Below, one piece after another: positions 1-64,000 of a DNA stretch of 64,000 nucleotides. The position numbers and the translations under genes were made by a program. The stretch is taken from contig RCSZ01000026.1 in assembly GCA_014898425.1 (NCBI GenBank), forward strand, positions 185,327 through 249,326, in the 5' to 3' direction. Positions within the stretch are counted from its first letter, which is position 1. Each line of letters begins with the position of its first letter. The notes beneath the pieces were generated by a model. The model was not told the origin of the DNA, made no database searches, and saw only the letters and a list, made by a program, of their open reading frames with translations. This stretch comes from Botryotinia globosa (Eukaryota; Ascomycota; Leotiomycetes; Helotiales; Sclerotiniaceae).

Positions 1-2245
1 ATATAATATATATAATATAATATAAATATATATTAAATACTATTTCTTTTTAAGTAATATATAAATTCCTATTTATTTTCAAGTATATTGATAAGGATGC
101 TGATATTATAAAAGAGTATTAATTATATATAAATGAATTATTTATTTAATAAAAAAAGAGAGAAATTTAAAGAATTATAATAAATAATCATTAATTATAA
201 GGTAAATAAAACAAAAAATGCGATTTTATATCAATATAATATCAAAAACAAAATAATATTAAATATTTAGAATATTAAATGATTTTAATCAAAAAAGAAG
301 TTTTTAAATAGGTTTATAGACTCTTTTTTAATAATAAATATAAAAACTAATAATCAAATATATAAATTTAAATCATTATTCATTTATAAAATCTATAATG
401 TTTTTTATATATTTTTATTAAAATTATAATATAAGTAATTAAATATTATACATTTATTATTATTAAAAAAAAGATAATTATTTTGAATATAAAATGAAAT
501 AAATTATAGTATATAAAAAAGGGGAAAAGGCTTTCAATATTTGATTTAATAAAAAAGCTATTAGTTAGTAAAAGATATATAAAAAATCTTTTTTAATTTC
601 AATAATATAAAAAGAATATTAAAAGAATAGAATAAAAAGAAGAATTATTAATATAAAATTTGAGAAAAAAGAGAATTATAATATAATAGGATTCTATTTA
701 ATATCTAATAAGATATCATCCTTTTTATGAGATTATACTTATTTCTCTTTTTCTTATAATTATCTATTTTAACAAAAATAGAAATATAAGTTTAAATACT
801 AATATATTATATATTATTATTAAGCATATCAATTCCTATTAATATTTTTTATAAATCTTTAATATTAATTTATAAGTTTTAAAATTAATATTAACGAAAT
901 TCTTATTAAAATTAAATATATAGAATTAATATTAAATTTTTCATAATACTTTATTCTTTACAAGAATTCTTTTTAAATTAATATATAAACAATATTATAG
1001 AATTATTATTACACCAACACAATAAAAAGATTTAATAGTAGAATTAGATTTTCAATATTATTATTTTAAAAGATTTAATAATAAAAAAGGAAGTTTAAAA
1101 TCAACAATATTTTTTTTATTATTATTATATATTTCTTTTACAATTAGCAAATCAATCTTATCCTAGTTATTATCTTTGAAATTTTGGAAATTTTTTTTAA
1201 TATTATTATTATATTGATTTACTAATAATTAAGCAATTATAGTTTATAGTTTTTTGAACTAATAATTAGAATTCTTATTAATTCAATAAAGCTTTTTAGA
1301 AAAATCTATTTCATTATTAGATTTTTTATATAAACCTTCCAATTAAAATATAAAGTTTTTGAATTAAAAAAAAACTTTTTAAGGGTTTAGAATATAATAA
1401 TTGAATATTGATATACTATTAGAAATAAGCATTAGAATTTTATATTAAATAATCCAAAAAATTTATAGATAGAAAGAGAAATAAAAAAATCAAATAATAA
1501 AATATAATTAACAAATTAATAATAATTTTGTAATATATTATATATAATATACTTCGAATATTACTTTTCAATTTAAATATAATAGTTATATACAATAAAG
1601 TAATAGAAATTTAATGAAAAACCTAGAGCTCTTATTGTTTATTTTCTTATTCTTATTATAATACTTATCACCACTCAACCTGGAAGGGGAAAGAAATACT
1701 TTAAAAGATCTAATCCTATACCTTTTATATACTATATAATAAATGTAAAAAAAGAAACCCTTGGTATTTTATTGGTGACTCAATGAGATACAGGGCTTAG
1801 CAAGCCTGCTATTATTAGAAATATATTAAGCCCTATAAATACAAATATGGGAGATATAGAAACTATAAATACTACAGATACGAAGATTAGGGGTAGTATA
1901 ATCAAAACGCCTGTGAGGACTATATAAGAATATATTATAAAAATAAAAAATTCATTTTCATAATTTGAATTATTTAAAAAATAAAATTAATAATAAAGCT
2001 TAATATAATAATATTTAAAAGAGATAGGATATTCTATAATTTCAAAAATATTACTAAAATATATTTGAAATTTAAATAATAGATAATTATTATAAAATAA
2101 TAAAAATTTATAAAATACTTTATTAAATTATTAAATCAATCCAATCTATTAATTATTAAAAGATTCAGTTTCTTTATTAATTAAAACTTATAAATATCTT
2201 TTTACTTAATCTTTTTATATAAAAAAGTTTTTATACTTTTCATAT
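1..2245 (+). mobile_element. Gypsy-1 family chromovirus, second copy, part 1 (RIP-decayed)
   Basis: This stretch is a diverged direct repeat of 28200-30480: the same order of words with mostly C/T and G/A differences. In the better copy, the matching part is the end of integrase followed by a chromodomain and a long 3' region, all on the plus strand. The chromodomain counterpart here is around 480-570. The copy starts left of the window and is interrupted at 2246 by Gypsy-2; it resumes at 8846. Nonsense codons fill every frame, so no protein is possible. Confidence 0.8.
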
Positions 2246-2395
2246 TGTTAAGATACGGGTAAAGACTTATATTGTACTATAAGGGTTCTAAGTATTATAA
2301 AAGATTGAGGTTTTATTATAGGAAGTAGGGTATATTAAAAGTATACTAAGGATTTGTGCTTGAAGTACAAAGGCAATATAGTTGGTGTTGTAATA
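2246..2395 (-). repeat. Gypsy-2 left LTR (3' LTR by coding sense)
   Basis: Begins TGTTAAGATA and ends GTAATA where the other LTR has GTGACA. It has the same length (150 bp) as 8691-8840 and aligns along its full length with mainly transition differences. Confidence 0.85.
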
Positions 2396-5136
2396 ATACT
2401 CTCTCCTTAGGGCTTGCTTATTCTAAGTAAGTTAAAGTATAGAGTAATTTTATCATTTTTTGGTAAAGTTATAAAGAATCAGTTCAATATTGATTAAATG
2501 AAAACTCAAAACTTTTTGAAATAATATTAGAACAATTTAGTTTTTATTATAAGATTAAAGTAAATTGTTTTTAAGATAGTAATCAATTAACAAATTTTCT
2601 TTGGTTTATTCAATTTCTGTTTAAAAATTATTATTAATATAATAGTATCTGAGGTGGTGGGCTTTTTGAATTCAATTTATATAAGTAGATCTGGTTTGTT
2701 TAAATATATTAAATAAAATGCAATAATTATTTCTTTCTAGTTTTGGAGATTTTTAGTTAGTTATTATAATGATAAGTAATACTTTCATTTGATATGATAA
2801 TGGAAATTGTGTTCATTATAATAATCAAGAATCTCTTCGAATTTTTATTGCTCAATCTTCTTATATATTTTATTATCTCTTTCGAGAATTTGGTTTTGAT
2901 TTTTATATGATTTGATAATATTAATAATATTTTAGCTTAATAATTTTAGCGAGTAATGGAATAGTTGAAACAATGAGTTATAAAATATTAGAAAAATCTT
3001 GAAGTTAATTGGGAATTGCAGTAAACAAGCTTGTTTATAGATTTTGAGGACTTTGTAAGGGCTATCTCATTTGTTGTTATTCTTTTTTATTAAATAATTG
3101 ATTTTTATATTTTTTGTATTAATCTATACTTTATCATTTTTTTTATAAAGGAAAATATCAATTCAAGTTTTGTTAATATAATCTTTATATTTTTGAATTG
3201 ATTAGATTACAAATATTTTGAACTTAATTAGAATAAAATCAAATCTGTTTGCAATTTTGTTGGTTTTAAGAAACTCTTGTTTCCTTTGATATAATAAATT
3301 CGATAGAATTAATATAAATAATTCAATTCTAAGGTATAGGTAATAATTATAATTAGCAAAGAATAGGGATACATTAATGATTTCTGATATAATATTATTT
3401 AATACAAATTTTGTAAATAGAAGTTAATCAAATCAATCATTTTAATAGAAATTTATAAAAATATGAAGGTATTACTTTACTATAATATTAATCCTTTCTA
3501 TTTAATTATCAAACTTGGGATAAAACAAAGAAAATTGTTTTAAAATAATCAATAAACATTTGGATAAATGTTTCCAAAATTCAAAAATGAATTGAAAGCT
3601 TTTATTGGATACAATATTATCAAGAGTGTTATACAAATAATATATTTTTTTAATAAATCGATCTATAAACTTCTTTGTAAATAATTCTATTATTAATATA
3701 AAATGTTATATTTTAATTAGATGGTAAACAATTGTAATGATATATTGATATTTCTTTCTATAATATTTATTGATTGGTAACAATGTAATATAGTTGATAG
3801 AGATATCTGATTAGGGATGGAACGGTATTGGTAAGGGTTTAAGGAATCCAGATATAATGAGGTGGGAGGCTTTGATATGAAAACAAAGTTGATAAGTTTA
3901 TATAAATATCTCGATTTCTTTAGATATATTAGATTATTAATATATATAAAAGATAAGGTTAATAGTTTTGATGTAGCCTAGATATTTGATTGGTTTAATT
4001 GAATATATGTAGTATATAATTTATATGCAAAGTTTGGTAAAAGAAGAAATAAAAAGGTAGTTGTAATAAAAGATTTTATTGTTGATTAATCTACAATCTT
4101 GTAAGACTATCTGAAGATTCTTTCGAATATTTAGTAGTTAATAATGGGTAAAGAGATTTCGAAGTGTTGTATATATGATTATAATTAATTCAAATGATTT
4201 GTATGCTTTGTTAATAAGATTGTTGATTGATTTATCGATATTGGGGATGATTATATTTATCGGAGTTACAGTTAGATTTAAATCACTGTTTACTTATTGA
4301 ATAATGTTTTTAAATATAACAATATCGAATATTTATTTTGGGAGGATTGTTTGTAAACAATTCTTAATTCGGTTGTTATTAGGATTGGTGTGTATTGAAT
4401 GGTTTTCAGTTTTGTAATTTAAAGTATTGGAATGAATAATCTTGTAATCGGATTGATATATAATATAAAAATTGAATTCTGATAAGAATTCAGTCCATCT
4501 AATTTGTTATTGGTTTAATATTTTTGTTGATATAAAGTATTTGAGATTTTTATAATCAATAATAATTTCGAATAGTTTTTGAGTGCTGTATAATTTTGGT
4601 TTCTATTTTTTTAATAATTTTATAATTGTTAGAAATTCTTTATTATAAATCTTATAATTATATTTAATAATATTATATTTTGATAAGAAATATGTTATTG
4701 GATATAAATCTCCTTCATTATTATATTACAAAAGAATACTATTTGCAGTCTAATTGGAAATATTGGTTTCAATTATTGTATAATAATAATGATTAAATAT
4801 AGTAAGGACTGGGGTAGAGAAGAAAGTGTTTTTTAATATTATAAAAGTATTTTTTTATTTAGAATCCTAGCTTTATATTCTCTTCTTTTTTAAAAGGTAA
4901 TTGAAAAGCTTTACAATTTTAGAAAAATTGCGAATAAAATGTTAATAAAAATTAGCAAATTTAAAGAAACATTGGAAATCTTTGAATTTAATTAATGATT
5001 TTTAGTTGAATATAATATCGATTTTTTTTAAATCCATTTCTATATTTTTTAGAGTAATAATTAAATTAAAGTATTTGATTCTTTTTGTTTCAAACTTATA
5101 TTTATCAATATCAATTTATAATCTAATATCGATTAA

Positions 5137-5319
5137 TTATTGAATAACTTTGTGAATATATTTTTTGTAATTTGTAATATTCTTGGAGTAAATCAAAATA
5201 TTATTTAAATATGTTATACAAATCCTATCTAGAAGATCGAAGAGAATATAATTGATATAGTTTTGAAACAAGATTAATATATTGTAAAATCCGAAGAGTA
5301 TTACTAATGATTTGAACAA
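5137..5319 (-). pseudogene. Gypsy-2 reverse transcriptase fragment
   Basis: The longest open piece of the Gypsy-2 polymerase, 60 codons. It contains YLNNILIYSK, which corresponds to the Ty3/Gypsy catalytic box YLDDILIYS with both aspartates changed to asparagine. GAC/GAT to AAC/AAT is a G-to-A change, so the catalytic residues were lost by RIP-type mutation. Upstream residues (FGFYNILILFQNYIN) match the usual run before this box. No active enzyme can be made. Confidence 0.8.
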
Positions 5320-8300
5320 ATCAAAACAAATAATGAAAACAGTTTTTTATTTATAGTTTTCTACAATTCATAATTTATTAAAGATAATGATAATATCAAG
5401 TTTAATATAGATTTTAATATAATATAAAATATCAAGGGTTTTTTTAATTAGTAATAAAGGATATTGGTTTTTAATAATAATATTATTTAGATCTCAATAA
5501 TCTTAATAAATTTGAACGCTTCCTTCTAATTTAATAACTAAAAGGAATAAAGTAATTGATTGGAAATAAGATTCCTAAATGAATCCTTTATTCAGATTGT
5601 TGTTAAATCATTTATAAATAATTTAAAGTTTAGTTGAGAATATTGAATAGTTTTTATTATATAATAATTCCTTATTTAATATAACCTCGATTTTATAATT
5701 CTATAAATATTGTGATGGAAATTTATTAATAAAAAAGAATAGAAATTCTAAATATAGATTATAAAATTAAAAAAGCAGTTTATCTTGAATCTTTGATATA
5801 AAAAGAATAAATTGATTTATCTTTTTTATAAATTTATTAATATTATTATTCATTAAATCTCAATACAATTGAATAGGATTCTCGATTATCATATAATATA
5901 AATCACAAGCCTTATCTAGTTTATCCCAGAATATTTTTGTAATATAAATATTATCATTTTTATAGAATTATATAAAACTATTAGCTGTAAAGAACTTTAT
6001 ATCTTGCATTTCGAAACAAATACTTTGTATAATATCGAATAGCTTATTTGAGGAATTTAATAGCGATAATAATAATAAAAATAAAATGTTCTGATTTTAT
6101 AATGATCTCTTATACTTTCTGAAATTGATAATAAATCAAATTGAAGTTGATTTCAAGGATAAATGATTAGGGATTATTCTAGCTCGAATATCCACTTTAT
6201 TATTAATATAATGAATATAATAGAGATTTTTGTTTTTATTATTTTCAAGATTGATAGTATTAGGGTTTCTTTGGATATCCAGAGCCTTAATAGATTCGAA
6301 AATTGCTGATTAATTTCAAAATAATAAGGATTTAACTTTGAAGCTTTTGTTGATAATATTTTCTATAAAAACTGATTTCAAAATAAATTTTTATAAAAAT
6401 GATTTAGAATTGATTATAACTTTATTATTTTTTAGCAAAGTTATTTTACAACTATTAAATATATCAGGGATAATAATTATTATAATATCAATAGAATAAT
6501 AATATTTTAAATAATATATAAATACAAATTTGAATATTATTATTAACCAATTGATAATAAGATTATAGTATTGAAATTAGAGGAAACCAAGGATTAATAA
6601 ATCTATAATTAATAAAATAATAATATAAAACAAATCGATTTCTCAATAATTATTAATTTGTATATCCAGGAGTATATATCAAGAAAAGATATCAAAAGGC
6701 TTCTTATTAACTAAAAGTAGATAACAAATATAGGGGAAAGATTATATAGATATTTGGAGTTTGGAGATAATTTTTCTATCAATAAAGCTATAGCTTATAA
6801 CTTCATTATTTATAAGGCTAACAAATGGGATAGTTATATTAAATACAAGAAAGATTTTTGTTAAGATTTTAAAAGATTTGCTATTTATTATTCTAAAATA
6901 TAAAAAATCTCTAAATATAATTGATCTTTTAATTTACAAAAATAAATTTCTTATAGAGAATTTCGATTTGTAATTGTAAACTAAAATTAATCTTTTGATA
7001 TACCAAACTAGAGAATAGAGCTTCCATTTTTCTCTGAATAAATAGATCCTTTAATATACCCTTCCAAATCAAGCTTTTAAATAAGATTAAAAGGGATCGA
7101 TAAGGTATAATGTAATAATATAACTAAGAAATAATTGGTAGATGGGAAATAATTAATAAACAGGAAATGATTGGTAGGTGAAAACAGATTTTGATACAAG
7201 AAATTAATGATATTATAATAGAGTTTAGAATTCTAATATTGATTGATTACAAAAAAACAGTTAATATAAAAGTTGTATCCCATATTAACATTGATATTAT
7301 ACTTCACATTATTGATTCGTTTTTTATCACAATTGTTTTTAATATAATCTGATTTCTTATAATAAAAATAGAAATTAAGATTAAAATATTGTTCTCGAAT
7401 ATAATAAGATAGAGGGTATTGATTTTATCAAGCGGCATTCAATTATATAAAATCATTAAATAGCTTTGATATAAAGGAAATTATAATTGAAACTAACTTC
7501 CTATCGTAATACCTTGATTAATTACAACTAAAATTAATACCCTAACTCTTTTATTAATTATCAAAATGAATTTTCTCTTCTAAATCATTATAAACACCTT
7601 ACCACCAGATTATCCATACATTAATATTAATAATAAAAAGTTTATTAAAACGATTAACTAAAGTATTAATCAATTTTTGTAAAACCTTAAATTTGAAATC
7701 AATGACTTATTGTTCAACAGTTTTTCTATATCTAATAATGAATTGTTTAAATTCAATAATAAAATTATTAAATAGAGTCTTCCTTATCTTATACTTATTG
7801 TAATCTATAAAAACCTTTTATAAAAAATTAAAAGTTTGATATTATTTGTTTAACTCGTTCTAAATATTTGTTACAATACACCATCTAAAAAGTTAGAAAT
7901 CAGAATTGCATAGATTATCTATAATTGTATTGAAATATATTTAATTGTTTATATAAACTAAATTAAAAAATAAATTAATAAAGAATATAATCCATTAGAA
8001 TTCTAACTCGTTTTTATAATCTACAATTAAACAATGATTGATTACACTATAGAATACTATATACTAATCCTAACATTTTACAATATTTTACTTATCACCA
8101 CTAAACTTCCCAAAAGAAGTAAAATGTCTTCAATGAAACAGAACTTCTAGATTATTACAAATAACAATCTTTAATATCTCAATTATATCTTGCAATTCAA
8201 TAATTTATAATTAAGCTTTATTAATTTAAATATATACTACAACGGTTTGTTTTTGTAATAAAATTGTGATTGTTTCAATCGAAGTAAATACAGCTTAAAC

Positions 8301-8690
8301 AACTACAAAATATATAATATTCGAATTATAAAACAAATCTGTGAATAAGAAAACATTAGCTTTAATAGAATTGATGGTGTAATTCAAAAAAAGGAACTAT
8401 AGGGGTAGACTAGATACAACCGCTTAGTCGGCCATCTCTAGAATACTTTCATAACTATAAAACATTCTTATAGAATTCTCAATAGTAGATCAACATAAAT
8501 ATGTTTTAATGTAATCAAATAACTTTGCTAAAAAATAATAAAATTATCTATAATAAATCAATAATAAATTCAATCAACACAATCGGGTTATAACTTTAAT
8601 GAAATCAAAGTGGTTAGAGTAATTGGAGTATAATTTAAATAAATATCTTTAAAATAAAGCTATAATAGCTTTTAAATAGATAATACAAAT

Positions 8691-8840
8691 TATCAAGATA
8701 TAAGTAAAGACTTATATTATATCATAAGGATTCTAAATGCTATAAAAGATTAAGGCCCTATTATAGGAAGTAGAGCACACTAAGGGCACGCTAAGGGTTC
8801 GTGCCTGAGGCACGAAGGCAACGTAGTTGGCGCCGTGACA
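8691..8840 (-). repeat. Gypsy-2 right LTR (5' LTR by coding sense)
   Basis: A 150-bp partner of 2246-2395, starting TATCAAGATA (TG changed to TA) and ending GCCGTGACA. It is less decayed than its partner and keeps GC-rich words such as GGCACGAAGGCAACG. It is followed by the TSD CATAT. Confidence 0.85.
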
Positions 8841-8845
8841 CATAT

Positions 8846-9768
8846 ATTATTTTCCTTATCGAATTATAATATTATTATTTGTTTTTTTTTATAATACTTT
8901 TTATTAAAACAATATTATAATATATATAGGTATAATATATGAAATTAATATTAGAAATATATTAAATAAATATTAAAATGTAGACTTTTTTTTAATAATA
9001 ATAATAGCTATAGAGAGTATAAAAACTATTATCAAAATAACAAATTTTATTAATAGAAATAATAGTAATATATTTAAAATAATAAAAACAAATAGAAATG
9101 ATTAATCGTAATGAATTAATAATTAAATGTAATATAATAAATAGAATACTATTAAATAAAGCAGTAGTTATAATAAATTGTATATTAACTAGATAGGGAT
9201 ATATTATTAAAATAATTATATTATTTAGAAAAAAGAATTAATCTTATAGAATATTCAATAATCTATTAATAAAATGATGAGATATATAAAAACCATTATT
9301 GTTTACTCTTTCAATTATTTATAATATAAAAAGTATAGAAATTTCTTTTTTTATTTCATAAAAATACAGGAATATCTTTTAATTTTATTTTATAATAATT
9401 CAAACTTATTGGTGATGTAATAAAGAATTACCTTTAATTCTATAGAATATAAACAAATTATTTTTCAAGATATAAAATATAAAGGGGGAGAGTTCTATTA
9501 AGATTAAAAGGTTATAAGTTATATAAGACTATATAATAGAAAACCTTCAGGCTTATTTTATATTACAGATTTCTTTCTCTTTCAAATATTTTATAAATTC
9601 CTTTCTTTTTTGAATATTCTGAAGATTTAATCTCTTATCTTAGACGTTTATATCAAAATCAACTCACTTTCTATAAATTATATACCTTCTATAATTTAGA
9701 AGAAGTAATAAAAAGTCTTTGTGCAAAAATATATCTAAGTTGATTTATTGCTATTATCTACTCTAATA
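8846..9768 (+). mobile_element. Gypsy-1 family second copy, part 2 with 3' LTR
   Basis: Continues the copy interrupted at 2246 and aligns with 30475-31396. Its last 273 bp (9496-9768) match the 275-bp LTR at 31122-31396. The element therefore ends at 9768 and is inserted into a Copia element read on the minus strand. Confidence 0.75.
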
Positions 9769-10199
9769 GTCTAGCTATATTTAAACTAAATTTTTCGAAT
9801 TTAAAGCTTATTTTAGAGATTTCCGAAGACTTTTTACTTATTTTCTAATAGAATTTATCAAATTTGCATAATTCATATATTTCTAAATTAGATTTAACTT
9901 TATCTAATTGAATATTTTAAGATTTAATAATATAATCTTTGTTTATATATTTCAATTTTTTATAAATTAGATTTAAATCGATTTTATTCAATAATAAATT
10001 TAATTCTTGAATTGATTCTTTTTCAAATTCAAGGGTATTAATACTTTTAAAATTTTTATAATTCACCTTAAAATAAAAATACTATATAATATTTATTTAT
10101 AATACCATAGTTCGTATATTAATCTTTTTATAAATAATATCGATTTTATTTCCTGGAGGGATAATATAATTAGATCACTCTTTTTTAATTATTTTATTC

Positions 10200-11270
10200 G
10201 AATTAATAAAAATAAAGATTATTTTAAAGATATAGTACATCTTTTATAATAATACTTCTGATTTATTATTAATTAGAATAAGAATATCTCCTATACCATT
10301 AATATAAAGCTTTTCCCCATTAGTTATAATAATAGAATAATTATTTAATGATTTATAATTTATAAATTATTCTTTATTGAATGAATAATATTCTATAGTA
10401 TCTGAATCTAATATAAATTTATATTTAGATTTCATAAATTGATTGACTGAATTAATACAATAATCTACAGCTATTAATTGTTTACTAAAAATAGATTTAT
10501 TCGAATCTTTATTTGAATCTTTATTAGAATTCTTCTTCTTATTCCCTTTATTGGTTTTTAATTTAAAATACTTTATAAAGTATTTCAACTCTAAATACCC
10601 CTTTTTAAAATAATATTTGTAATAGAGAGTTTTATTAAAATTAATTTTATTAATATTTAAATTGATATTAAAATATATTCTAGTTTTTTTAGATATTGGT
10701 TTGAAAAAAAACTTATCCAGATCAATATTAACTATATTTTTAATTAATTCTTTATATTTTCGAGAAATGAAGCTATTAAAAAAACTAAAAAAACTTTTGA
10801 AAAGGAATTATACTATAAAAGTATTAAGGATATCGAATTTCATCATTTTTAGATATTTATTTAATGATTTGATTGAATTTGTATATTCATCCATTCCCTC
10901 AAAACTTATATAATTAGATTCTATTAGCCTATTTAGATATTTTTTTATTAATTCAATAAAAGATTTTTTGAATATTCTATTATTAATATCTTAAAAACTT
11001 TTAGTTGTAGTTTTGTCCTTGAATTTTTCGATTAATTCAAAACTAATTATATTTTTAATAACTTTTAATATTTTACTTTCTTTATCTTTATATTTTTTAG
11101 ACTTTTTGTTATATTTGATTAGTGAAAGAGGCTTTCTTAATTTATTCATATATAGATTTTTATTTAGTAGTGTTTTTGATTTATTGATATATCACATAAA
11201 ACCATTTACTTCAAAAAAGAACTTAGTTTTATTAAATTATTCAATAATTAGATTTGTTTTTTAAAAGTTC
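10200..11270 (-). pseudogene. Copia gag / protease relic
   Basis: Reading the minus strand gives a UBN2-type gag (NRIFKKSFIELIKKYLNRLI around 10940), then a wrecked zinc knuckle, then FILDSDTIEYYSFNKE, which corresponds to the Copia protease FILDSGATEHYSF with the catalytic D-S-G altered to D-S-D. The longest intact piece is 10367-10588 (73 codons). Many nonsense codons occur. Open stretches on the plus strand at 10662-10913 and 11013-11264 are shadows of this gag. Confidence 0.7.
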
Positions 11271-11759
11271 AGATTTGAAATTTATACCACTAGTTATTTT
11301 AGGCTTGAATTATTATTAATTTATATTTATATATATATAACTAGTTTTAGAATTGAATAAATAAATCGATTTAAAATAGATTTTAATATCGAGGATTAAA
11401 TAAATCAACCACCTCTTAAATTAGCTTTTTATTTTATTCAATATAGAATAAAGATTAAATAAACTAAAATACCTTGATATAAAAAATATTGATATATCAC
11501 CCGCTTTGGATAGTAATATAACTCAAATATATCATCTAAAGATTTAATTTATTTGCTCAATTAGATTTAACTTTAAGGATACAAATCTCAGAGTTTATTT
11601 ATAAACAATTCTATAAATAAATTTGATATAATTCGAATAGATTTATTTAATAAAATAATATTCGATAGTTTAATAACTATATATATATATAATATACAGT
11701 CTTAAATCAAACTAATTCCCTTTTTAAAGTTAATTGAAACTAATTAAACTTATAACCTA

Positions 11760-12355
11760 TTGAAAGTTAACTTTTATAATAATAAGAATAAATACTTTTA
11801 TAATAATAAGAATAAATACTTTTATAATAATAAGAATAAATACTATTATAATAATAATAAAAGATTTAATCAATTTAGACTTTAGGGATAAATCGAATAT
11901 ATAATAAGAATTGAATTGAAATCAATTTATAAAAGCTACACTAAATTGAAATAAAATTGCTTGCTTTTTCTAGGGTTTTTTTGAAGAATATTCTAAATTT
12001 ATATAATTTATAATGAAATCTAGTATATTCTATACTTATAAATAAAATCGATTTGAATCAAATCTTATAGAATCAGTTTATTCGATAAAAAGAAAGTATA
12101 ACTAATCAAATTTAATTATTTTTCCATATACTTTCATTTGATTCCATTTTATTTTATTTTATTATAAATCAATTTGATAAGAGATATAATGAAATAATTA
12201 TATAATAATATAATAATATAATAATATAATATTATAATATGGAATCATATTATATATATATTAGTTATCAATATATCTCTTATTTAGTAACATATTAATA
12301 AGTGATTTAGTAGACGTATTATGGATTTCCATAATATCTATTAATATTTTCTATA
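11760..12355 (-). repeat. Copia LTR (about 590 bp) with 24-bp minisatellite
   Basis: Reverse complement aligns with 41448-41965 over nearly its full length. Shared words include CTAGAAAAAGCAAGCAATTT and GTCTACTAAATCACTTATTA. Near its end, at about 11772-11860, a 24-bp unit (TTTTATAATAATAAGAATAA and so on) is repeated about four times, while the other copy has one unit. Exact ends are uncertain. Confidence 0.65.
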
Positions 12356-13374
12356 TTAATAATGATTTCGTTCTATATATTATTAGTAAAGTTATATATT
12401 TTCAAATTATTTGATAATTAGATAATATAATTACAAAGTATATATAAGATAAGTTTTATAAGTATTAAATTGATATATATATTAATTTATCAGAATATAT
12501 TATTTATAATATAAATATTAATTTTATTAATGTTGTTAGTCATTCGCTTAGCGTGGGATGAGCTAAGCCGGATTGGGAATAGTATTAAAATAATATTATA
12601 TTGAAAGCTTGAGTTAGTAGAATAAATAGAGTTATTATTATTGAATTGTATTATATATTCTTGTGTATATATAAAAGTGGGTACTAGAAAAAGATCTGAA
12701 TATAGAGATCCAAGTTATTTATTTATACTTTTTCCTGCTTTCTATATATAGATAATATAAGCCTATAATATATAAATAATATACTTGAAATTTTTAATTT
12801 TGTAATCGATTTTGTCAATTTTTTTTATTGATTTGTAATCAATTTTTATAATAAAGAAAAAGGAAAAATAATATTTCACAATATTGCGTTCATCATTCTG
12901 CATTTGGACTAGCTTCTATATTATATTTCAATTTTTTTAAAATAATGATTTATTATTTTGAATAAAGAACTAATAAAGGATTTCTTTTTTAATAAAAAAT
13001 TCTTTAATTTATTTTATAATAATATTCTTCTTTATATAAAGAGAATAAAGAATATAAGAAATTTTTCTTATATTATTGAATTTTTATTATTTTATTATAA
13101 TAGTAGAATTTTATTATAATAATTAGTTCCCTTAATATCATAATAATATTAAGTAATTTAATTAATATTTATTAAAAACAACAATTAAAAAGAACTTTGA
13201 GAAATATATTATTTCAATATTTATTTAAATAAAGATAGTTTTTATAAAAATTTATTATTTGATTAGTATTATTAAGAGATTTTATATATTATTATATAAA
13301 TCTTATAATATTATTTGTAAGGAAGTTTGTAGTTTGAATATTAATAGAGTTATTATATTTCAAATAGTTATAAA
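12356..13374. other. AT-rich spacer with possible solo LTR
   Basis: No gene is visible. A less decayed patch at about 12535-12900 starts TGTTGTTAGTCATTCGCTTA, carries CTTAG/CTAAG hairpin words, and ends near GCGTTCATCA. The TG...CA ends and composition suggest a solo LTR of another family, but no partner is in the window. The rest is simple AT-rich sequence, including an ATAAT run near 12205-12235. Confidence 0.35.
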
Positions 13375-13478
13375 TGTCAAGGTCACAAGATTATAAGTCA
13401 CGTGAGATCACGTGGCGGGAGACCCTCGAGCCCCTTTCATACCACGGACTCCTTCGTTTTAGAATATTTCATGAACCC
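13375..13478 (+). repeat. Gypsy-1 5' LTR, first 104 bp
   Basis: Starts TGTCAAGGTCACAAG and contains GATCACGTGGCGGGAGACCC. It is strikingly less RIP-decayed than the other copies at 31122 and 9496. It breaks off at ATGAACCC (13471-13478), and the rest of the LTR resumes after the same eight bases at 23682-23689. Confidence 0.85.
13471..13478. repeat. 8-bp target-site duplication of the 10.2-kb element, left
   Basis: ATGAACCC here and again at 23682-23689. The two copies directly flank the matching ends of the inserted element and overlap in the reconstructed Gypsy-1 LTR. Confidence 0.85.
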
Positions 13479-13496
13479 TTATCTCATCCTCAGACC
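13479..13496 (+). repeat. Left terminal inverted repeat of the 10.2-kb element
   Basis: TTATCTCA is identical to the right end read inward; the next ten bases differ only by C/T or G/A changes. Confidence 0.75.
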
Positions 13497-14290
13497 ACAC
13501 GTTGATTACATAATTTTTTTGGCCTTGATTTCGAGGCAAAGGCTTCACAAAGGATTATCACCATAGGGTCTGAAACAATTTGGTTCTGGCTTTGGTGTGA
13601 AAACCAACAATTCGTTATTTTTCGATTTTTCAATTAAAGGTTATAAATCACTCAACAATTGTATCACTTTGGTATAGATTCAATATATATAGATAGATTT
13701 TCTTATTATTTTGATATATTTTTTATTATAATAGCTTTATTCAATTATATATATATATATCGAAAACATGTATTTTTGAAAACCAATATTTCAATAAAAT
13801 AAGCATCTACCCTCTTCAAAATCAATTATCACCATTATTCTAATTAAATATATATATATCCTAGAGATTCTATTATCCATTTCATCCTCCCTATATAAAT
13901 AGAATTCTAAATAATAAAGTTTGTTATTGATTTCGAAGAGGTTGGGTGCTTTTAGTTTGCGGCGATGACCACCCCCCCTCCCCAATCTACCATTTCTATC
14001 GGTTGATTTATACAATTATATATACCCTAAGAATCCCCTTAATTCTAACAACCCCATTATATTATTTATATTTCTATTGGTATTGTTTTTATTGAAAAGT
14101 AAATAATCGGGTACTATTTTTTGATAATATTAATCATATAATAATCCTTTGTTTTTATATGATATATTGAGATCGCTTTTGAGTGTAGATAGAGTTTACT
14201 ATATGAATTGTAAGTAAATTGAAATGAAAGTGAAGTGAAAGTGAAGTGTATATTCAATTATCAATTCATAAATATAAAAAAAAACTCTGT
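13497..14290. other. Left subterminal region of the 10.2-kb element
   Basis: No convincing gene. Composition is mixed: 13497-13660 is only moderately AT-rich, with words such as GGTTCTGGCTTTGGTGTG, and later parts are AT-rich. A 74-codon open stretch on the minus strand (13791-14015) includes a G-rich run but resembles nothing I know. Confidence 0.5.
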
Positions 14291-14300
14291 TGTATTCATT

Positions 14301-14350
14301 CCTATTGATTCCTGAAAACTCCTGTTATTTCCTATCAGCTTCTGTTTAAC
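14301..14350 (+). repeat. Decamer array 1a
   Basis: Five consecutive 10-bp units in phase: CCTATTGATT, CCTGAAAACT, CCTGTTATTT, CCTATCAGCT, TCTGTTTAAC. It lies upstream of the helicase start and reads in the same direction as the gene. Confidence 0.75.
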
Positions 14351-14404
14351 TTACTATCGAATTGCATTATGTTCTATAAATATCTATTAATAAACATTTG
14401 CGAA

Positions 14405-14480
14405 CTCCTATCATCTCCTGCAGACTCCTGCTACCTCCTGCGGCTGCGGACTCCTGTCATATCTTGGGAACTTCTGCCAC
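14405..14480 (+). repeat. Decamer array 1b, abutting the helicase start codon
   Basis: Units CTCCTATCAT, CTCCTGCAGA, CTCCTGCTAC, CTCCTGCGGC, a 6-bp part unit, CTCCTGTCAT, ATCTTGGGAA and CTTCTGCCAC run up to 14480. The ATG of the helicase follows at 14482. This array keeps more G and C than the others. Confidence 0.8.
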
Positions 14481-14481
14481 T

Positions 14482-17334
14482 ATGTCTCCAAAACGGAGGA
14501 AAGCTGATGGACGTAAAGCTGATGAACGTTCTAAACGGGCCAAAGCTAGAAAGCTGAAAGATGACCGTGAGATTGCATTAACTGTGTCCAGCATACCAAT
14601 GGTGTCGATGGTTGGATTAGACAAATGTATGAAGCGAATTTATGAGGTTGAGTTAAAGAACATGCCTATAATGATCAAAAAAGGAGAGATAGAGAAGTAT
14701 CTTGAGAAGTAAGAGGAGCTTATTGGATTATGCTTTGAAAGAATCCTTTGGTTTCTAGATCCTATTGTTATTCAAAAACCTAAATCTATGCAAATTTAGA
14801 TTCTGTGTTATTTAATTTATAGGAAGAGTGATACCCTTTATATTACTAAGATTAGATTTGGAAAAAGTTTGATATTTCATTTATACTTTATTTTAATAGG
14901 AAAAATTATTTTTTAAATAGTTTTATTAACAAAGCTTGAAAAGAAGTAATTCAAGGATATTAAAAAACTTTCTGGAATATTATTTTATTTTCTGAATTTC
15001 GAATTATTGAAAAAAAAAGCTGAAATAATCAATCAAATTCATTAATTAAAATATATATATATTCTTTTAGATTCTGAATAAATAGTTTTATTTAAATTTA
15101 GGGGTGCATTTGTATTTCCTAAATTACAATCTAATATTAGGCTTATAGCTATAAACAAATGTTATTTTATATTATAATAAAAGAATTTTCAATTCAAATT
15201 TATTATATTGAAATAATTATAATATCTTTTGTTTCAAGAAGTTATATAATTTAGATATATTATTATTTTGGATATAAAAAACTAAAAGATAATTTTAAAT
15301 AATAGAGGATTTCGAAGATTAGATTTTCGATTATATTAAACATATATTATCTATATATTTGTTAATTATTCAAATATTTTATTAATGATAATCTCTATCT
15401 TTTAGAAACAAACTAAATCTTTAGAGTCTTTATATTATCTTTTAAACAATATTATAAATAAAAATGATAATCCAATTCTAAAAAAGATTCCCAAGATTAT
15501 AATATTTATAAATTCTAGAAATGAAATCGATATAGTGAAAAACTATTTTCGAAATGCTTTTTTAGAGAAAACGAAAAGCAAAACTGTATTATATTCTATT
15601 GAAATTGAGAATAAAAGCCTTAGTATTATAAATATCATTATTTCATTCTATTCGAAAATTAATGTGAAGAATTGAGCAATGAGATATGATAAGTTTACAA
15701 AAATGATATTAATTGCTTGTATTATTATTACTATTATTACTTTTATTATAAATATTAATATTTATAATATAAATCTAATCGTTTTTTGGAATGTAAAAAA
15801 GCAATTGATTATAGAGATATAATAAAGGATAGGTTGAGAAGGAAAAGAATTAGAATGTATTAGTATAATATATATATTCATTCTATATTATTATTTTGAT
15901 TTTAATAGATTCTATTCTATAGTATTAAAAGAATCTAATATTAATATAAACAAAATTCTTATTTTGATATAGAAAATAACAAAAAGATATTTTTTACTAT
16001 TTTATTGAAAGGTAAGATAATTTCAAGTTTTACAAACTTTAGAAAGTTAAATAGAAAATAAAGATTTGGTAAATAATAAAAAAACTAATATAGAAATCAA
16101 TATCGAAAATAATATTGTTAGTAGTAATATAATAGATTTCATTTCAAAATGTAAGTATATTTAAATGAAAATTGAGACAATTCAAAGAGCTAGTATTCTT
16201 TTTGTTTGATTGACTATTTGTAATAGTTTATATTATAAAAAAACATTCTTTAATCATTTTGAAAAAAATCTTTTATTAATAAAAAAAAAAAAAGAAATTG
16301 TTTTGTTAGAAAGATATTATAATAAATATAATTCAGATTTTCTATTTATTTTATTTAAATTATTGAATAAGGTTGTATTAATATTCAAATCTTGAAAGAG
16401 TATTTTAAATATATTTGTATTAAAGGTATTAAAAAAATGGTGTAAAATTGAAATATCAAAAATAGTAATTAATCAATAACAGTTTATATTATCAAATAAT
16501 TATTTTATAAAGGAAATTGTATACTAAAAAGTAGTGGATTTATATTATTGATAGCTATATATTGAATTATTTGATTAATAGAATAAATTGATTTTAGATT
16601 AGTTGTATAAAAAAGTTTCTAATCTTAAAGTATAATAATATTTTAATAAATATAAAGATAAATTAGTATCTTTGTTTTAAAGTTTTTATTCTGAAATTGA
16701 ATATTTGTATATAATATATAAACAAATATTAATTAAAGTAAAAAATACAAAAGAAAAAATTAAATAATAAAAGAAATAATAAAAGAATATTTCGAAGAAA
16801 ACATTGGAAATAGTAGTACTAATTTCAATACAAAAACAATTGAATACAATCTGTATAGCTTCGGATAATACTTTTGTATATCAAATATTTCAACAAAACT
16901 AATTTAAAAAGGGAAATAAACCTAATATTCAAATTCGAATTCAAATGATTTAATTAAATAATCCTTTAATATTGAATATAGATATTAGTATTTTTTATAT
17001 TGAAAATAATCAATTCGAAACACTAATTATTCAATTTAAAATAATAATACTTTCAACATTTATTCAAAATATAATATCTATATAGAATATAATATCTATA
17101 AAAAGTATATTAAAATAAAAAAGAATATTAATATTACTATTACTTGTATTCGAAGATCGAATTGCTAAATCAGGCTTATTCTTATTTATTGGTAGATTCA
17201 GCTTTTTGATTTCTATATCTTTTCTGTTTAATAGATTTAGATCTATCTTTCTTATTTTCTCTTTATCTAATTTATTTAATTCTTCTGAAAATATTAATCG
17301 AAATATAAATGATTTCCTAATTCAATTTCAATAG
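14482..17334 (+). pseudogene. RecQ-like DNA helicase, RIP-disabled, one frame
   Basis: One reading frame carries recognisable superfamily-2 helicase motifs in order. Motif I is TKIRFGKSLIFH (Walker A, GKS at 14860-14868). Motif II is AINKCYF (from 15148), where DECH would be expected; D to N and E to K are G-to-A changes. Then come a motif-IV region PKIIIFINSRNEIDIV (about 15490) and motif VI, a stop followed by R-I-G, another stop, E-G (15823-15840), where RecQ has QRIGRGGR. A tract with spaced tyrosines and cysteines (about 16200-16340) fits the RecQ zinc-binding region. The C-terminal part looks low-complexity. The ends of the region (14482 and 16210) are in the same frame, so no net indel occurred. 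It is about 950 codons long. Subtelomeric RecQ genes (TLH type) are known in other fungi; here the gene lies inside a transposon-like unit. The helicase call is firm; the 3' end is a guess at the first suitable stop. Confidence 0.8.
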
Positions 17335-17510
17335 AGATATGGATTTTCAATTTATTAAATAAAGGAAATTTAATTTAATAAAATAATATTAAAAATATAA
17401 TTGGATAATAAAATAATATTAGAGATATAATATTATAATAATAGTAATAATAATAAGGTAATATTAGAAATATAGATTGAATTATAATTATTTGTAATAT
17501 AATTTATTGA

Positions 17511-17550
17511 ACTCCTATCAACTTCTATCAATTTCTATCAATTTATAAAT
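17511..17550 (+). repeat. Decamer array 2
   Basis: ACTCCTATCA, ACTTCTATCA, ATTTCTATCA, then a decayed ATTTATAAAT. It is in the same orientation as array 1 and lies about 370 bp upstream of the Cys-rich gene. Confidence 0.75.
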
Positions 17551-17917
17551 GAATAATAATTCAGTGTTTTTTTGGTAACAAACAAATAAAAAAAGCAATC
17601 AAAATAAATTTATCTGTTATTTAACTTTGTACCATTACTTTGCTTTAATCTATACAAAGCTGTTAACTTTTATTGAATAAATACCAATTTATTTCACATA
17701 TTATATAGAATATTATATATTTGAAATCTAGTTCATATATAAAACATCGAATATAATGAAAAGGCTATAATAGCTATCACTGTTCAATTAGCAAAAGGCC
17801 AAATACATAGTGAATTTATTCGTTCTTTATATCCGTATATCGCGCCTTTTTCTCTTCCTGTGTTTATTTATTTATCGAATACTGATATAAAGATATTTCA
17901 ATCCATATATTCCTCGA

Positions 17918-18676
17918 ATAGTTAATGATATTGCGATCGTGGCTAGAAGCTCACCTTCTACACAACCACTCAGCTCTAGCAGAGCTCCATCTATTGTTTC
18001 GAGTCGACAAGACTCTATCGCGCAATCTTCTATTAATGACTCATTATTTCATATACCAACTATCTTCTGCGCAACTATTCATATCTTATCGAACGCAGCC
18101 TCTGAAATTTTTGATAATGGGTTTGGATACGAAAGTGGAGGCGGCGAAGAATCCGATATTGGAGGCGGAGGAAATGATGACTCGAATATTGGTATTGCTA
18201 GTGCCGCAAGTGGTGTTACTACTCAGCACACATTAGGCGCTACTAAGTCTAGCAATAATGCTGTTGCCGCATACAAGACAGAAGAAGCCGAAGTAGAACA
18301 TATTTCTAAAGAGGCTTTCAAGGAAATGCAGAAAGGCTGTGTAGTGCGCCGCCCATGGTTTTGGAGCGCTGTCAAATCCAAGGGGCTATATCCACCAGCG
18401 CAGCAACATAAATGGTGGTATGTGAGTGGTAGTGATTGGGACAAAGCCACTCCGGACAAGCAAAGAGATTTTAGTCATATTGCTCGGATTATGGAGTCGG
18501 AAATTGGGGAGCAGCTGCTAGAGAAGGAGAAATGCGCTTTCTGTCGCGATTGTGGATTCGAGTGTTAGATTTATTCTAAGCAAGGTCTGCAACAAGTAAC
18601 TCGCTCTGGTTCGATATGTGCTTGTTGTCGCTGGGTCGCTCATAGAGGGGGATGTAGTCTATCCATTTGTGTATAG
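17918..18676 (+). pseudogene. Cys-rich protein (DUF3716-like cysteine pattern), broken start and Trp stop
   Basis: An open frame runs 17891-18565 with near-normal base composition and no in-frame ATG at its beginning. The first plausible start is ATA at 17918, which one G-to-A change makes from ATG; the first alternative codon is GTG at 17939. The N-terminal half is Ser-, Gly- and Asp-rich (for example a GGGEESDIGGGG tract). The C-terminal part has WWYVSGSDWD and then CAFCRDCGFEC, followed by TAG (18566-18568) where a Trp codon TGG is likely. Reading on, the frame gives ICACCRWVAHRGGCS and stops at 18674-18676. Two cysteine clusters of this kind resemble fungal DUF3716 domains; this is a pattern judgement, not a search. 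The product may bind zinc. It lies between the helicase and an oppositely oriented relic. Confidence 0.6.
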
Positions 18677-18839
18677 TACAAAAAGATTGTGGCTGTCTCT
18701 CCTATATGTATACAATCAGTTGCTATAGTCGGCCATAGTTTATAGATCTGATTGGTTTTGTGGAATAATATTGATGGTTTTTTCCCTTCTTGGGTGTTAA
18801 AATAAAAATATTGATACTTAGGCGCGATAGCCTTTGTTT

Positions 18840-20440
18840 ATATCTACTATAATTATATAAAGCATTATAATGGTTTTCATTGGTTATTCGGTATGGAAAA
18901 ATGTTTTAACAAAAATATAGCTGTCGGGTAGAATTAATTAAATAATATATTTTTATACTATGTATTTTATAATTTTTATTTATACCTATGCTCGCATTGT
19001 ATAGCTTTATTAGATACTCAGGCGATTGAATAATAATTGAGTAGTCAATTATATTATTATTATTGAAATTAAAATATCAAGATTATAAATATATTTATAA
19101 TCTCTAAAGAAAAAATCAAACCAACTTTATTCTATTTTGTTCTAAATCTTTTTTATTTTGATTCTATTTATATTTAATTAGATCTTTATATGTTTATAAA
19201 GTATTAAAAAAAAGCCTTCGAAATGTTTATTAATTAATATAGATTTGTCAATCTAAAAATTAATATCATTAGTAGTATATTCTTATTAGATATTACAAAT
19301 CTTATTAAAAATATAAAAAAGGAAGAATCAATAGAAGGTATTAGATTGAATATTAAATATATGAAATTGCTTATATATAAGGATAAAAGCTTAATCTAAT
19401 CTGTTTATAAGAATATAGATATTGAATAATTAAAAATTATCCTTTTAAATAATTTTAAATAATATTAAAAGATTATAAAGTTGATTAATATGAGTAGATT
19501 TTATTGGAAAAGAATTAAGATTGGAATTGGAATTCTTTTTCATTTAATAAATAATGATTATTACTAAATGTCAATATATTTGATATTATTAGTTTCAATT
19601 TAAATAAAAATAATAATATTGAAATAAATATAAATCTACTTAATGCTACATCTTTACACATAGTCTCAGATTATTTAATATCATTTATTTGAATAATAGC
19701 TTTGATATAATCTTAATGAATATAAAGGAATGGAATCAAAACAATCTTATTATTATCAAAATCAATAAAATAAATAGGGGTGTAAGCAAAATTTGGAATT
19801 AGAGTTGGGATAATAACAATAGCAAAAATAGAAACAGGAATAATAATATTACTATTATTATTATTATTATTTTTATTAATAATGAGATTATATATAATAT
19901 ATTTGATATAAGCTACAATAAGACTAGTAATTTCTTACTTTATAATAAAAAAAGCTAAAATAGAAAGAGGGGTGATAGTATTGATAGAGATAATAGCAAT
20001 AATAGTATTATTCATAAGATTGATAATAATAATGATAGTAGATTTTGATGCCCGAATTGATATTAATATAATAACAAAAATAACAACAAATAAGAAGTTT
20101 TGCTTTAAAATAAGGTTTATAGTATATAAAATTTCATTTATTATTTTAAAATTGAATAAGGTTTTAATAATATATAAATTTGATAGTAAAGTAGAAGTAA
20201 TAATAAATGTAAATAATAAATAAAAAAAAAGAAAATAGAAGAAAATAAAGGAAAGTAGTATTGATATACTCTACAATTAAACTTACTTTTTTAATTCTAA
20301 TTATATAAAAGTTGATTTGAGGAGTTTCTATATATAATTAAAGATTCAATTGGCTATAATTGAAATAAACAAATTTTATATTATATAAATGTAATCTAAA
20401 TATATTTATTAATTATCTTTTATAATATTTCAAATTTATA
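18840..20440 (-). pseudogene. Unidentified gene relic, minus strand
   Basis: Heavily AT-rich, but one minus-strand frame around 19480-19840 reads like mutated protein: NFAYTPIYFIDFDNNKIV, a short gap with stops, then MCKDVALSRFIFIS and NNHYLLNEKEFQFQ. A Ser/Pro/Thr-like low-complexity stretch lies upstream (about 19900-20280). Decamer array 3 is just upstream in this gene's direction, as for the other genes of the element, which supports a minus-strand gene here. I do not recognise the family. The plus-strand open stretch 19972-20223 is probably a shadow of the same DNA. Boundaries are estimates. Confidence 0.4.
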
Positions 20441-20444
20441 TTTT

Positions 20445-20498
20445 AGGAATTGATATAAACTAATAAAAGGAAATAAAAGATAATAGGAATTAATAGAT
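20445..20498 (-). repeat. Decamer array 3 (inverted, RIP-decayed)
   Basis: On the plus strand, units in 10-bp phase are ATTGATATAA, ACTAATAAAA, GGAAATAAAA, GATAATAGGA and ATTAATAGAT. They are reverse complements of the CTCCTATCAA motif with G-to-A decay. It separates the unidentified relic from the DUF6589-like gene. Confidence 0.6.
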
Positions 20499-20558
20499 TA
20501 TCAAAAATCGAATTGATTGAATATCAAATCAAATTAATAATAATGAATTTATATTAAA

Positions 20559-23129
20559 CTATTTTAAAGCTTTATATATATTATTATTAATTATATATTT
20601 AAATATCTGAATAAAATCTATTATAGTATCTAAAAGTTCTGATGGTGTATATAAAGCTTGAATTAATTCTTCTATATCCTCAATAGTAATATTCTGAAGT
20701 CTTTTTTTTTTAATTATATATTGTTTATTGAATGATTTTATTTTTGTTTTTAGTATATTTTCTTTATTTTCCTAAAGATCTTTGAATAAATAAATTCCTT
20801 TTCCGAAACCTATAAGCTTGGGATTGCCTTTATTATCTCAAGCTAATCTTGTAGTCAAAGAAAGAATATCCTTTTCGATGCTACAGATTATATGTATTCC
20901 AAATATAATTTCTTTGAATATATCTTTAATCTTCTTTTTGAGAATATGTTGAGAGATGTTTGTTAAACAAATATGATCAAATATTTTATCTATATTGTGA
21001 ATTGAGTTTTTATGATATTACATATCAATTTGGTAATCAAGATTCATATGTTTCTGTATAAGATTAATAGTTTTATATGTATACAGCTTTTCTAACCAAT
21101 TGATAAAAGATGAAGTAAGTATTCTATGCTACAATTCGGGAGAGTATATCTCTAGTGTAAGTAATTATTTATAATAGAGCATTTCCCTTCTATATTTAAT
21201 TTGATTAGTTTCTTAGAATAGGAGTATAAGCGGATTTATTATCCGACGCATAATACCAATATCATTATATTTGATAGCTTTATTGATTGTTATATATATC
21301 TCTATTTCCTGAAGTAAATGATATATAGTAGTATAGTTTGTATCAACTCCTTTATCTCCATCCTAATCTTTTTGGGTGAAAGCTTTTTGCCGAATTATTT
21401 TCATTACCTTAAGGAACTCAACTAGTGTTATATCTTGAATGGTTTCTTTAATGAATTCAATCATCTCTTCCGTTTGATGTATATCATTGATTGTTCCAAG
21501 GTGCTCCTGTAATGTATGATGGAATAATAGTATAACTCTTATATTGAATATTTGAGATAATAAAGGATGTGTTTGATGATATTTAAGTGAATCTCTTTTC
21601 TACTTCTTTCGCTCTAAATCTAAAAGGTTGGCTTATATATAATAAAAGCTAATCTCGTTAAGGGAAGGCTTGAAATGAGTGTAAATTATAGTATCCTGAA
21701 TGATTATAGATATATAAAACTATAAAGTTAATCCAAGTATTCATTCTCTATATTTGTAAGGGTTAATAGATTTGAATTGCTGGACTTTAATAGTCTATAT
21801 ATGAACTATTATAAGTTGATTATTATATATTAATTTGATATCGATAGTGTAATCAAATAATATAGATCTATTAAACTCTGAAAAAGCTAATTATGTTTTG
21901 AAGATATTATTATGAATCTTATATATCCTATCTATAGTTTCTTTGTTTGTATGAATATTATTAAGCTACTAATATTTTGTTTTGTTGATAGGAATGTATT
22001 CAATATAAGGCATTTTGGGGTATAAATTAGTTTTCCAAAATATTAATCGAATAGTATCTTCTAATATATATTTAAATACATTGTATATAAAATGAGTATT
22101 TATTTGATAAGAGAATAGATCTGCTGCAAGATTAATAGAGTTAAGGATATCTCAGAAGTCCATAGGAATCGTGGGATTGTGTATAACTTGTTTGAGCCCT
22201 AGAGATGGAAGCTCTGGATAGAGAACGAGTATAGCCGTAGTCAAATTCTTCATGCCTTCAGTATGGCCAAGACTTTCATCTTTTTTAGTCTCCTTGAAGT
22301 TAAAGTTATTATAAACAATTACTATTTGTGGGTGATTTCCCCATACTTTGATCTCCTTTTTAGCTGCAGAAACCATATGTTTCATTTGATCATTGCAGTG
22401 ACTATAACTATTGCAAATTCCAAGACCAGAAAGTACTTGGATACAACAACACTTGACTCCGCAACCCATTAGGTAGAAATTAAGCATACTACATAAATAG
22501 TTTGATCGATGTTTGAAACGAGCATATGCTATTATACTAGTAATCATATAGATTCGTTGACCTTGGGTTTCCATATTTGGTTCACTCAAGTAACTAGAAT
22601 AATGAGAGCGTTCGTTGGCAACAAGAGTTGTAAGAATAGAAGACCAAACCGGAGCTTTCTTCTCTATTGACTGACTAACACTAGAGAGATCGATATCACG
22701 AAATTCGCTCAAAGGGACACTTACATCGAAAGTTTGAAGCTTTGATTTGGTAAAAAGAGCAGTGAATTCTTGTTTTAATATATTTTTAAGGTGTTCCACG
22801 AAGATATTCTTATATATTGTACTTTCGATAGATGTATGATTTAAAGCCTTTTTGAGCTTTAATTGTCGTATTTCAGGAATACCATTGATCCTAGTATATA
22901 TATCATTAAAAGCCCAGCTTATTATAAACTTATTGAATAATATTCTCTTCTAATCTATTACATTTAAAATATATTGGAATTTGGATTGAGATATTCTATT
23001 AGTAAAAGTATTAAAAGTTTCGAGCTCAGAAATAACAGTTGAAATCCTAGGTAGTAGATTAGATAGCTATAGTGGTAATAGGCTGGATAATGGTGGTGCA
23101 CTAAGTGGGCTTGTTGGGGTATCAATCAT
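20559..23129 (-). pseudogene. DUF6589-like protein, 856 codons, RIP nonsense only
   Basis: From ATG at 23127-23129 to TAG at 20559-20561 the minus strand stays in a single frame over 2571 bp, with no frameshift found when read line by line. About 18 nonsense codons interrupt it, all of kinds that one C-to-T or G-to-A change makes from CAG, CAA, CGA or TGG. The longest clean part is 22152-22799. Recognisable pieces: RILFNKFIISWAFNDIYTRI near the N-terminus, VLSGLGICNSYSHCNDQMKH, then IVIVYNNFNFKETKKDESLG, and IGIMRRIINPLILLF with REMLYYK in the C-terminal third. This layout matches my recollection of fungal DUF6589 proteins, which occur in many diverged copies. Acidic residues in the family, with Asn here (VYNNFNF), fit G-to-A decay. 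A role in transposition of this element is inference. The start is supported by array 4, 52 bp upstream. Confidence 0.75.
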
Positions 23130-23180
23130 TGAGATGTCAATTATCTTGATTATTGTAAAGAAAAATATAGGCGTTTAGAA

Positions 23181-23260
23181 GTTAACAGGAATTGATAGGA
23201 ATTGGTAGAAGGGGGCAGAAGTTGATAGAAGGAGGTAGGAGTTGATAGGAATTGATTAGA
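23181..23260 (-). repeat. Decamer array 4 (inverted)
   Basis: Eight perfect-phase 10-bp units on the plus strand: GTTAACAGGA, ATTGATAGGA, ATTGGTAGAA, GGGGGCAGAA, GTTGATAGAA, GGAGGTAGGA, GTTGATAGGA, ATTGATTAGA. Read on the minus strand, the motif is the same CTCCTATCAA theme as arrays 1 and 2, so it points in the direction of the DUF6589-like gene. Confidence 0.85.
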
Positions 23261-23681
23261 AGATATTCATTTCAAAATTTACTATAGCTTTTTCTATTAC
23301 ATTTTAATAATAATAATCTAAATATTATTAATAACATTTAAATTCATCTAATCAATATATTGTTATTGTATAGATTCATAAAATACTAGAAAATCATAGT
23401 TTTCGAATCATATATTTATTTTTTAAATAGGTTGGGTTTAAAGGGTATAAGTACATCTTCGAAATTCTCTTACCAAAGGTTTTCAGATCCTCATCAAAAA
23501 CACGATCAAATACTCTCAAACTTTCGAGGAAATAAATATCCCCCCCGATCCCTGATTGATTGTGATTGGTCGAAAAAAACTTGATCATTAGTAAGCCACA
23601 ACATTATCAAAAAGATCAAGATATTATTTAGAATTCAATGAAATATGTTTTATCGATGAAGAGAGTTTGAAAGTGAGATAA
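23261..23681. other. Right subterminal region and right TIR of the 10.2-kb element
   Basis: The last 18 bp (23664-23681), read inward, start TTATCTCACTTTCAAACT and form the right terminal inverted repeat. A 64-codon minus-strand open stretch (23394-23588) includes VFDRVFDEDLKTFGKRISKM; composition here is nearer normal, so it may be the remnant of a short gene, but I do not recognise it. Confidence 0.55.
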
Positions 23682-23689
23682 ATGAACCC
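23682..23689. repeat. 8-bp target-site duplication of the 10.2-kb element, right
   Basis: ATGAACCC, the second copy; see 13471-13478. Confidence 0.85.
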
Positions 23690-23860
23690 CTTTCTTTTTC
23701 GAAATATCCCGAAAATCTAATCTCTAACCTCGAGCCCCCATATTAAAGTTAATTTACTAGATATAAAATTATATGTTTTTAATAATTTTAAAGAAATAAT
23801 AAAAAGTTTTATTTCAAAAATATATTTAAAGTTGATTTATTGTTATTCTTTATTCTAATA
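23690..23860 (+). repeat. Gypsy-1 5' LTR, last 171 bp
   Basis: Aligns with the end of the LTRs at 31122-31396 and 9496-9768, from CTTTCTTTTT to TATTCTAATA (TA where the 3' LTR keeps CA). Together with 13375-13478 it makes a 275-bp LTR. Confidence 0.85.
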
Positions 23861-24469
23861 ATTCTTTTCATTTTTTTTTTAAAATAATTTATCAATTTTA
23901 AAAACTTTATTTGTTGATCAACTATCGATATTATTATGATTTTTATAAGAAGAATTTTTGGTGATGTTATGGGTATGGAGTTGTGCAATACAATTTTATT
24001 TTAATTAGGCAGAAATACTAATCAATTTCTATAAGATATTGATATCGATATGTAAACAACTTTATTATGATTAGTTAATAAAGAGAATATAACCTTAGCC
24101 TAACAATTTTAAAAAATGTGGGAAGATATAATAGTTATAAAAAAAACCTACAAAGTAATTATGAATAATATTTTATATATATCAACCCCAACCATCTATA
24201 GTAGTCTAGTATTTGTATCGAGTATAATTTATCAGGATTTCATTTCCTTTTTAAAAAAACTTTTGAAATTATAAAGATTAAAACAATATAAAAAAAAAGA
24301 TATCAAAAATATAAAAGATTTTTTTTTTTCAAATAGAGGTTATATTTCGATTTGATAAAGGATATTACTTTATAATCGATAAAAAAAAATATATTATATT
24401 ATCCAATACTTTGAAAAACAATCCCTAACAATATAATATCAATACAAAAACAAATCAACCAATAAACAA

Positions 24470-27400
24470 ATGAATTGGAAAGATTTCAAAGAATATATAT
24501 ATAATACAATCATAAACAAAGAATTCCAACAACAATTATTAATTTAGAAAATAATATATATTAGACAAAAAAAGAGTGAAACAATGAATGTTTTTGTTAC
24601 TTATTTAAAAAGATTAAAAAAAGATATCGATTTAGAAACGGATAATATTTGGAAGAAGAGGCTCCTATCGGAGTTTTTATTTAAAATAATTCAAAGAATA
24701 ATCAAATCCCCACAACAACCCGAAACACATAGTAATCTTATAAAATAAACTTATAAATTAAAAAATGTAAACAAACTATATTGAAAATCCAAAATTGAGG
24801 AATTATATTGTAATTGAAAATATAACCAATCCCCAATCCAAAATAAAAACTTTTACAAATATTTTTATTGAAAAGCTAATAAATCCATAAATACAGATAA
24901 TAAAAACTAAGGATTGAATCAATCCTCAAGATACACTTCAAATAAAACCAATAAATCTTCCGTTTATTTATCACATACAAATCGCATGCAAACAATCCAA
25001 TACTATCAATATCAACAAAAAAAACATTATATTATCTATTATTAAAGATTTCAAATATATAAATATTATAACAAAAATCATAATAAAACTAACTACTCAC
25101 AAAATAATAAATCTTCCAAATCTATTTATACAAAAAATATTTAGATTTAATAATAATAATAAATATTCTGTTAATACTAAATCTTCAAAAAGAAAAACAA
25201 ATAATATTTATAATTATAATAACCTTTAATATAAAAAGTAAATCAATAATATTCCGATACCTTATTAACTTAGGGATATAAGTTAATATTATTTAATAAA
25301 ACAAATATATCAAATAGAATTAGAAACCTTTTTAAAAAGAAACCTTGTTTGTATCTGCAAATAATATCACAATAGTATTATATAAAAACTATATTTTTCC
25401 TATTGAAATAAAAGATATTCAAAGAGAATAAAGAATTTATATTTACAAATTCATATCAATAATATTAGATTTACCCCGAATAAATACAATCCTAGGTTTC
25501 CTTTAACTATAAAAAATTAATTTTAATATCAATTAAAAATCGATATCATTTTAATATTGATTCTAAATTGATAATTTAAAAATAATTCCAATAAAAGAGT
25601 TTTATAAAAAAATAAAGAATAAAATTCAAATTTTTGTAATATTTCTAAAAAACCAAATGTTATTTTAAAAAAACAAAGATAGCTATTTAATATTTACATT
25701 TTCCCCACTTATTATTTCTAAAGAATTTAAGAAATACAAGAATATCTTTTTAAAAAACAAAAATAATCTCTTACCTAATTACCACCCGATAAAACATTGT
25801 ATTGATTTTGAATTCGATTCAATATTTCCTTGGGGTTTAATTTATACCCTATCAAAATAAAAATCTATAATATTATAAAAATATCTAAACGAATATCAAA
25901 AAAAAAAATAAATAAAACAATCTATTAACTTTACAAAAATATTAATTATATTTATTCTTAAAAAAGGGGAAGGTTATCGATTATGTATTGATTACAAAGA
26001 ATTAAATTGAATCATAAAAAAAAACAGAACCCCCTTATCCCTTATCAACAAATCCTTAGATTGTTTCCAATAAGGTATTATATTTATCAAGTTAGATTTA
26101 AGAGATATATACCACTGTATTTGTATTTAAATAGAAAACAAATGGAAGATGGTGTTTTGTATGTGATATAATTAGTATAAATATAAAATAATATCTTTTG
26201 GTTTGATTAATATTTTAGTTATATTTTAGATATATATAAATTAAGTATTAACAAGTTTAGCGGATAATATTTATATAATATATTTTAACAATATTCTTAT
26301 TTACTTCAAAAACCAAGTTATATATATAACGAATATTCGAAAAATCCTTATACAATTCTTTGAATATAAACTTTACGTCAAACTAAAGAAATATATCTTC
26401 TATATTAATAAAATTGAATTTTTAAGTTTTGTTGTTTTAGTTGTGGGTGTAATTATAAAACCCAGTTAGATTTAAATTATTATTGAATAATCTATACCAA
26501 ATAATTTGAAAAACATACAAATATTCCTTAACTTTACAAACTTCTATCACTGGTTTATCAAAGTCTATTCAACAATAATCTATGATATAACTATATTAAC
26601 AAAAAACATCTATAAAAAGAAAATAATAATAATATTCAAATAAACAAATGAAACCCAAAAGATATTTGAAATATTAAAAAAAGTTTTTATCTCGATTCCT
26701 ATCCTTCAATACTTTAATCTATTATTTCATATAATATTCGAAACCAATACATTGATATTTATATTAAATTATATATTGTTTCAACTATTCTTTAAAAGAA
26801 TTTCAAAAACATTAATCAAATAATAATATTCCATTACATTTTATTTAAAAAAACTAATTTTAGTAGAATAATAATATTTCATTTATAATTAAAAACTATT
26901 AACTATATATATCACTTTTATAAAATAATACTACTATATAATAAATAATTGATATATTATTGTAATTATATCGAACTATAATATATTTTAACACTTTATA
27001 ACAAAAAAAAACCTGAATAACTAATAAGCTAAATAAATTGAAATTTTAATAATATACAATTTCGAGATAAAGTATAAAACAAGAAAACTAAATCCTATTA
27101 ACAAATTATTGTATCACCCAAACTATACAACAAATACAAAAAACATCAATAATATGTTATTTATATTTCAAAATAAATTGAAAAACAAATCAATAATAAT
27201 AGAATTATTTCAAAATATTTCCATTGAAAAAACGGAGTTTTTGTGTAATATTATAAACCTTTTACAAAGGAAAGGGTGTGGTTTGTTATTCCATAAATAA
27301 TTATATTTATTAATTGAAATTGATTGCAAACAATTGATGTTTTGTTGGATAGTTTATATTTTAATAAAAGATAAAATAGTATTCGAATTAGTATTTGAAA

Positions 27401-28800
27401 TAATAAGATTTATTTTATTATGGCTTCAACAAAATAACAATTTTATGAAAAATAAAGAGTATTTAAATCAAAGGTTGTATTCCATTAAAATCGTTTTATT
27501 TTAACAAATAAACACTAATGGGTTTTTTACACACTATAGGAATGTTTATGTATTGTTAGATTTCGTTTTGAGAATAAAAATTCTAAAAGTTTATTATAAT
27601 AATTCTATAAATAGATATTAAAATATTATAAAGATATTTGAATTTTTAAAATCAAAATACTTTTGATTTTTAATAAAAAAAGATATCAAAAGTTATATTC
27701 AGATATATATAATATACCAACAAACCACTATCAAAAGATATAAATTATATAGCGAGTTATAAGCCCTTTCTATATTTTATAATCCTTGAAAAAAGATAAT
27801 TATAAACTTTATTATAGATTTATTTTTATTAAAATCAGGTAAATATATTTATAATATGGTTTTAATAATTATAAATAGGTTTATAAAACTTATTCAATAT
27901 ATTTTTGTAATTAAGTTAATTATATTATCAAAATTAGTATAGATATTGATATAGGGTGTATTCAAAAACTTTAGGGTTTTAAAGGGTATTATTTCAAATA
28001 AAGGATTACAATTTGCAAGTAAATTTTGAAATAGTTTTTTATTTTATTTGAGAATATAATACAAACTTTCAATAATATTTTATTTACAAATTAATAATTA
28101 AACAGAAAGGTAAAATCAGAATCTAATTCATTATATTAACTACTATATCAACTATTATTAAAATGACTAGGTATTACTACTATCACTTATAGAATTTATA
28201 TATAATACAATATAATATAATATTATAAATACTATTTTTTTTCAAATAATATATAAATTTTTATTTACTTTCAATTATATCAACAAGAACACTAATACTA
28301 CAAGGAGAATTCCAGTTATACACAAATAAATCGTTTTATTTAATAAAAAAAGAGAGAAATTCAAAAAATTATAATAAGTAGTTATTAATTATAAAACAAA
28401 TAAAACAAAAAATATAATCTTATATTGATATAATATTAGAAACAAAATAATATTGAATATCTAGAATATTAAACAATTTCGATTGAAAAAGAAGTTTTCA
28501 AATAGATTTATAAACCCCTTTTCAATAATAAATATAAAAACCAATAATCAAGTATACAAACTTAAATTATTATCAATCTATAAAATTCATAATATCTTCT
28601 ACATATCTTTATTAAAATTATAATATAAACGATTAGATATCACAAACCCACCGCCACCAAAAAAAATAAACAATTATCTTGAATATAAAATGAAACGAAT
28701 TATAATACACAAAAAAAGAAAAAGAGGTTTTCAATATTTAATTTGATGGAAGAGCTATTAGTTAGTAGAGAACACATAGGAAGTTTTTTGTAATCTCAAT
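24470..28800 (+). pseudogene. Gypsy-1 gag-pol relic (gag, RT, RNase H, integrase, chromodomain)
   Basis: Domains follow Ty3/Gypsy chromovirus order on the plus strand. Gag has RQKKSETMNVFVTYLKRL (about 24560). The reverse transcriptase start has KLDLRDIYH (about 26090), and the catalytic box reads YFNNILIYFK at 26281-26310 for YLDDILVYS. Integrase has INFIIDLFLLKSGKYIYNMV and ISNKGLQFASKF (27800-28030) for MDFITDLPPS and VSDRGPQFAS. A chromodomain-like EYKMKRIIIHKKRKRGFQYL ends in a stop and W-K-S-Y (28680-28760). The D to N and D/R to N/K losses are G-to-A changes. Stops are everywhere; the longest open piece is 27109-27300. Confidence 0.8.
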
Positions 28801-31121
28801 AATGTAAAAAGAGTATTAAAAGAATACAATAAAAAAGAAAAACTATTAATATAAAATTCGAAAAAAAAGAAAATTATAATATAATAGGATTTTGTTTAGT
28901 ATTTAATAACAAGCTATTTCTTTTTTGAAATTGAGTTTGTTTTTTTTCCTTTTATAATTGTTTGCCTTAACAAAAATAGGGATGTAATCTTTCAGATGTT
29001 GGTATTTTGTAGGCTAATATTAGGTATATCAATTCTTGTTATCATCTTTTATATACCTTTAAAATTAATTTATAAATTTCAGAATCAATATTAACAAAAT
29101 TCTTGTTAGAATTAGATTTGTGAAATTAATGTTAAGCTTTCTATAATACTTTATTCTTTGCAAAAGTTTTCCTTGAATCAATATACAAATGATATTGGGG
29201 AATTGTTATTATATCAATATAGCTAGGGGATTTTATAGTAGAATTAGATTTTCAATGTTATTATTCCAGAAAGTTTGATGGGGAAAAAGGATGTTTAAAG
29301 TCAATAGTATTTATTTCGTTGTTATTATATATTTCTTTTGTATTTAATAAAGTAACTTTATTTTTAATTACATTTGTATTATTATTTTCGGAGTTTTGGA
29401 AGTCTTTTTTTTCAATATCATTATCGTATTGATTTGGTGATAATAAAGTGATTATAGTCTACAATCTTTTGAATTAATGGTTAGGATTTTTATTGATTCG
29501 ACAAAGCTTTTTAAAAGAATCTGTTTAATTATTAGATTTTTTTATATAAACTTTTTAATCGGAATAAAAAGTTTTCAAACCAAAAAACAAATCTTTTTTG
29601 GGATTAGGAATCCAATAACTAGATATTGGTATATTACTAGAAATAGGTAATAGGGTTTTATATTGAATAACTTAAAAAATCTTACAAACAAAAAAAGGAA
29701 TAAAAGAAGTTGAATAATGAAATATAATTAGCAAATCAATAATAACTTTGCAATATATTATATATAATACACTTCAAATGCCATTCTTGAATCGAAATAT
29801 AATAATTATATACAAAAAGATAACAGAAATTTGATAAAAAACCTAAAAACCCTTATTATTTATTTTCTCATCTTCATTTTAATATTTATCACTACTCAAT
29901 CCAAAAAAAGAAAAAGATACTTTAAAAGATTTAATTCTATACCTTTTGTATAATATACAATAAATACAAAAAAAAAAAACATTTAGTGTTTTATAAATGA
30001 TTTAAAAAAAAATAGAGTTTGATATTTTTGTTATTATAAAAAACATATTGGATTTTGTAAATATAAATACAAAAGATATAAAAACCACAGATATTACAAA
30101 TACAAAGATTGGAAATAGTATAATTGGAATATCTATAAAAATTATATAAGGATATATCATAGAAGCAAGAAATTTATTTTTGTGATTTGAATCTACCAAA
30201 AAAATAAGATTAATAATAGATCTTGATACAATAATATCCAAAGAAAACAAAACATTTTACATTTTCAAAAAATATTAACAAAATATATTTGAAATCTAAA
30301 CAATAGATAATCTATTATGAAACAATAAGAATCCACAAAGCGTTTTATTAAATCACCAAATCAATCCAGTTTATTAATTATTAAAAGATTTAGTTTTTTT
30401 ATTGATTAAAGTTTATAAATATTTTTTTGTTTAACCTTCTTATATAAAAAAACCTTTATACTTTTCATATATCATTCCTTTTATCGAATCATAACATCAT
30501 TGCTTACTTTCTTTACAACATTATCCTTAAAAGCAGTATTGTAATATATATAGTTTTGATATATAAAATTAATATCGGGAATATATTAATTCGGTATTGG
30601 TATATAAAGCTTCTTTTGATAACAATAATAATTATAGAGGGCAAGAAAACCATTTTCAAAATGATAAAATTTATTAGTTAAAATATTAGTGATATATTTA
30701 GAATAATGTAGATAAATAGGAATAATTAAATTTGGTAAACCAATAATAGAATATGATATAATAAATGGAATATTATTAGGTGGGGAAACAGTCATAACAA
30801 ATTGTATATTAATTAGAAAGGATATATTATCGAAATAATTATATTATTTAAAAAAAAGGATTAATCTTATAAGGCATTCAATGATTTGTTGATGAGGTGG
30901 TGAGATGTATAAGGAATGCTATATTTACTATTTCAATTATTTGTAGTATAAAAAGTATAGAAATTTCTTTTCTTTTATTTTTTACAAAAACACAAAAATA
31001 CTTTTAATTTTATTTTTATAATAATCAAGATTTGTAGGTAATATGATAAGAGATTACTTTTTATTTTATAAAATATAAACAAATCATTTTTTAAAATATA
31101 AAATACAAAAAGAAAAAGTTC
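28801..31121 (+). other. Long 3' region of Gypsy-1, no identified gene
   Basis: About 2.3 kb between the chromodomain and the 3' LTR, also present in the second copy (about 600-2245 plus 8846-9495). Minus-strand open stretches at 30002-30250 (hydrophobic) and 30586-30795 (starting MTVSPPNNIPFII) are unidentified; they could be an antisense gene or RIP artefacts. The Gypsy-2 empty site lies near 30470. Confidence 0.5.
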
Positions 31122-31396
31122 TATTAAGGTTATAAGATTATAAATCACATAAAATCATGTGGTGGGAAATCTTTGAGTTTTTTTTGTATTACAAACTTTT
31201 TTGTTTTAAAATATTTTATAAATCCCTTTCTTTTTCAAGATATTTTGAAGATCTAATCTCTAATCTTAAACCTTTGTATTGAAGTCAATCCGCTAGGTAT
31301 AAAATTATATACTTTCAATAGTTTTAGAGAAGTAATAAAAAGTCTTATTCCAAAAATATATCTAAAGTTGATTCATTGCTATTCTCTATTCTAACA
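31122..31396 (+). repeat. Gypsy-1 3' LTR (275 bp)
   Basis: Starts TATTAAGGTTATAAG, where the 5' LTR has TGTCAAGGTCACAAG, and ends CTATTCTAACA. It is followed by the TSD ATAAA. Confidence 0.85.
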
Positions 31397-32380
31397 ATAA
31401 AAGTTATTAATAATATTATTAGATTCAATGGATTAATATTTATTTTATTTATTTTATTTATTGTCGATATTTTCTTTTATATTATTAAAAATAATCCTTT
31501 AATATTAATTATTTTATAATAAATAATAGTAATTTCTAAAGTTATAATAAAGATTTAAAAAATTTATGGTCTTATAAAAAAAGTTATAAATATATATAAT
31601 AGATTTTCAATTATTATGTTTTATAATTTATGATTGAATAATAATATTTTAGTTTAAAAGAGGGTAATAATATTATTTCAGAAAAGTAGAAAGAATCTTT
31701 TTTTTTGATATAGATAATGAAATATATATATTTAATTTATCTTATAGATTTATGAAATTTAGATTTATATTAATAAGATTTTATTATCAAATTAATTAAA
31801 TCAATTAAATTAAATTAATCAAATTAATCAAACTAATCAAACTAATCAAACTAATCAAATTAATTAAATTAATCAAATTAATCAAATTAATCAAATTAAT
31901 CAAATTAATCAAATTAATCAAATTAATCAAATTAATCAAATTAATCAAATTAATCAAATTAATCAAATTAATCAAATTAATCAAATTAATCAAATTAATC
32001 AAATCGATTATATTCTAGATTATCTTATTAGATCTAAAATAATTTTATTAAAATCTAATAAATTCATATTATTTGTTTTTGATACATCAATTATATATAC
32101 TACAAATCTTAAAGAATCTCTTTTAAATTTATTCAAAAATAATCAAATACTTATATTAATACTTTTTTTTATAAATAATTATATCTTAAATTCAAGTTTA
32201 TATACTAGCCGTCGGGGAAAAAGAATTTTTCAGACCATGGATTCATAGAAGCTTTTTCTCTTATTTCTTTAATTTTTATAAAAGCTAACCCCCAAACCCC
32301 CGATCCTTGCTACACTCAAGGTTTAGTTATAAATAATAATGATCTACTTATATAAGGAATTGCAATTATTCTTCAATGAT
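31397..32380. other. AT-rich spacer containing a 9-bp minisatellite
   Basis: No gene. The only structured part is the AATTAATCA tandem array listed separately. A patch at about 32204-32340 is less AT-rich, starts near GCCGTCGGGGAAAAAG (slightly like the Fot-like TIR at 37169), and may be a truncated transposon end. Confidence 0.5.
31801..32004. repeat. Minisatellite, 9-bp unit AATTAATCA, about 22 copies
   Basis: Nearly uniform 9-bp tandem repeat with a few C/T variants. It creates a spurious minus-strand frame of Asn-Leu-Ile repeats. Confidence 0.95.
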
Positions 32381-32505
32381 ATTAGAGGCCTGTGATCCCT
32401 CAAACCCCTTGCTTTTTAAGAAAATATTATATAATTATATTTATAATTATAAAAATCTAAAAAGAAAAGTTTTATTGAAAGCTTACAAGCGAAGTCGGTT
32501 TATCT
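32381..32505 (+). repeat. Inverted repeat copy A (125 bp)
   Basis: Reverse complement of 38349-38472 with scattered differences. Shared words include CCCCTTGCTTTTT and GAAGTCGGTTTATCT. The partner lies inside the Fot-like element, so these are two insertions of one unknown repeat or ends of a broken element. Confidence 0.8.
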
Positions 32506-33118
32506 TTTTTATTTAGATTTTTTTAATTTTATTTAGATTTTTTAATTTTATTCAGGTTTTAATGAGTTATTTTATATCAGATCATTAATTATATTATTAA
32601 ATTATAAAAAGCTATAATATTAAAATAATTTTTATCAATATTAGATCAATTATATTCAATATAAACCTCTTTTAATTGATTATATAAACTTTAATTATAT
32701 TTTTACTATTTCAACTTTAATCTTTCATAAAAACCTTAGTTTTAAAGCTAATAATATAAAAAATATATTATTTAAAAGTCTTTAATCCCTTATATATAGT
32801 TACTACTTTTTTTTTTCAATTTATATTAGTTTAAATAAACTGATTCAAAAGATTCTATTATTAATTCAATTATAATACTAAGAATATTATAAAAGATTTA
32901 TAACTAATCAAATAACCCAACCAGAAAAACTAAATTTCAATTAATAGAAAGTTTTGTATATTATTTATAACTAATCAAAGAGAATCTTATATATGTTAAT
33001 TGATAAATTTGCTATAATTATAGAGATATATAATTATATAATACATAAGTACAAAAAAACTTGACTTGCTTTTACGAATCCATAAAATTAATACCCTGAT
33101 TGTCTTATTATTAATTTT
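32506..33118. other. AT-rich sequence, probably decayed Copia
   Basis: No clear coding signal. It directly precedes the Copia reverse transcriptase at 33119 and may be its decayed upstream part. A tandem TTTTATTTAGATTTTT-like run occurs at 32505-32555. Confidence 0.4.
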
Positions 33119-35090
33119 ATGAATCTAATTATATATAAAGAATTTAGAAAAAAAGAGATTAATAAACTAATAGCTAAAAGTATATTCGAGATTATATTAT
33201 TATTAAATATTCTTATAAGAATATACATTTTTAAATTACAATTTATTAATAAGATTAAAAATAAAGATATAAATACTAAATTTTGTAAATTAACATTAAT
33301 TATTTCAATATATAATAATTCAATAATTTTATTAATATATATTAATATTATTAATTATAACTATTCAAAGAAATAGTATAAATATATATTTAGTTTATAT
33401 CAAATCTATATTATATTTTTATGTTTATATTCTAAAGGAAATAAATCTATTAATTAATATAATTCTATTTATTATTAAATTATTATATAATATTTTAAAA
33501 CCAGAAGATCATAAATTTAGAATATATTATATTTATTATTATAAGAAATTAAAAATATAATAATTTATATATAATCTTTGTTTTTATTATATTAATAACA
33601 AAAGAATTAAATTTAATATTATAAAATTTCAAATAAATAATATATCTATTATTAAGAATAATATTTTCAAATAGATTAAGAATAAGTAATTCAAGTAAAT
33701 CGGCTTTATAATTAAAGATTATAAAGAATTAATTTACAATTATTTATTAAAATTTAGTAATATTATTTTTACTTTTCAAAACAATAATATTTATTTCAAT
33801 TAGAAAAATTAATATAATAATCTACAATTTGTTTTTATAGAATTTATAGATATTCATAGAATATATAGTAAAATCCGAAAATATATTTTTATATATAATC
33901 AATATATTATATAATGAGCTTGTAAAATATATATTATAATTATATATTAATCTAAAGTATTTTTCAATCTATCAATAATTACAAAATAATATAATCTAAT
34001 AAAAACGATATTTTAATATTAGATAGATATATCAAATAACAGAAAGAGAATTTATTAAAAGATTGAATTATATATTATTTAATTTGAATTCATTCAAAAT
34101 TATTATTTTTATTAATATTCTTTTTACAAATAATAAAGATTATTTATTTCAAATAGATTATTTGATTATTATAATAAATAAATATAATAATAATATTATT
34201 ATTTATTAATTATTTATTAAGTATAAGAAAATTATATATAGTATTTTAATATTCGAATTATATGGATTAGTTTAGAGATTTAATATTAATATAATAATTA
34301 TTTTTATAGTTAATGTTATTTTTAATAAAGAGATTCTATTAGTTTTATATATTGATTTAAAGTTATTATATGATTTGTTTATCAAATTAAATATAATTAG
34401 TGAAAAGAGATTAATGATTAATATTATAGTATTATATCAATTCTATAAAAGAAAAAAAACTATTGAAGTTGTATAAATTGATAATTTAATTAATTTAGTT
34501 GATATAATAATAAAGGGAAAGTTGTCACGTGCATAGAAACTAATAGAAGTCATAAGCTTTATTATTATATCACATATACAATCTGATTAAAAGACAGAGT
34601 ATCAAAGATTAGAAGTGAATATCGTTCTGGGATCTCTAATTAAAGCTTACTTAATTGAAAATAGATTTTTTTATTAAGAAGTAGATCAAAGACAAAGATA
34701 CATCTACTTAATAATTGGATATTCTGAATTTATTAGTAATTATTGATTATTAATAGTACGAATATTAGATAATATAGTTGTATTATAAATCATATAATTA
34801 ATTATATAAATAAATATACTCTATGATTAATCTTTTCGGGAAAAAAAAAGGGGAGATCTATTAGAATATATATATAGTAAGTAATAAGCTATTAAAATTC
34901 AATCCCTAATATTATATCTTTTTAGATCAGATTGTATACATAACATAGTGATAAAACTTACTTCTATTCGTTTTTATACACATAACAAAAGCTATATTAG
35001 GTTTTTATTGATTTAATTAATATAAATAAAATTGATATTAAGGTAATAAAATAGATGGAAAAAGAATATAGAAGGGATTGATTTTCTTAA
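33119..35090 (+). pseudogene. Copia-A reverse transcriptase and RNase H relic
   Basis: The open stretch 33119-33376 (MNLIIYKEFRKKEINKLIAK, then KFCKLTLIISIYNNS) corresponds to the start of Copia reverse transcriptase (KxRLVVQGYND type). Downstream, about 34120-34520, RNase H words follow: FTNNKDYLFQIDYLIIMINK, ILIFELYGLV, VLYIDLKLLYDLFIKL and EKRLMINIIVLYQFY. The frame resumes after TRIM1 (34523-34987) with the typical C-terminal tail of Copia pol (LININ KIDIKVIK). Numerous stops. Confidence 0.75.
34523..34987. mobile_element. TRIM1: 465-bp element with inverted terminal repeats, in Copia-A
   Basis: The left end TGTCACGTGCATAGAAAC and the right end, read inward, TGTTATGTGTATAAAAAC are related to the 143-bp LTRs of TRIM2. 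They are flanked by AAAGT (34518-34522) and AAAGC (34988-34992), a 5-bp duplication with one C/T change. The interior (about 34640-34860) matches the inverted interior of TRIM2 (36938-37160). It interrupts Copia-A RNase H. No coding capacity. Confidence 0.7.
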
Positions 35091-35500
35091 TAAGAGGTGA
35101 TTGTATTGAAGTAATAAAAAAGAGTTTTGAGTATATGAATAAAGAGAATTTATTTCAAAGGAATCATTTAAATATAATGGTAATTATATTGAAAAGATTA
35201 AGTGAATATAAAAGAGATTAGTTTTTTTAATAGTATTTATATAAGGTCTATTACTTTTCTATTTAACTAGCTTTTTTAAATAGAATACAATTAGATATAT
35301 AGAATCTACATTACATGGGTACTATGTTTTCCGTATCTTTCTCGAACCAATATTAATTCTTTATTTCTTTAAAGCTGTATCGGATCAAAAACTTCGTTAA
35401 GCGATAATCATATGATTTGTTCGTATAATAGGCTAATATTAGATTGAATGTTTTTAATATATATATATATTATGTGATTTTTAATTTAAAACAATAATTA
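35091..35500. other. Junction between Copia-A and Copia-B
   Basis: No gene. 35290-35430 is less AT-rich (for example CCGTATCTTTCTCGAACC, AACTTCGTTAAGCG) and may be part of an LTR of either element, but no partner copy is in the window. Confidence 0.4.
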
Positions 35501-37168
35501 TAATTTAAAAAAAAGCTTTATATTAATAATACAAGAATCATTTCTTTTTTAATTGATAGAAAATTAAAAATGTTATTATAAAAAGTATATTATATTTCTA
35601 ATATAGTTTTTATTCTTATTAATTTAAATGAAATAATTTAAAAAGAATAAACTAATTATATTATTCTTTTGAAAAATAAAATCAATATTATTCATAAAGA
35701 AAACCTAATATATAAATTATAACATTATAATTAATCAATATATATTATTTTAACTTTAAAATCTATTTGAAATATTTGAAAAACATAGATATCTTTACAA
35801 TTGAAAGAAATTAATTGAAAATCAAATTTATTATCAAATACAGTCAATTCAAATTTAATCTATAAGAAATTAAATTATAAAAATAAAAATAAAAGTTATA
35901 TTATAAAATTCTTCAATGTTTAATTAATTAAAACCAAATCTGATTAAAAGATATATAAATTCAATAAGTTTCATTAAAAAATAAATAAAAAATCCTTGAA
36001 AATCTCTAAAACAAACTTTGAATTCGAAAAACTCGGTTTAGATATAATTAGATCTTTTAAAATTTTAAAAACTAAAAGTTCGAAATACTTTTTAACATTT
36101 TCCAATAGAATTATTAAAACTATTTGAATATATTTTATTGAATTTGAATTAGAAACTTCAAATATTTTAGTATAATTTTATAATTTAATTAGAAATTAAT
36201 TTGATATTAATATCAAAATAACAATAACCCTTTCTTTCAAATAAATAATAAGATTTTATTCGAAATTATAGAATTATATCTAAATATATTTATTTGTATA
36301 TTTATTTTCGATTAAAATAATTAAAATATTAAATAAATATATAATAAAAAATTAATTTATTCAATTAAAGAAAAAAAGATAATATTTATTTATAATTATA
36401 TCTAATCAAAATTAATATTTATATTAAAAATGAAATAGATAATAGTTTTATTAATAATTTATTGTTCTAATTAATATATAATAAAAAACTTAATTTAAAT
36501 TATATTAAAAGTCTAGAATCTTTTACTTATATTAATAATAATAAAGAAATTTGTAATAAAATAAATAAATTTTCGAATCCAAGAAGATATATTAATAGAC
36601 TTTGGTTTAATAAATTATTATTTAGTTTATATATTAATTAACAAATAAATAATTAATTTAAAAAATATTAAAATTTAAAAAGATTATATATATTCCAATA
36701 AATATAAAAATGAAGATTTAAATTATTAAAAAAAGAAAAACTTGAATTGTAATCTATTTAAAAAAAAAATATTAATATCGATAAATATCAAATTTGTTAC
36801 ATGCATAGAACCAATATATATGAAACTAATAGAAGTTGTAAACTTTACTACTATACCACACATACAATCTAATCATAAAAAACACAATATTAGGAATTGA
36901 AATCCTAACAGCTTACTATTATATATATATCCTAATAGAACTCCCCTCTTTTATTCTTTTCGTTCTAAAAAAGCTAATAATTATAAAGAATATTTATTTA
37001 TATAATTAATTATATAATATATAATACTACAATTATATTATTTAATATTCTCATCATTAAAAGCAATTATTAATAAATTCAGAATATCCAATCATTAAAC
37101 AAATATATCCTCACCTCTGACCCACTTTTTATTCAGAAAATCTATTCCAAATCAAACAAGCTCTAATA

Positions 37169-40100
37169 GTCGGCTCTTATAAGCGGCCTTCTAGTTCCTA
37201 GTCGGGGAAAGCGGTTGTCCCCGGAAAGCGGTTGTCCCCGAAAAACTTCGAAAATATAGTATATATGCTTTTTAGAAATTAGTTTATTAATCAAATTCTA
37301 ATCGAATATTATTATTAATATTCTTTAAAGATTATTATAGATAGAATATATATTTTTTTAATAATATTTTATTCAAAAGAATATGGATTGATTTTATTAT
37401 TATTATTATCATTGAAATAAATAAATTCATTATTTTCATTTCCTCCCTTCTAAAAGTCCTTTATAAATATAAAAGGAATATAATTTTGTTATAGCTCTAA
37501 CTCTATATTATCTTTAATATTAATTATAAATATAGTCTTATTATTTTTATTATTTTTATTATTATTAATATTTCTATTTGTTTTAAAAACTCTTTTCTTT
37601 TTCAAATCCTTTAAATCCTTTATTCGTTTTTTTTCTCTCCTAATTCTTTCTATATAATATTTATATATTTCTACTCGGCTTCTGAATTTATTATTGGAGT
37701 AGTTAGATGGTGAGATATTAGGGTATTCTGTTTTTAATAATCTTTTAATTCCTTTATTTTCAATCATTCTTTGTTTTTTTTTTTTGTTTTTTTTTTAATA
37801 CTTTATTATATTCAATTCTTTATTGAAAATTTACCTCCTTAATATTCTTATTACTTGCGAGATATTAGTATTATATATATACAAAAAATGAGAAACTTTT
37901 GTTTAATGAAATCCAATTTAAGCAATCTGATTAGCTTGATTTCCTTAATATTGTAGCTATAATATAGATTCTTAGGATTTTTCAACAAAATTATTTGAAT
38001 TAGTTGAATAAAAAGAAAACAAAAGTAATAACTATATAAAAAAAGTTAAGGGCTTTAAAATGATATAATTTTTATAATATTAGCTTCAAAACTAAGGGTT
38101 TTTCAAAGAGTTGAAATTTAACTAATATATATATAGCTAAAGCTTATATAATCAATTGAAAAGGGTTTATATTGAATATAGTAGGTTTAATATTAGTAAA
38201 AATTATTTTCATATTATAGTTTTTGTAGTTCAATAATATAATTGATAATCTGAAGTAATGTAACCCATTAAAATCTAAAAAAAAATTAAAAAATCTGAAA
38301 AAAAAAAAAAAATCTGAAAAAAAAAAAAAAAAAAAAAGTAATATAATGAGATAAACCGACTTCGCATACAAGCCTCAATAAATTAATTTTTTTTAGATTT
38401 TTATAATTATATTTATAATTATATAATACTTTCTCAAAAAGCAAGGGGTCCGAAGGCTTACACGCCCCTAATATAATTAAAAATGTAATACACTTTTTTT
38501 TATTAATAGTATTATTTAATTTATTATTTTGTTCCTGTTAAAATTTATCTATATCTTCAATAATTAATCCCTTTAAGATGTTCATATTAGGAATTATAAA
38601 ATATTACTTGAATATTAAACTAGTTTCAAAATCTTATTATTTTTTTTTATAATAAGAGGTTATTTTTATTTCAATTATTATAATATCAACTTATATATTT
38701 TACATATTATTAATAAAAGTTTCAAATTCATTTACTCAAACAAAATTACTTTATAATAAATTAACTTTTTAAATCTTTTAATACTAATAATTTAAATCTA
38801 AAACTACTTTTATTAACCAAGCTAATATAATATAAAAAAAAGTTTAGATTTATTTTTAATAATTGATAAAGATTTATAAAGGTGATTGAACTTTTTAATA
38901 TTAATAATATAAAGTTTTAATTTAATAGAATATAATCCTGAATTTTTTTATACTAATTTTATATTATTTAAAATAAATATTTTATAATAAATACTTACTA
39001 GATTTTATAAAAAATATATTATATTATATTTATTAATAAATTCTATTAATATTTTCTAAATAATTAACTAATAATAATATTTATAAATCCTAAATATATC
39101 TATATCAAAAAACTATATATAATATATAAAATATAAAAGAAAATAGAATAATTCAATATAATTTTTGTTTACTAATTTTATAAATTCTAATTAAAAATAT
39201 AAATTATAATTATTTATAAAAAGGATTTTTATTTTATTATAGAATCAGAATTAAAGTTTTTAATATAATATTTTAAAAAGATAATAGCTATCTTATTTGT
39301 AATAAAACCTAGTACAAATAGAATAATTTGTATATCTTTTAATAAAAATATTTGAAATCAATTCTGTATTAAATCCTTTCTTTCTATTATAATCAAAAAA
39401 AATAAAAGAGGGCTATTAGCAATATCGATAACTTTGAATATAATAATAAAATATTGATTTTTAAAATTAATAAAATAAAACTATTTAATTAGTATTTATT
39501 TATATAAATATATATTCAAAATATACTTATATTAAAAATATTATTTGGAATTAGTATTTTTTATTTATATATATATCCAGTTCTAAATCCTATTTCATTG
39601 AAATTTATAATCTATATTTTCTTTATAATATTAAATAATTTGAAATATTCTTAATAGTTTTTAAATTATTCTAAAACGTTTTTTTCTTTTTATATTTAAA
39701 TATATTATTTCACAAAAGGATTTATAATAATAATATATAATTTTATTTTCTTTTGATAACCTCTAAATCATTATTTCATAAAACCTATTACCTCTAGATT
39801 CTCAATATATTTGAAATATACAATTATATTAAAAACAAATTTGTAAATAGATATAATATTATATTTCAATAAATTACAAATCAGAATTTTGATATATATT
39901 TCTTGCATTTTAATCAATACTCTATTTTGATTTCTATTGATAAAAAAAGGAATTCCTTTAACTAACCTATTACATTTACATTATACAACTTTTTTGAATC
40001 ATTTATAATAATTATAAAGCTTTCAAATTCATATAACAATATGAATAGATTTTTATAAATAATTTAAATAATATTAAATAACTTTATTATATCTAGCTTT

Positions 40101-40296
40101 AATATTATCTAATATAAAAAATTTAATGAAAAAGTAATAAGAATCAGTATTTCATTAATAATAATATAAATCATAAAGGTTATAATTAATATAATTCAAT
40201 TATTATAATATTTTCAAAGTTTTTCGAGGACAATCGCTTTCCGGGGACAACCGCTTTCCCCGATTAGAAACTAGGAGGCCGCTTATAAGAGCCGAC
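37169..40296. mobile_element. Fot/pogo-like TIR element, 3.1 kb, nested in TRIM2
   Basis: Perfectly matched lengths of inverted repeat, 89 bp each: 37169-37257 and 40208-40296. They begin GTCGGCTCTTATAAGCGGCC and differ at only six positions, all transitions. TA flanks both ends (37167-37168, 40297-40298), the duplication expected for Tc1/mariner/pogo elements. The interior is AT-rich rubble; the longest open piece is 37489-37767 on the minus strand (Lys/Arg/Asn-rich), and no DDE motif can be read. Family assignment rests on the ends only. Confidence 0.7.
38349..38472 (-). repeat. Inverted repeat copy B (124 bp)
   Basis: Partner of 32381-32505, inside the Fot-like element; preceded by A-rich tracts at 38295-38338. 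Confidence 0.8.
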
Positions 40297-41447
40297 TATT
40301 AATTAGAGATCTCAAAACTATATCTACTAAAATCCCTAATACTCTATTACATACATAAAACTAATACACATAAAACCAATAGAAGTAATAAACTTTATCA
40401 CTATACTATACATACAATCTGACCATAAAAAACACAATATCAAGGATTAAAGTCCTGACAGCTTACTACTATATATATATCCTAACAAAATTAATGTTGA
40501 AATATATAAAAATGATAAAAATAATGAAATACTAAGTTATATAGAAATTGATTCTAATAATTTTATTTTTGATAGATTTATATCTGAAAAATTAATATAA
40601 TTTATTATATAGTAATCTAAATAAATAAGAAAACTAATTTCTAAAAATAGAGATTTTGATATAGATAGAAAATCTATAATTTCTTATCTTACACTTCTTT
40701 TTTACAAATATTTCAATTCATTGAATAAGAGGATAAATATTAAAATAAATTAATAAAATCTTTAATTAGTTTTGATATTAGATTTAAAACTAATAATAAA
40801 TTACTATTAATAAATTAGACTATATATTAATGAAATATAAATCTTATAATGAGATTATCAGCTTATCAAAAAAAGAATATTAATCAAAAACTATAAATTA
40901 CAAAATAAATATTTTATAATTGAATTGAATCTAGGATATTATTGATAATTCTATTAATAATAAAACCTTAAGAAAAAAATGAATATATAAAATAAAGAAT
41001 TCAAATTAAATTATTGAATTTAAAATTAGATTTATTATTAAAGGATTTGAATAATTATATAAATTAGATTATATTAGTATATATATATATATATATATTA
41101 ATAATTAAATCGACAATTTAAAATCTTTTTTTTGTATTAATGTTTTTAAAATGATTAATTGATTTATAAAAATTAATATAAAATGAATATTTATATAAGA
41201 CAATATTAATATATTATTATTATTATTAAATTTATTAAAAGCATTTTATAAATTAAAGAATGAAGCTTCAAAACTAAATAAAACTTTTCATGATTTAAAA
41301 CAATGAATTAGAATATAATTTTTATTTTAAAAATATATTAAATCAATGAACTTTTATAAATCTGATTTTTAAAGAATGTAATTGTAAATATATATATTAA
41401 TAATATCATTATAATAACATTAAATCAAAAGACCATTGATAAATTTA

Positions 41448-41965
41448 TTATGAAAATCTATAATAAGTCTACTAAATCACTTATTAATATCTTACTAATC
41501 AAGAGATATCTTGATGACTAATTTATATATAATATGATTTATATTGTAGAATTGTATTATTACATAGTTATATAATGATATCTCTTATCAAATTGATTTA
41601 TAATAGAATAGAATGAAATGAAATCAAATGAAAGTATATAAAAGATTAATTAAATTTAATTAATCATATTTTCCTTTTATTATATAAAAAGATTTTACAG
41701 GATTCGATTTAAATCGATTTTACTTACAAGTATGTAACATATTAGAGTTTCATTATAAATTATATAAACATAGGATATTCTTTAAAGAAAACCTAGAAAA
41801 AGCAAGCAATTTTATCTCAATCTAACTCTTATAAATTGACTTCAATTCAACTCTTATTATATAAATTCGATTCGTTCTTAAGCCTAAACTGACTAGATCT
41901 TCCACTATTATTATAATAATGTTTATTCTTATTATTATAATATATAACCTTCAATAAAAGTCATG
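41448..41965 (+). repeat. Copia LTR abutting the gene island
   Basis: Inverted relative of 11760-12355. It forms the sharp border between the AT-rich repeat block and normal-composition DNA starting at about 41966. Whether it is a solo LTR or the 3' LTR of a lost element is not clear. Confidence 0.65.
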
Positions 41966-42393
41966 TCAATTACGCTGCCAATTGGAAAAAAATTGACATC
42001 TTATTAGGAGTATTCAAATCTTCATCGGAACTCATCATTCAATGTTGACGCTCATGAAATAACAGTTTCATCCCGAAAGATTCGATAAAAAGTTAGAAAG
42101 GATACAAGTGAAGCTCAAGGATACGGGAAAAGAGCTGGAGAAAATGTAGTGAGGGAGGAGAAGGGAAAGTAAGATGGTAAATAATGAAGGTGTTATTTGG
42201 AACCCATAGTGTGCTTTGATTTGCCCGAGAAGATTATGTGGAGCAACAGGAAGAACAGAGGGAGAGAAGGAAATTACGAAAGGCAAGTCACATGGAGGAG
42301 AGAAGGCAGCAAGTTTCGGAAGAATAAGATACTCTACAACGTATAATCATTATATCAATCAACCGGAGGTTTACTCGAAATGAATATGTCTAT

Positions 42394-42680
42394 ATGCTCG
42401 CTTCAATTTTCTTAGATTTCCCTATCCCTCTTTCTCCAATTGACGCTCTCCCCCCTTCAGATCAATCTATTTTAGTCTCAATCGAAGACTACACCAAACT
42501 CCGCTTCGACCCGTCTTATCACTACACTCCGCCTTTAACAGATACCTGCATTTCCATCTTTATCTCGCTTAATTCTCTAATTCCCCTTCATTACATATAT
42601 TTACTTGTTTCTTATCTCTCTCAAGAAATATTTGAAACTGAGTATCTTCTGCCAAATAAATACTAATCATTGAATTATAG
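42394..42680 (+). CDS. Hypothetical protein, N-terminal exon
   Basis: An open frame starts MLASIFLDFPIPLSPIDALP at 42394 and runs 90 codons to 42666 in DNA of normal composition. The first 60 residues (up to ISIFISLN) read like real protein, with Ser/Pro/Leu and a YHYTPPLTDT motif; the rest is less convincing. A possible intron starts at GTTTCT (42607) and ends at TAG (42680) with TACTAAT at 42661, which would extend the frame into AT-richer DNA. I do not recognise the family. It may be a 5' fragment of a gene whose remainder is lost. Confidence 0.35.
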
Positions 42681-42699
42681 ACACTGTATTTAGTAAATC

Positions 42700-44930
42700 G
42701 TGTTATAATCTGGTTACTGATAATGAAAATTAAGACTTTGAGATTAAATTAATCAATTAATATATAATACTTCATTGTATCTTCAAAATCTCATTACACA
42801 TTTAATACTAATGAATCATAAAGTTTAATCATGCGATCAATCATCCACCAACTTCACAATCATCTCGAACTCTGTTGGAAGTGCTTCTCTAAATCATGAT
42901 GTACATTTCCAATACCCTGTCAGTATGAAATACAAAAGAATTCGAACAAGACTTAATTGTACTCTCCCCACAATTACTATTTGAAAGCAGTAGACACGGG
43001 GCCGCACCGATTATATTGATACTTGATGTCGCTTCTTAGGCAACAGTTTCAATCAACCACAAAGCAGAATTACTGTCACTTCCAAAAGAGACTTAATTTG
43101 CTATTAATCGCTATAACATGCATTACCGATGAAGACTATCCTTAGATATAGGGCTCGGTGCACCCTCAAGAATGACTGCCGCCAGTGCGGATGGGGACCT
43201 ACATTCCGAGAACCCTAGTCCTTGCGCAATAGGACATGTATAAAAATCATTGATTGGAAAGTAGCTGTGCTCAAGAAGCCACTCTTTTACGCCTAAAATA
43301 TATCCAGATTAATGACGCTCTGTTGAGCAGACTGATAGTCAAGAATGTACAAGTCGTTTCGATATGATCGTGAACTGGCGATCGAATAGATATCCTGAAC
43401 TGGTCCACGACCACAGTTGAAGCTTCTCGGTTAAAGGCTTCGATCTATATTGATTGAAAAATTGGAACTAGCACAACTCGTTTGGCGTCGCAAATGATAA
43501 TCGCTGTCTCCTGATGTATAAGGTTACTTATGTAACAAGAAGGATTCGGCACCCAAAAATCCCCACAGTTGGATCCTACTCGTCGCTCCCAACCATGAAC
43601 AAAATCGCCATAGAGCCTCGGCCAGTGGACTTAAGCCACACTGAGGAGCCTGAGGTTTGATCAAACCTTGCTCCTTGGTGACGCTTACCGAGAAAGCAAG
43701 AGCTCGAGTTTTTGACATGACCATTTTTCAAGGAGAGCTTTCCGAGGAATAGCAGTCTTTCTCATCCTTGTAGATCATGCTGAAAGGGTGGTAGCTTACT
43801 TCAACTGTATATGGAATACTACATCTTATTCAGTACTCAGACACCCGTAACACATATTACACGAAAGGCTTGCCAAGTACTGTAATGGTACCGTATTATT
43901 CCTTCAATGTCCTGATCAGTGAATATATAGCAAGTTGTAGATACGATCTGTTGAATTGAACTTGCTTATGCTGGGTGTGATCTCAATTTCTGGCTCAGTA
44001 GCCGTGGAAAATACAGCAAAACAAATGTTGTCCAGTATTGTCCCAGGAAATCGGTAAATTGCTGATTCGTACAAAGTCATAGTCATCTAGCTACTCGTTA
44101 GAATGTGAACTACCGTGGGACAGAACACTTGCGCTAACCCATAATTATTCTTCAACTACCCCAAGCCTCTCGATCAATCATATCCCGATCTTGATCTCGA
44201 GCATCCAAACCAACAAAGTTAAATGCATCTCCATATGTGTCATCCTCGCCATTTTGAAGACGATTGCATTGATGTAGTACAAAGCCTTCTTCAATTTATC
44301 CATATATACCAGAAAAGAGGACTATAAAATGTTTCCTCTTGATGCTTCTCAATCATAAAACTGAAATGGATCTCGACTGGGTAATGGTTTTTCTTTATAC
44401 TCATTTAACTTCAATTAATCTTGGATACGATTTTTGTGGTGAGCATTCTGAAATACAACTTTACCATGGTTCGCTGTTGCTCTAGTCCGCCACAGCTCAT
44501 AAGCTATAATTCTGATGAAGTGTATCATCACTTGATGATACACGCTGTCTCCACCTAACTCAATCACCTGCCACGGCTGAGTTGTTATTGTAAATCTAGA
44601 ATAGATTGTAATAATTTTTGGACAATTGGTGAGGGCTTCACTCCCCCCCTGGATCTATATCTTTCTAGCAGTTCGACTTCGCGGATCTGGAATGCTGCTG
44701 CTGATCATTGCGACGCTTTTTGAATGGCTCTCTCTGGTTAGTCGACAGAACTCTTGGGAGCATAATTGTCGATTGAAGTCAATCCTGATTTCAGCCTTCT
44801 CCTTCCGCCACCCCAATCCAGTCACACGAATGCATGTTTCAGTCAAGACATGTGGAATTCTCCGCAGAAGGGAAGAAATGATATGAACAGTGCCGATTGT
44901 GTTATATGTGAATGTCCAAAGCATTCAAGC
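42700..44930. other. Normal-composition DNA without a supported gene
   Basis: About 2.2 kb with ordinary GC content but only short open stretches; the longest, 43524-43724 minus, is 66 codons. It has no repeat partner in the window and no motif I can name. It may hold a decayed gene or be intergenic. The stretch 44626-44930 lies just downstream of the Ulp1 gene's stop and would be its 3' region. Confidence 0.5.
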
Positions 44931-44933
44931 TAT

Positions 44934-46236
44934 CTACTTCAACTTCTCTCTGACCACTAGCTCTTTCAACTCCCTTTTCATCTTCTCTATACCCCAAAGA
45001 ACTACACACCACTTCTCATACTCATATTTACAGCTACTCTTATACACCTCCCTATTTCCTTTACTAGACTTGACTCCTTCGACTTCATGCTTTATACGTT
45101 CCACTCCCACATCTTCTCCTCTAATACACTCCAACATTTTTTCTATAGCCTTGACCTTTTCCTTCCCCTTATTGATCTCCCCATCTAGCCCGTTCAAACA
45201 CAATTCCCTAAACATACTTTCGTCTCCTCCGCCTAAGGCATCGTCGCCATCACACCCCAAAACCTTTTCTATTATGTCCTGTCTCATCTTTTGCATGCGT
45301 ACATGTCTCCCCTTCTCATTTGTAACTACTCTCGTAGCTATCTCGATGAGGTTATCGAGATATTTGAGAATGGAGACGACAATTATTTTGATGGTTTTGA
45401 GGCTAGATAATTCTTCCTGGACGGGATTGCATGGCTTGAATGATGGTCGTTCTTCTTTTCTTTCGCTGTCTTTAATGGAGAAGGTTTCGAAGTCTCTTTT
45501 ATGGGAGTTGTGAGATGTGGATTCGTGTACTGTAAAGGGTGATTAATGAGATTAGTGCTTTTATTTCGGTTACAACTATATGACATAGACTTAGAAGAGA
45601 AGGATGTATTTTCATGAGAATAGCTGCCTGATTACTGGAGCAAAACTTTGGGGAAGGGGGTAGTAACTACCCACTAAGCTCACTCAAGGTGAAGCAAAGA
45701 GCTCCCACATCGAGACCTTTTTCAATTTAAATGACAATTAAGAAAGAGAACTTACAATGAGTATCGGGGGACTGTGAAGATACTGGAGTGAACTCTAAAA
45801 AAGAAAGACCACTAGATGTGATCAAGTAGTCCCATTGCTTTTTCAGAATTACTACAAAGCTTTCTTCCTCTTCTGGCCTTTGATCAATTGACTGTGCCAG
45901 CAAAACGATCTCAGGTCCATAACATTTTTGAAGAATGCCAATTTTTGAAACTCGTATCTTTATCCATGAGGATATATGATTTGATTGGCAGGAGTATTGA
46001 TCGTTTTGTTGAAGAGATGTCGATAGAGGATTTGATTGACTCGAGCTTACCAAGACGGATGATTGCTCTTTAGTCGGTTCTTGGGAGTGTTTTGATATTT
46101 GATGTTTTCCAACTTTGTCCAGATTCAATTTCGAACTGATTTTCAGGGTTGATGGAGTAGTGGTCAGCATAATAGTATCACTGTCAACATGATGCTCATT
46201 GGTAACAGCGTCCTCGTCATAATTCCCAAAAAGAAC
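44934..46236 (-). pseudogene. Ulp1-type gene, C-terminal part (two exons)
   Basis: Minus-strand continuation of the protease gene at 51979-54432, cut off by the Copia-C insertion. The apparent ATG at 46254 lies inside the LTR; the true coding part begins after the TSD AGAAC (46232-46236). Exon 1 (45756-46236) ends in a GTAAGT donor. The intron is 45530-45755, with CTAAT words and a TTTACAG acceptor. Exon 2 (45529-44934) joins in matching phase. Exon 2 encodes a charged, helical C-terminus (KYLDNLIEIATRVVTNEKG, later GIEKMKRELKELVV). No stop interrupts it. This part has no recognised domain; it probably follows the catalytic domain as a fungal-specific extension. Plus-strand frames here (such as 44890-45513) are shadows. 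Confidence 0.65.
46232..46236. repeat. TSD of Copia-C, left (AGAAC)
   Basis: AGAAC is repeated at 51979-51983. Confidence 0.85.
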
Positions 46237-46406
46237 TATCGGGACATCGATCATGTGATTAAAGAGAGCACTGTATTAACTAACATCGCATTAATGCTTC
46301 TCTATATATTTAATATCTAGCTTCCTATAGATAATAATGATCAAGAATGAATACAATTATATAGAATTAAATATTTATATTTATATCAATCAAGTTGATA
46401 TCAACA
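46237..46406 (+). repeat. Copia-C 5' LTR (170 bp)
   Basis: Aligns base for base with 51809-51978, mostly with C/T and G/A differences. It includes the false start codon of the C-terminal protease fragment. Confidence 0.9.
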
Positions 46407-49019
46407 CTAATTAGTAATATTACAAATTAGGGTTTTGAATTCTATTAAAAGTATTAAATATTTTTATATAATATTCAGGATTGATAGAAATTCTAAAGAG
46501 ATTATAAAGAAGATATTATTATATCAGGTATAGTATATTATCTCTTTTTGTAATATTAGAAAGTGTACTCTGGATAATTATATTGAAAAGATATATTCAA
46601 GAAGTTTGATCTTATTAAATATAATAAATCGATTTTATATTTATTATATATTTACTTTTGTATTATATATTGTATTAAATAAAATAAAAATCTTTATTAC
46701 TTTTTATATCTATAAAAGATTCTTTTATATATATAAATATATATATATCTATAACAACTTTCGAAATACTTTTATTTATATATATGAATATATCGAAAAG
46801 CAATATTACTCTAACTACTAAAAATATTATTGATAAGAATATATATATAAAGGAGGAAGAGAAAAAGTATAAGAATAGTTCAATTTATTAAAAGTAATAT
46901 TAGATAATAAGAAAGCTATTATTATTAATAATAATAAGTTTATTAAATATATCAAATTCAAATATAAATAATACAATTATGAGGATATTAATGATAATAA
47001 TTTGATAGAGATTTTTTATTATAATTTCAGAATATTTATAGTTATACAATTCCTGAAAATCTATTAGATTTATATACAAAAGCTACATATGATATTATAT
47101 ATTCGAGGAATATATTTATCGAGAATAGGTATTGAAGTATTTATAATTCTATTTGAATAATCTTATAAGATTATTATTAATAAATAAACAAAAGCATAAA
47201 TTCAAAAAACTTTAAAAAATATTAATATTAAAAAACTCAAATTCAAGTTTGGAATTATTTGTAAATTTATTAAAAACGATTTCAAATACACAAACAAAAA
47301 CAATGAAAATAAGTATAATGAGAATAATGATATAAAAGATTTTAATAACAAAAAGAATAATAATAATAAAGATAATAAAGATTATAAATCCTAAAAAAAT
47401 AAAATGCTAATATTATATTTCAATATATAATCTCTTATTAGTTTATTGAAATTCTATATTAATAACAAAAAATATAATAAAAATAATAACAATTTCGATT
47501 TCAAGTTTTTGATATTTTATAAAATCTTATGATATATGGAGATATCTATAGATATATATTATAAAGTATTTCTGATTATATTTAAAAAGAATATATTTCA
47601 ATTCTTTTATATTAATTATAGTTTATTATTATTAATATTCAAAAAACTTTATATTTATATATAAGATAATTTCAAAGGAGATAAATATTAACAAAATATA
47701 TTATCGAAATAAAATAATATTACTTTGAAATCAATTAAAAAAGAATATAGAAATAAGTTATTTAATAAATATTTTATAATTATAATTAAATAATTATATA
47801 TATTATAATACTAATTCGATTTTATTATATAATAGATATTCTATTTTTATAATAAGTTTATACTTATTTGTAAAAATATAGAAATATATAATCTAGTTTA
47901 TTTTGATTTTAAAAAAAAAATATCTAATTTGATCAATCAATTATAATAATTTATTAATATATAAAAAAGATTATATAAAAATGAAAGGAATATAGTATTA
48001 TTCATTGATAGGAAATTCCATAGCAATAATAATTACAATAATAGTTAAAATAGTTTTAGAGATTTCAGAAATAATAATAATTTTAGAAATAATTTGTATA
48101 ATAAACAACAATATTCAGATTCTTTTAATCAATATAATTATTATTGAATATATAAAAAAAAGAATATCGATTAACAAAACACTTTTAAAAAAAACAAGAT
48201 AAAAATAGATATAAATATAAAAAGAAAATCAATAATAATAATAATAATATATTTAATAAATATTACAATCAATAAATAATTGAATATAAAGAAGAGATTA
48301 TTAATATAGAATTTAATTCAAAAATCGAAATAGATCTGTTTTTTATAAACCTTGATATTAAAAACAATATAAATGAAATATTTTTTATGAATTCTAAATT
48401 TATTAATAGTTAGAAAGTATTTAATCAATTATTATTTAATATAATATTATATATAATAACTAAAAATTTTATTGAAATTGTTTTATTTATAAAAAATATA
48501 ATAGATATCTTTTATACAAATTATACAAATAAAGAATTCTTCAGTATATGTATTGATATAATATATATAAAGAAGTTTATAATTAAAATTGAATAATATT
48601 ATATATAAAAATGGATTTATTCAATTAAATATAATCTATTAATAGTAGGAGCTATAAATGTATATTTCAAAAAGGGAATTGTAATATCAATAGAATTATT
48701 CCGAATTATTGTATTATTTGGAGATATCGATTTCTATATTGTAAATACTAATATTCTATTTCTATTAAATTTTAAAAATATAAATTGTTTTAAAGTGTTT
48801 TATAATAATATTACTAATTAATTTATTATTTCAAAAAGTGAATACTCTATTATTAGAAGATATGGGTATATGTTTTTAATGTGAAAGGTGAATATAAATC
48901 AATTTATTTAAAAATTGATTTATTAAAATAATTATTATTTAATAACTATAGAGCTATAATATTTATATCGATAATTTAGTTATTCATTAATATAACATTT
49001 TTATGATGTATTATAACAA

Positions 49020-49229
49020 ATGAATTATAATAAGAATAATAATACTATTCAATATTTTATTAAATACTATAAATATTATCAAATATATAGCAAGTTATTA
49101 GAACGTTTCAGATTTACTTTATTAGAAAATATTGAATTCAATTATATTATTTATATTGATATTATATATATTGTAGGCAATCTGGTTTTATATATTATCA
49201 ATGAAGCAATATATTATCAAGTAATTTAG
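49020..49229 (+). pseudogene. Copia-C integrase fragment
   Basis: A 69-codon open piece: YYKYYQIYSKLLERFRFTLL, then ENIEFNYIIYIDIIYIVGN and LYIINEA. It corresponds to the Copia integrase zinc-binding tail and first catalytic Asp region (IYVDI); Cys positions read as Tyr, a G-to-A change. Confidence 0.7.
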
Positions 49230-51808
49230 TTTCTTGAAAACATTTCTACTAAATATATATTCGATAATTTCAAGAAATACTAAATTAATATATATATTAA
49301 ATTATTAGATTATATTATCTATAATACCAAAAAGAATTTTGTAAATAAAAAATTTATTCAAAATGTAAAATCTATATTGATTATTATCAAAAATATATTT
49401 ATTAAAATATACAACTCTGTAAGCATTATTAAAAGATATTATCATCTATTATATTATATATATAAAATTTTAATAAAAAAATTTGAAGATAACAATTTAA
49501 TTAAAGTGATAATTCTTTAAATAATAATAAAAACTATAAACAATATAACAAAACCAAATGAATTTATTCCTATATTACTAATTTATAGAATATATCCCAA
49601 ATTAAATAATATTAATTTATTAATTACAACAATTATTCAATATATAAAAGCTATAAAAAAAGCTATAATAGAAATATATTATATTCGAATTAAAAAACAA
49701 ATTATAAAAATATTAAAATTAAAAAATAAATTGTTTACAATATCTATTCTTATTTTATTATTGAATTTAGAAGTTTTAATATAAAGAAAAAGAAAAAATG
49801 GTAATATATTAAATAAATAGATTGGATTATATATTTTGATTAAAATAAACAAAGAGATATATAAAATAGAACTTTCTAATAGATCAATTAAATTCCAATC
49901 TATATTTATATAATTTTTCTATATAGAATCTAAAGAAACAAAATCGAAGGATAATTATATGAATAATAATGATAATAATATTATAATCATTAATATATTA
50001 TATATAAAAATATTATAATTCCAAATATTATTATTAATAATATAATTAGATATATAATTATATTATTATATGAAAAACAATTTGATGAAAATAATTAATA
50101 TAATAAATATTAATAAAGAATATATTATAAAATTATTATAATTGATTATATTTTTATAAAATAATATATTTATAAAATATATAAAGTTGTAATGTAAGAA
50201 AATTGATGGATTAATAAAGAATAAAGTCTTTAAGATTATCTCAAAAAACAATATTCTATTTAGAATGAGACTTTTTAAATTATATTTTATTAATAAAATA
50301 AAAGAAAAGAATATTAATAAAGTATATATGAAATTATAATTAATGATTTAGATATATTAAAATAAGAATAAAATTATTATTTTAATATAATTATTTACTA
50401 TTCAATATATTAGTTAATATATTATTCTTATATTTACTATTATTTTATAAATATCAAATAAATATATTCAAATTTATTTATAAGATATTATATAAGTATA
50501 TATTTAATCAACTATAATTTTGAATAAACTTATTTATATAGAAATATCAAAAAAGATTAGATTTGAAAATGGATATATTCTATATATTATAAAACCTTTA
50601 TATAGTATCTCTAAAGTAGAAAATCATTAGTTTGAAATCTATTACAACTATTACAGGGATAAGCTAGATATAATATAATTTATATATGATTTTTGTTTAT
50701 TTTATTTAATCAATAGTATTAATATTATAAGGCTTCAAATCAATGATATACTTATAATTATAAATAAAAGATTTGTATATTTAGAATAAAAGTAATTAAA
50801 CAAAATCAATTTTATAATCAAAAACAAAGAGCAATTGATAGAAGATTATTTATTTAGATTTAATAATTATTTAATTATTCTTAAGAGTAATAGGATTTAT
50901 TTCAATCAAGAGAAATAATATAATAATATTAAAATAATTATAACCGGGAATGTTAATATATATAGAATAAAGAGAAAAGTTTGGAAAAATATTATTTCAA
51001 AAAATCAATATATTATTTAATATATAAAAAAAGTATATATTATAATTATATATCAATTAAAAATATTTTATTATTTTTTTATTATTATTTAAATAATAGA
51101 TCCAAAAAAAGAAAATATAAATAAACTCAATAAAATTATTAAATAGTAAATAAATAACTCAAAAAAAGAATTTATATTTATATTTTTAAATATAAATTCT
51201 ATCAAATTAATTGTTTTTATTAATATATTATTTATTAATAATACTGATTTATTATTACAAATTGACTATATAATTTGTTTAATAAACAAATATAATAATA
51301 TTAATATTATATATTAGATATTAATTAAATATAAAAGAATTATTAAAAGTATATTAATTTCTAAACTATATATATTAGTTTTAAGCTTCAATATTGAAAT
51401 TGTTATTAAAGATATTATCAATACTATTCTCAAATCTAAAAAGCTAATACTATTTATATTCTATATAAATTCAAAATCATTATATAACCTATTAACTAAA
51501 TTTAATATGAATATAAAAAAACGATTTCTAATTAATATTATAATTTTAAAATAATATTATAAGAATAGAAAGATTATAAAGATTAAATAGATTAATAGAA
51601 AATCGAACTTTATAAATATTATAATCAAAAATAATATATATCAAATATTAAAAGATTTAATTGATATTAATAAAATAATTATTAAAATAATATATTGAAT
51701 AGAAAAAGAATAATAATATAAAAGTTAAATAAAACTAAGAGAATATTATATCTAAAATGGATTATAAACTAGAATATATAATTATATTCATTTTTAGAGA
51801 ATTATTAA

Positions 51809-51978
51809 TATCAGGATATTGATTATATAATCAAAGAGAATATTATATTAACTAATATTGTATTAATATTTCCCTATATATTTAATATCTAGCTTTCTAT
51901 AAATAATAATAATCAAAAACGAATACAACCATATAGAATTAAGTACTTATATTTATATCAACCAAGTTGATATCAATA
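51809..51978 (+). repeat. Copia-C 3' LTR (170 bp)
   Basis: More decayed than the 5' LTR; followed by AGAAC (51979-51983) and then the N-terminal half of the protease gene on the minus strand. Confidence 0.9.
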
Positions 51979-54432
51979 AGAACACCATTCTGTCCATGGA
52001 CATACTCCCTGTCAGGAATACCATTATTATCACCAGCGTTATACCCACTATATCCACCATTACTCTCATTACCACATTCCTTCCCTCTTCGTATCTCTTC
52101 CGGCCCCCTTTTCTCCTCGTCTCTCCTCTCTTCCTGCGATGCCGATAACATCCTCTCGAATTCCTCCAACATCTCCCTCCTCCCTGACACCGAATCCAAA
52201 AAGAGCGTGCTCAAAAGGTTCTCCGGACACTTCAAAAACTGTTCGAACATTTTGACAACAAACACACCACAGTCATATCCATTTTGTTGGCATGTAACGA
52301 ATCGATGCTGTCATTGAATGGATGATCTAGGTATCTCGAGATTTAATTCCGCTTCAGCTTTTTTGATGATCCATGTCTACAATAGAATAACGGCTTTGCT
52401 GTGATTCGTTTGACCAATGAGGGTGTCGATTGTAAGGATAATAGGATAGCCTTGATGAAGGTAATCAGAAGTGGTCGTCGCTGGAGTCGGAGTAGACTCG
52501 ATACGTGATACATTGTTCAAGCCAACAATAACAGCGAGATACCAATGAAGATTATCGAAATTAACAGGAACAATCGTAAAATCTCTTGTGAATACTTCAT
52601 TAGTTTTATCCCATGTCAGACAGTAGTTCCCACTTTCCAAGGCGGAAAGGAGTAGGGATGATTGCAAAGAAATCCTAGATGAATCCTGGGATTTGTCTTT
52701 TAATATTGACATTGATGCATTGATTATATCGTCATCTAACCATAATTTCCCTCGAAGTTTTGATACATGACGTTCCTTAATCTCGATATGGTTGACGATT
52801 ATCTTCTTGTTTGTGTTCCAAGGAAGGAATAGTGGTCTTCGCAAGGATAATGAAGACAATTTTGGCTCGATTCTCTCTGCTATTGTTACCGCTACCGCCA
52901 GCGCCGGGTTGTGATTGGGGATCCTCATCTGTAGCGGTGGAGGGGGATCAGAAGTATGAGCTTGACTTTGAGCTAGAGAGCGTTTTCGGTCGTTGTATTC
53001 ATCCAATCCATCCGCAACTGTACCCTCTCTTCTTCTTTCTTTGTTCAGTGCAATTTTCAAATCCTCGTTCGAAGACCGGGCCATTCTCCAGTTTGGTGAC
53101 TTTTGAATGAAAGGGTCGACTAGCCTGCAAGATTGGCTAGCGGAAGGATTTTGATCGTACCAGACTGAACCATCTTCGCTCATGATGTCGCTTCCGGCTC
53201 CTCCTCTAACCCACCCTTCATCATCTGAATGATAGACTGCCACGGGCGACACATCTTGGCGAGCAAAAGAGATGTTTCCATTCTCATTGTGATCAAAAGT
53301 TTCATAAGTCATATCCTTACAACATTAGGATGTCTTCTTCTTTTCACAACTTTTGATCGACCAGACGCCGCCATCATATTCGTCGGGGTTGCGATTGTAG
53401 CCAAGAGTGTTGCGTTTGGGCGTGAAGGCGATGATGAATGCACGTGAAATGATAAATTGTGAGAAGCTCTTCAAGCCAACTTTGGAGTGAGAGGAATAGA
53501 GGGATTGGCTTGATTTCTTAACTTCACTGCGGAGTTTGGCTTTGTAGTTGACTTCGTGGTTGATTCCGTAATGATGAATGAAGCTGATGGTCCCATGGAT
53601 TTGAGAATGCCGGGCTTGCTCACTCCTTGTACTTGTTCATCATCTCCACCTCTTCCAGTTCTTTCACTTCCTTCACTTCCAACTCCAACTTCTTGGCTTC
53701 CCCCTTCCCCATTTCCTATCCATGTCTTTTTCAACATTGTTCTCATCGGTGTCGACTCATTTGAGGACGAAGCCGATGACAAATATCCATCTCTCATAAT
53801 CTCCGCCTTCTCTTCTTTCTTGATCCGCCATTCCTTCTCTTCTCTTCCAAAAGTTCCCTTTTTGCACACTCTGTATCTTCCCTGGGAAACCAAGTCAAAT
53901 CGTTTCTTGAACCTTTCTTACGGTTTCCCTTCCTCATCAGCCTCGCCGCTCTTAAAGCCTCCAATATAATAGGAAAATTATACCCTGTTTCCGATTGGAT
54001 CGATTTAATATTTCGTAATGAATCTCGAGATTGTATCGTCCTTCGACCCAACCAAAAGAACAATTCCCATATGCTATTCAGCGAGAAAACTTGTCGCAGA
54101 TTTTCCGTCAGTGTTTTCTTGTCCTTATGTAGCTTGTGCCAATCATCGTGGTGAAGGATCTCCATGGTTTTGAAAATAACATCGGATTCAAGTCTTGTAA
54201 CGATCCAGTCCTCAAATAAAAGCTCGTTGTCGATATCGACCTCGGTGTTGGAACTCTCATGATTGTCCTTATCCTGAGCTTCCCAATCCTCATTGATGTA
54301 ACTTTGGTATAGATCCTCCCAGCCATCAATCAAATCTTGGCTTGCTTCGGCAGTGATTTCTGACGTCGATTCGAAAATGCTTGTGAATTGCTCTAGTGCT
54401 TTCTCCACTGTATCCTCCACTGCCTCCTTCAT
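51979..54432 (-). pseudogene. Ulp1-type cysteine protease (peptidase C48), N-terminal and catalytic part
   Basis: The catalytic triad of the SUMO-protease fold is readable: His in NLHWYLAVI (codon 52545-52547), Asp in ILTIDTLIGQ (52427-52425), and Cys in QQNGYDCGVFVV (TGT at 52269-52271), with the oxyanion Gln before it. The pieces 52377-53312 and 51979-52265 are in one frame, separated by TAG (52377-52379, from CAG) and TGA (52311-52313, from CGA). Upstream, 53471-53893 and 53794-54432 continue the gene in other frames, implying single-base shifts near 53330 and 53840 and another TGA at 53471. The N-terminal part has LFFWLGRRTIQSRDSLRNIK and is helix-rich. ATG at 54432 is the first long-frame start, but the frame is open for at least 16 codons upstream, so the true start may be earlier. 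The gene runs on across the Copia-C insertion into 46236-44934. Ulp1-like proteases cut ubiquitin-like modifiers or act in some transposons. Confidence 0.8.
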
Positions 54433-54647
54433 TGTATATTGAATCGTCTTCGTTGAATTCGTTATCGTGGCATCTGCGACACTTCGGTTTCCTCGTCGTT
54501 ATGTTTGATTTCCCTTGCTGCGTTGCCGTTTTGGTCTTTGTGATGATGGTGGAAATTGTAAATATAACCGTAAATATTCATGGTTCTTGATTCTTGATAA
54601 ATGTAATATAAGAAGCAATGGGCGAGGTGTGATAGTGAGAAGGACAA

Positions 54648-55254
54648 AGAAGTTAAAGAAGGGAGGAAGGGAAGAAAGCGATAAGGATAAGATGATACGA
54701 CGTAGCTGCCAAACTATCTCAGAAATTCTGATGCGCGCAACATTTGATTCGAGAACTCTCCCTCAAGGATTCACCCGCCAACCGAGCAGATCGATCTCAC
54801 TGCTATTCTTGAACTAAATGTTGGTATCAATAGCACTGACTTAATTTTACAGTTTTTAATTATAGTATCGAATCTATTGAAGGATGGATTATCAAAGGAA
54901 TTACCACTGTATTGTTACTTGAATAAATTAGACTGACTGTTCAGTTGGTAAGTGCATCGGGCAGGTAAACTATTCTGCAGCCCTGGTCGATAAGATTTGC
55001 TTTTGAGAACTAGTCTCGTACTCTCGTACTCTCGTTATCTCGTTATCTATCTGACCTCGGATATTCCAGTCACGTGACTCTCAGCATAGCCTGCCTCACC
55101 TGGCTTCCTGATCTACACAATAATGCGAAGCATTGTTCTTCGCATTATTCTTGGGAAATTCAGCCTCGCCATCACCTTTCTTCGTTAATTTGGCATTTCA
55201 TCAATCATGCCGGTTCGATGAACAACACAACTCTCTATCTCTCATTTATCAACT
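54648..55254. promoter_or_regulatory. Divergent intergenic region of the Ulp1-type and three-exon genes
   Basis: About 0.6 kb between two genes transcribed away from each other, of normal composition. It holds a tandem of TACTCTCG/TTATCTCG words (55017-55050) and a perfect 12-bp inverted repeat (55119-55130 and 55138-55149). Promoter function follows from position only. Confidence 0.5.
55119..55149. repeat. Perfect 12-bp hairpin upstream of the three-exon gene
   Basis: AATAATGCGAAG, a 7-base loop, then CTTCGCATTATT. It lies about 106 bp before the ATG at 55255, in the likely 5' untranslated region. Confidence 0.7.
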
Positions 55255-56767
55255 ATGTCCACTAACCACATTGACGAGGACGACGACTTTCTGGCCGTCA
55301 GCAGAGGTCATCAACAAATTGCATCTGTATCTTCATCGTCATCATCTCATTCAATTCCGCCCACCCCTCCTCTATCTCACGATTCCGAATCTCCTCTCAA
55401 TCGAAGCTTTCATACCGATACTAATCCTGACAGAAGTCTCAACAATAACAACATTGACGATATCGATTTTGATAAAGATATTACGGATGTACTCGTTGCT
55501 GACGCTGACACAAACAACAATATAAATCTTGGGAATAAATCTATCAAAAACGCGCGACCTTACTCTGCTAAGAAGCAAGCATTGGAACTTATTACAAGTT
55601 GGGCCAACGGAACTCTGGATCTCTGCGACCCTGGTCTTTCGCCAGTACAAGAGTTTCGTTTGACTCCAACAGAGTATAAATGTTTGCTCGAAGAAATAGA
55701 ATCAGACCCATCCGTGTTTGGTTTCTTCGAAGATAAAATCTCAGCGACTTACTCAAAAGCCGAGCAGACTTTCCGACTTAAGATGCCACATCAGATGCAT
55801 CAATGTCCACTTACTCGATTGTTGGTACATCTCGATACGTTTCTCAACGCCTGCTTGGCGAACTTCCCAGATCTCCAATCAGACCTCGAAGTTTCAGGCA
55901 ATACTCCATTCACTTTCTTTTCCGATCAACAACATGCTAAACGTATGCGACAACAAAAGGAACGTAAGGATTTTGCAAAGCGCATTGAAAGAGTCTCTTC
56001 AACCAGGTATGTTACGTTCTTCAAACTTCGGGACGAGATCCTTTGAACGAGCACTAATATTACATCGTGTAGAAATCCGATTTCTCCCACAGAAGTCCAA
56101 CGAAGAAATGCTGAGATAGATGCTATGTACGATCCGAACACTAAACCGAAAGGAGTTACTCGAGCTCCCGATGTATACGTCTTTTTTGCTTCTATGTTGT
56201 ACCCTTGCTTGTGTTTTGAGGTCTCTTGGTCCCAAAGCTTGGAGAATGTCCAGAAAGTGGCAGCCACATACCTACGCCGTTCTCGAAGTGCTGTACGAAT
56301 TGTTGGTATTGTTGATATACATTACAACAAAACCAAAAACAAACACATCGATCCTGACCAGAGCGTTTGGATACGCCTCTATAAGCTTGTACACAGGCCG
56401 ATAAATCATAACCGCGTGCGAGATGATGTTGTTGCTATATCTGAGGTGGTATGTTCCTCAGCCCTACGATGTTTAGATACAACCATATGCTGATGGATAT
56501 TGATAGCAAGTTCAAGATTTCAATGGGAACATGATTAACTCTACCACGAATTGCATTGATATCGCGCTCAATGACTTTTTCCCTAGATTCTTAACGGAGC
56601 CTCACAAAAATGATCCCAATATGATCAGTCTTCTTGGCCAAAGATATATCCTCACCACCCAAAGAATGCACGATATTCTAGCCAAAGCCAAGAAACTACA
56701 AGATCGGTATGAGACTCAAACTGGAATGCACGAGCTTTCGCCTGAGTTGGAAGAAGAAGAAGGTTAG
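55255..56767 (+). CDS. Three-exon gene with PD-(D/E)XK-like motif, 462 aa
   Basis: Exons 55255-56006, 56073-56448 and 56507-56767. Intron 1 is 66 bp (GTATGT...GCACTAAT...GTAG) and intron 2 is 58 bp (GTATGT...GCTGAT...ATAG). Phases match, and the total is 463 codons with the stop. The N-terminal 100 residues are acidic and Ser/Asn-rich (SVSSSSSSHSIPPTPPLSHD). A conserved-looking block, RPYSAKKQALELITSWANGT to LLEEIESDPSVFGFF, follows. Residues 282-330 have APDVYVFF...CFEVSWSQSLENV...VRIVGIVDIHYN. The order P-D, about 15 residues, E-V-x-W-S-Q and then an alternating strand resembles PD-(D/E)XK-type nuclease folds found in fungal proteins (Asp284, Glu300; no clear Lys after Glu). It is the only intact multi-exon gene in the window and is divergent from the broken Ulp1-type gene. 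Function is inferred from one motif. Confidence 0.75.
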
Positions 56768-57164
56768 TAAGGATGGGTGACTTGGCTTGGACTCGAAGAA
56801 TACTGTGTTGAAAAGATAGATTTTGAAAATTCATCTGGAAAGAAATTGTTTGTTTAAAAGTGTGTTTCATTTTTGGGCGGGCGAAAAATTAGAGGCGTGG
56901 TATTGGTACCAAGGTATAATGTTCGAATTGGATGGAGGGACTGCTAGGTCTGAACATCATCGGAGTTGAAAGAGCTGGATATCTGATTTTTGGAACTTTT
57001 GGAGCTTTTGAAAATTACTATAGATACCCCGGAAATCCAGCTTTTTTTCTTTAATTTATTTTGTACTCGCACACCCCTCCCCGCTGGAATAAACTATACC
57101 CCCGCAACCGCTTCAGTCATTACAATGCCAACTAAAAGCTACCACCGTTTCGCTCTTCTTATCC
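56768..57164. other. 3' region of the three-exon gene
   Basis: Normal composition, no further gene. It ends at the LINE target site. Confidence 0.6.
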
Positions 57165-57180
57165 ACTAGTGGGTGGTATA
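57165..57180. repeat. LINE target-site duplication, left
   Basis: ACTAGTGGGTGGTATA, repeated exactly at 63252-63267. The preceding base is C here and T there, a CA to TA change that may extend it to 17 bp. Confidence 0.85.
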
Positions 57181-57532
57181 GTAGTAGTAGTAGTAGTAGT
57201 AGTATTTATTAATGTTCATCGAGCCAGCTTAAGGCTGACTTTGGAAACCTTTCAAAAGATATAGGAATGTACTAAACTATAAACTTATTTAATACTTTAA
57301 AAAGCAATTTATATATACAAAGGTTAGAGTTTATTTGAATGATTTTTTTTTTGTTAATTGAAATAGAATTAATAGTATTTTTAGGATTTTGAAGAGCTAG
57401 ATATAGTTTTTTAGGAATAGATGAATATAAGCTATAAGAATATATATTTATAAGATGTATTGATATTAAAAGGAATTTCTATTACATTTCTTAATCATTA
57501 TTTAAATTAGATAAGGAAAAAACAAAATCCGA

Positions 57533-57563
<31 letters not shown>

Positions 57564-60500
57564 GAAAAAAGTAATTGAATATTCTTAACAAAAATAGATA
57601 TTAATATAAAACCAAATGATTTTAAAGAATTTGGTTAATATTAGTAATTATAATATTAGAAATAAAAGATAATTAAAGTTTTTTGTTATCAATAAGAATA
57701 AAAGTAAAAATGATTATTTAAATTATTTTTCGAATTGAGTTAATAATTTATAATATAATATTAAATATTCAAAAGTTTTCTAATAATTATAGAAGTATTT
57801 CAAATTAATATTTTGATATTAAAACTTTTTATAGTATTATATAAAATCCTTATATCCTATATATATAGCTAGAATATAATATAGTATCTTTTTTAGCAAA
57901 TCCAATTTTAGAAAAAACTTAATTGTATAGATAAGATTTTATCTATTATAAATATTTGAAAGAGTAGATTATTATTTCTTTTATTAGAATTACTCCACTT
58001 AATTATAAAGTTTTTTGATAATAATCCCTATTCTATTAATAATAGATATTGAAATGGATTTTAGATTTCAAATAGATTTACAGATTTTAAAATCGATAAG
58101 TTTATTAATAATCTTATTCCCTTCAATATCTATATATTCAAAAAACTAATAAACCCTAATATTAAAGATTTATATAATATTTTAACAAATATAAAAAACT
58201 TATTAGAAAAAATCAAATACATTATTATATAAATATTAGATTATTAAGATATTATTGATATAAAATCATAAATATTATTTATTAAATGAAAAAGATTTTT
58301 TAGAATGTATTTAAAATCTATATAGATTTCAATTGCCTTTGAATCGAAGATATATAAGATATTATTAATCAAATTCAAATTAATAACAACTTATTTTTTG
58401 TTTTAATATATTATGTATTTATATCTAACAAATCTTTTTCTATCAATAATTTGTTCAAAACTGTTTAAAAAGATTGAGATTTTATTAAAAGGAAAATAAA
58501 ATTATTACTCCTTGAAATTAATAGCTATTATTTCCTTATCAATACCTCCTATCAGATTTATTCAATATTTTAAAAAGAAATATGAAGATTGTAATATAGA
58601 ATATATAATACTAAAAAAGATTATTCCTAAATATTGAATTTTGGTTTTAGATTTTTGTTATTGATTAATATTCTTATTTTTAATAGTAAGTAGAGATATA
58701 ATTTAATAAATTATAAAATAAAAGATATTTATTAATTAAATATATATAGTGAATTAAAGTTTAGTTTTATTTAATATTATATTAATAAATAGAATATCTA
58801 TATTTTTAAAAAAAATAATTATTAAAATGGTTTTCTAAATTGAAAATATATTTTTGAATATTAAAGCAAATATTTGTTTTAATAGATTAATATATTAATC
58901 TATTTGAAAAGAAATGATAAGATTGTAGATAGTATATTAAATATAAGGTAGTTTTGTTTTATTATTGAATTATATTTTAATTCTATATATAAAAGAGGGA
59001 ATAATATAAATAATAATAGCTTTGTATAAAACTGAAACTAAAAGGTTATTAATTGTTTTTATAAGATTATAGATATAATATACTATTATCTAAATTTTAG
59101 TAATCTTTATAATAATATATTTTTTAAAAAAGAGTTTTCTATTGAATCAAACTTTTAATTATTTTAGAACAAATTATATTTTATTTTCAGTTATAATAAT
59201 CGATATAATAATAAATTCTTTATTAATAATATAAAAGGAAGTATAATCTCTTTTCTTTTTAATAAAATAAATTATTTCGAGTTTTTTAGAAACGAAAACA
59301 ATTTTATTGTTATTATTTTATTCAAGAATCTTTTCTATATTATTCACTAAAACAAGAATATTAAAGTTTAAGAATTAGAAAGTCTAATATAAGTAGAGGT
59401 TATCAATATATTTGAAATATAGTTTTGTATTTTGTAATATAAATTTAGCTAGATATAATATATATAAAATTAGAAAAAGAGAGAAGTTTTATAATGTTTT
59501 GTATGTAATCTTGTGATTGAATGTAGTTGAGTTTTCTAAATAGATTCGAATATATTGATTGGTAAAAAAGGAATCGATTAATTTTAGGAAAGCTAGGGAT
59601 CAATTTTATCTAATTATTTTTTTAAATAGTTTTCATTTTAGAAATATATTAAAAACACTTTGGATATTTATAGTGATTATAATGATTTCTAGTTCTTGGA
59701 AAAAGATAGTCTTTATATTGTATATAAAGTAAACAATCAGATTTATAATAGTTTTTTTAAAAAGAGTTTTTTTGTATTGTAAGCTAAGAATATTATTGAT
59801 TAATATAATTTATATTAGATAATAGATTATAATTCTCTTTAAATCTTTTAAAATACAGAAAATGAATACAATTAATTGTTAAAAGCAAATAGAGAATCTA
59901 TTCTTTTTACCAACCTTAAATAATATAATTATCTCAATAAACTTTTAGATTTACAGAATGAAATTGAATATTAGATATTGATTATAAAACTTATATAAAG
60001 TATTATCAATTGTTAATTAATAAACTTTAAATATTTGCATTATAATATAATCAATATCTAATAAGATACTAGAAATTCTAATAATATTACATTCAACCTC
60101 TTTCATCAAAACAGATTGAGATTACTTTAAGGTATTCGATTTGTTTTAATTTTTAAAAAGATTATATTCAAAATTATTAAAAGTATTGAAACAATCAAGG
60201 ATCTTTTTATACAAAGCCTCAACCTTTTTTATAATATCTTTAATAAGATTTCTATCAACATACAATAAGAGCGATTTCAGACTAAACCCTAATTTGTATT
60301 AGTTGATAACTTTATAAAGCTTTTTATTATCTTTAATTCTATTTATAATATTCTTTTAATAATTATATTTTGTTTATTGGATTATTTTGTAGAAGGTTCG
60401 AATTATTTAGAGGATATTTTTATCTAAAATATTATATTTACAAAGATAATCCCAGTATATCTTCTTACATTTAGAAATTCATTATAATGTGACTTTACTA

Positions 60501-63251
60501 TTTCCTTTGTTAGGCTTATTAATTGTATAAATAGCGATATTTATTATTACTATAAAATCTGCTATATATATTTTGATTATCACTTCATTTGCAAAGAAAA
60601 AGGGATTAGAAAAACAAATTATATTAATATATATTAAATCAGAAAGTTTTTTCAATTCCATTTCTAAAATCCTGTAATAGTATTGCTTCAATAAGGTTAT
60701 ACCCCATCCTAAAATAATAGTAATTTATATCTTATAATCCAAACCATTATATATATCTTCCTTAACAATAATCCCAATAAAAAAATATTTGAAAAGATAA
60801 AATCAATAATATAATTAATTTTATATATAAACTTATTAAGAATATTAATGAAATCTATATTATTATTATTAAATTAATATATTAGATTTAAATCTTTATA
60901 TTTAGATTGCACCTCTAATTCGAATATATAATATCAGATATTAAAGTTACCCTTTACCAAACATTGAGATAATAAAACCAAATAAAATATATAATCAATT
61001 GTTTTATTGTTATCTAGCTGGTAGTATAAATTGAATATAATATTTCTATTTATATCAATCCAAAAAAGATTCTTATTATATATAAAACAATATTGTTGTA
61101 TATATAAATCAATGCTTTTATATATATATATATTATAATCCAAAAACAATCTAATTCTTTAGAATTCTCAAAATCCCAAAAGTCTATCAATATATAATAA
61201 TTGTAGTTTGAATAGATTTAAATCTATATATTGATAGTTATCCAAAGTTCCTAAATATATATAATATCAATTTGCTAGATATCAAAAACTATAAGAATTA
61301 TTGTATATATAAAAGTATTTTTATCGATATTAACCTAATAAATCTATAAATTGTATTATTAGGTTTATCGATTGTAGATTCTATTACAAAGTTTATTATA
61401 TTATATTAATATTAACAAAATGTTTTTTTTGAATCAAATATATTAAACTTATTAAAGCTTTGTATATAGTAAAGAGTATTCTTATCTTTTCCTCTACTTA
61501 TTTTTGAATATAATTTAAAAGTTTTTATTCAGGGAAAGATAGATATCTAAATTACAATTGCAAAAGTTTATATTTAATCTCAAGCTAGAATTTGATTAAT
61601 AATAAAAATAAATTCAGCTTGTTTATATTGAACAATGATAATATTATATTTATATTTGTTAGTAGATTTTATAATTACAATTATAAAAATATCAAGCATC
61701 TTTACTTCAAAGATTTCAATAGATATATTAATTACTTTATATTAAATCTCCCCTATTTTCCAAATAATCTTAAACTTGTTTTTAATAAAAAATATTATAA
61801 TATCATTCTTATATTGAAAAATAGTAAAGTATTTGTTATATCTAATCTCAAATAGTTTATAATAATTAGTATATTTGAATAATATTATACAATTAATACC
61901 TACTAATCCCTTATATATATTTATTTAATAATTATAATAAATATAAAAAAAGAATCGATTATATCTAAAAGGAAAATAATATTCTTAACAATCTGGATTG
62001 TATTAAATTATAATATACTTTTTTTTAATTAGTTTAAAAAAGCTGCTAATATTAAAAAAAATGAAAGAATAGATTATTTTAATAAATAAAATAATTTAAA
62101 TGATTTTATTAGAATGTTTATTAATTCTATAATTAAAAGATTTGATAGTAATTGAGTGTTTTTTCATTTATATAAAGGTTTTGTTAAAAATAAAGACTTT
62201 GTTTATTATAGTTGTTTTATTATTTAGATTTATAAAAAAAGTAAAAACTTTTACAGCCATATAATTATATCAGATCTCTAAAATGATTAGGGATATAGTA
62301 TTTAATATTTGTAATATTTTTTATTGATTATATTTGTTATAAAACAAATTGCAAATATTACTAGTTGTAGAAATAATAATTTAGTCTATAACTATAAATA
62401 AAATTATTAGAATATCAATTAAAAAAAAACCTTCAATGATTTCTATAAAACATTATCGAAAAACAAAAATAGAGAATCGATTAAATAAAATTAAAAGCTT
62501 GTATTTAATAAGTAATCTCTAATTCTAATATTAAATATAATTCGAAATAGAATTTCTTTCTAATATAAAACCATAAAAGGTTTTCTTAAATTATACATTT
62601 CTAGATTTAGAAGATATATTATTTCTATTGCTATTTGTATTATCGGATTTGACTATCTCCACAAAAATCTTAGAGTTGATAATAGATATAATATAAATAG
62701 AAAATTGAATATTAATATTGAAAAATACAAAGGAAACAATAATATTAATGAAAATAATAGTAATTATAAAATTAACCACAAAACCAATGAATTCCTTTAC
62801 AAAAGCTATGCTAAATATATTTGTATAAAATATTACAAAGATATTAAATAATGTTATAAAATCTATAACAATTATATATTTACTTTTTGTATTATATTCA
62901 AAAATATCAAACTGTTTTTTGATAACATTTGATATATTCGAAATAATATTTTGATTATAACAATCAACTTCGAAAAAAGAAAACATTTGAATATTTATTC
63001 TATTTCTTTTTCTTTTAACTATATAAGATTAATTAAGATTAAATAAGAATTGTAAATCTAATAAATACATAAATCTAAAGTTTAATAATTACAAAAAACA
63101 ATTCAATATTATAAATCTGCTATTCAATAAAATTGCTATAAAAGCAATTATCAAATTAGATAAAAAAGTTTATAAAAATATAAAAAGTTAATCCTATATA
63201 ATAAAATCGAAAATACAAAAATACCTCGATTTTAGGATATTGTGTTGATCT
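57181..63251 (-). mobile_element. LINE (Tad1-like non-LTR retrotransposon), about 6.07 kb, minus strand
   Basis: Flanked by a 16-bp direct repeat. At its lower-coordinate end is a GTA run (57181-57204), which on the minus strand is a TAC-repeat 3' tail. The endonuclease is legible on the minus strand around 60990-60720: GNFNI, a stop, YYIFELEVQSKYKDLNLIY, a stop, FNNNNIDFINILNKF, then DFIFSN and EDIYNGLDYK. These correspond to the GDFNxRHxxW, LxNxPxxPT, IDLxF and GSDH steps of the LINE apurinic-type endonuclease, with D to N, R to stop and H to Y losses. Reverse transcriptase should lie downstream at lower coordinates but is too decayed for me to place its box. ORF1 probably lies above 61200 (open piece 62591-62986). 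Confidence 0.8.
60480..61150 (-). pseudogene. LINE endonuclease relic
   Basis: Contains the endonuclease steps listed for the LINE. The open pieces are 60934-61149 and 60482-60691, with at least one frameshift near 60780 and several stops between them. Confidence 0.7.
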
Positions 63252-63267
63252 ACTAGTGGGTGGTATA
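63252..63267. repeat. LINE target-site duplication, right
   Basis: ACTAGTGGGTGGTATA, next to the 5' end of the minus-strand LINE. Confidence 0.85.
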
Positions 63268-63518
63268 CGGACTCGCGGGATAGTATAAAAATAAACTTTT
63301 AAATATCTTTTGATATATTGAATTATTCATTTTAAAAATTGTTATAATTCTTGAATAAAGATAAAATAATCAAAATATAAATTCTGATATCAAACAATTG
63401 AAGAATGAATTTATAAAAAATAATTAAAATTGGGAAGTGTTTCATTAGTTCATGCACCCACTAGTAATTCACTGGAATTGTAGATCGCTTCCTCGTGATA
63501 TAAGAGTTATAGTCATAC

Positions 63519-63639
63519 TCATGCAGCCAGAAAGTATACAACTCCGGAGCTATGAAAACCAGGTTAGTTCTCTTGTAGTTTACTATCTTGTGGTATGTGT
63601 ATCTAGCGTTGGAGTTGCATACTTTCTGGCCGCACGAGT
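63519..63639. repeat. Imperfect inverted repeat with 29-bp arms
   Basis: The left arm (about 63519-63547) includes CATGCAGCCAGAAAGTATAC; the right arm (about 63610-63638), read in reverse, includes CGTGCGGCCAGAAAGTATGC. The arms differ at three places, all G in the right arm and A in the left. Confidence 0.8.
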
Positions 63640-63644
63640 AGCTT

Positions 63645-63671
63645 GTCACACCTAACACCCTAACACCCTAC
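63645..63671 (-). repeat. Interstitial telomere-like repeats in reversed orientation
   Basis: CACACCTAACACCCTAACACCCTACC: about three CCCTAACA-like units, i.e. TTAGGG with an extra TG, on the opposite strand to the terminal array. Confidence 0.6.
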
Positions 63672-63886
63672 CAACTGGTATCACTAGTTTTACTGGTATT
63701 ACAAAATATTTAGGGTTTTTAAGGATTGGAGGTCGAAATATAGGGTCAGGTTTAGGAAAAGAAAATGAGAGTTAAATAGTATATTTGATATATCTTAATT
63801 CGATGAATTCAATGATATTATTTTTATTATTATAGGAGTATTATTAAATTAGCAAAATAGGAAAAAGCTAATAATATAAGGAATTC

Positions 63887-64000
63887 TTAGGGTTAGGGTT
63901 AGGGTTAGGGTTAGGGTTAGGGTTAGGGTTAGGGTTAGGGTTAGGGTTAGGGTTAGGGTTAGGGTTAGGGTTAGGGTTAGGGTTAGGGTTAGGGTTAGGG
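63887..64000 (+). repeat. Telomere, 19 x TTAGGG
   Basis: Nineteen exact hexamers running to the end of the window, G-rich strand 5' to 3' outward: a right chromosome end. The sequence just before it is GGAATTC. Confidence 0.98.

What the first reader, a model, noticed from the sequence alone, without database searches (positions are those of the whole stretch)
13479..23681. A 10.2-kb transposon-like element carrying a RecQ-like helicase and a DUF6589-like gene
Seen: an LTR split into 104 + 171 bp (equal to the intact 275-bp LTR), an 8-bp direct repeat ATGAACCC at both junctions, and 18-bp inverted ends TTATCTCA... that differ only by transitions. Inside are four gene relics. Known: fungal subtelomeres often hold RecQ-like genes (TLH), normally described as telomere-associated rather than as transposon cargo. 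Inference: this is a distinct family of large DNA transposon in which the DUF6589-like protein may be the transposase and the helicase an accessory. If so, helicase spread at chromosome ends could come from transposition.
Basis: partly seen in the sequence, partly recalled or inferred. Interest (0 to 1): 0.95.

Follow-up and report, generated by a model that had tools for sequence, protein, structure and literature searches.

The report
Fungal transposon with helicase and DUF6589
A large, mutated jumping gene in a Botrytis fungus carries a helicase-like gene and a gene of unknown function that is probably its cutting enzyme, and dozens of smaller relatives show that the same ends really did move around this genome.

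Summary
Window 13479-23681 is a 10,203-bp insertion with an exact 8-bp duplication (ATGAACCC) that splits an LTR; joining the flanks restores a gap-free LTR. The genome (Botryotinia globosa) holds about 50 loci with these ends. Of 30 end pairs read, 17 have 8/8 and 8 have 7/8 TSDs, all eight mismatches transitions. Three copies (window, C11, C10) are colinear and are the only places found with the helicase, middle-gene and DUF6589 regions. 14 of the other 27 are 1.05-1.12 kb. Three 240-bp copies are 97.5-99% identical with perfect TSDs, so movement was recent; they keep 88 + 150 bp of the ends. DUF6589 is secure (E = 8e-26). A RecQ-type helicase is supported but weak. DUF6589 as transposase is the best inference, not shown: no homologue was retrieved and the fold prediction failed. 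Chromosome-end spread is not supported: two of three long copies are internal. The nearest described kin, AcademH and KolobokH, have other TSD lengths (secondary sources).

The parts
13375..13478 (+). Left part of the interrupted LTR (target), ending with the 8-bp TSD ATGAACCC at 13471-13478
   Evidence: joined flanks align without gaps to another LTR copy
13479..23681 (.). Whole element, 10,203 bp
   Evidence: TSD 8/8; two colinear sister copies, C11 and C10
13479..13496 (+). Left terminal inverted repeat TTATCTCA...
   Evidence: same end at many loci
23664..23681 (-). Right terminal inverted repeat
13479..13567 (+). Left end kept by recently moved 240-bp copies (about 88 bp)
23532..23681 (-). 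Right end kept by recently moved 240-bp copies (150 bp)
14299..14440 (+). Two arrays of 10-bp phased repeats (about ACTCCTATCA) just upstream of the helicase relic
   Evidence: chains 14299-14339 and 14405-14435; decayed forms in C11 and C10 (by eye)
14483..15950 (+). RecQ-type helicase relic; motif I to II region at about 14833-15225; end uncertain
   Evidence: hhalign 27.1 against a maximum of 21.35 in 150 column shuffles; WRN best of weak PDB matches; Pfam and NCBIfam silent
17512..17541 (+). Short array of the same 10-bp repeats, about 350 bp upstream of the long open frame of the middle gene
17891..18661 (+). Middle gene relic (overlaps annotated hypothetical protein EAF00_012056); Cys-rich, DUF3716-like part at 18506-18661
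   Evidence: E = 0.19, below cut-off; found only in the three long copies
20562..23129 (-). DUF6589 gene relic, 856 codons in one frame with 18 stops; candidate transposase
   Evidence: PF20231 match at 20964-22112; N-terminal indels between copies are multiples of 3
23176..23262 (-). Array of 9 phased 10-bp repeats upstream of the DUF6589 gene
   Evidence: decayed forms in C11 and C10
23682..23862 (+). Right TSD copy (23682-23689) and right part of the interrupted LTR

Best explanation
This is a dead full-length copy of a TIR DNA transposon family. SHOWN: the same ends with 8-bp TSDs occur at many loci; three copies carry the same three gene relics; short internally deleted copies share the ends; some 240-bp copies moved recently. 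INFERRED: the DUF6589 protein is the transposase, binding within the terminal 88 and 150 bp, cutting the element out and joining it to targets staggered by 8 bp. The RecQ-type helicase is a helper, for example unwinding ends or helping repair, and the zinc-finger-like middle protein may be another. Each gene has its own phased 10-bp repeat array, probably a promoter or regulator. Heavy C-to-T mutation (RIP-type) then killed the long copies, while copies of about 240 bp escaped it. The statement does not exclude that the family is kin of AcademH (first rival).
For: TSDs: 13 of 25 pairs 8/8 and 7 of 25 7/8; 5 further pairs gave 4 at 8/8 and 1 at 7/8. Empty site. Three full copies with own 8/8 TSDs: window ATGAACCC, C11 CTGGAAAA, C10 TTATTATA. 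Helicase and middle-gene DNA found only in those three, likewise the DUF6589 coding end. No other Pfam transposase in the frames scanned. Copies differ by 1,992 transitions against 180 transversions (window/C11) and 1,445 against 74 (C11/C10). Recent 240-bp copies.
Against: No transposase activity, catalytic triad or RNase H fold was shown for DUF6589. Two protein searches found no homologue and the only fold prediction had pLDDT 33. The helicase misses every curated cut-off; its best PDB match has E = 0.49 or 0.79, and profiles of three copies found nothing in PDB. 5 of 30 end pairs lack a good TSD. No intact DUF6589 gene was found although 240-bp copies moved recently (that search also missed the two decayed sister copies), so the active enzyme was lost, missed, or is not this one. 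The element was not scanned in every frame: the minus strand of 13479-15700 and 17500-18500 and the other frames of 20600-23681 were left out.
Confidence: 0.68

Rival explanations
1. A member or close kin of AcademH, the helicase-encoding lineage of Academ transposons, in which DUF6589 would be the Academ transposase under another name. (Not exclusive of the best explanation; it bears on novelty.)
For: AcademH is reported to carry a helicase and to occur in fungi including Ascomycota (passages in PMC10799480; PMC10045372); a RecQ helicase in Academ is mentioned in PMC3627910 (passage).
Against: AcademH is stated to make 9 or 10 bp TSDs; here 17 of 30 pairs are 8/8, and in the window the bases next to the TSD do not extend it. 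Academ transposase sequences could not be compared: the original paper is not held.
Confidence: 0.3
2. DUF6589 and the helicase are both cargo; the ends are moved in trans by another 8-bp-TSD transposase (hAT, P, Merlin or KDZ type) encoded elsewhere.
For: 240-bp copies moved recently although no intact DUF6589 gene was found in this genome.
Against: DUF6589 and the helicase stay together in 3 of 3 long copies. No KDZ domain found in the genome, though that search rang in no control either; hAT, P and Merlin were not searched for. Loss by mutation after recent movement explains the absence equally well.
Confidence: 0.15
3. A telomere-linked helicase (TLH) region that spread by subtelomeric recombination and only looks like a transposon.
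For: The window copy lies about 40 kb from a telomere and carries a RecQ-type relic. 6 of 49 listed places lie within 50 kb of a contig end against about 2.9 expected, a slight excess (some loci counted twice, C12 left out).
Against: Exact ends with independent TSDs at many internal loci; two of three long copies internal.
Confidence: 0.03

Closest known systems
AcademH (Academ superfamily)
   Same: DNA transposon with helicase, in fungi (passages in PMC10045372; PMC10799480)
   Different: AcademH TSD 9-10 bp, here 8 bp; transposase homology untested
KolobokH
   Same: RecQ helicase carried by a fungal DNA transposon (passages in PMC9587614)
   Different: [quoted passage not shown] here no TTAA target and the helicase lies on the other strand from DUF6589
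Zisupton / KDZ
   Same: 8-bp TSD; fungal elements that can carry accessory (TET/JBP) genes (passages in PMC12730594)
   Different: No KDZ domain found in the frames scanned; no helicase in Zisupton is mentioned in the passages seen
hAT
   Same: 8-bp TSD (passage in PMC12730594), TIRs and short non-autonomous copies (recalled)
   Different: No hAT domain found in the frames scanned; ends start TTATCTCA
Telomere-linked RecQ helicases (TLH)
   Same: RecQ-type gene, very low G+C (passages in PMC4522978)
   Different: Here inside a TIR element with TSDs; two of three copies internal

Membership tests
TIR DNA transposon (class II) | Terminal inverted repeats at exact boundaries | tested here: met
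TIR DNA transposon (class II) | Fixed-length target site duplication at independent loci | tested here: met
   25 of 30 pairs at 7/8 or 8/8
TIR DNA transposon (class II) | Encoded DDE/D transposase | tested here: inconclusive
   fold prediction of DUF6589 failed; no homologues retrieved
AcademH | Helicase gene | tested here: inconclusive
   RecQ-type, but below all curated cut-offs
AcademH | 9 or 10 bp TSD | tested here: not met
   8 bp; value for AcademH from PMC10045372
AcademH | Academ transposase | not testable with these tools
   no Academ sequence or model on hand; paper not held
KolobokH | TTAA 4-bp TSD | tested here: not met
KDZ (Zisupton) | KDZ transposase domain PF18758 | tested here: inconclusive
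   no Pfam match in the frames scanned; own-genome search empty but with silent controls
hAT | hAT transposase or dimerisation domain | tested here: inconclusive
   no Pfam match in the frames scanned; decay and unscanned frames limit this
DUF6589 (PF20231) | Profile match over curated cut-off | tested here: met
   91-93 bits against 27
TLH | Restricted to chromosome ends | tested here: not met
   C10 and C11 copies internal

The most novel reading that the evidence does not exclude
DUF6589 is the transposase of an undescribed superfamily of eukaryotic DNA transposons (TTATCTCA ends, 8-bp TSD) that carry a RecQ-type helicase as a separate helper gene, so that the DUF6589 genes of unknown function in fungi are transposon genes.
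Probability: 0.3. Interest if true: 0.8.

Novelty: new variant of a known kind. Interest (0 to 1): 0.6.

Why it matters
It gives a Pfam family of unknown function (PF20231) a concrete, testable role as a candidate transposase, with defined substrates: ends of 88 and 150 bp and an 8-bp stagger. If the helicase reading holds, it adds a further arrangement of helicase plus DNA transposon in fungi beside KolobokH and AcademH. It also supplies recently moved, little-mutated 240-bp copies as test substrates.

Tried and rejected
Protein homologues: three searches used; the middle gene found only itself; DUF6589 found none, whole (the 7994 candidates sharing most words were scored) or by residues 125-335 (388 candidates). 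IMG/VR scan with DUF6589: 8 pattern matches, none a relative. AlphaFold on the DUF6589 read-through: pLDDT 33, so no fold search was run on it. Helicase by Pfam, NCBIfam and PDB: silent or not significant. (hhalign) was mis-set as a global alignment and is void; one search replaces it. One search aligned the helicase pieces wrongly and was not used. C19:13734, taken at first for a possible TLH gene, is by its sequence a DEAD-box helicase (name recalled) and became the control. Codon-position counts of transversions were uninformative. The script mispaired three ends (C8, C11, C5); I corrected these by hand. Paper searches for DUF6589, PF20231 and IPR046496 gave nothing relevant, and one for Botrytis globosa with transposable element gave no paper; all 10 paper searches are used.
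Full report
WHERE IT IS. The window is the end of a 249-kb contig (C26) of a 45.7-Mb genome. A predicted protein from inside the element is deposited as EAF00_012056 of Botryotinia globosa on a contig of the same length. The window ends in (TTAGGG)n at 63887-64000, so the element lies about 40 kb from a telomere.

THE OBSERVATION. The 10,203-bp segment 13479-23681 has 24.6% G+C, inverted ends and an exact 8-bp direct repeat ATGAACCC at both junctions. Joining the flanks gives a stretch that matches an LTR copy at 31126-31398 with 77% identity over 273 bp; in a finer alignment there are no gaps over the LTR and the differences there are transitions. The LTR search listed 40 matches genome-wide, the window's own included (40 of 132 candidates scored).

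A FAMILY. DNA searches with the left 1.3 kb and right 1.7 kb found many further ends (40 of 71 and 40 of 55 candidates scored, so counts are lower bounds). I count about 50 loci, the window included: 39 left ends, nine more known only by right ends or a late-found left end, and two (hand count). Of these I read 30 end pairs. 17 have TSDs of 8/8, 8 of 7/8 with every mismatch a transition, and 5 are poor: two with altered left ends (L042, L046), two adjacent copies (L040) and one at 5/8 (L044). With partners shuffled among the 25 pairs, the mean number at 7/8 or better is 0.86 and the maximum 5, against 20 observed. 14 of the 27 pairs other than the three long copies are 1.05-1.12 kb long. Pairs not fetched, including C15 7.66 kb and C3 3.0 kb, were not read.

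THREE LONG COPIES. C11 (989055-1007337, 18,283 bp with nested insertions, TSD CTGGAAAA) and C10 (2140978-2151413, 10,436 bp, TSD TTATTATA) are colinear with the window copy. The middle gene was found in these three places only (3 of 3 candidates). The helicase region gave long matches in the same three; the other listed matches were at most about 150 bp and look like simple repeats, and that list was cut (40 of 59 candidates scored); a protein search with the relic again found only these three places. The DUF6589 coding end appears only there among the listed matches. So helicase and DUF6589 lie inside one pair of ends in 3 of 3 cases. The 7.5-kb copy on C9 and the 8.9-kb copy on C3 match the window element only at the ends; the C3 copy holds a copy of the LTR (C3:2946175), so its length comes at least partly from a nested retroelement.

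DECAY. Window and C11 differ by 1,992 transitions and 180 transversions; C11 and C10 by 1,445 and 74 (a few transitions next to gaps left out). The copies were thus nearly identical before heavy C-to-T mutation on both strands. I call this RIP-type; against a classical RIP signature, the changes show no clear preference for CpA over CpT (332 and 386 for window/C11, with 349 and 464 such sites in the window copy). The window copy belongs to a somewhat different subfamily at its left end and in the N-terminal part of DUF6589, where 149 of the 180 transversions cluster (108 at 13500-14250 and 41 at 22750-23250). In the first 130 bp of the DUF6589 gene the five C11 indels are all multiples of three (6, 3, 3, 27, 3), against 2 of 10 in the left non-coding end (13759-14131), which points to coding constraint; further down the gene C11 has two more indels (1 and 2 bp) and C10 has three of 1 bp and one of 60 bp.

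RECENT MOVEMENT. Three 240-bp copies (C7:1411562, C11:1222096, C9:1574935) differ by 2 to 4 substitutions and 1 or 2 gap positions, have about 40% G+C, and each has a perfect 8-bp TSD: CCTATACC, CTGCTCTC, GTGATGAT. At least five more copies of this short form are 77-86% identical. The three consist of about the left 88 bp and right 150 bp of this element. Of 17 substitutions between the C7 copy and the window ends, 13 are C>T or G>A towards the window. Inference: those 238 bp suffice in cis, and copies this short escaped the mutation process.

THE GENES. DUF6589: one frame of 856 codons with 18 stops, 23129 to 20562 minus, PF20231 over residues 340-722; the only PF20231 match that the six-frame search reported in the genome, though that search missed the decayed C10 and C11 copies. 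Helicase: plus strand from 14483. No curated model matches. The best sign is a profile-profile comparison of the three copies with RecQ proteins: score 27.1 over motif I to II in order, against at most 21.35 in 150 column shuffles, 14.3 for a DEAD-box protein and 12.7 for reversed RecQ. HHalign's own probability is only 5%, so I call it RecQ-type, likely but not proven. In PDB, 3 of 5 weak matches are WRN, the best at E = 0.49, beside a response regulator at E = 0.98; with stops read as residues 1 of 3 is WRN at E = 0.79; profiles gave none. Middle gene: DUF3716 is the only Pfam family reported, at E = 0.19 and 0.35 for two cuts, below cut-off; the annotated 199-aa protein, which lacks that part, gave none. 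No transposase family was found in the frames scanned; some frames were not scanned (see evidence against).

A NEW DETAIL. In the whole 64-kb window my pattern scan found four chains of three or more TYCT repeats spaced 9-11 bp, and all four lie in this element, upstream of its three genes; 20 block shuffles of the window gave one chain in all. Aligned sister copies show decayed forms of the same arrays (by eye). The recently moved 240-bp copies lack these stretches, so they are not needed for movement; a promoter or regulatory role is my inference.

MECHANISM. Cut-and-paste with an 8-bp stagger is inferred from TIRs, TSDs, an empty site and internally deleted copies. DUF6589 is the best candidate transposase by elimination and strict linkage. 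The catalytic core is not shown: AlphaFold on the single decayed sequence failed.

COMPARISON. Helicase-bearing DNA transposons are known: KolobokH in fungi (PMC9587614, passages) and AcademH in animals and fungi (PMC10799480 and PMC10045372, passages). Kolobok makes TTAA 4-bp TSDs and AcademH 9 or 10 bp, by those sources; neither fits. Zisupton makes 8-bp TSDs (PMC12730594, passages), but no KDZ domain was found. The original AcademH paper is not held, so whether its transposase is DUF6589 under another name stays open; this is the main risk to novelty.

VERDICT. A real, recently active transposon family with a new candidate transposase. The idea that helicases spread at chromosome ends by this route is not supported: two of three long copies are internal. 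All listed copies together show at most a slight excess near ends, 6 of 49 places within 50 kb of a contig end against about 2.9 expected (some loci counted twice, C12 left out).

Noticed in passing
window 63887-64000: The window ends in a telomere repeat array (TTAGGG)n.
   Followed up: yes
window 13375-31398: The target is an LTR; a similar LTR lies at about 31122-31398, so the target may be the 5' LTR of a roughly 7.8-kb decayed retroelement. Described only.
   Followed up: partly
window 14299-14440, 17512-17541, 23176-23262: Phased 10-bp repeat arrays upstream of each gene of the element.
   Followed up: partly
L040 (C5:2673200-2676100): Two copies of the element lie 13 bp apart in opposite orientation; their TSDs are unclear.
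   Followed up: no
window 52377-53324, minus: Open reading frame with a Ulp1 protease domain (PF02902, 23.2 bits against 20.7) in a G+C-rich island about 11 kb from the telomere.
   Followed up: no
window 42000-46000 and 52000-57000: Islands of about 35-45% G+C with open frames inside AT-rich decayed DNA.
   Followed up: no
C13:667841-668109 and C3:2946175-2946448: The LTR family has also inserted into copies of this transposon, so nesting runs both ways.
   Followed up: partly
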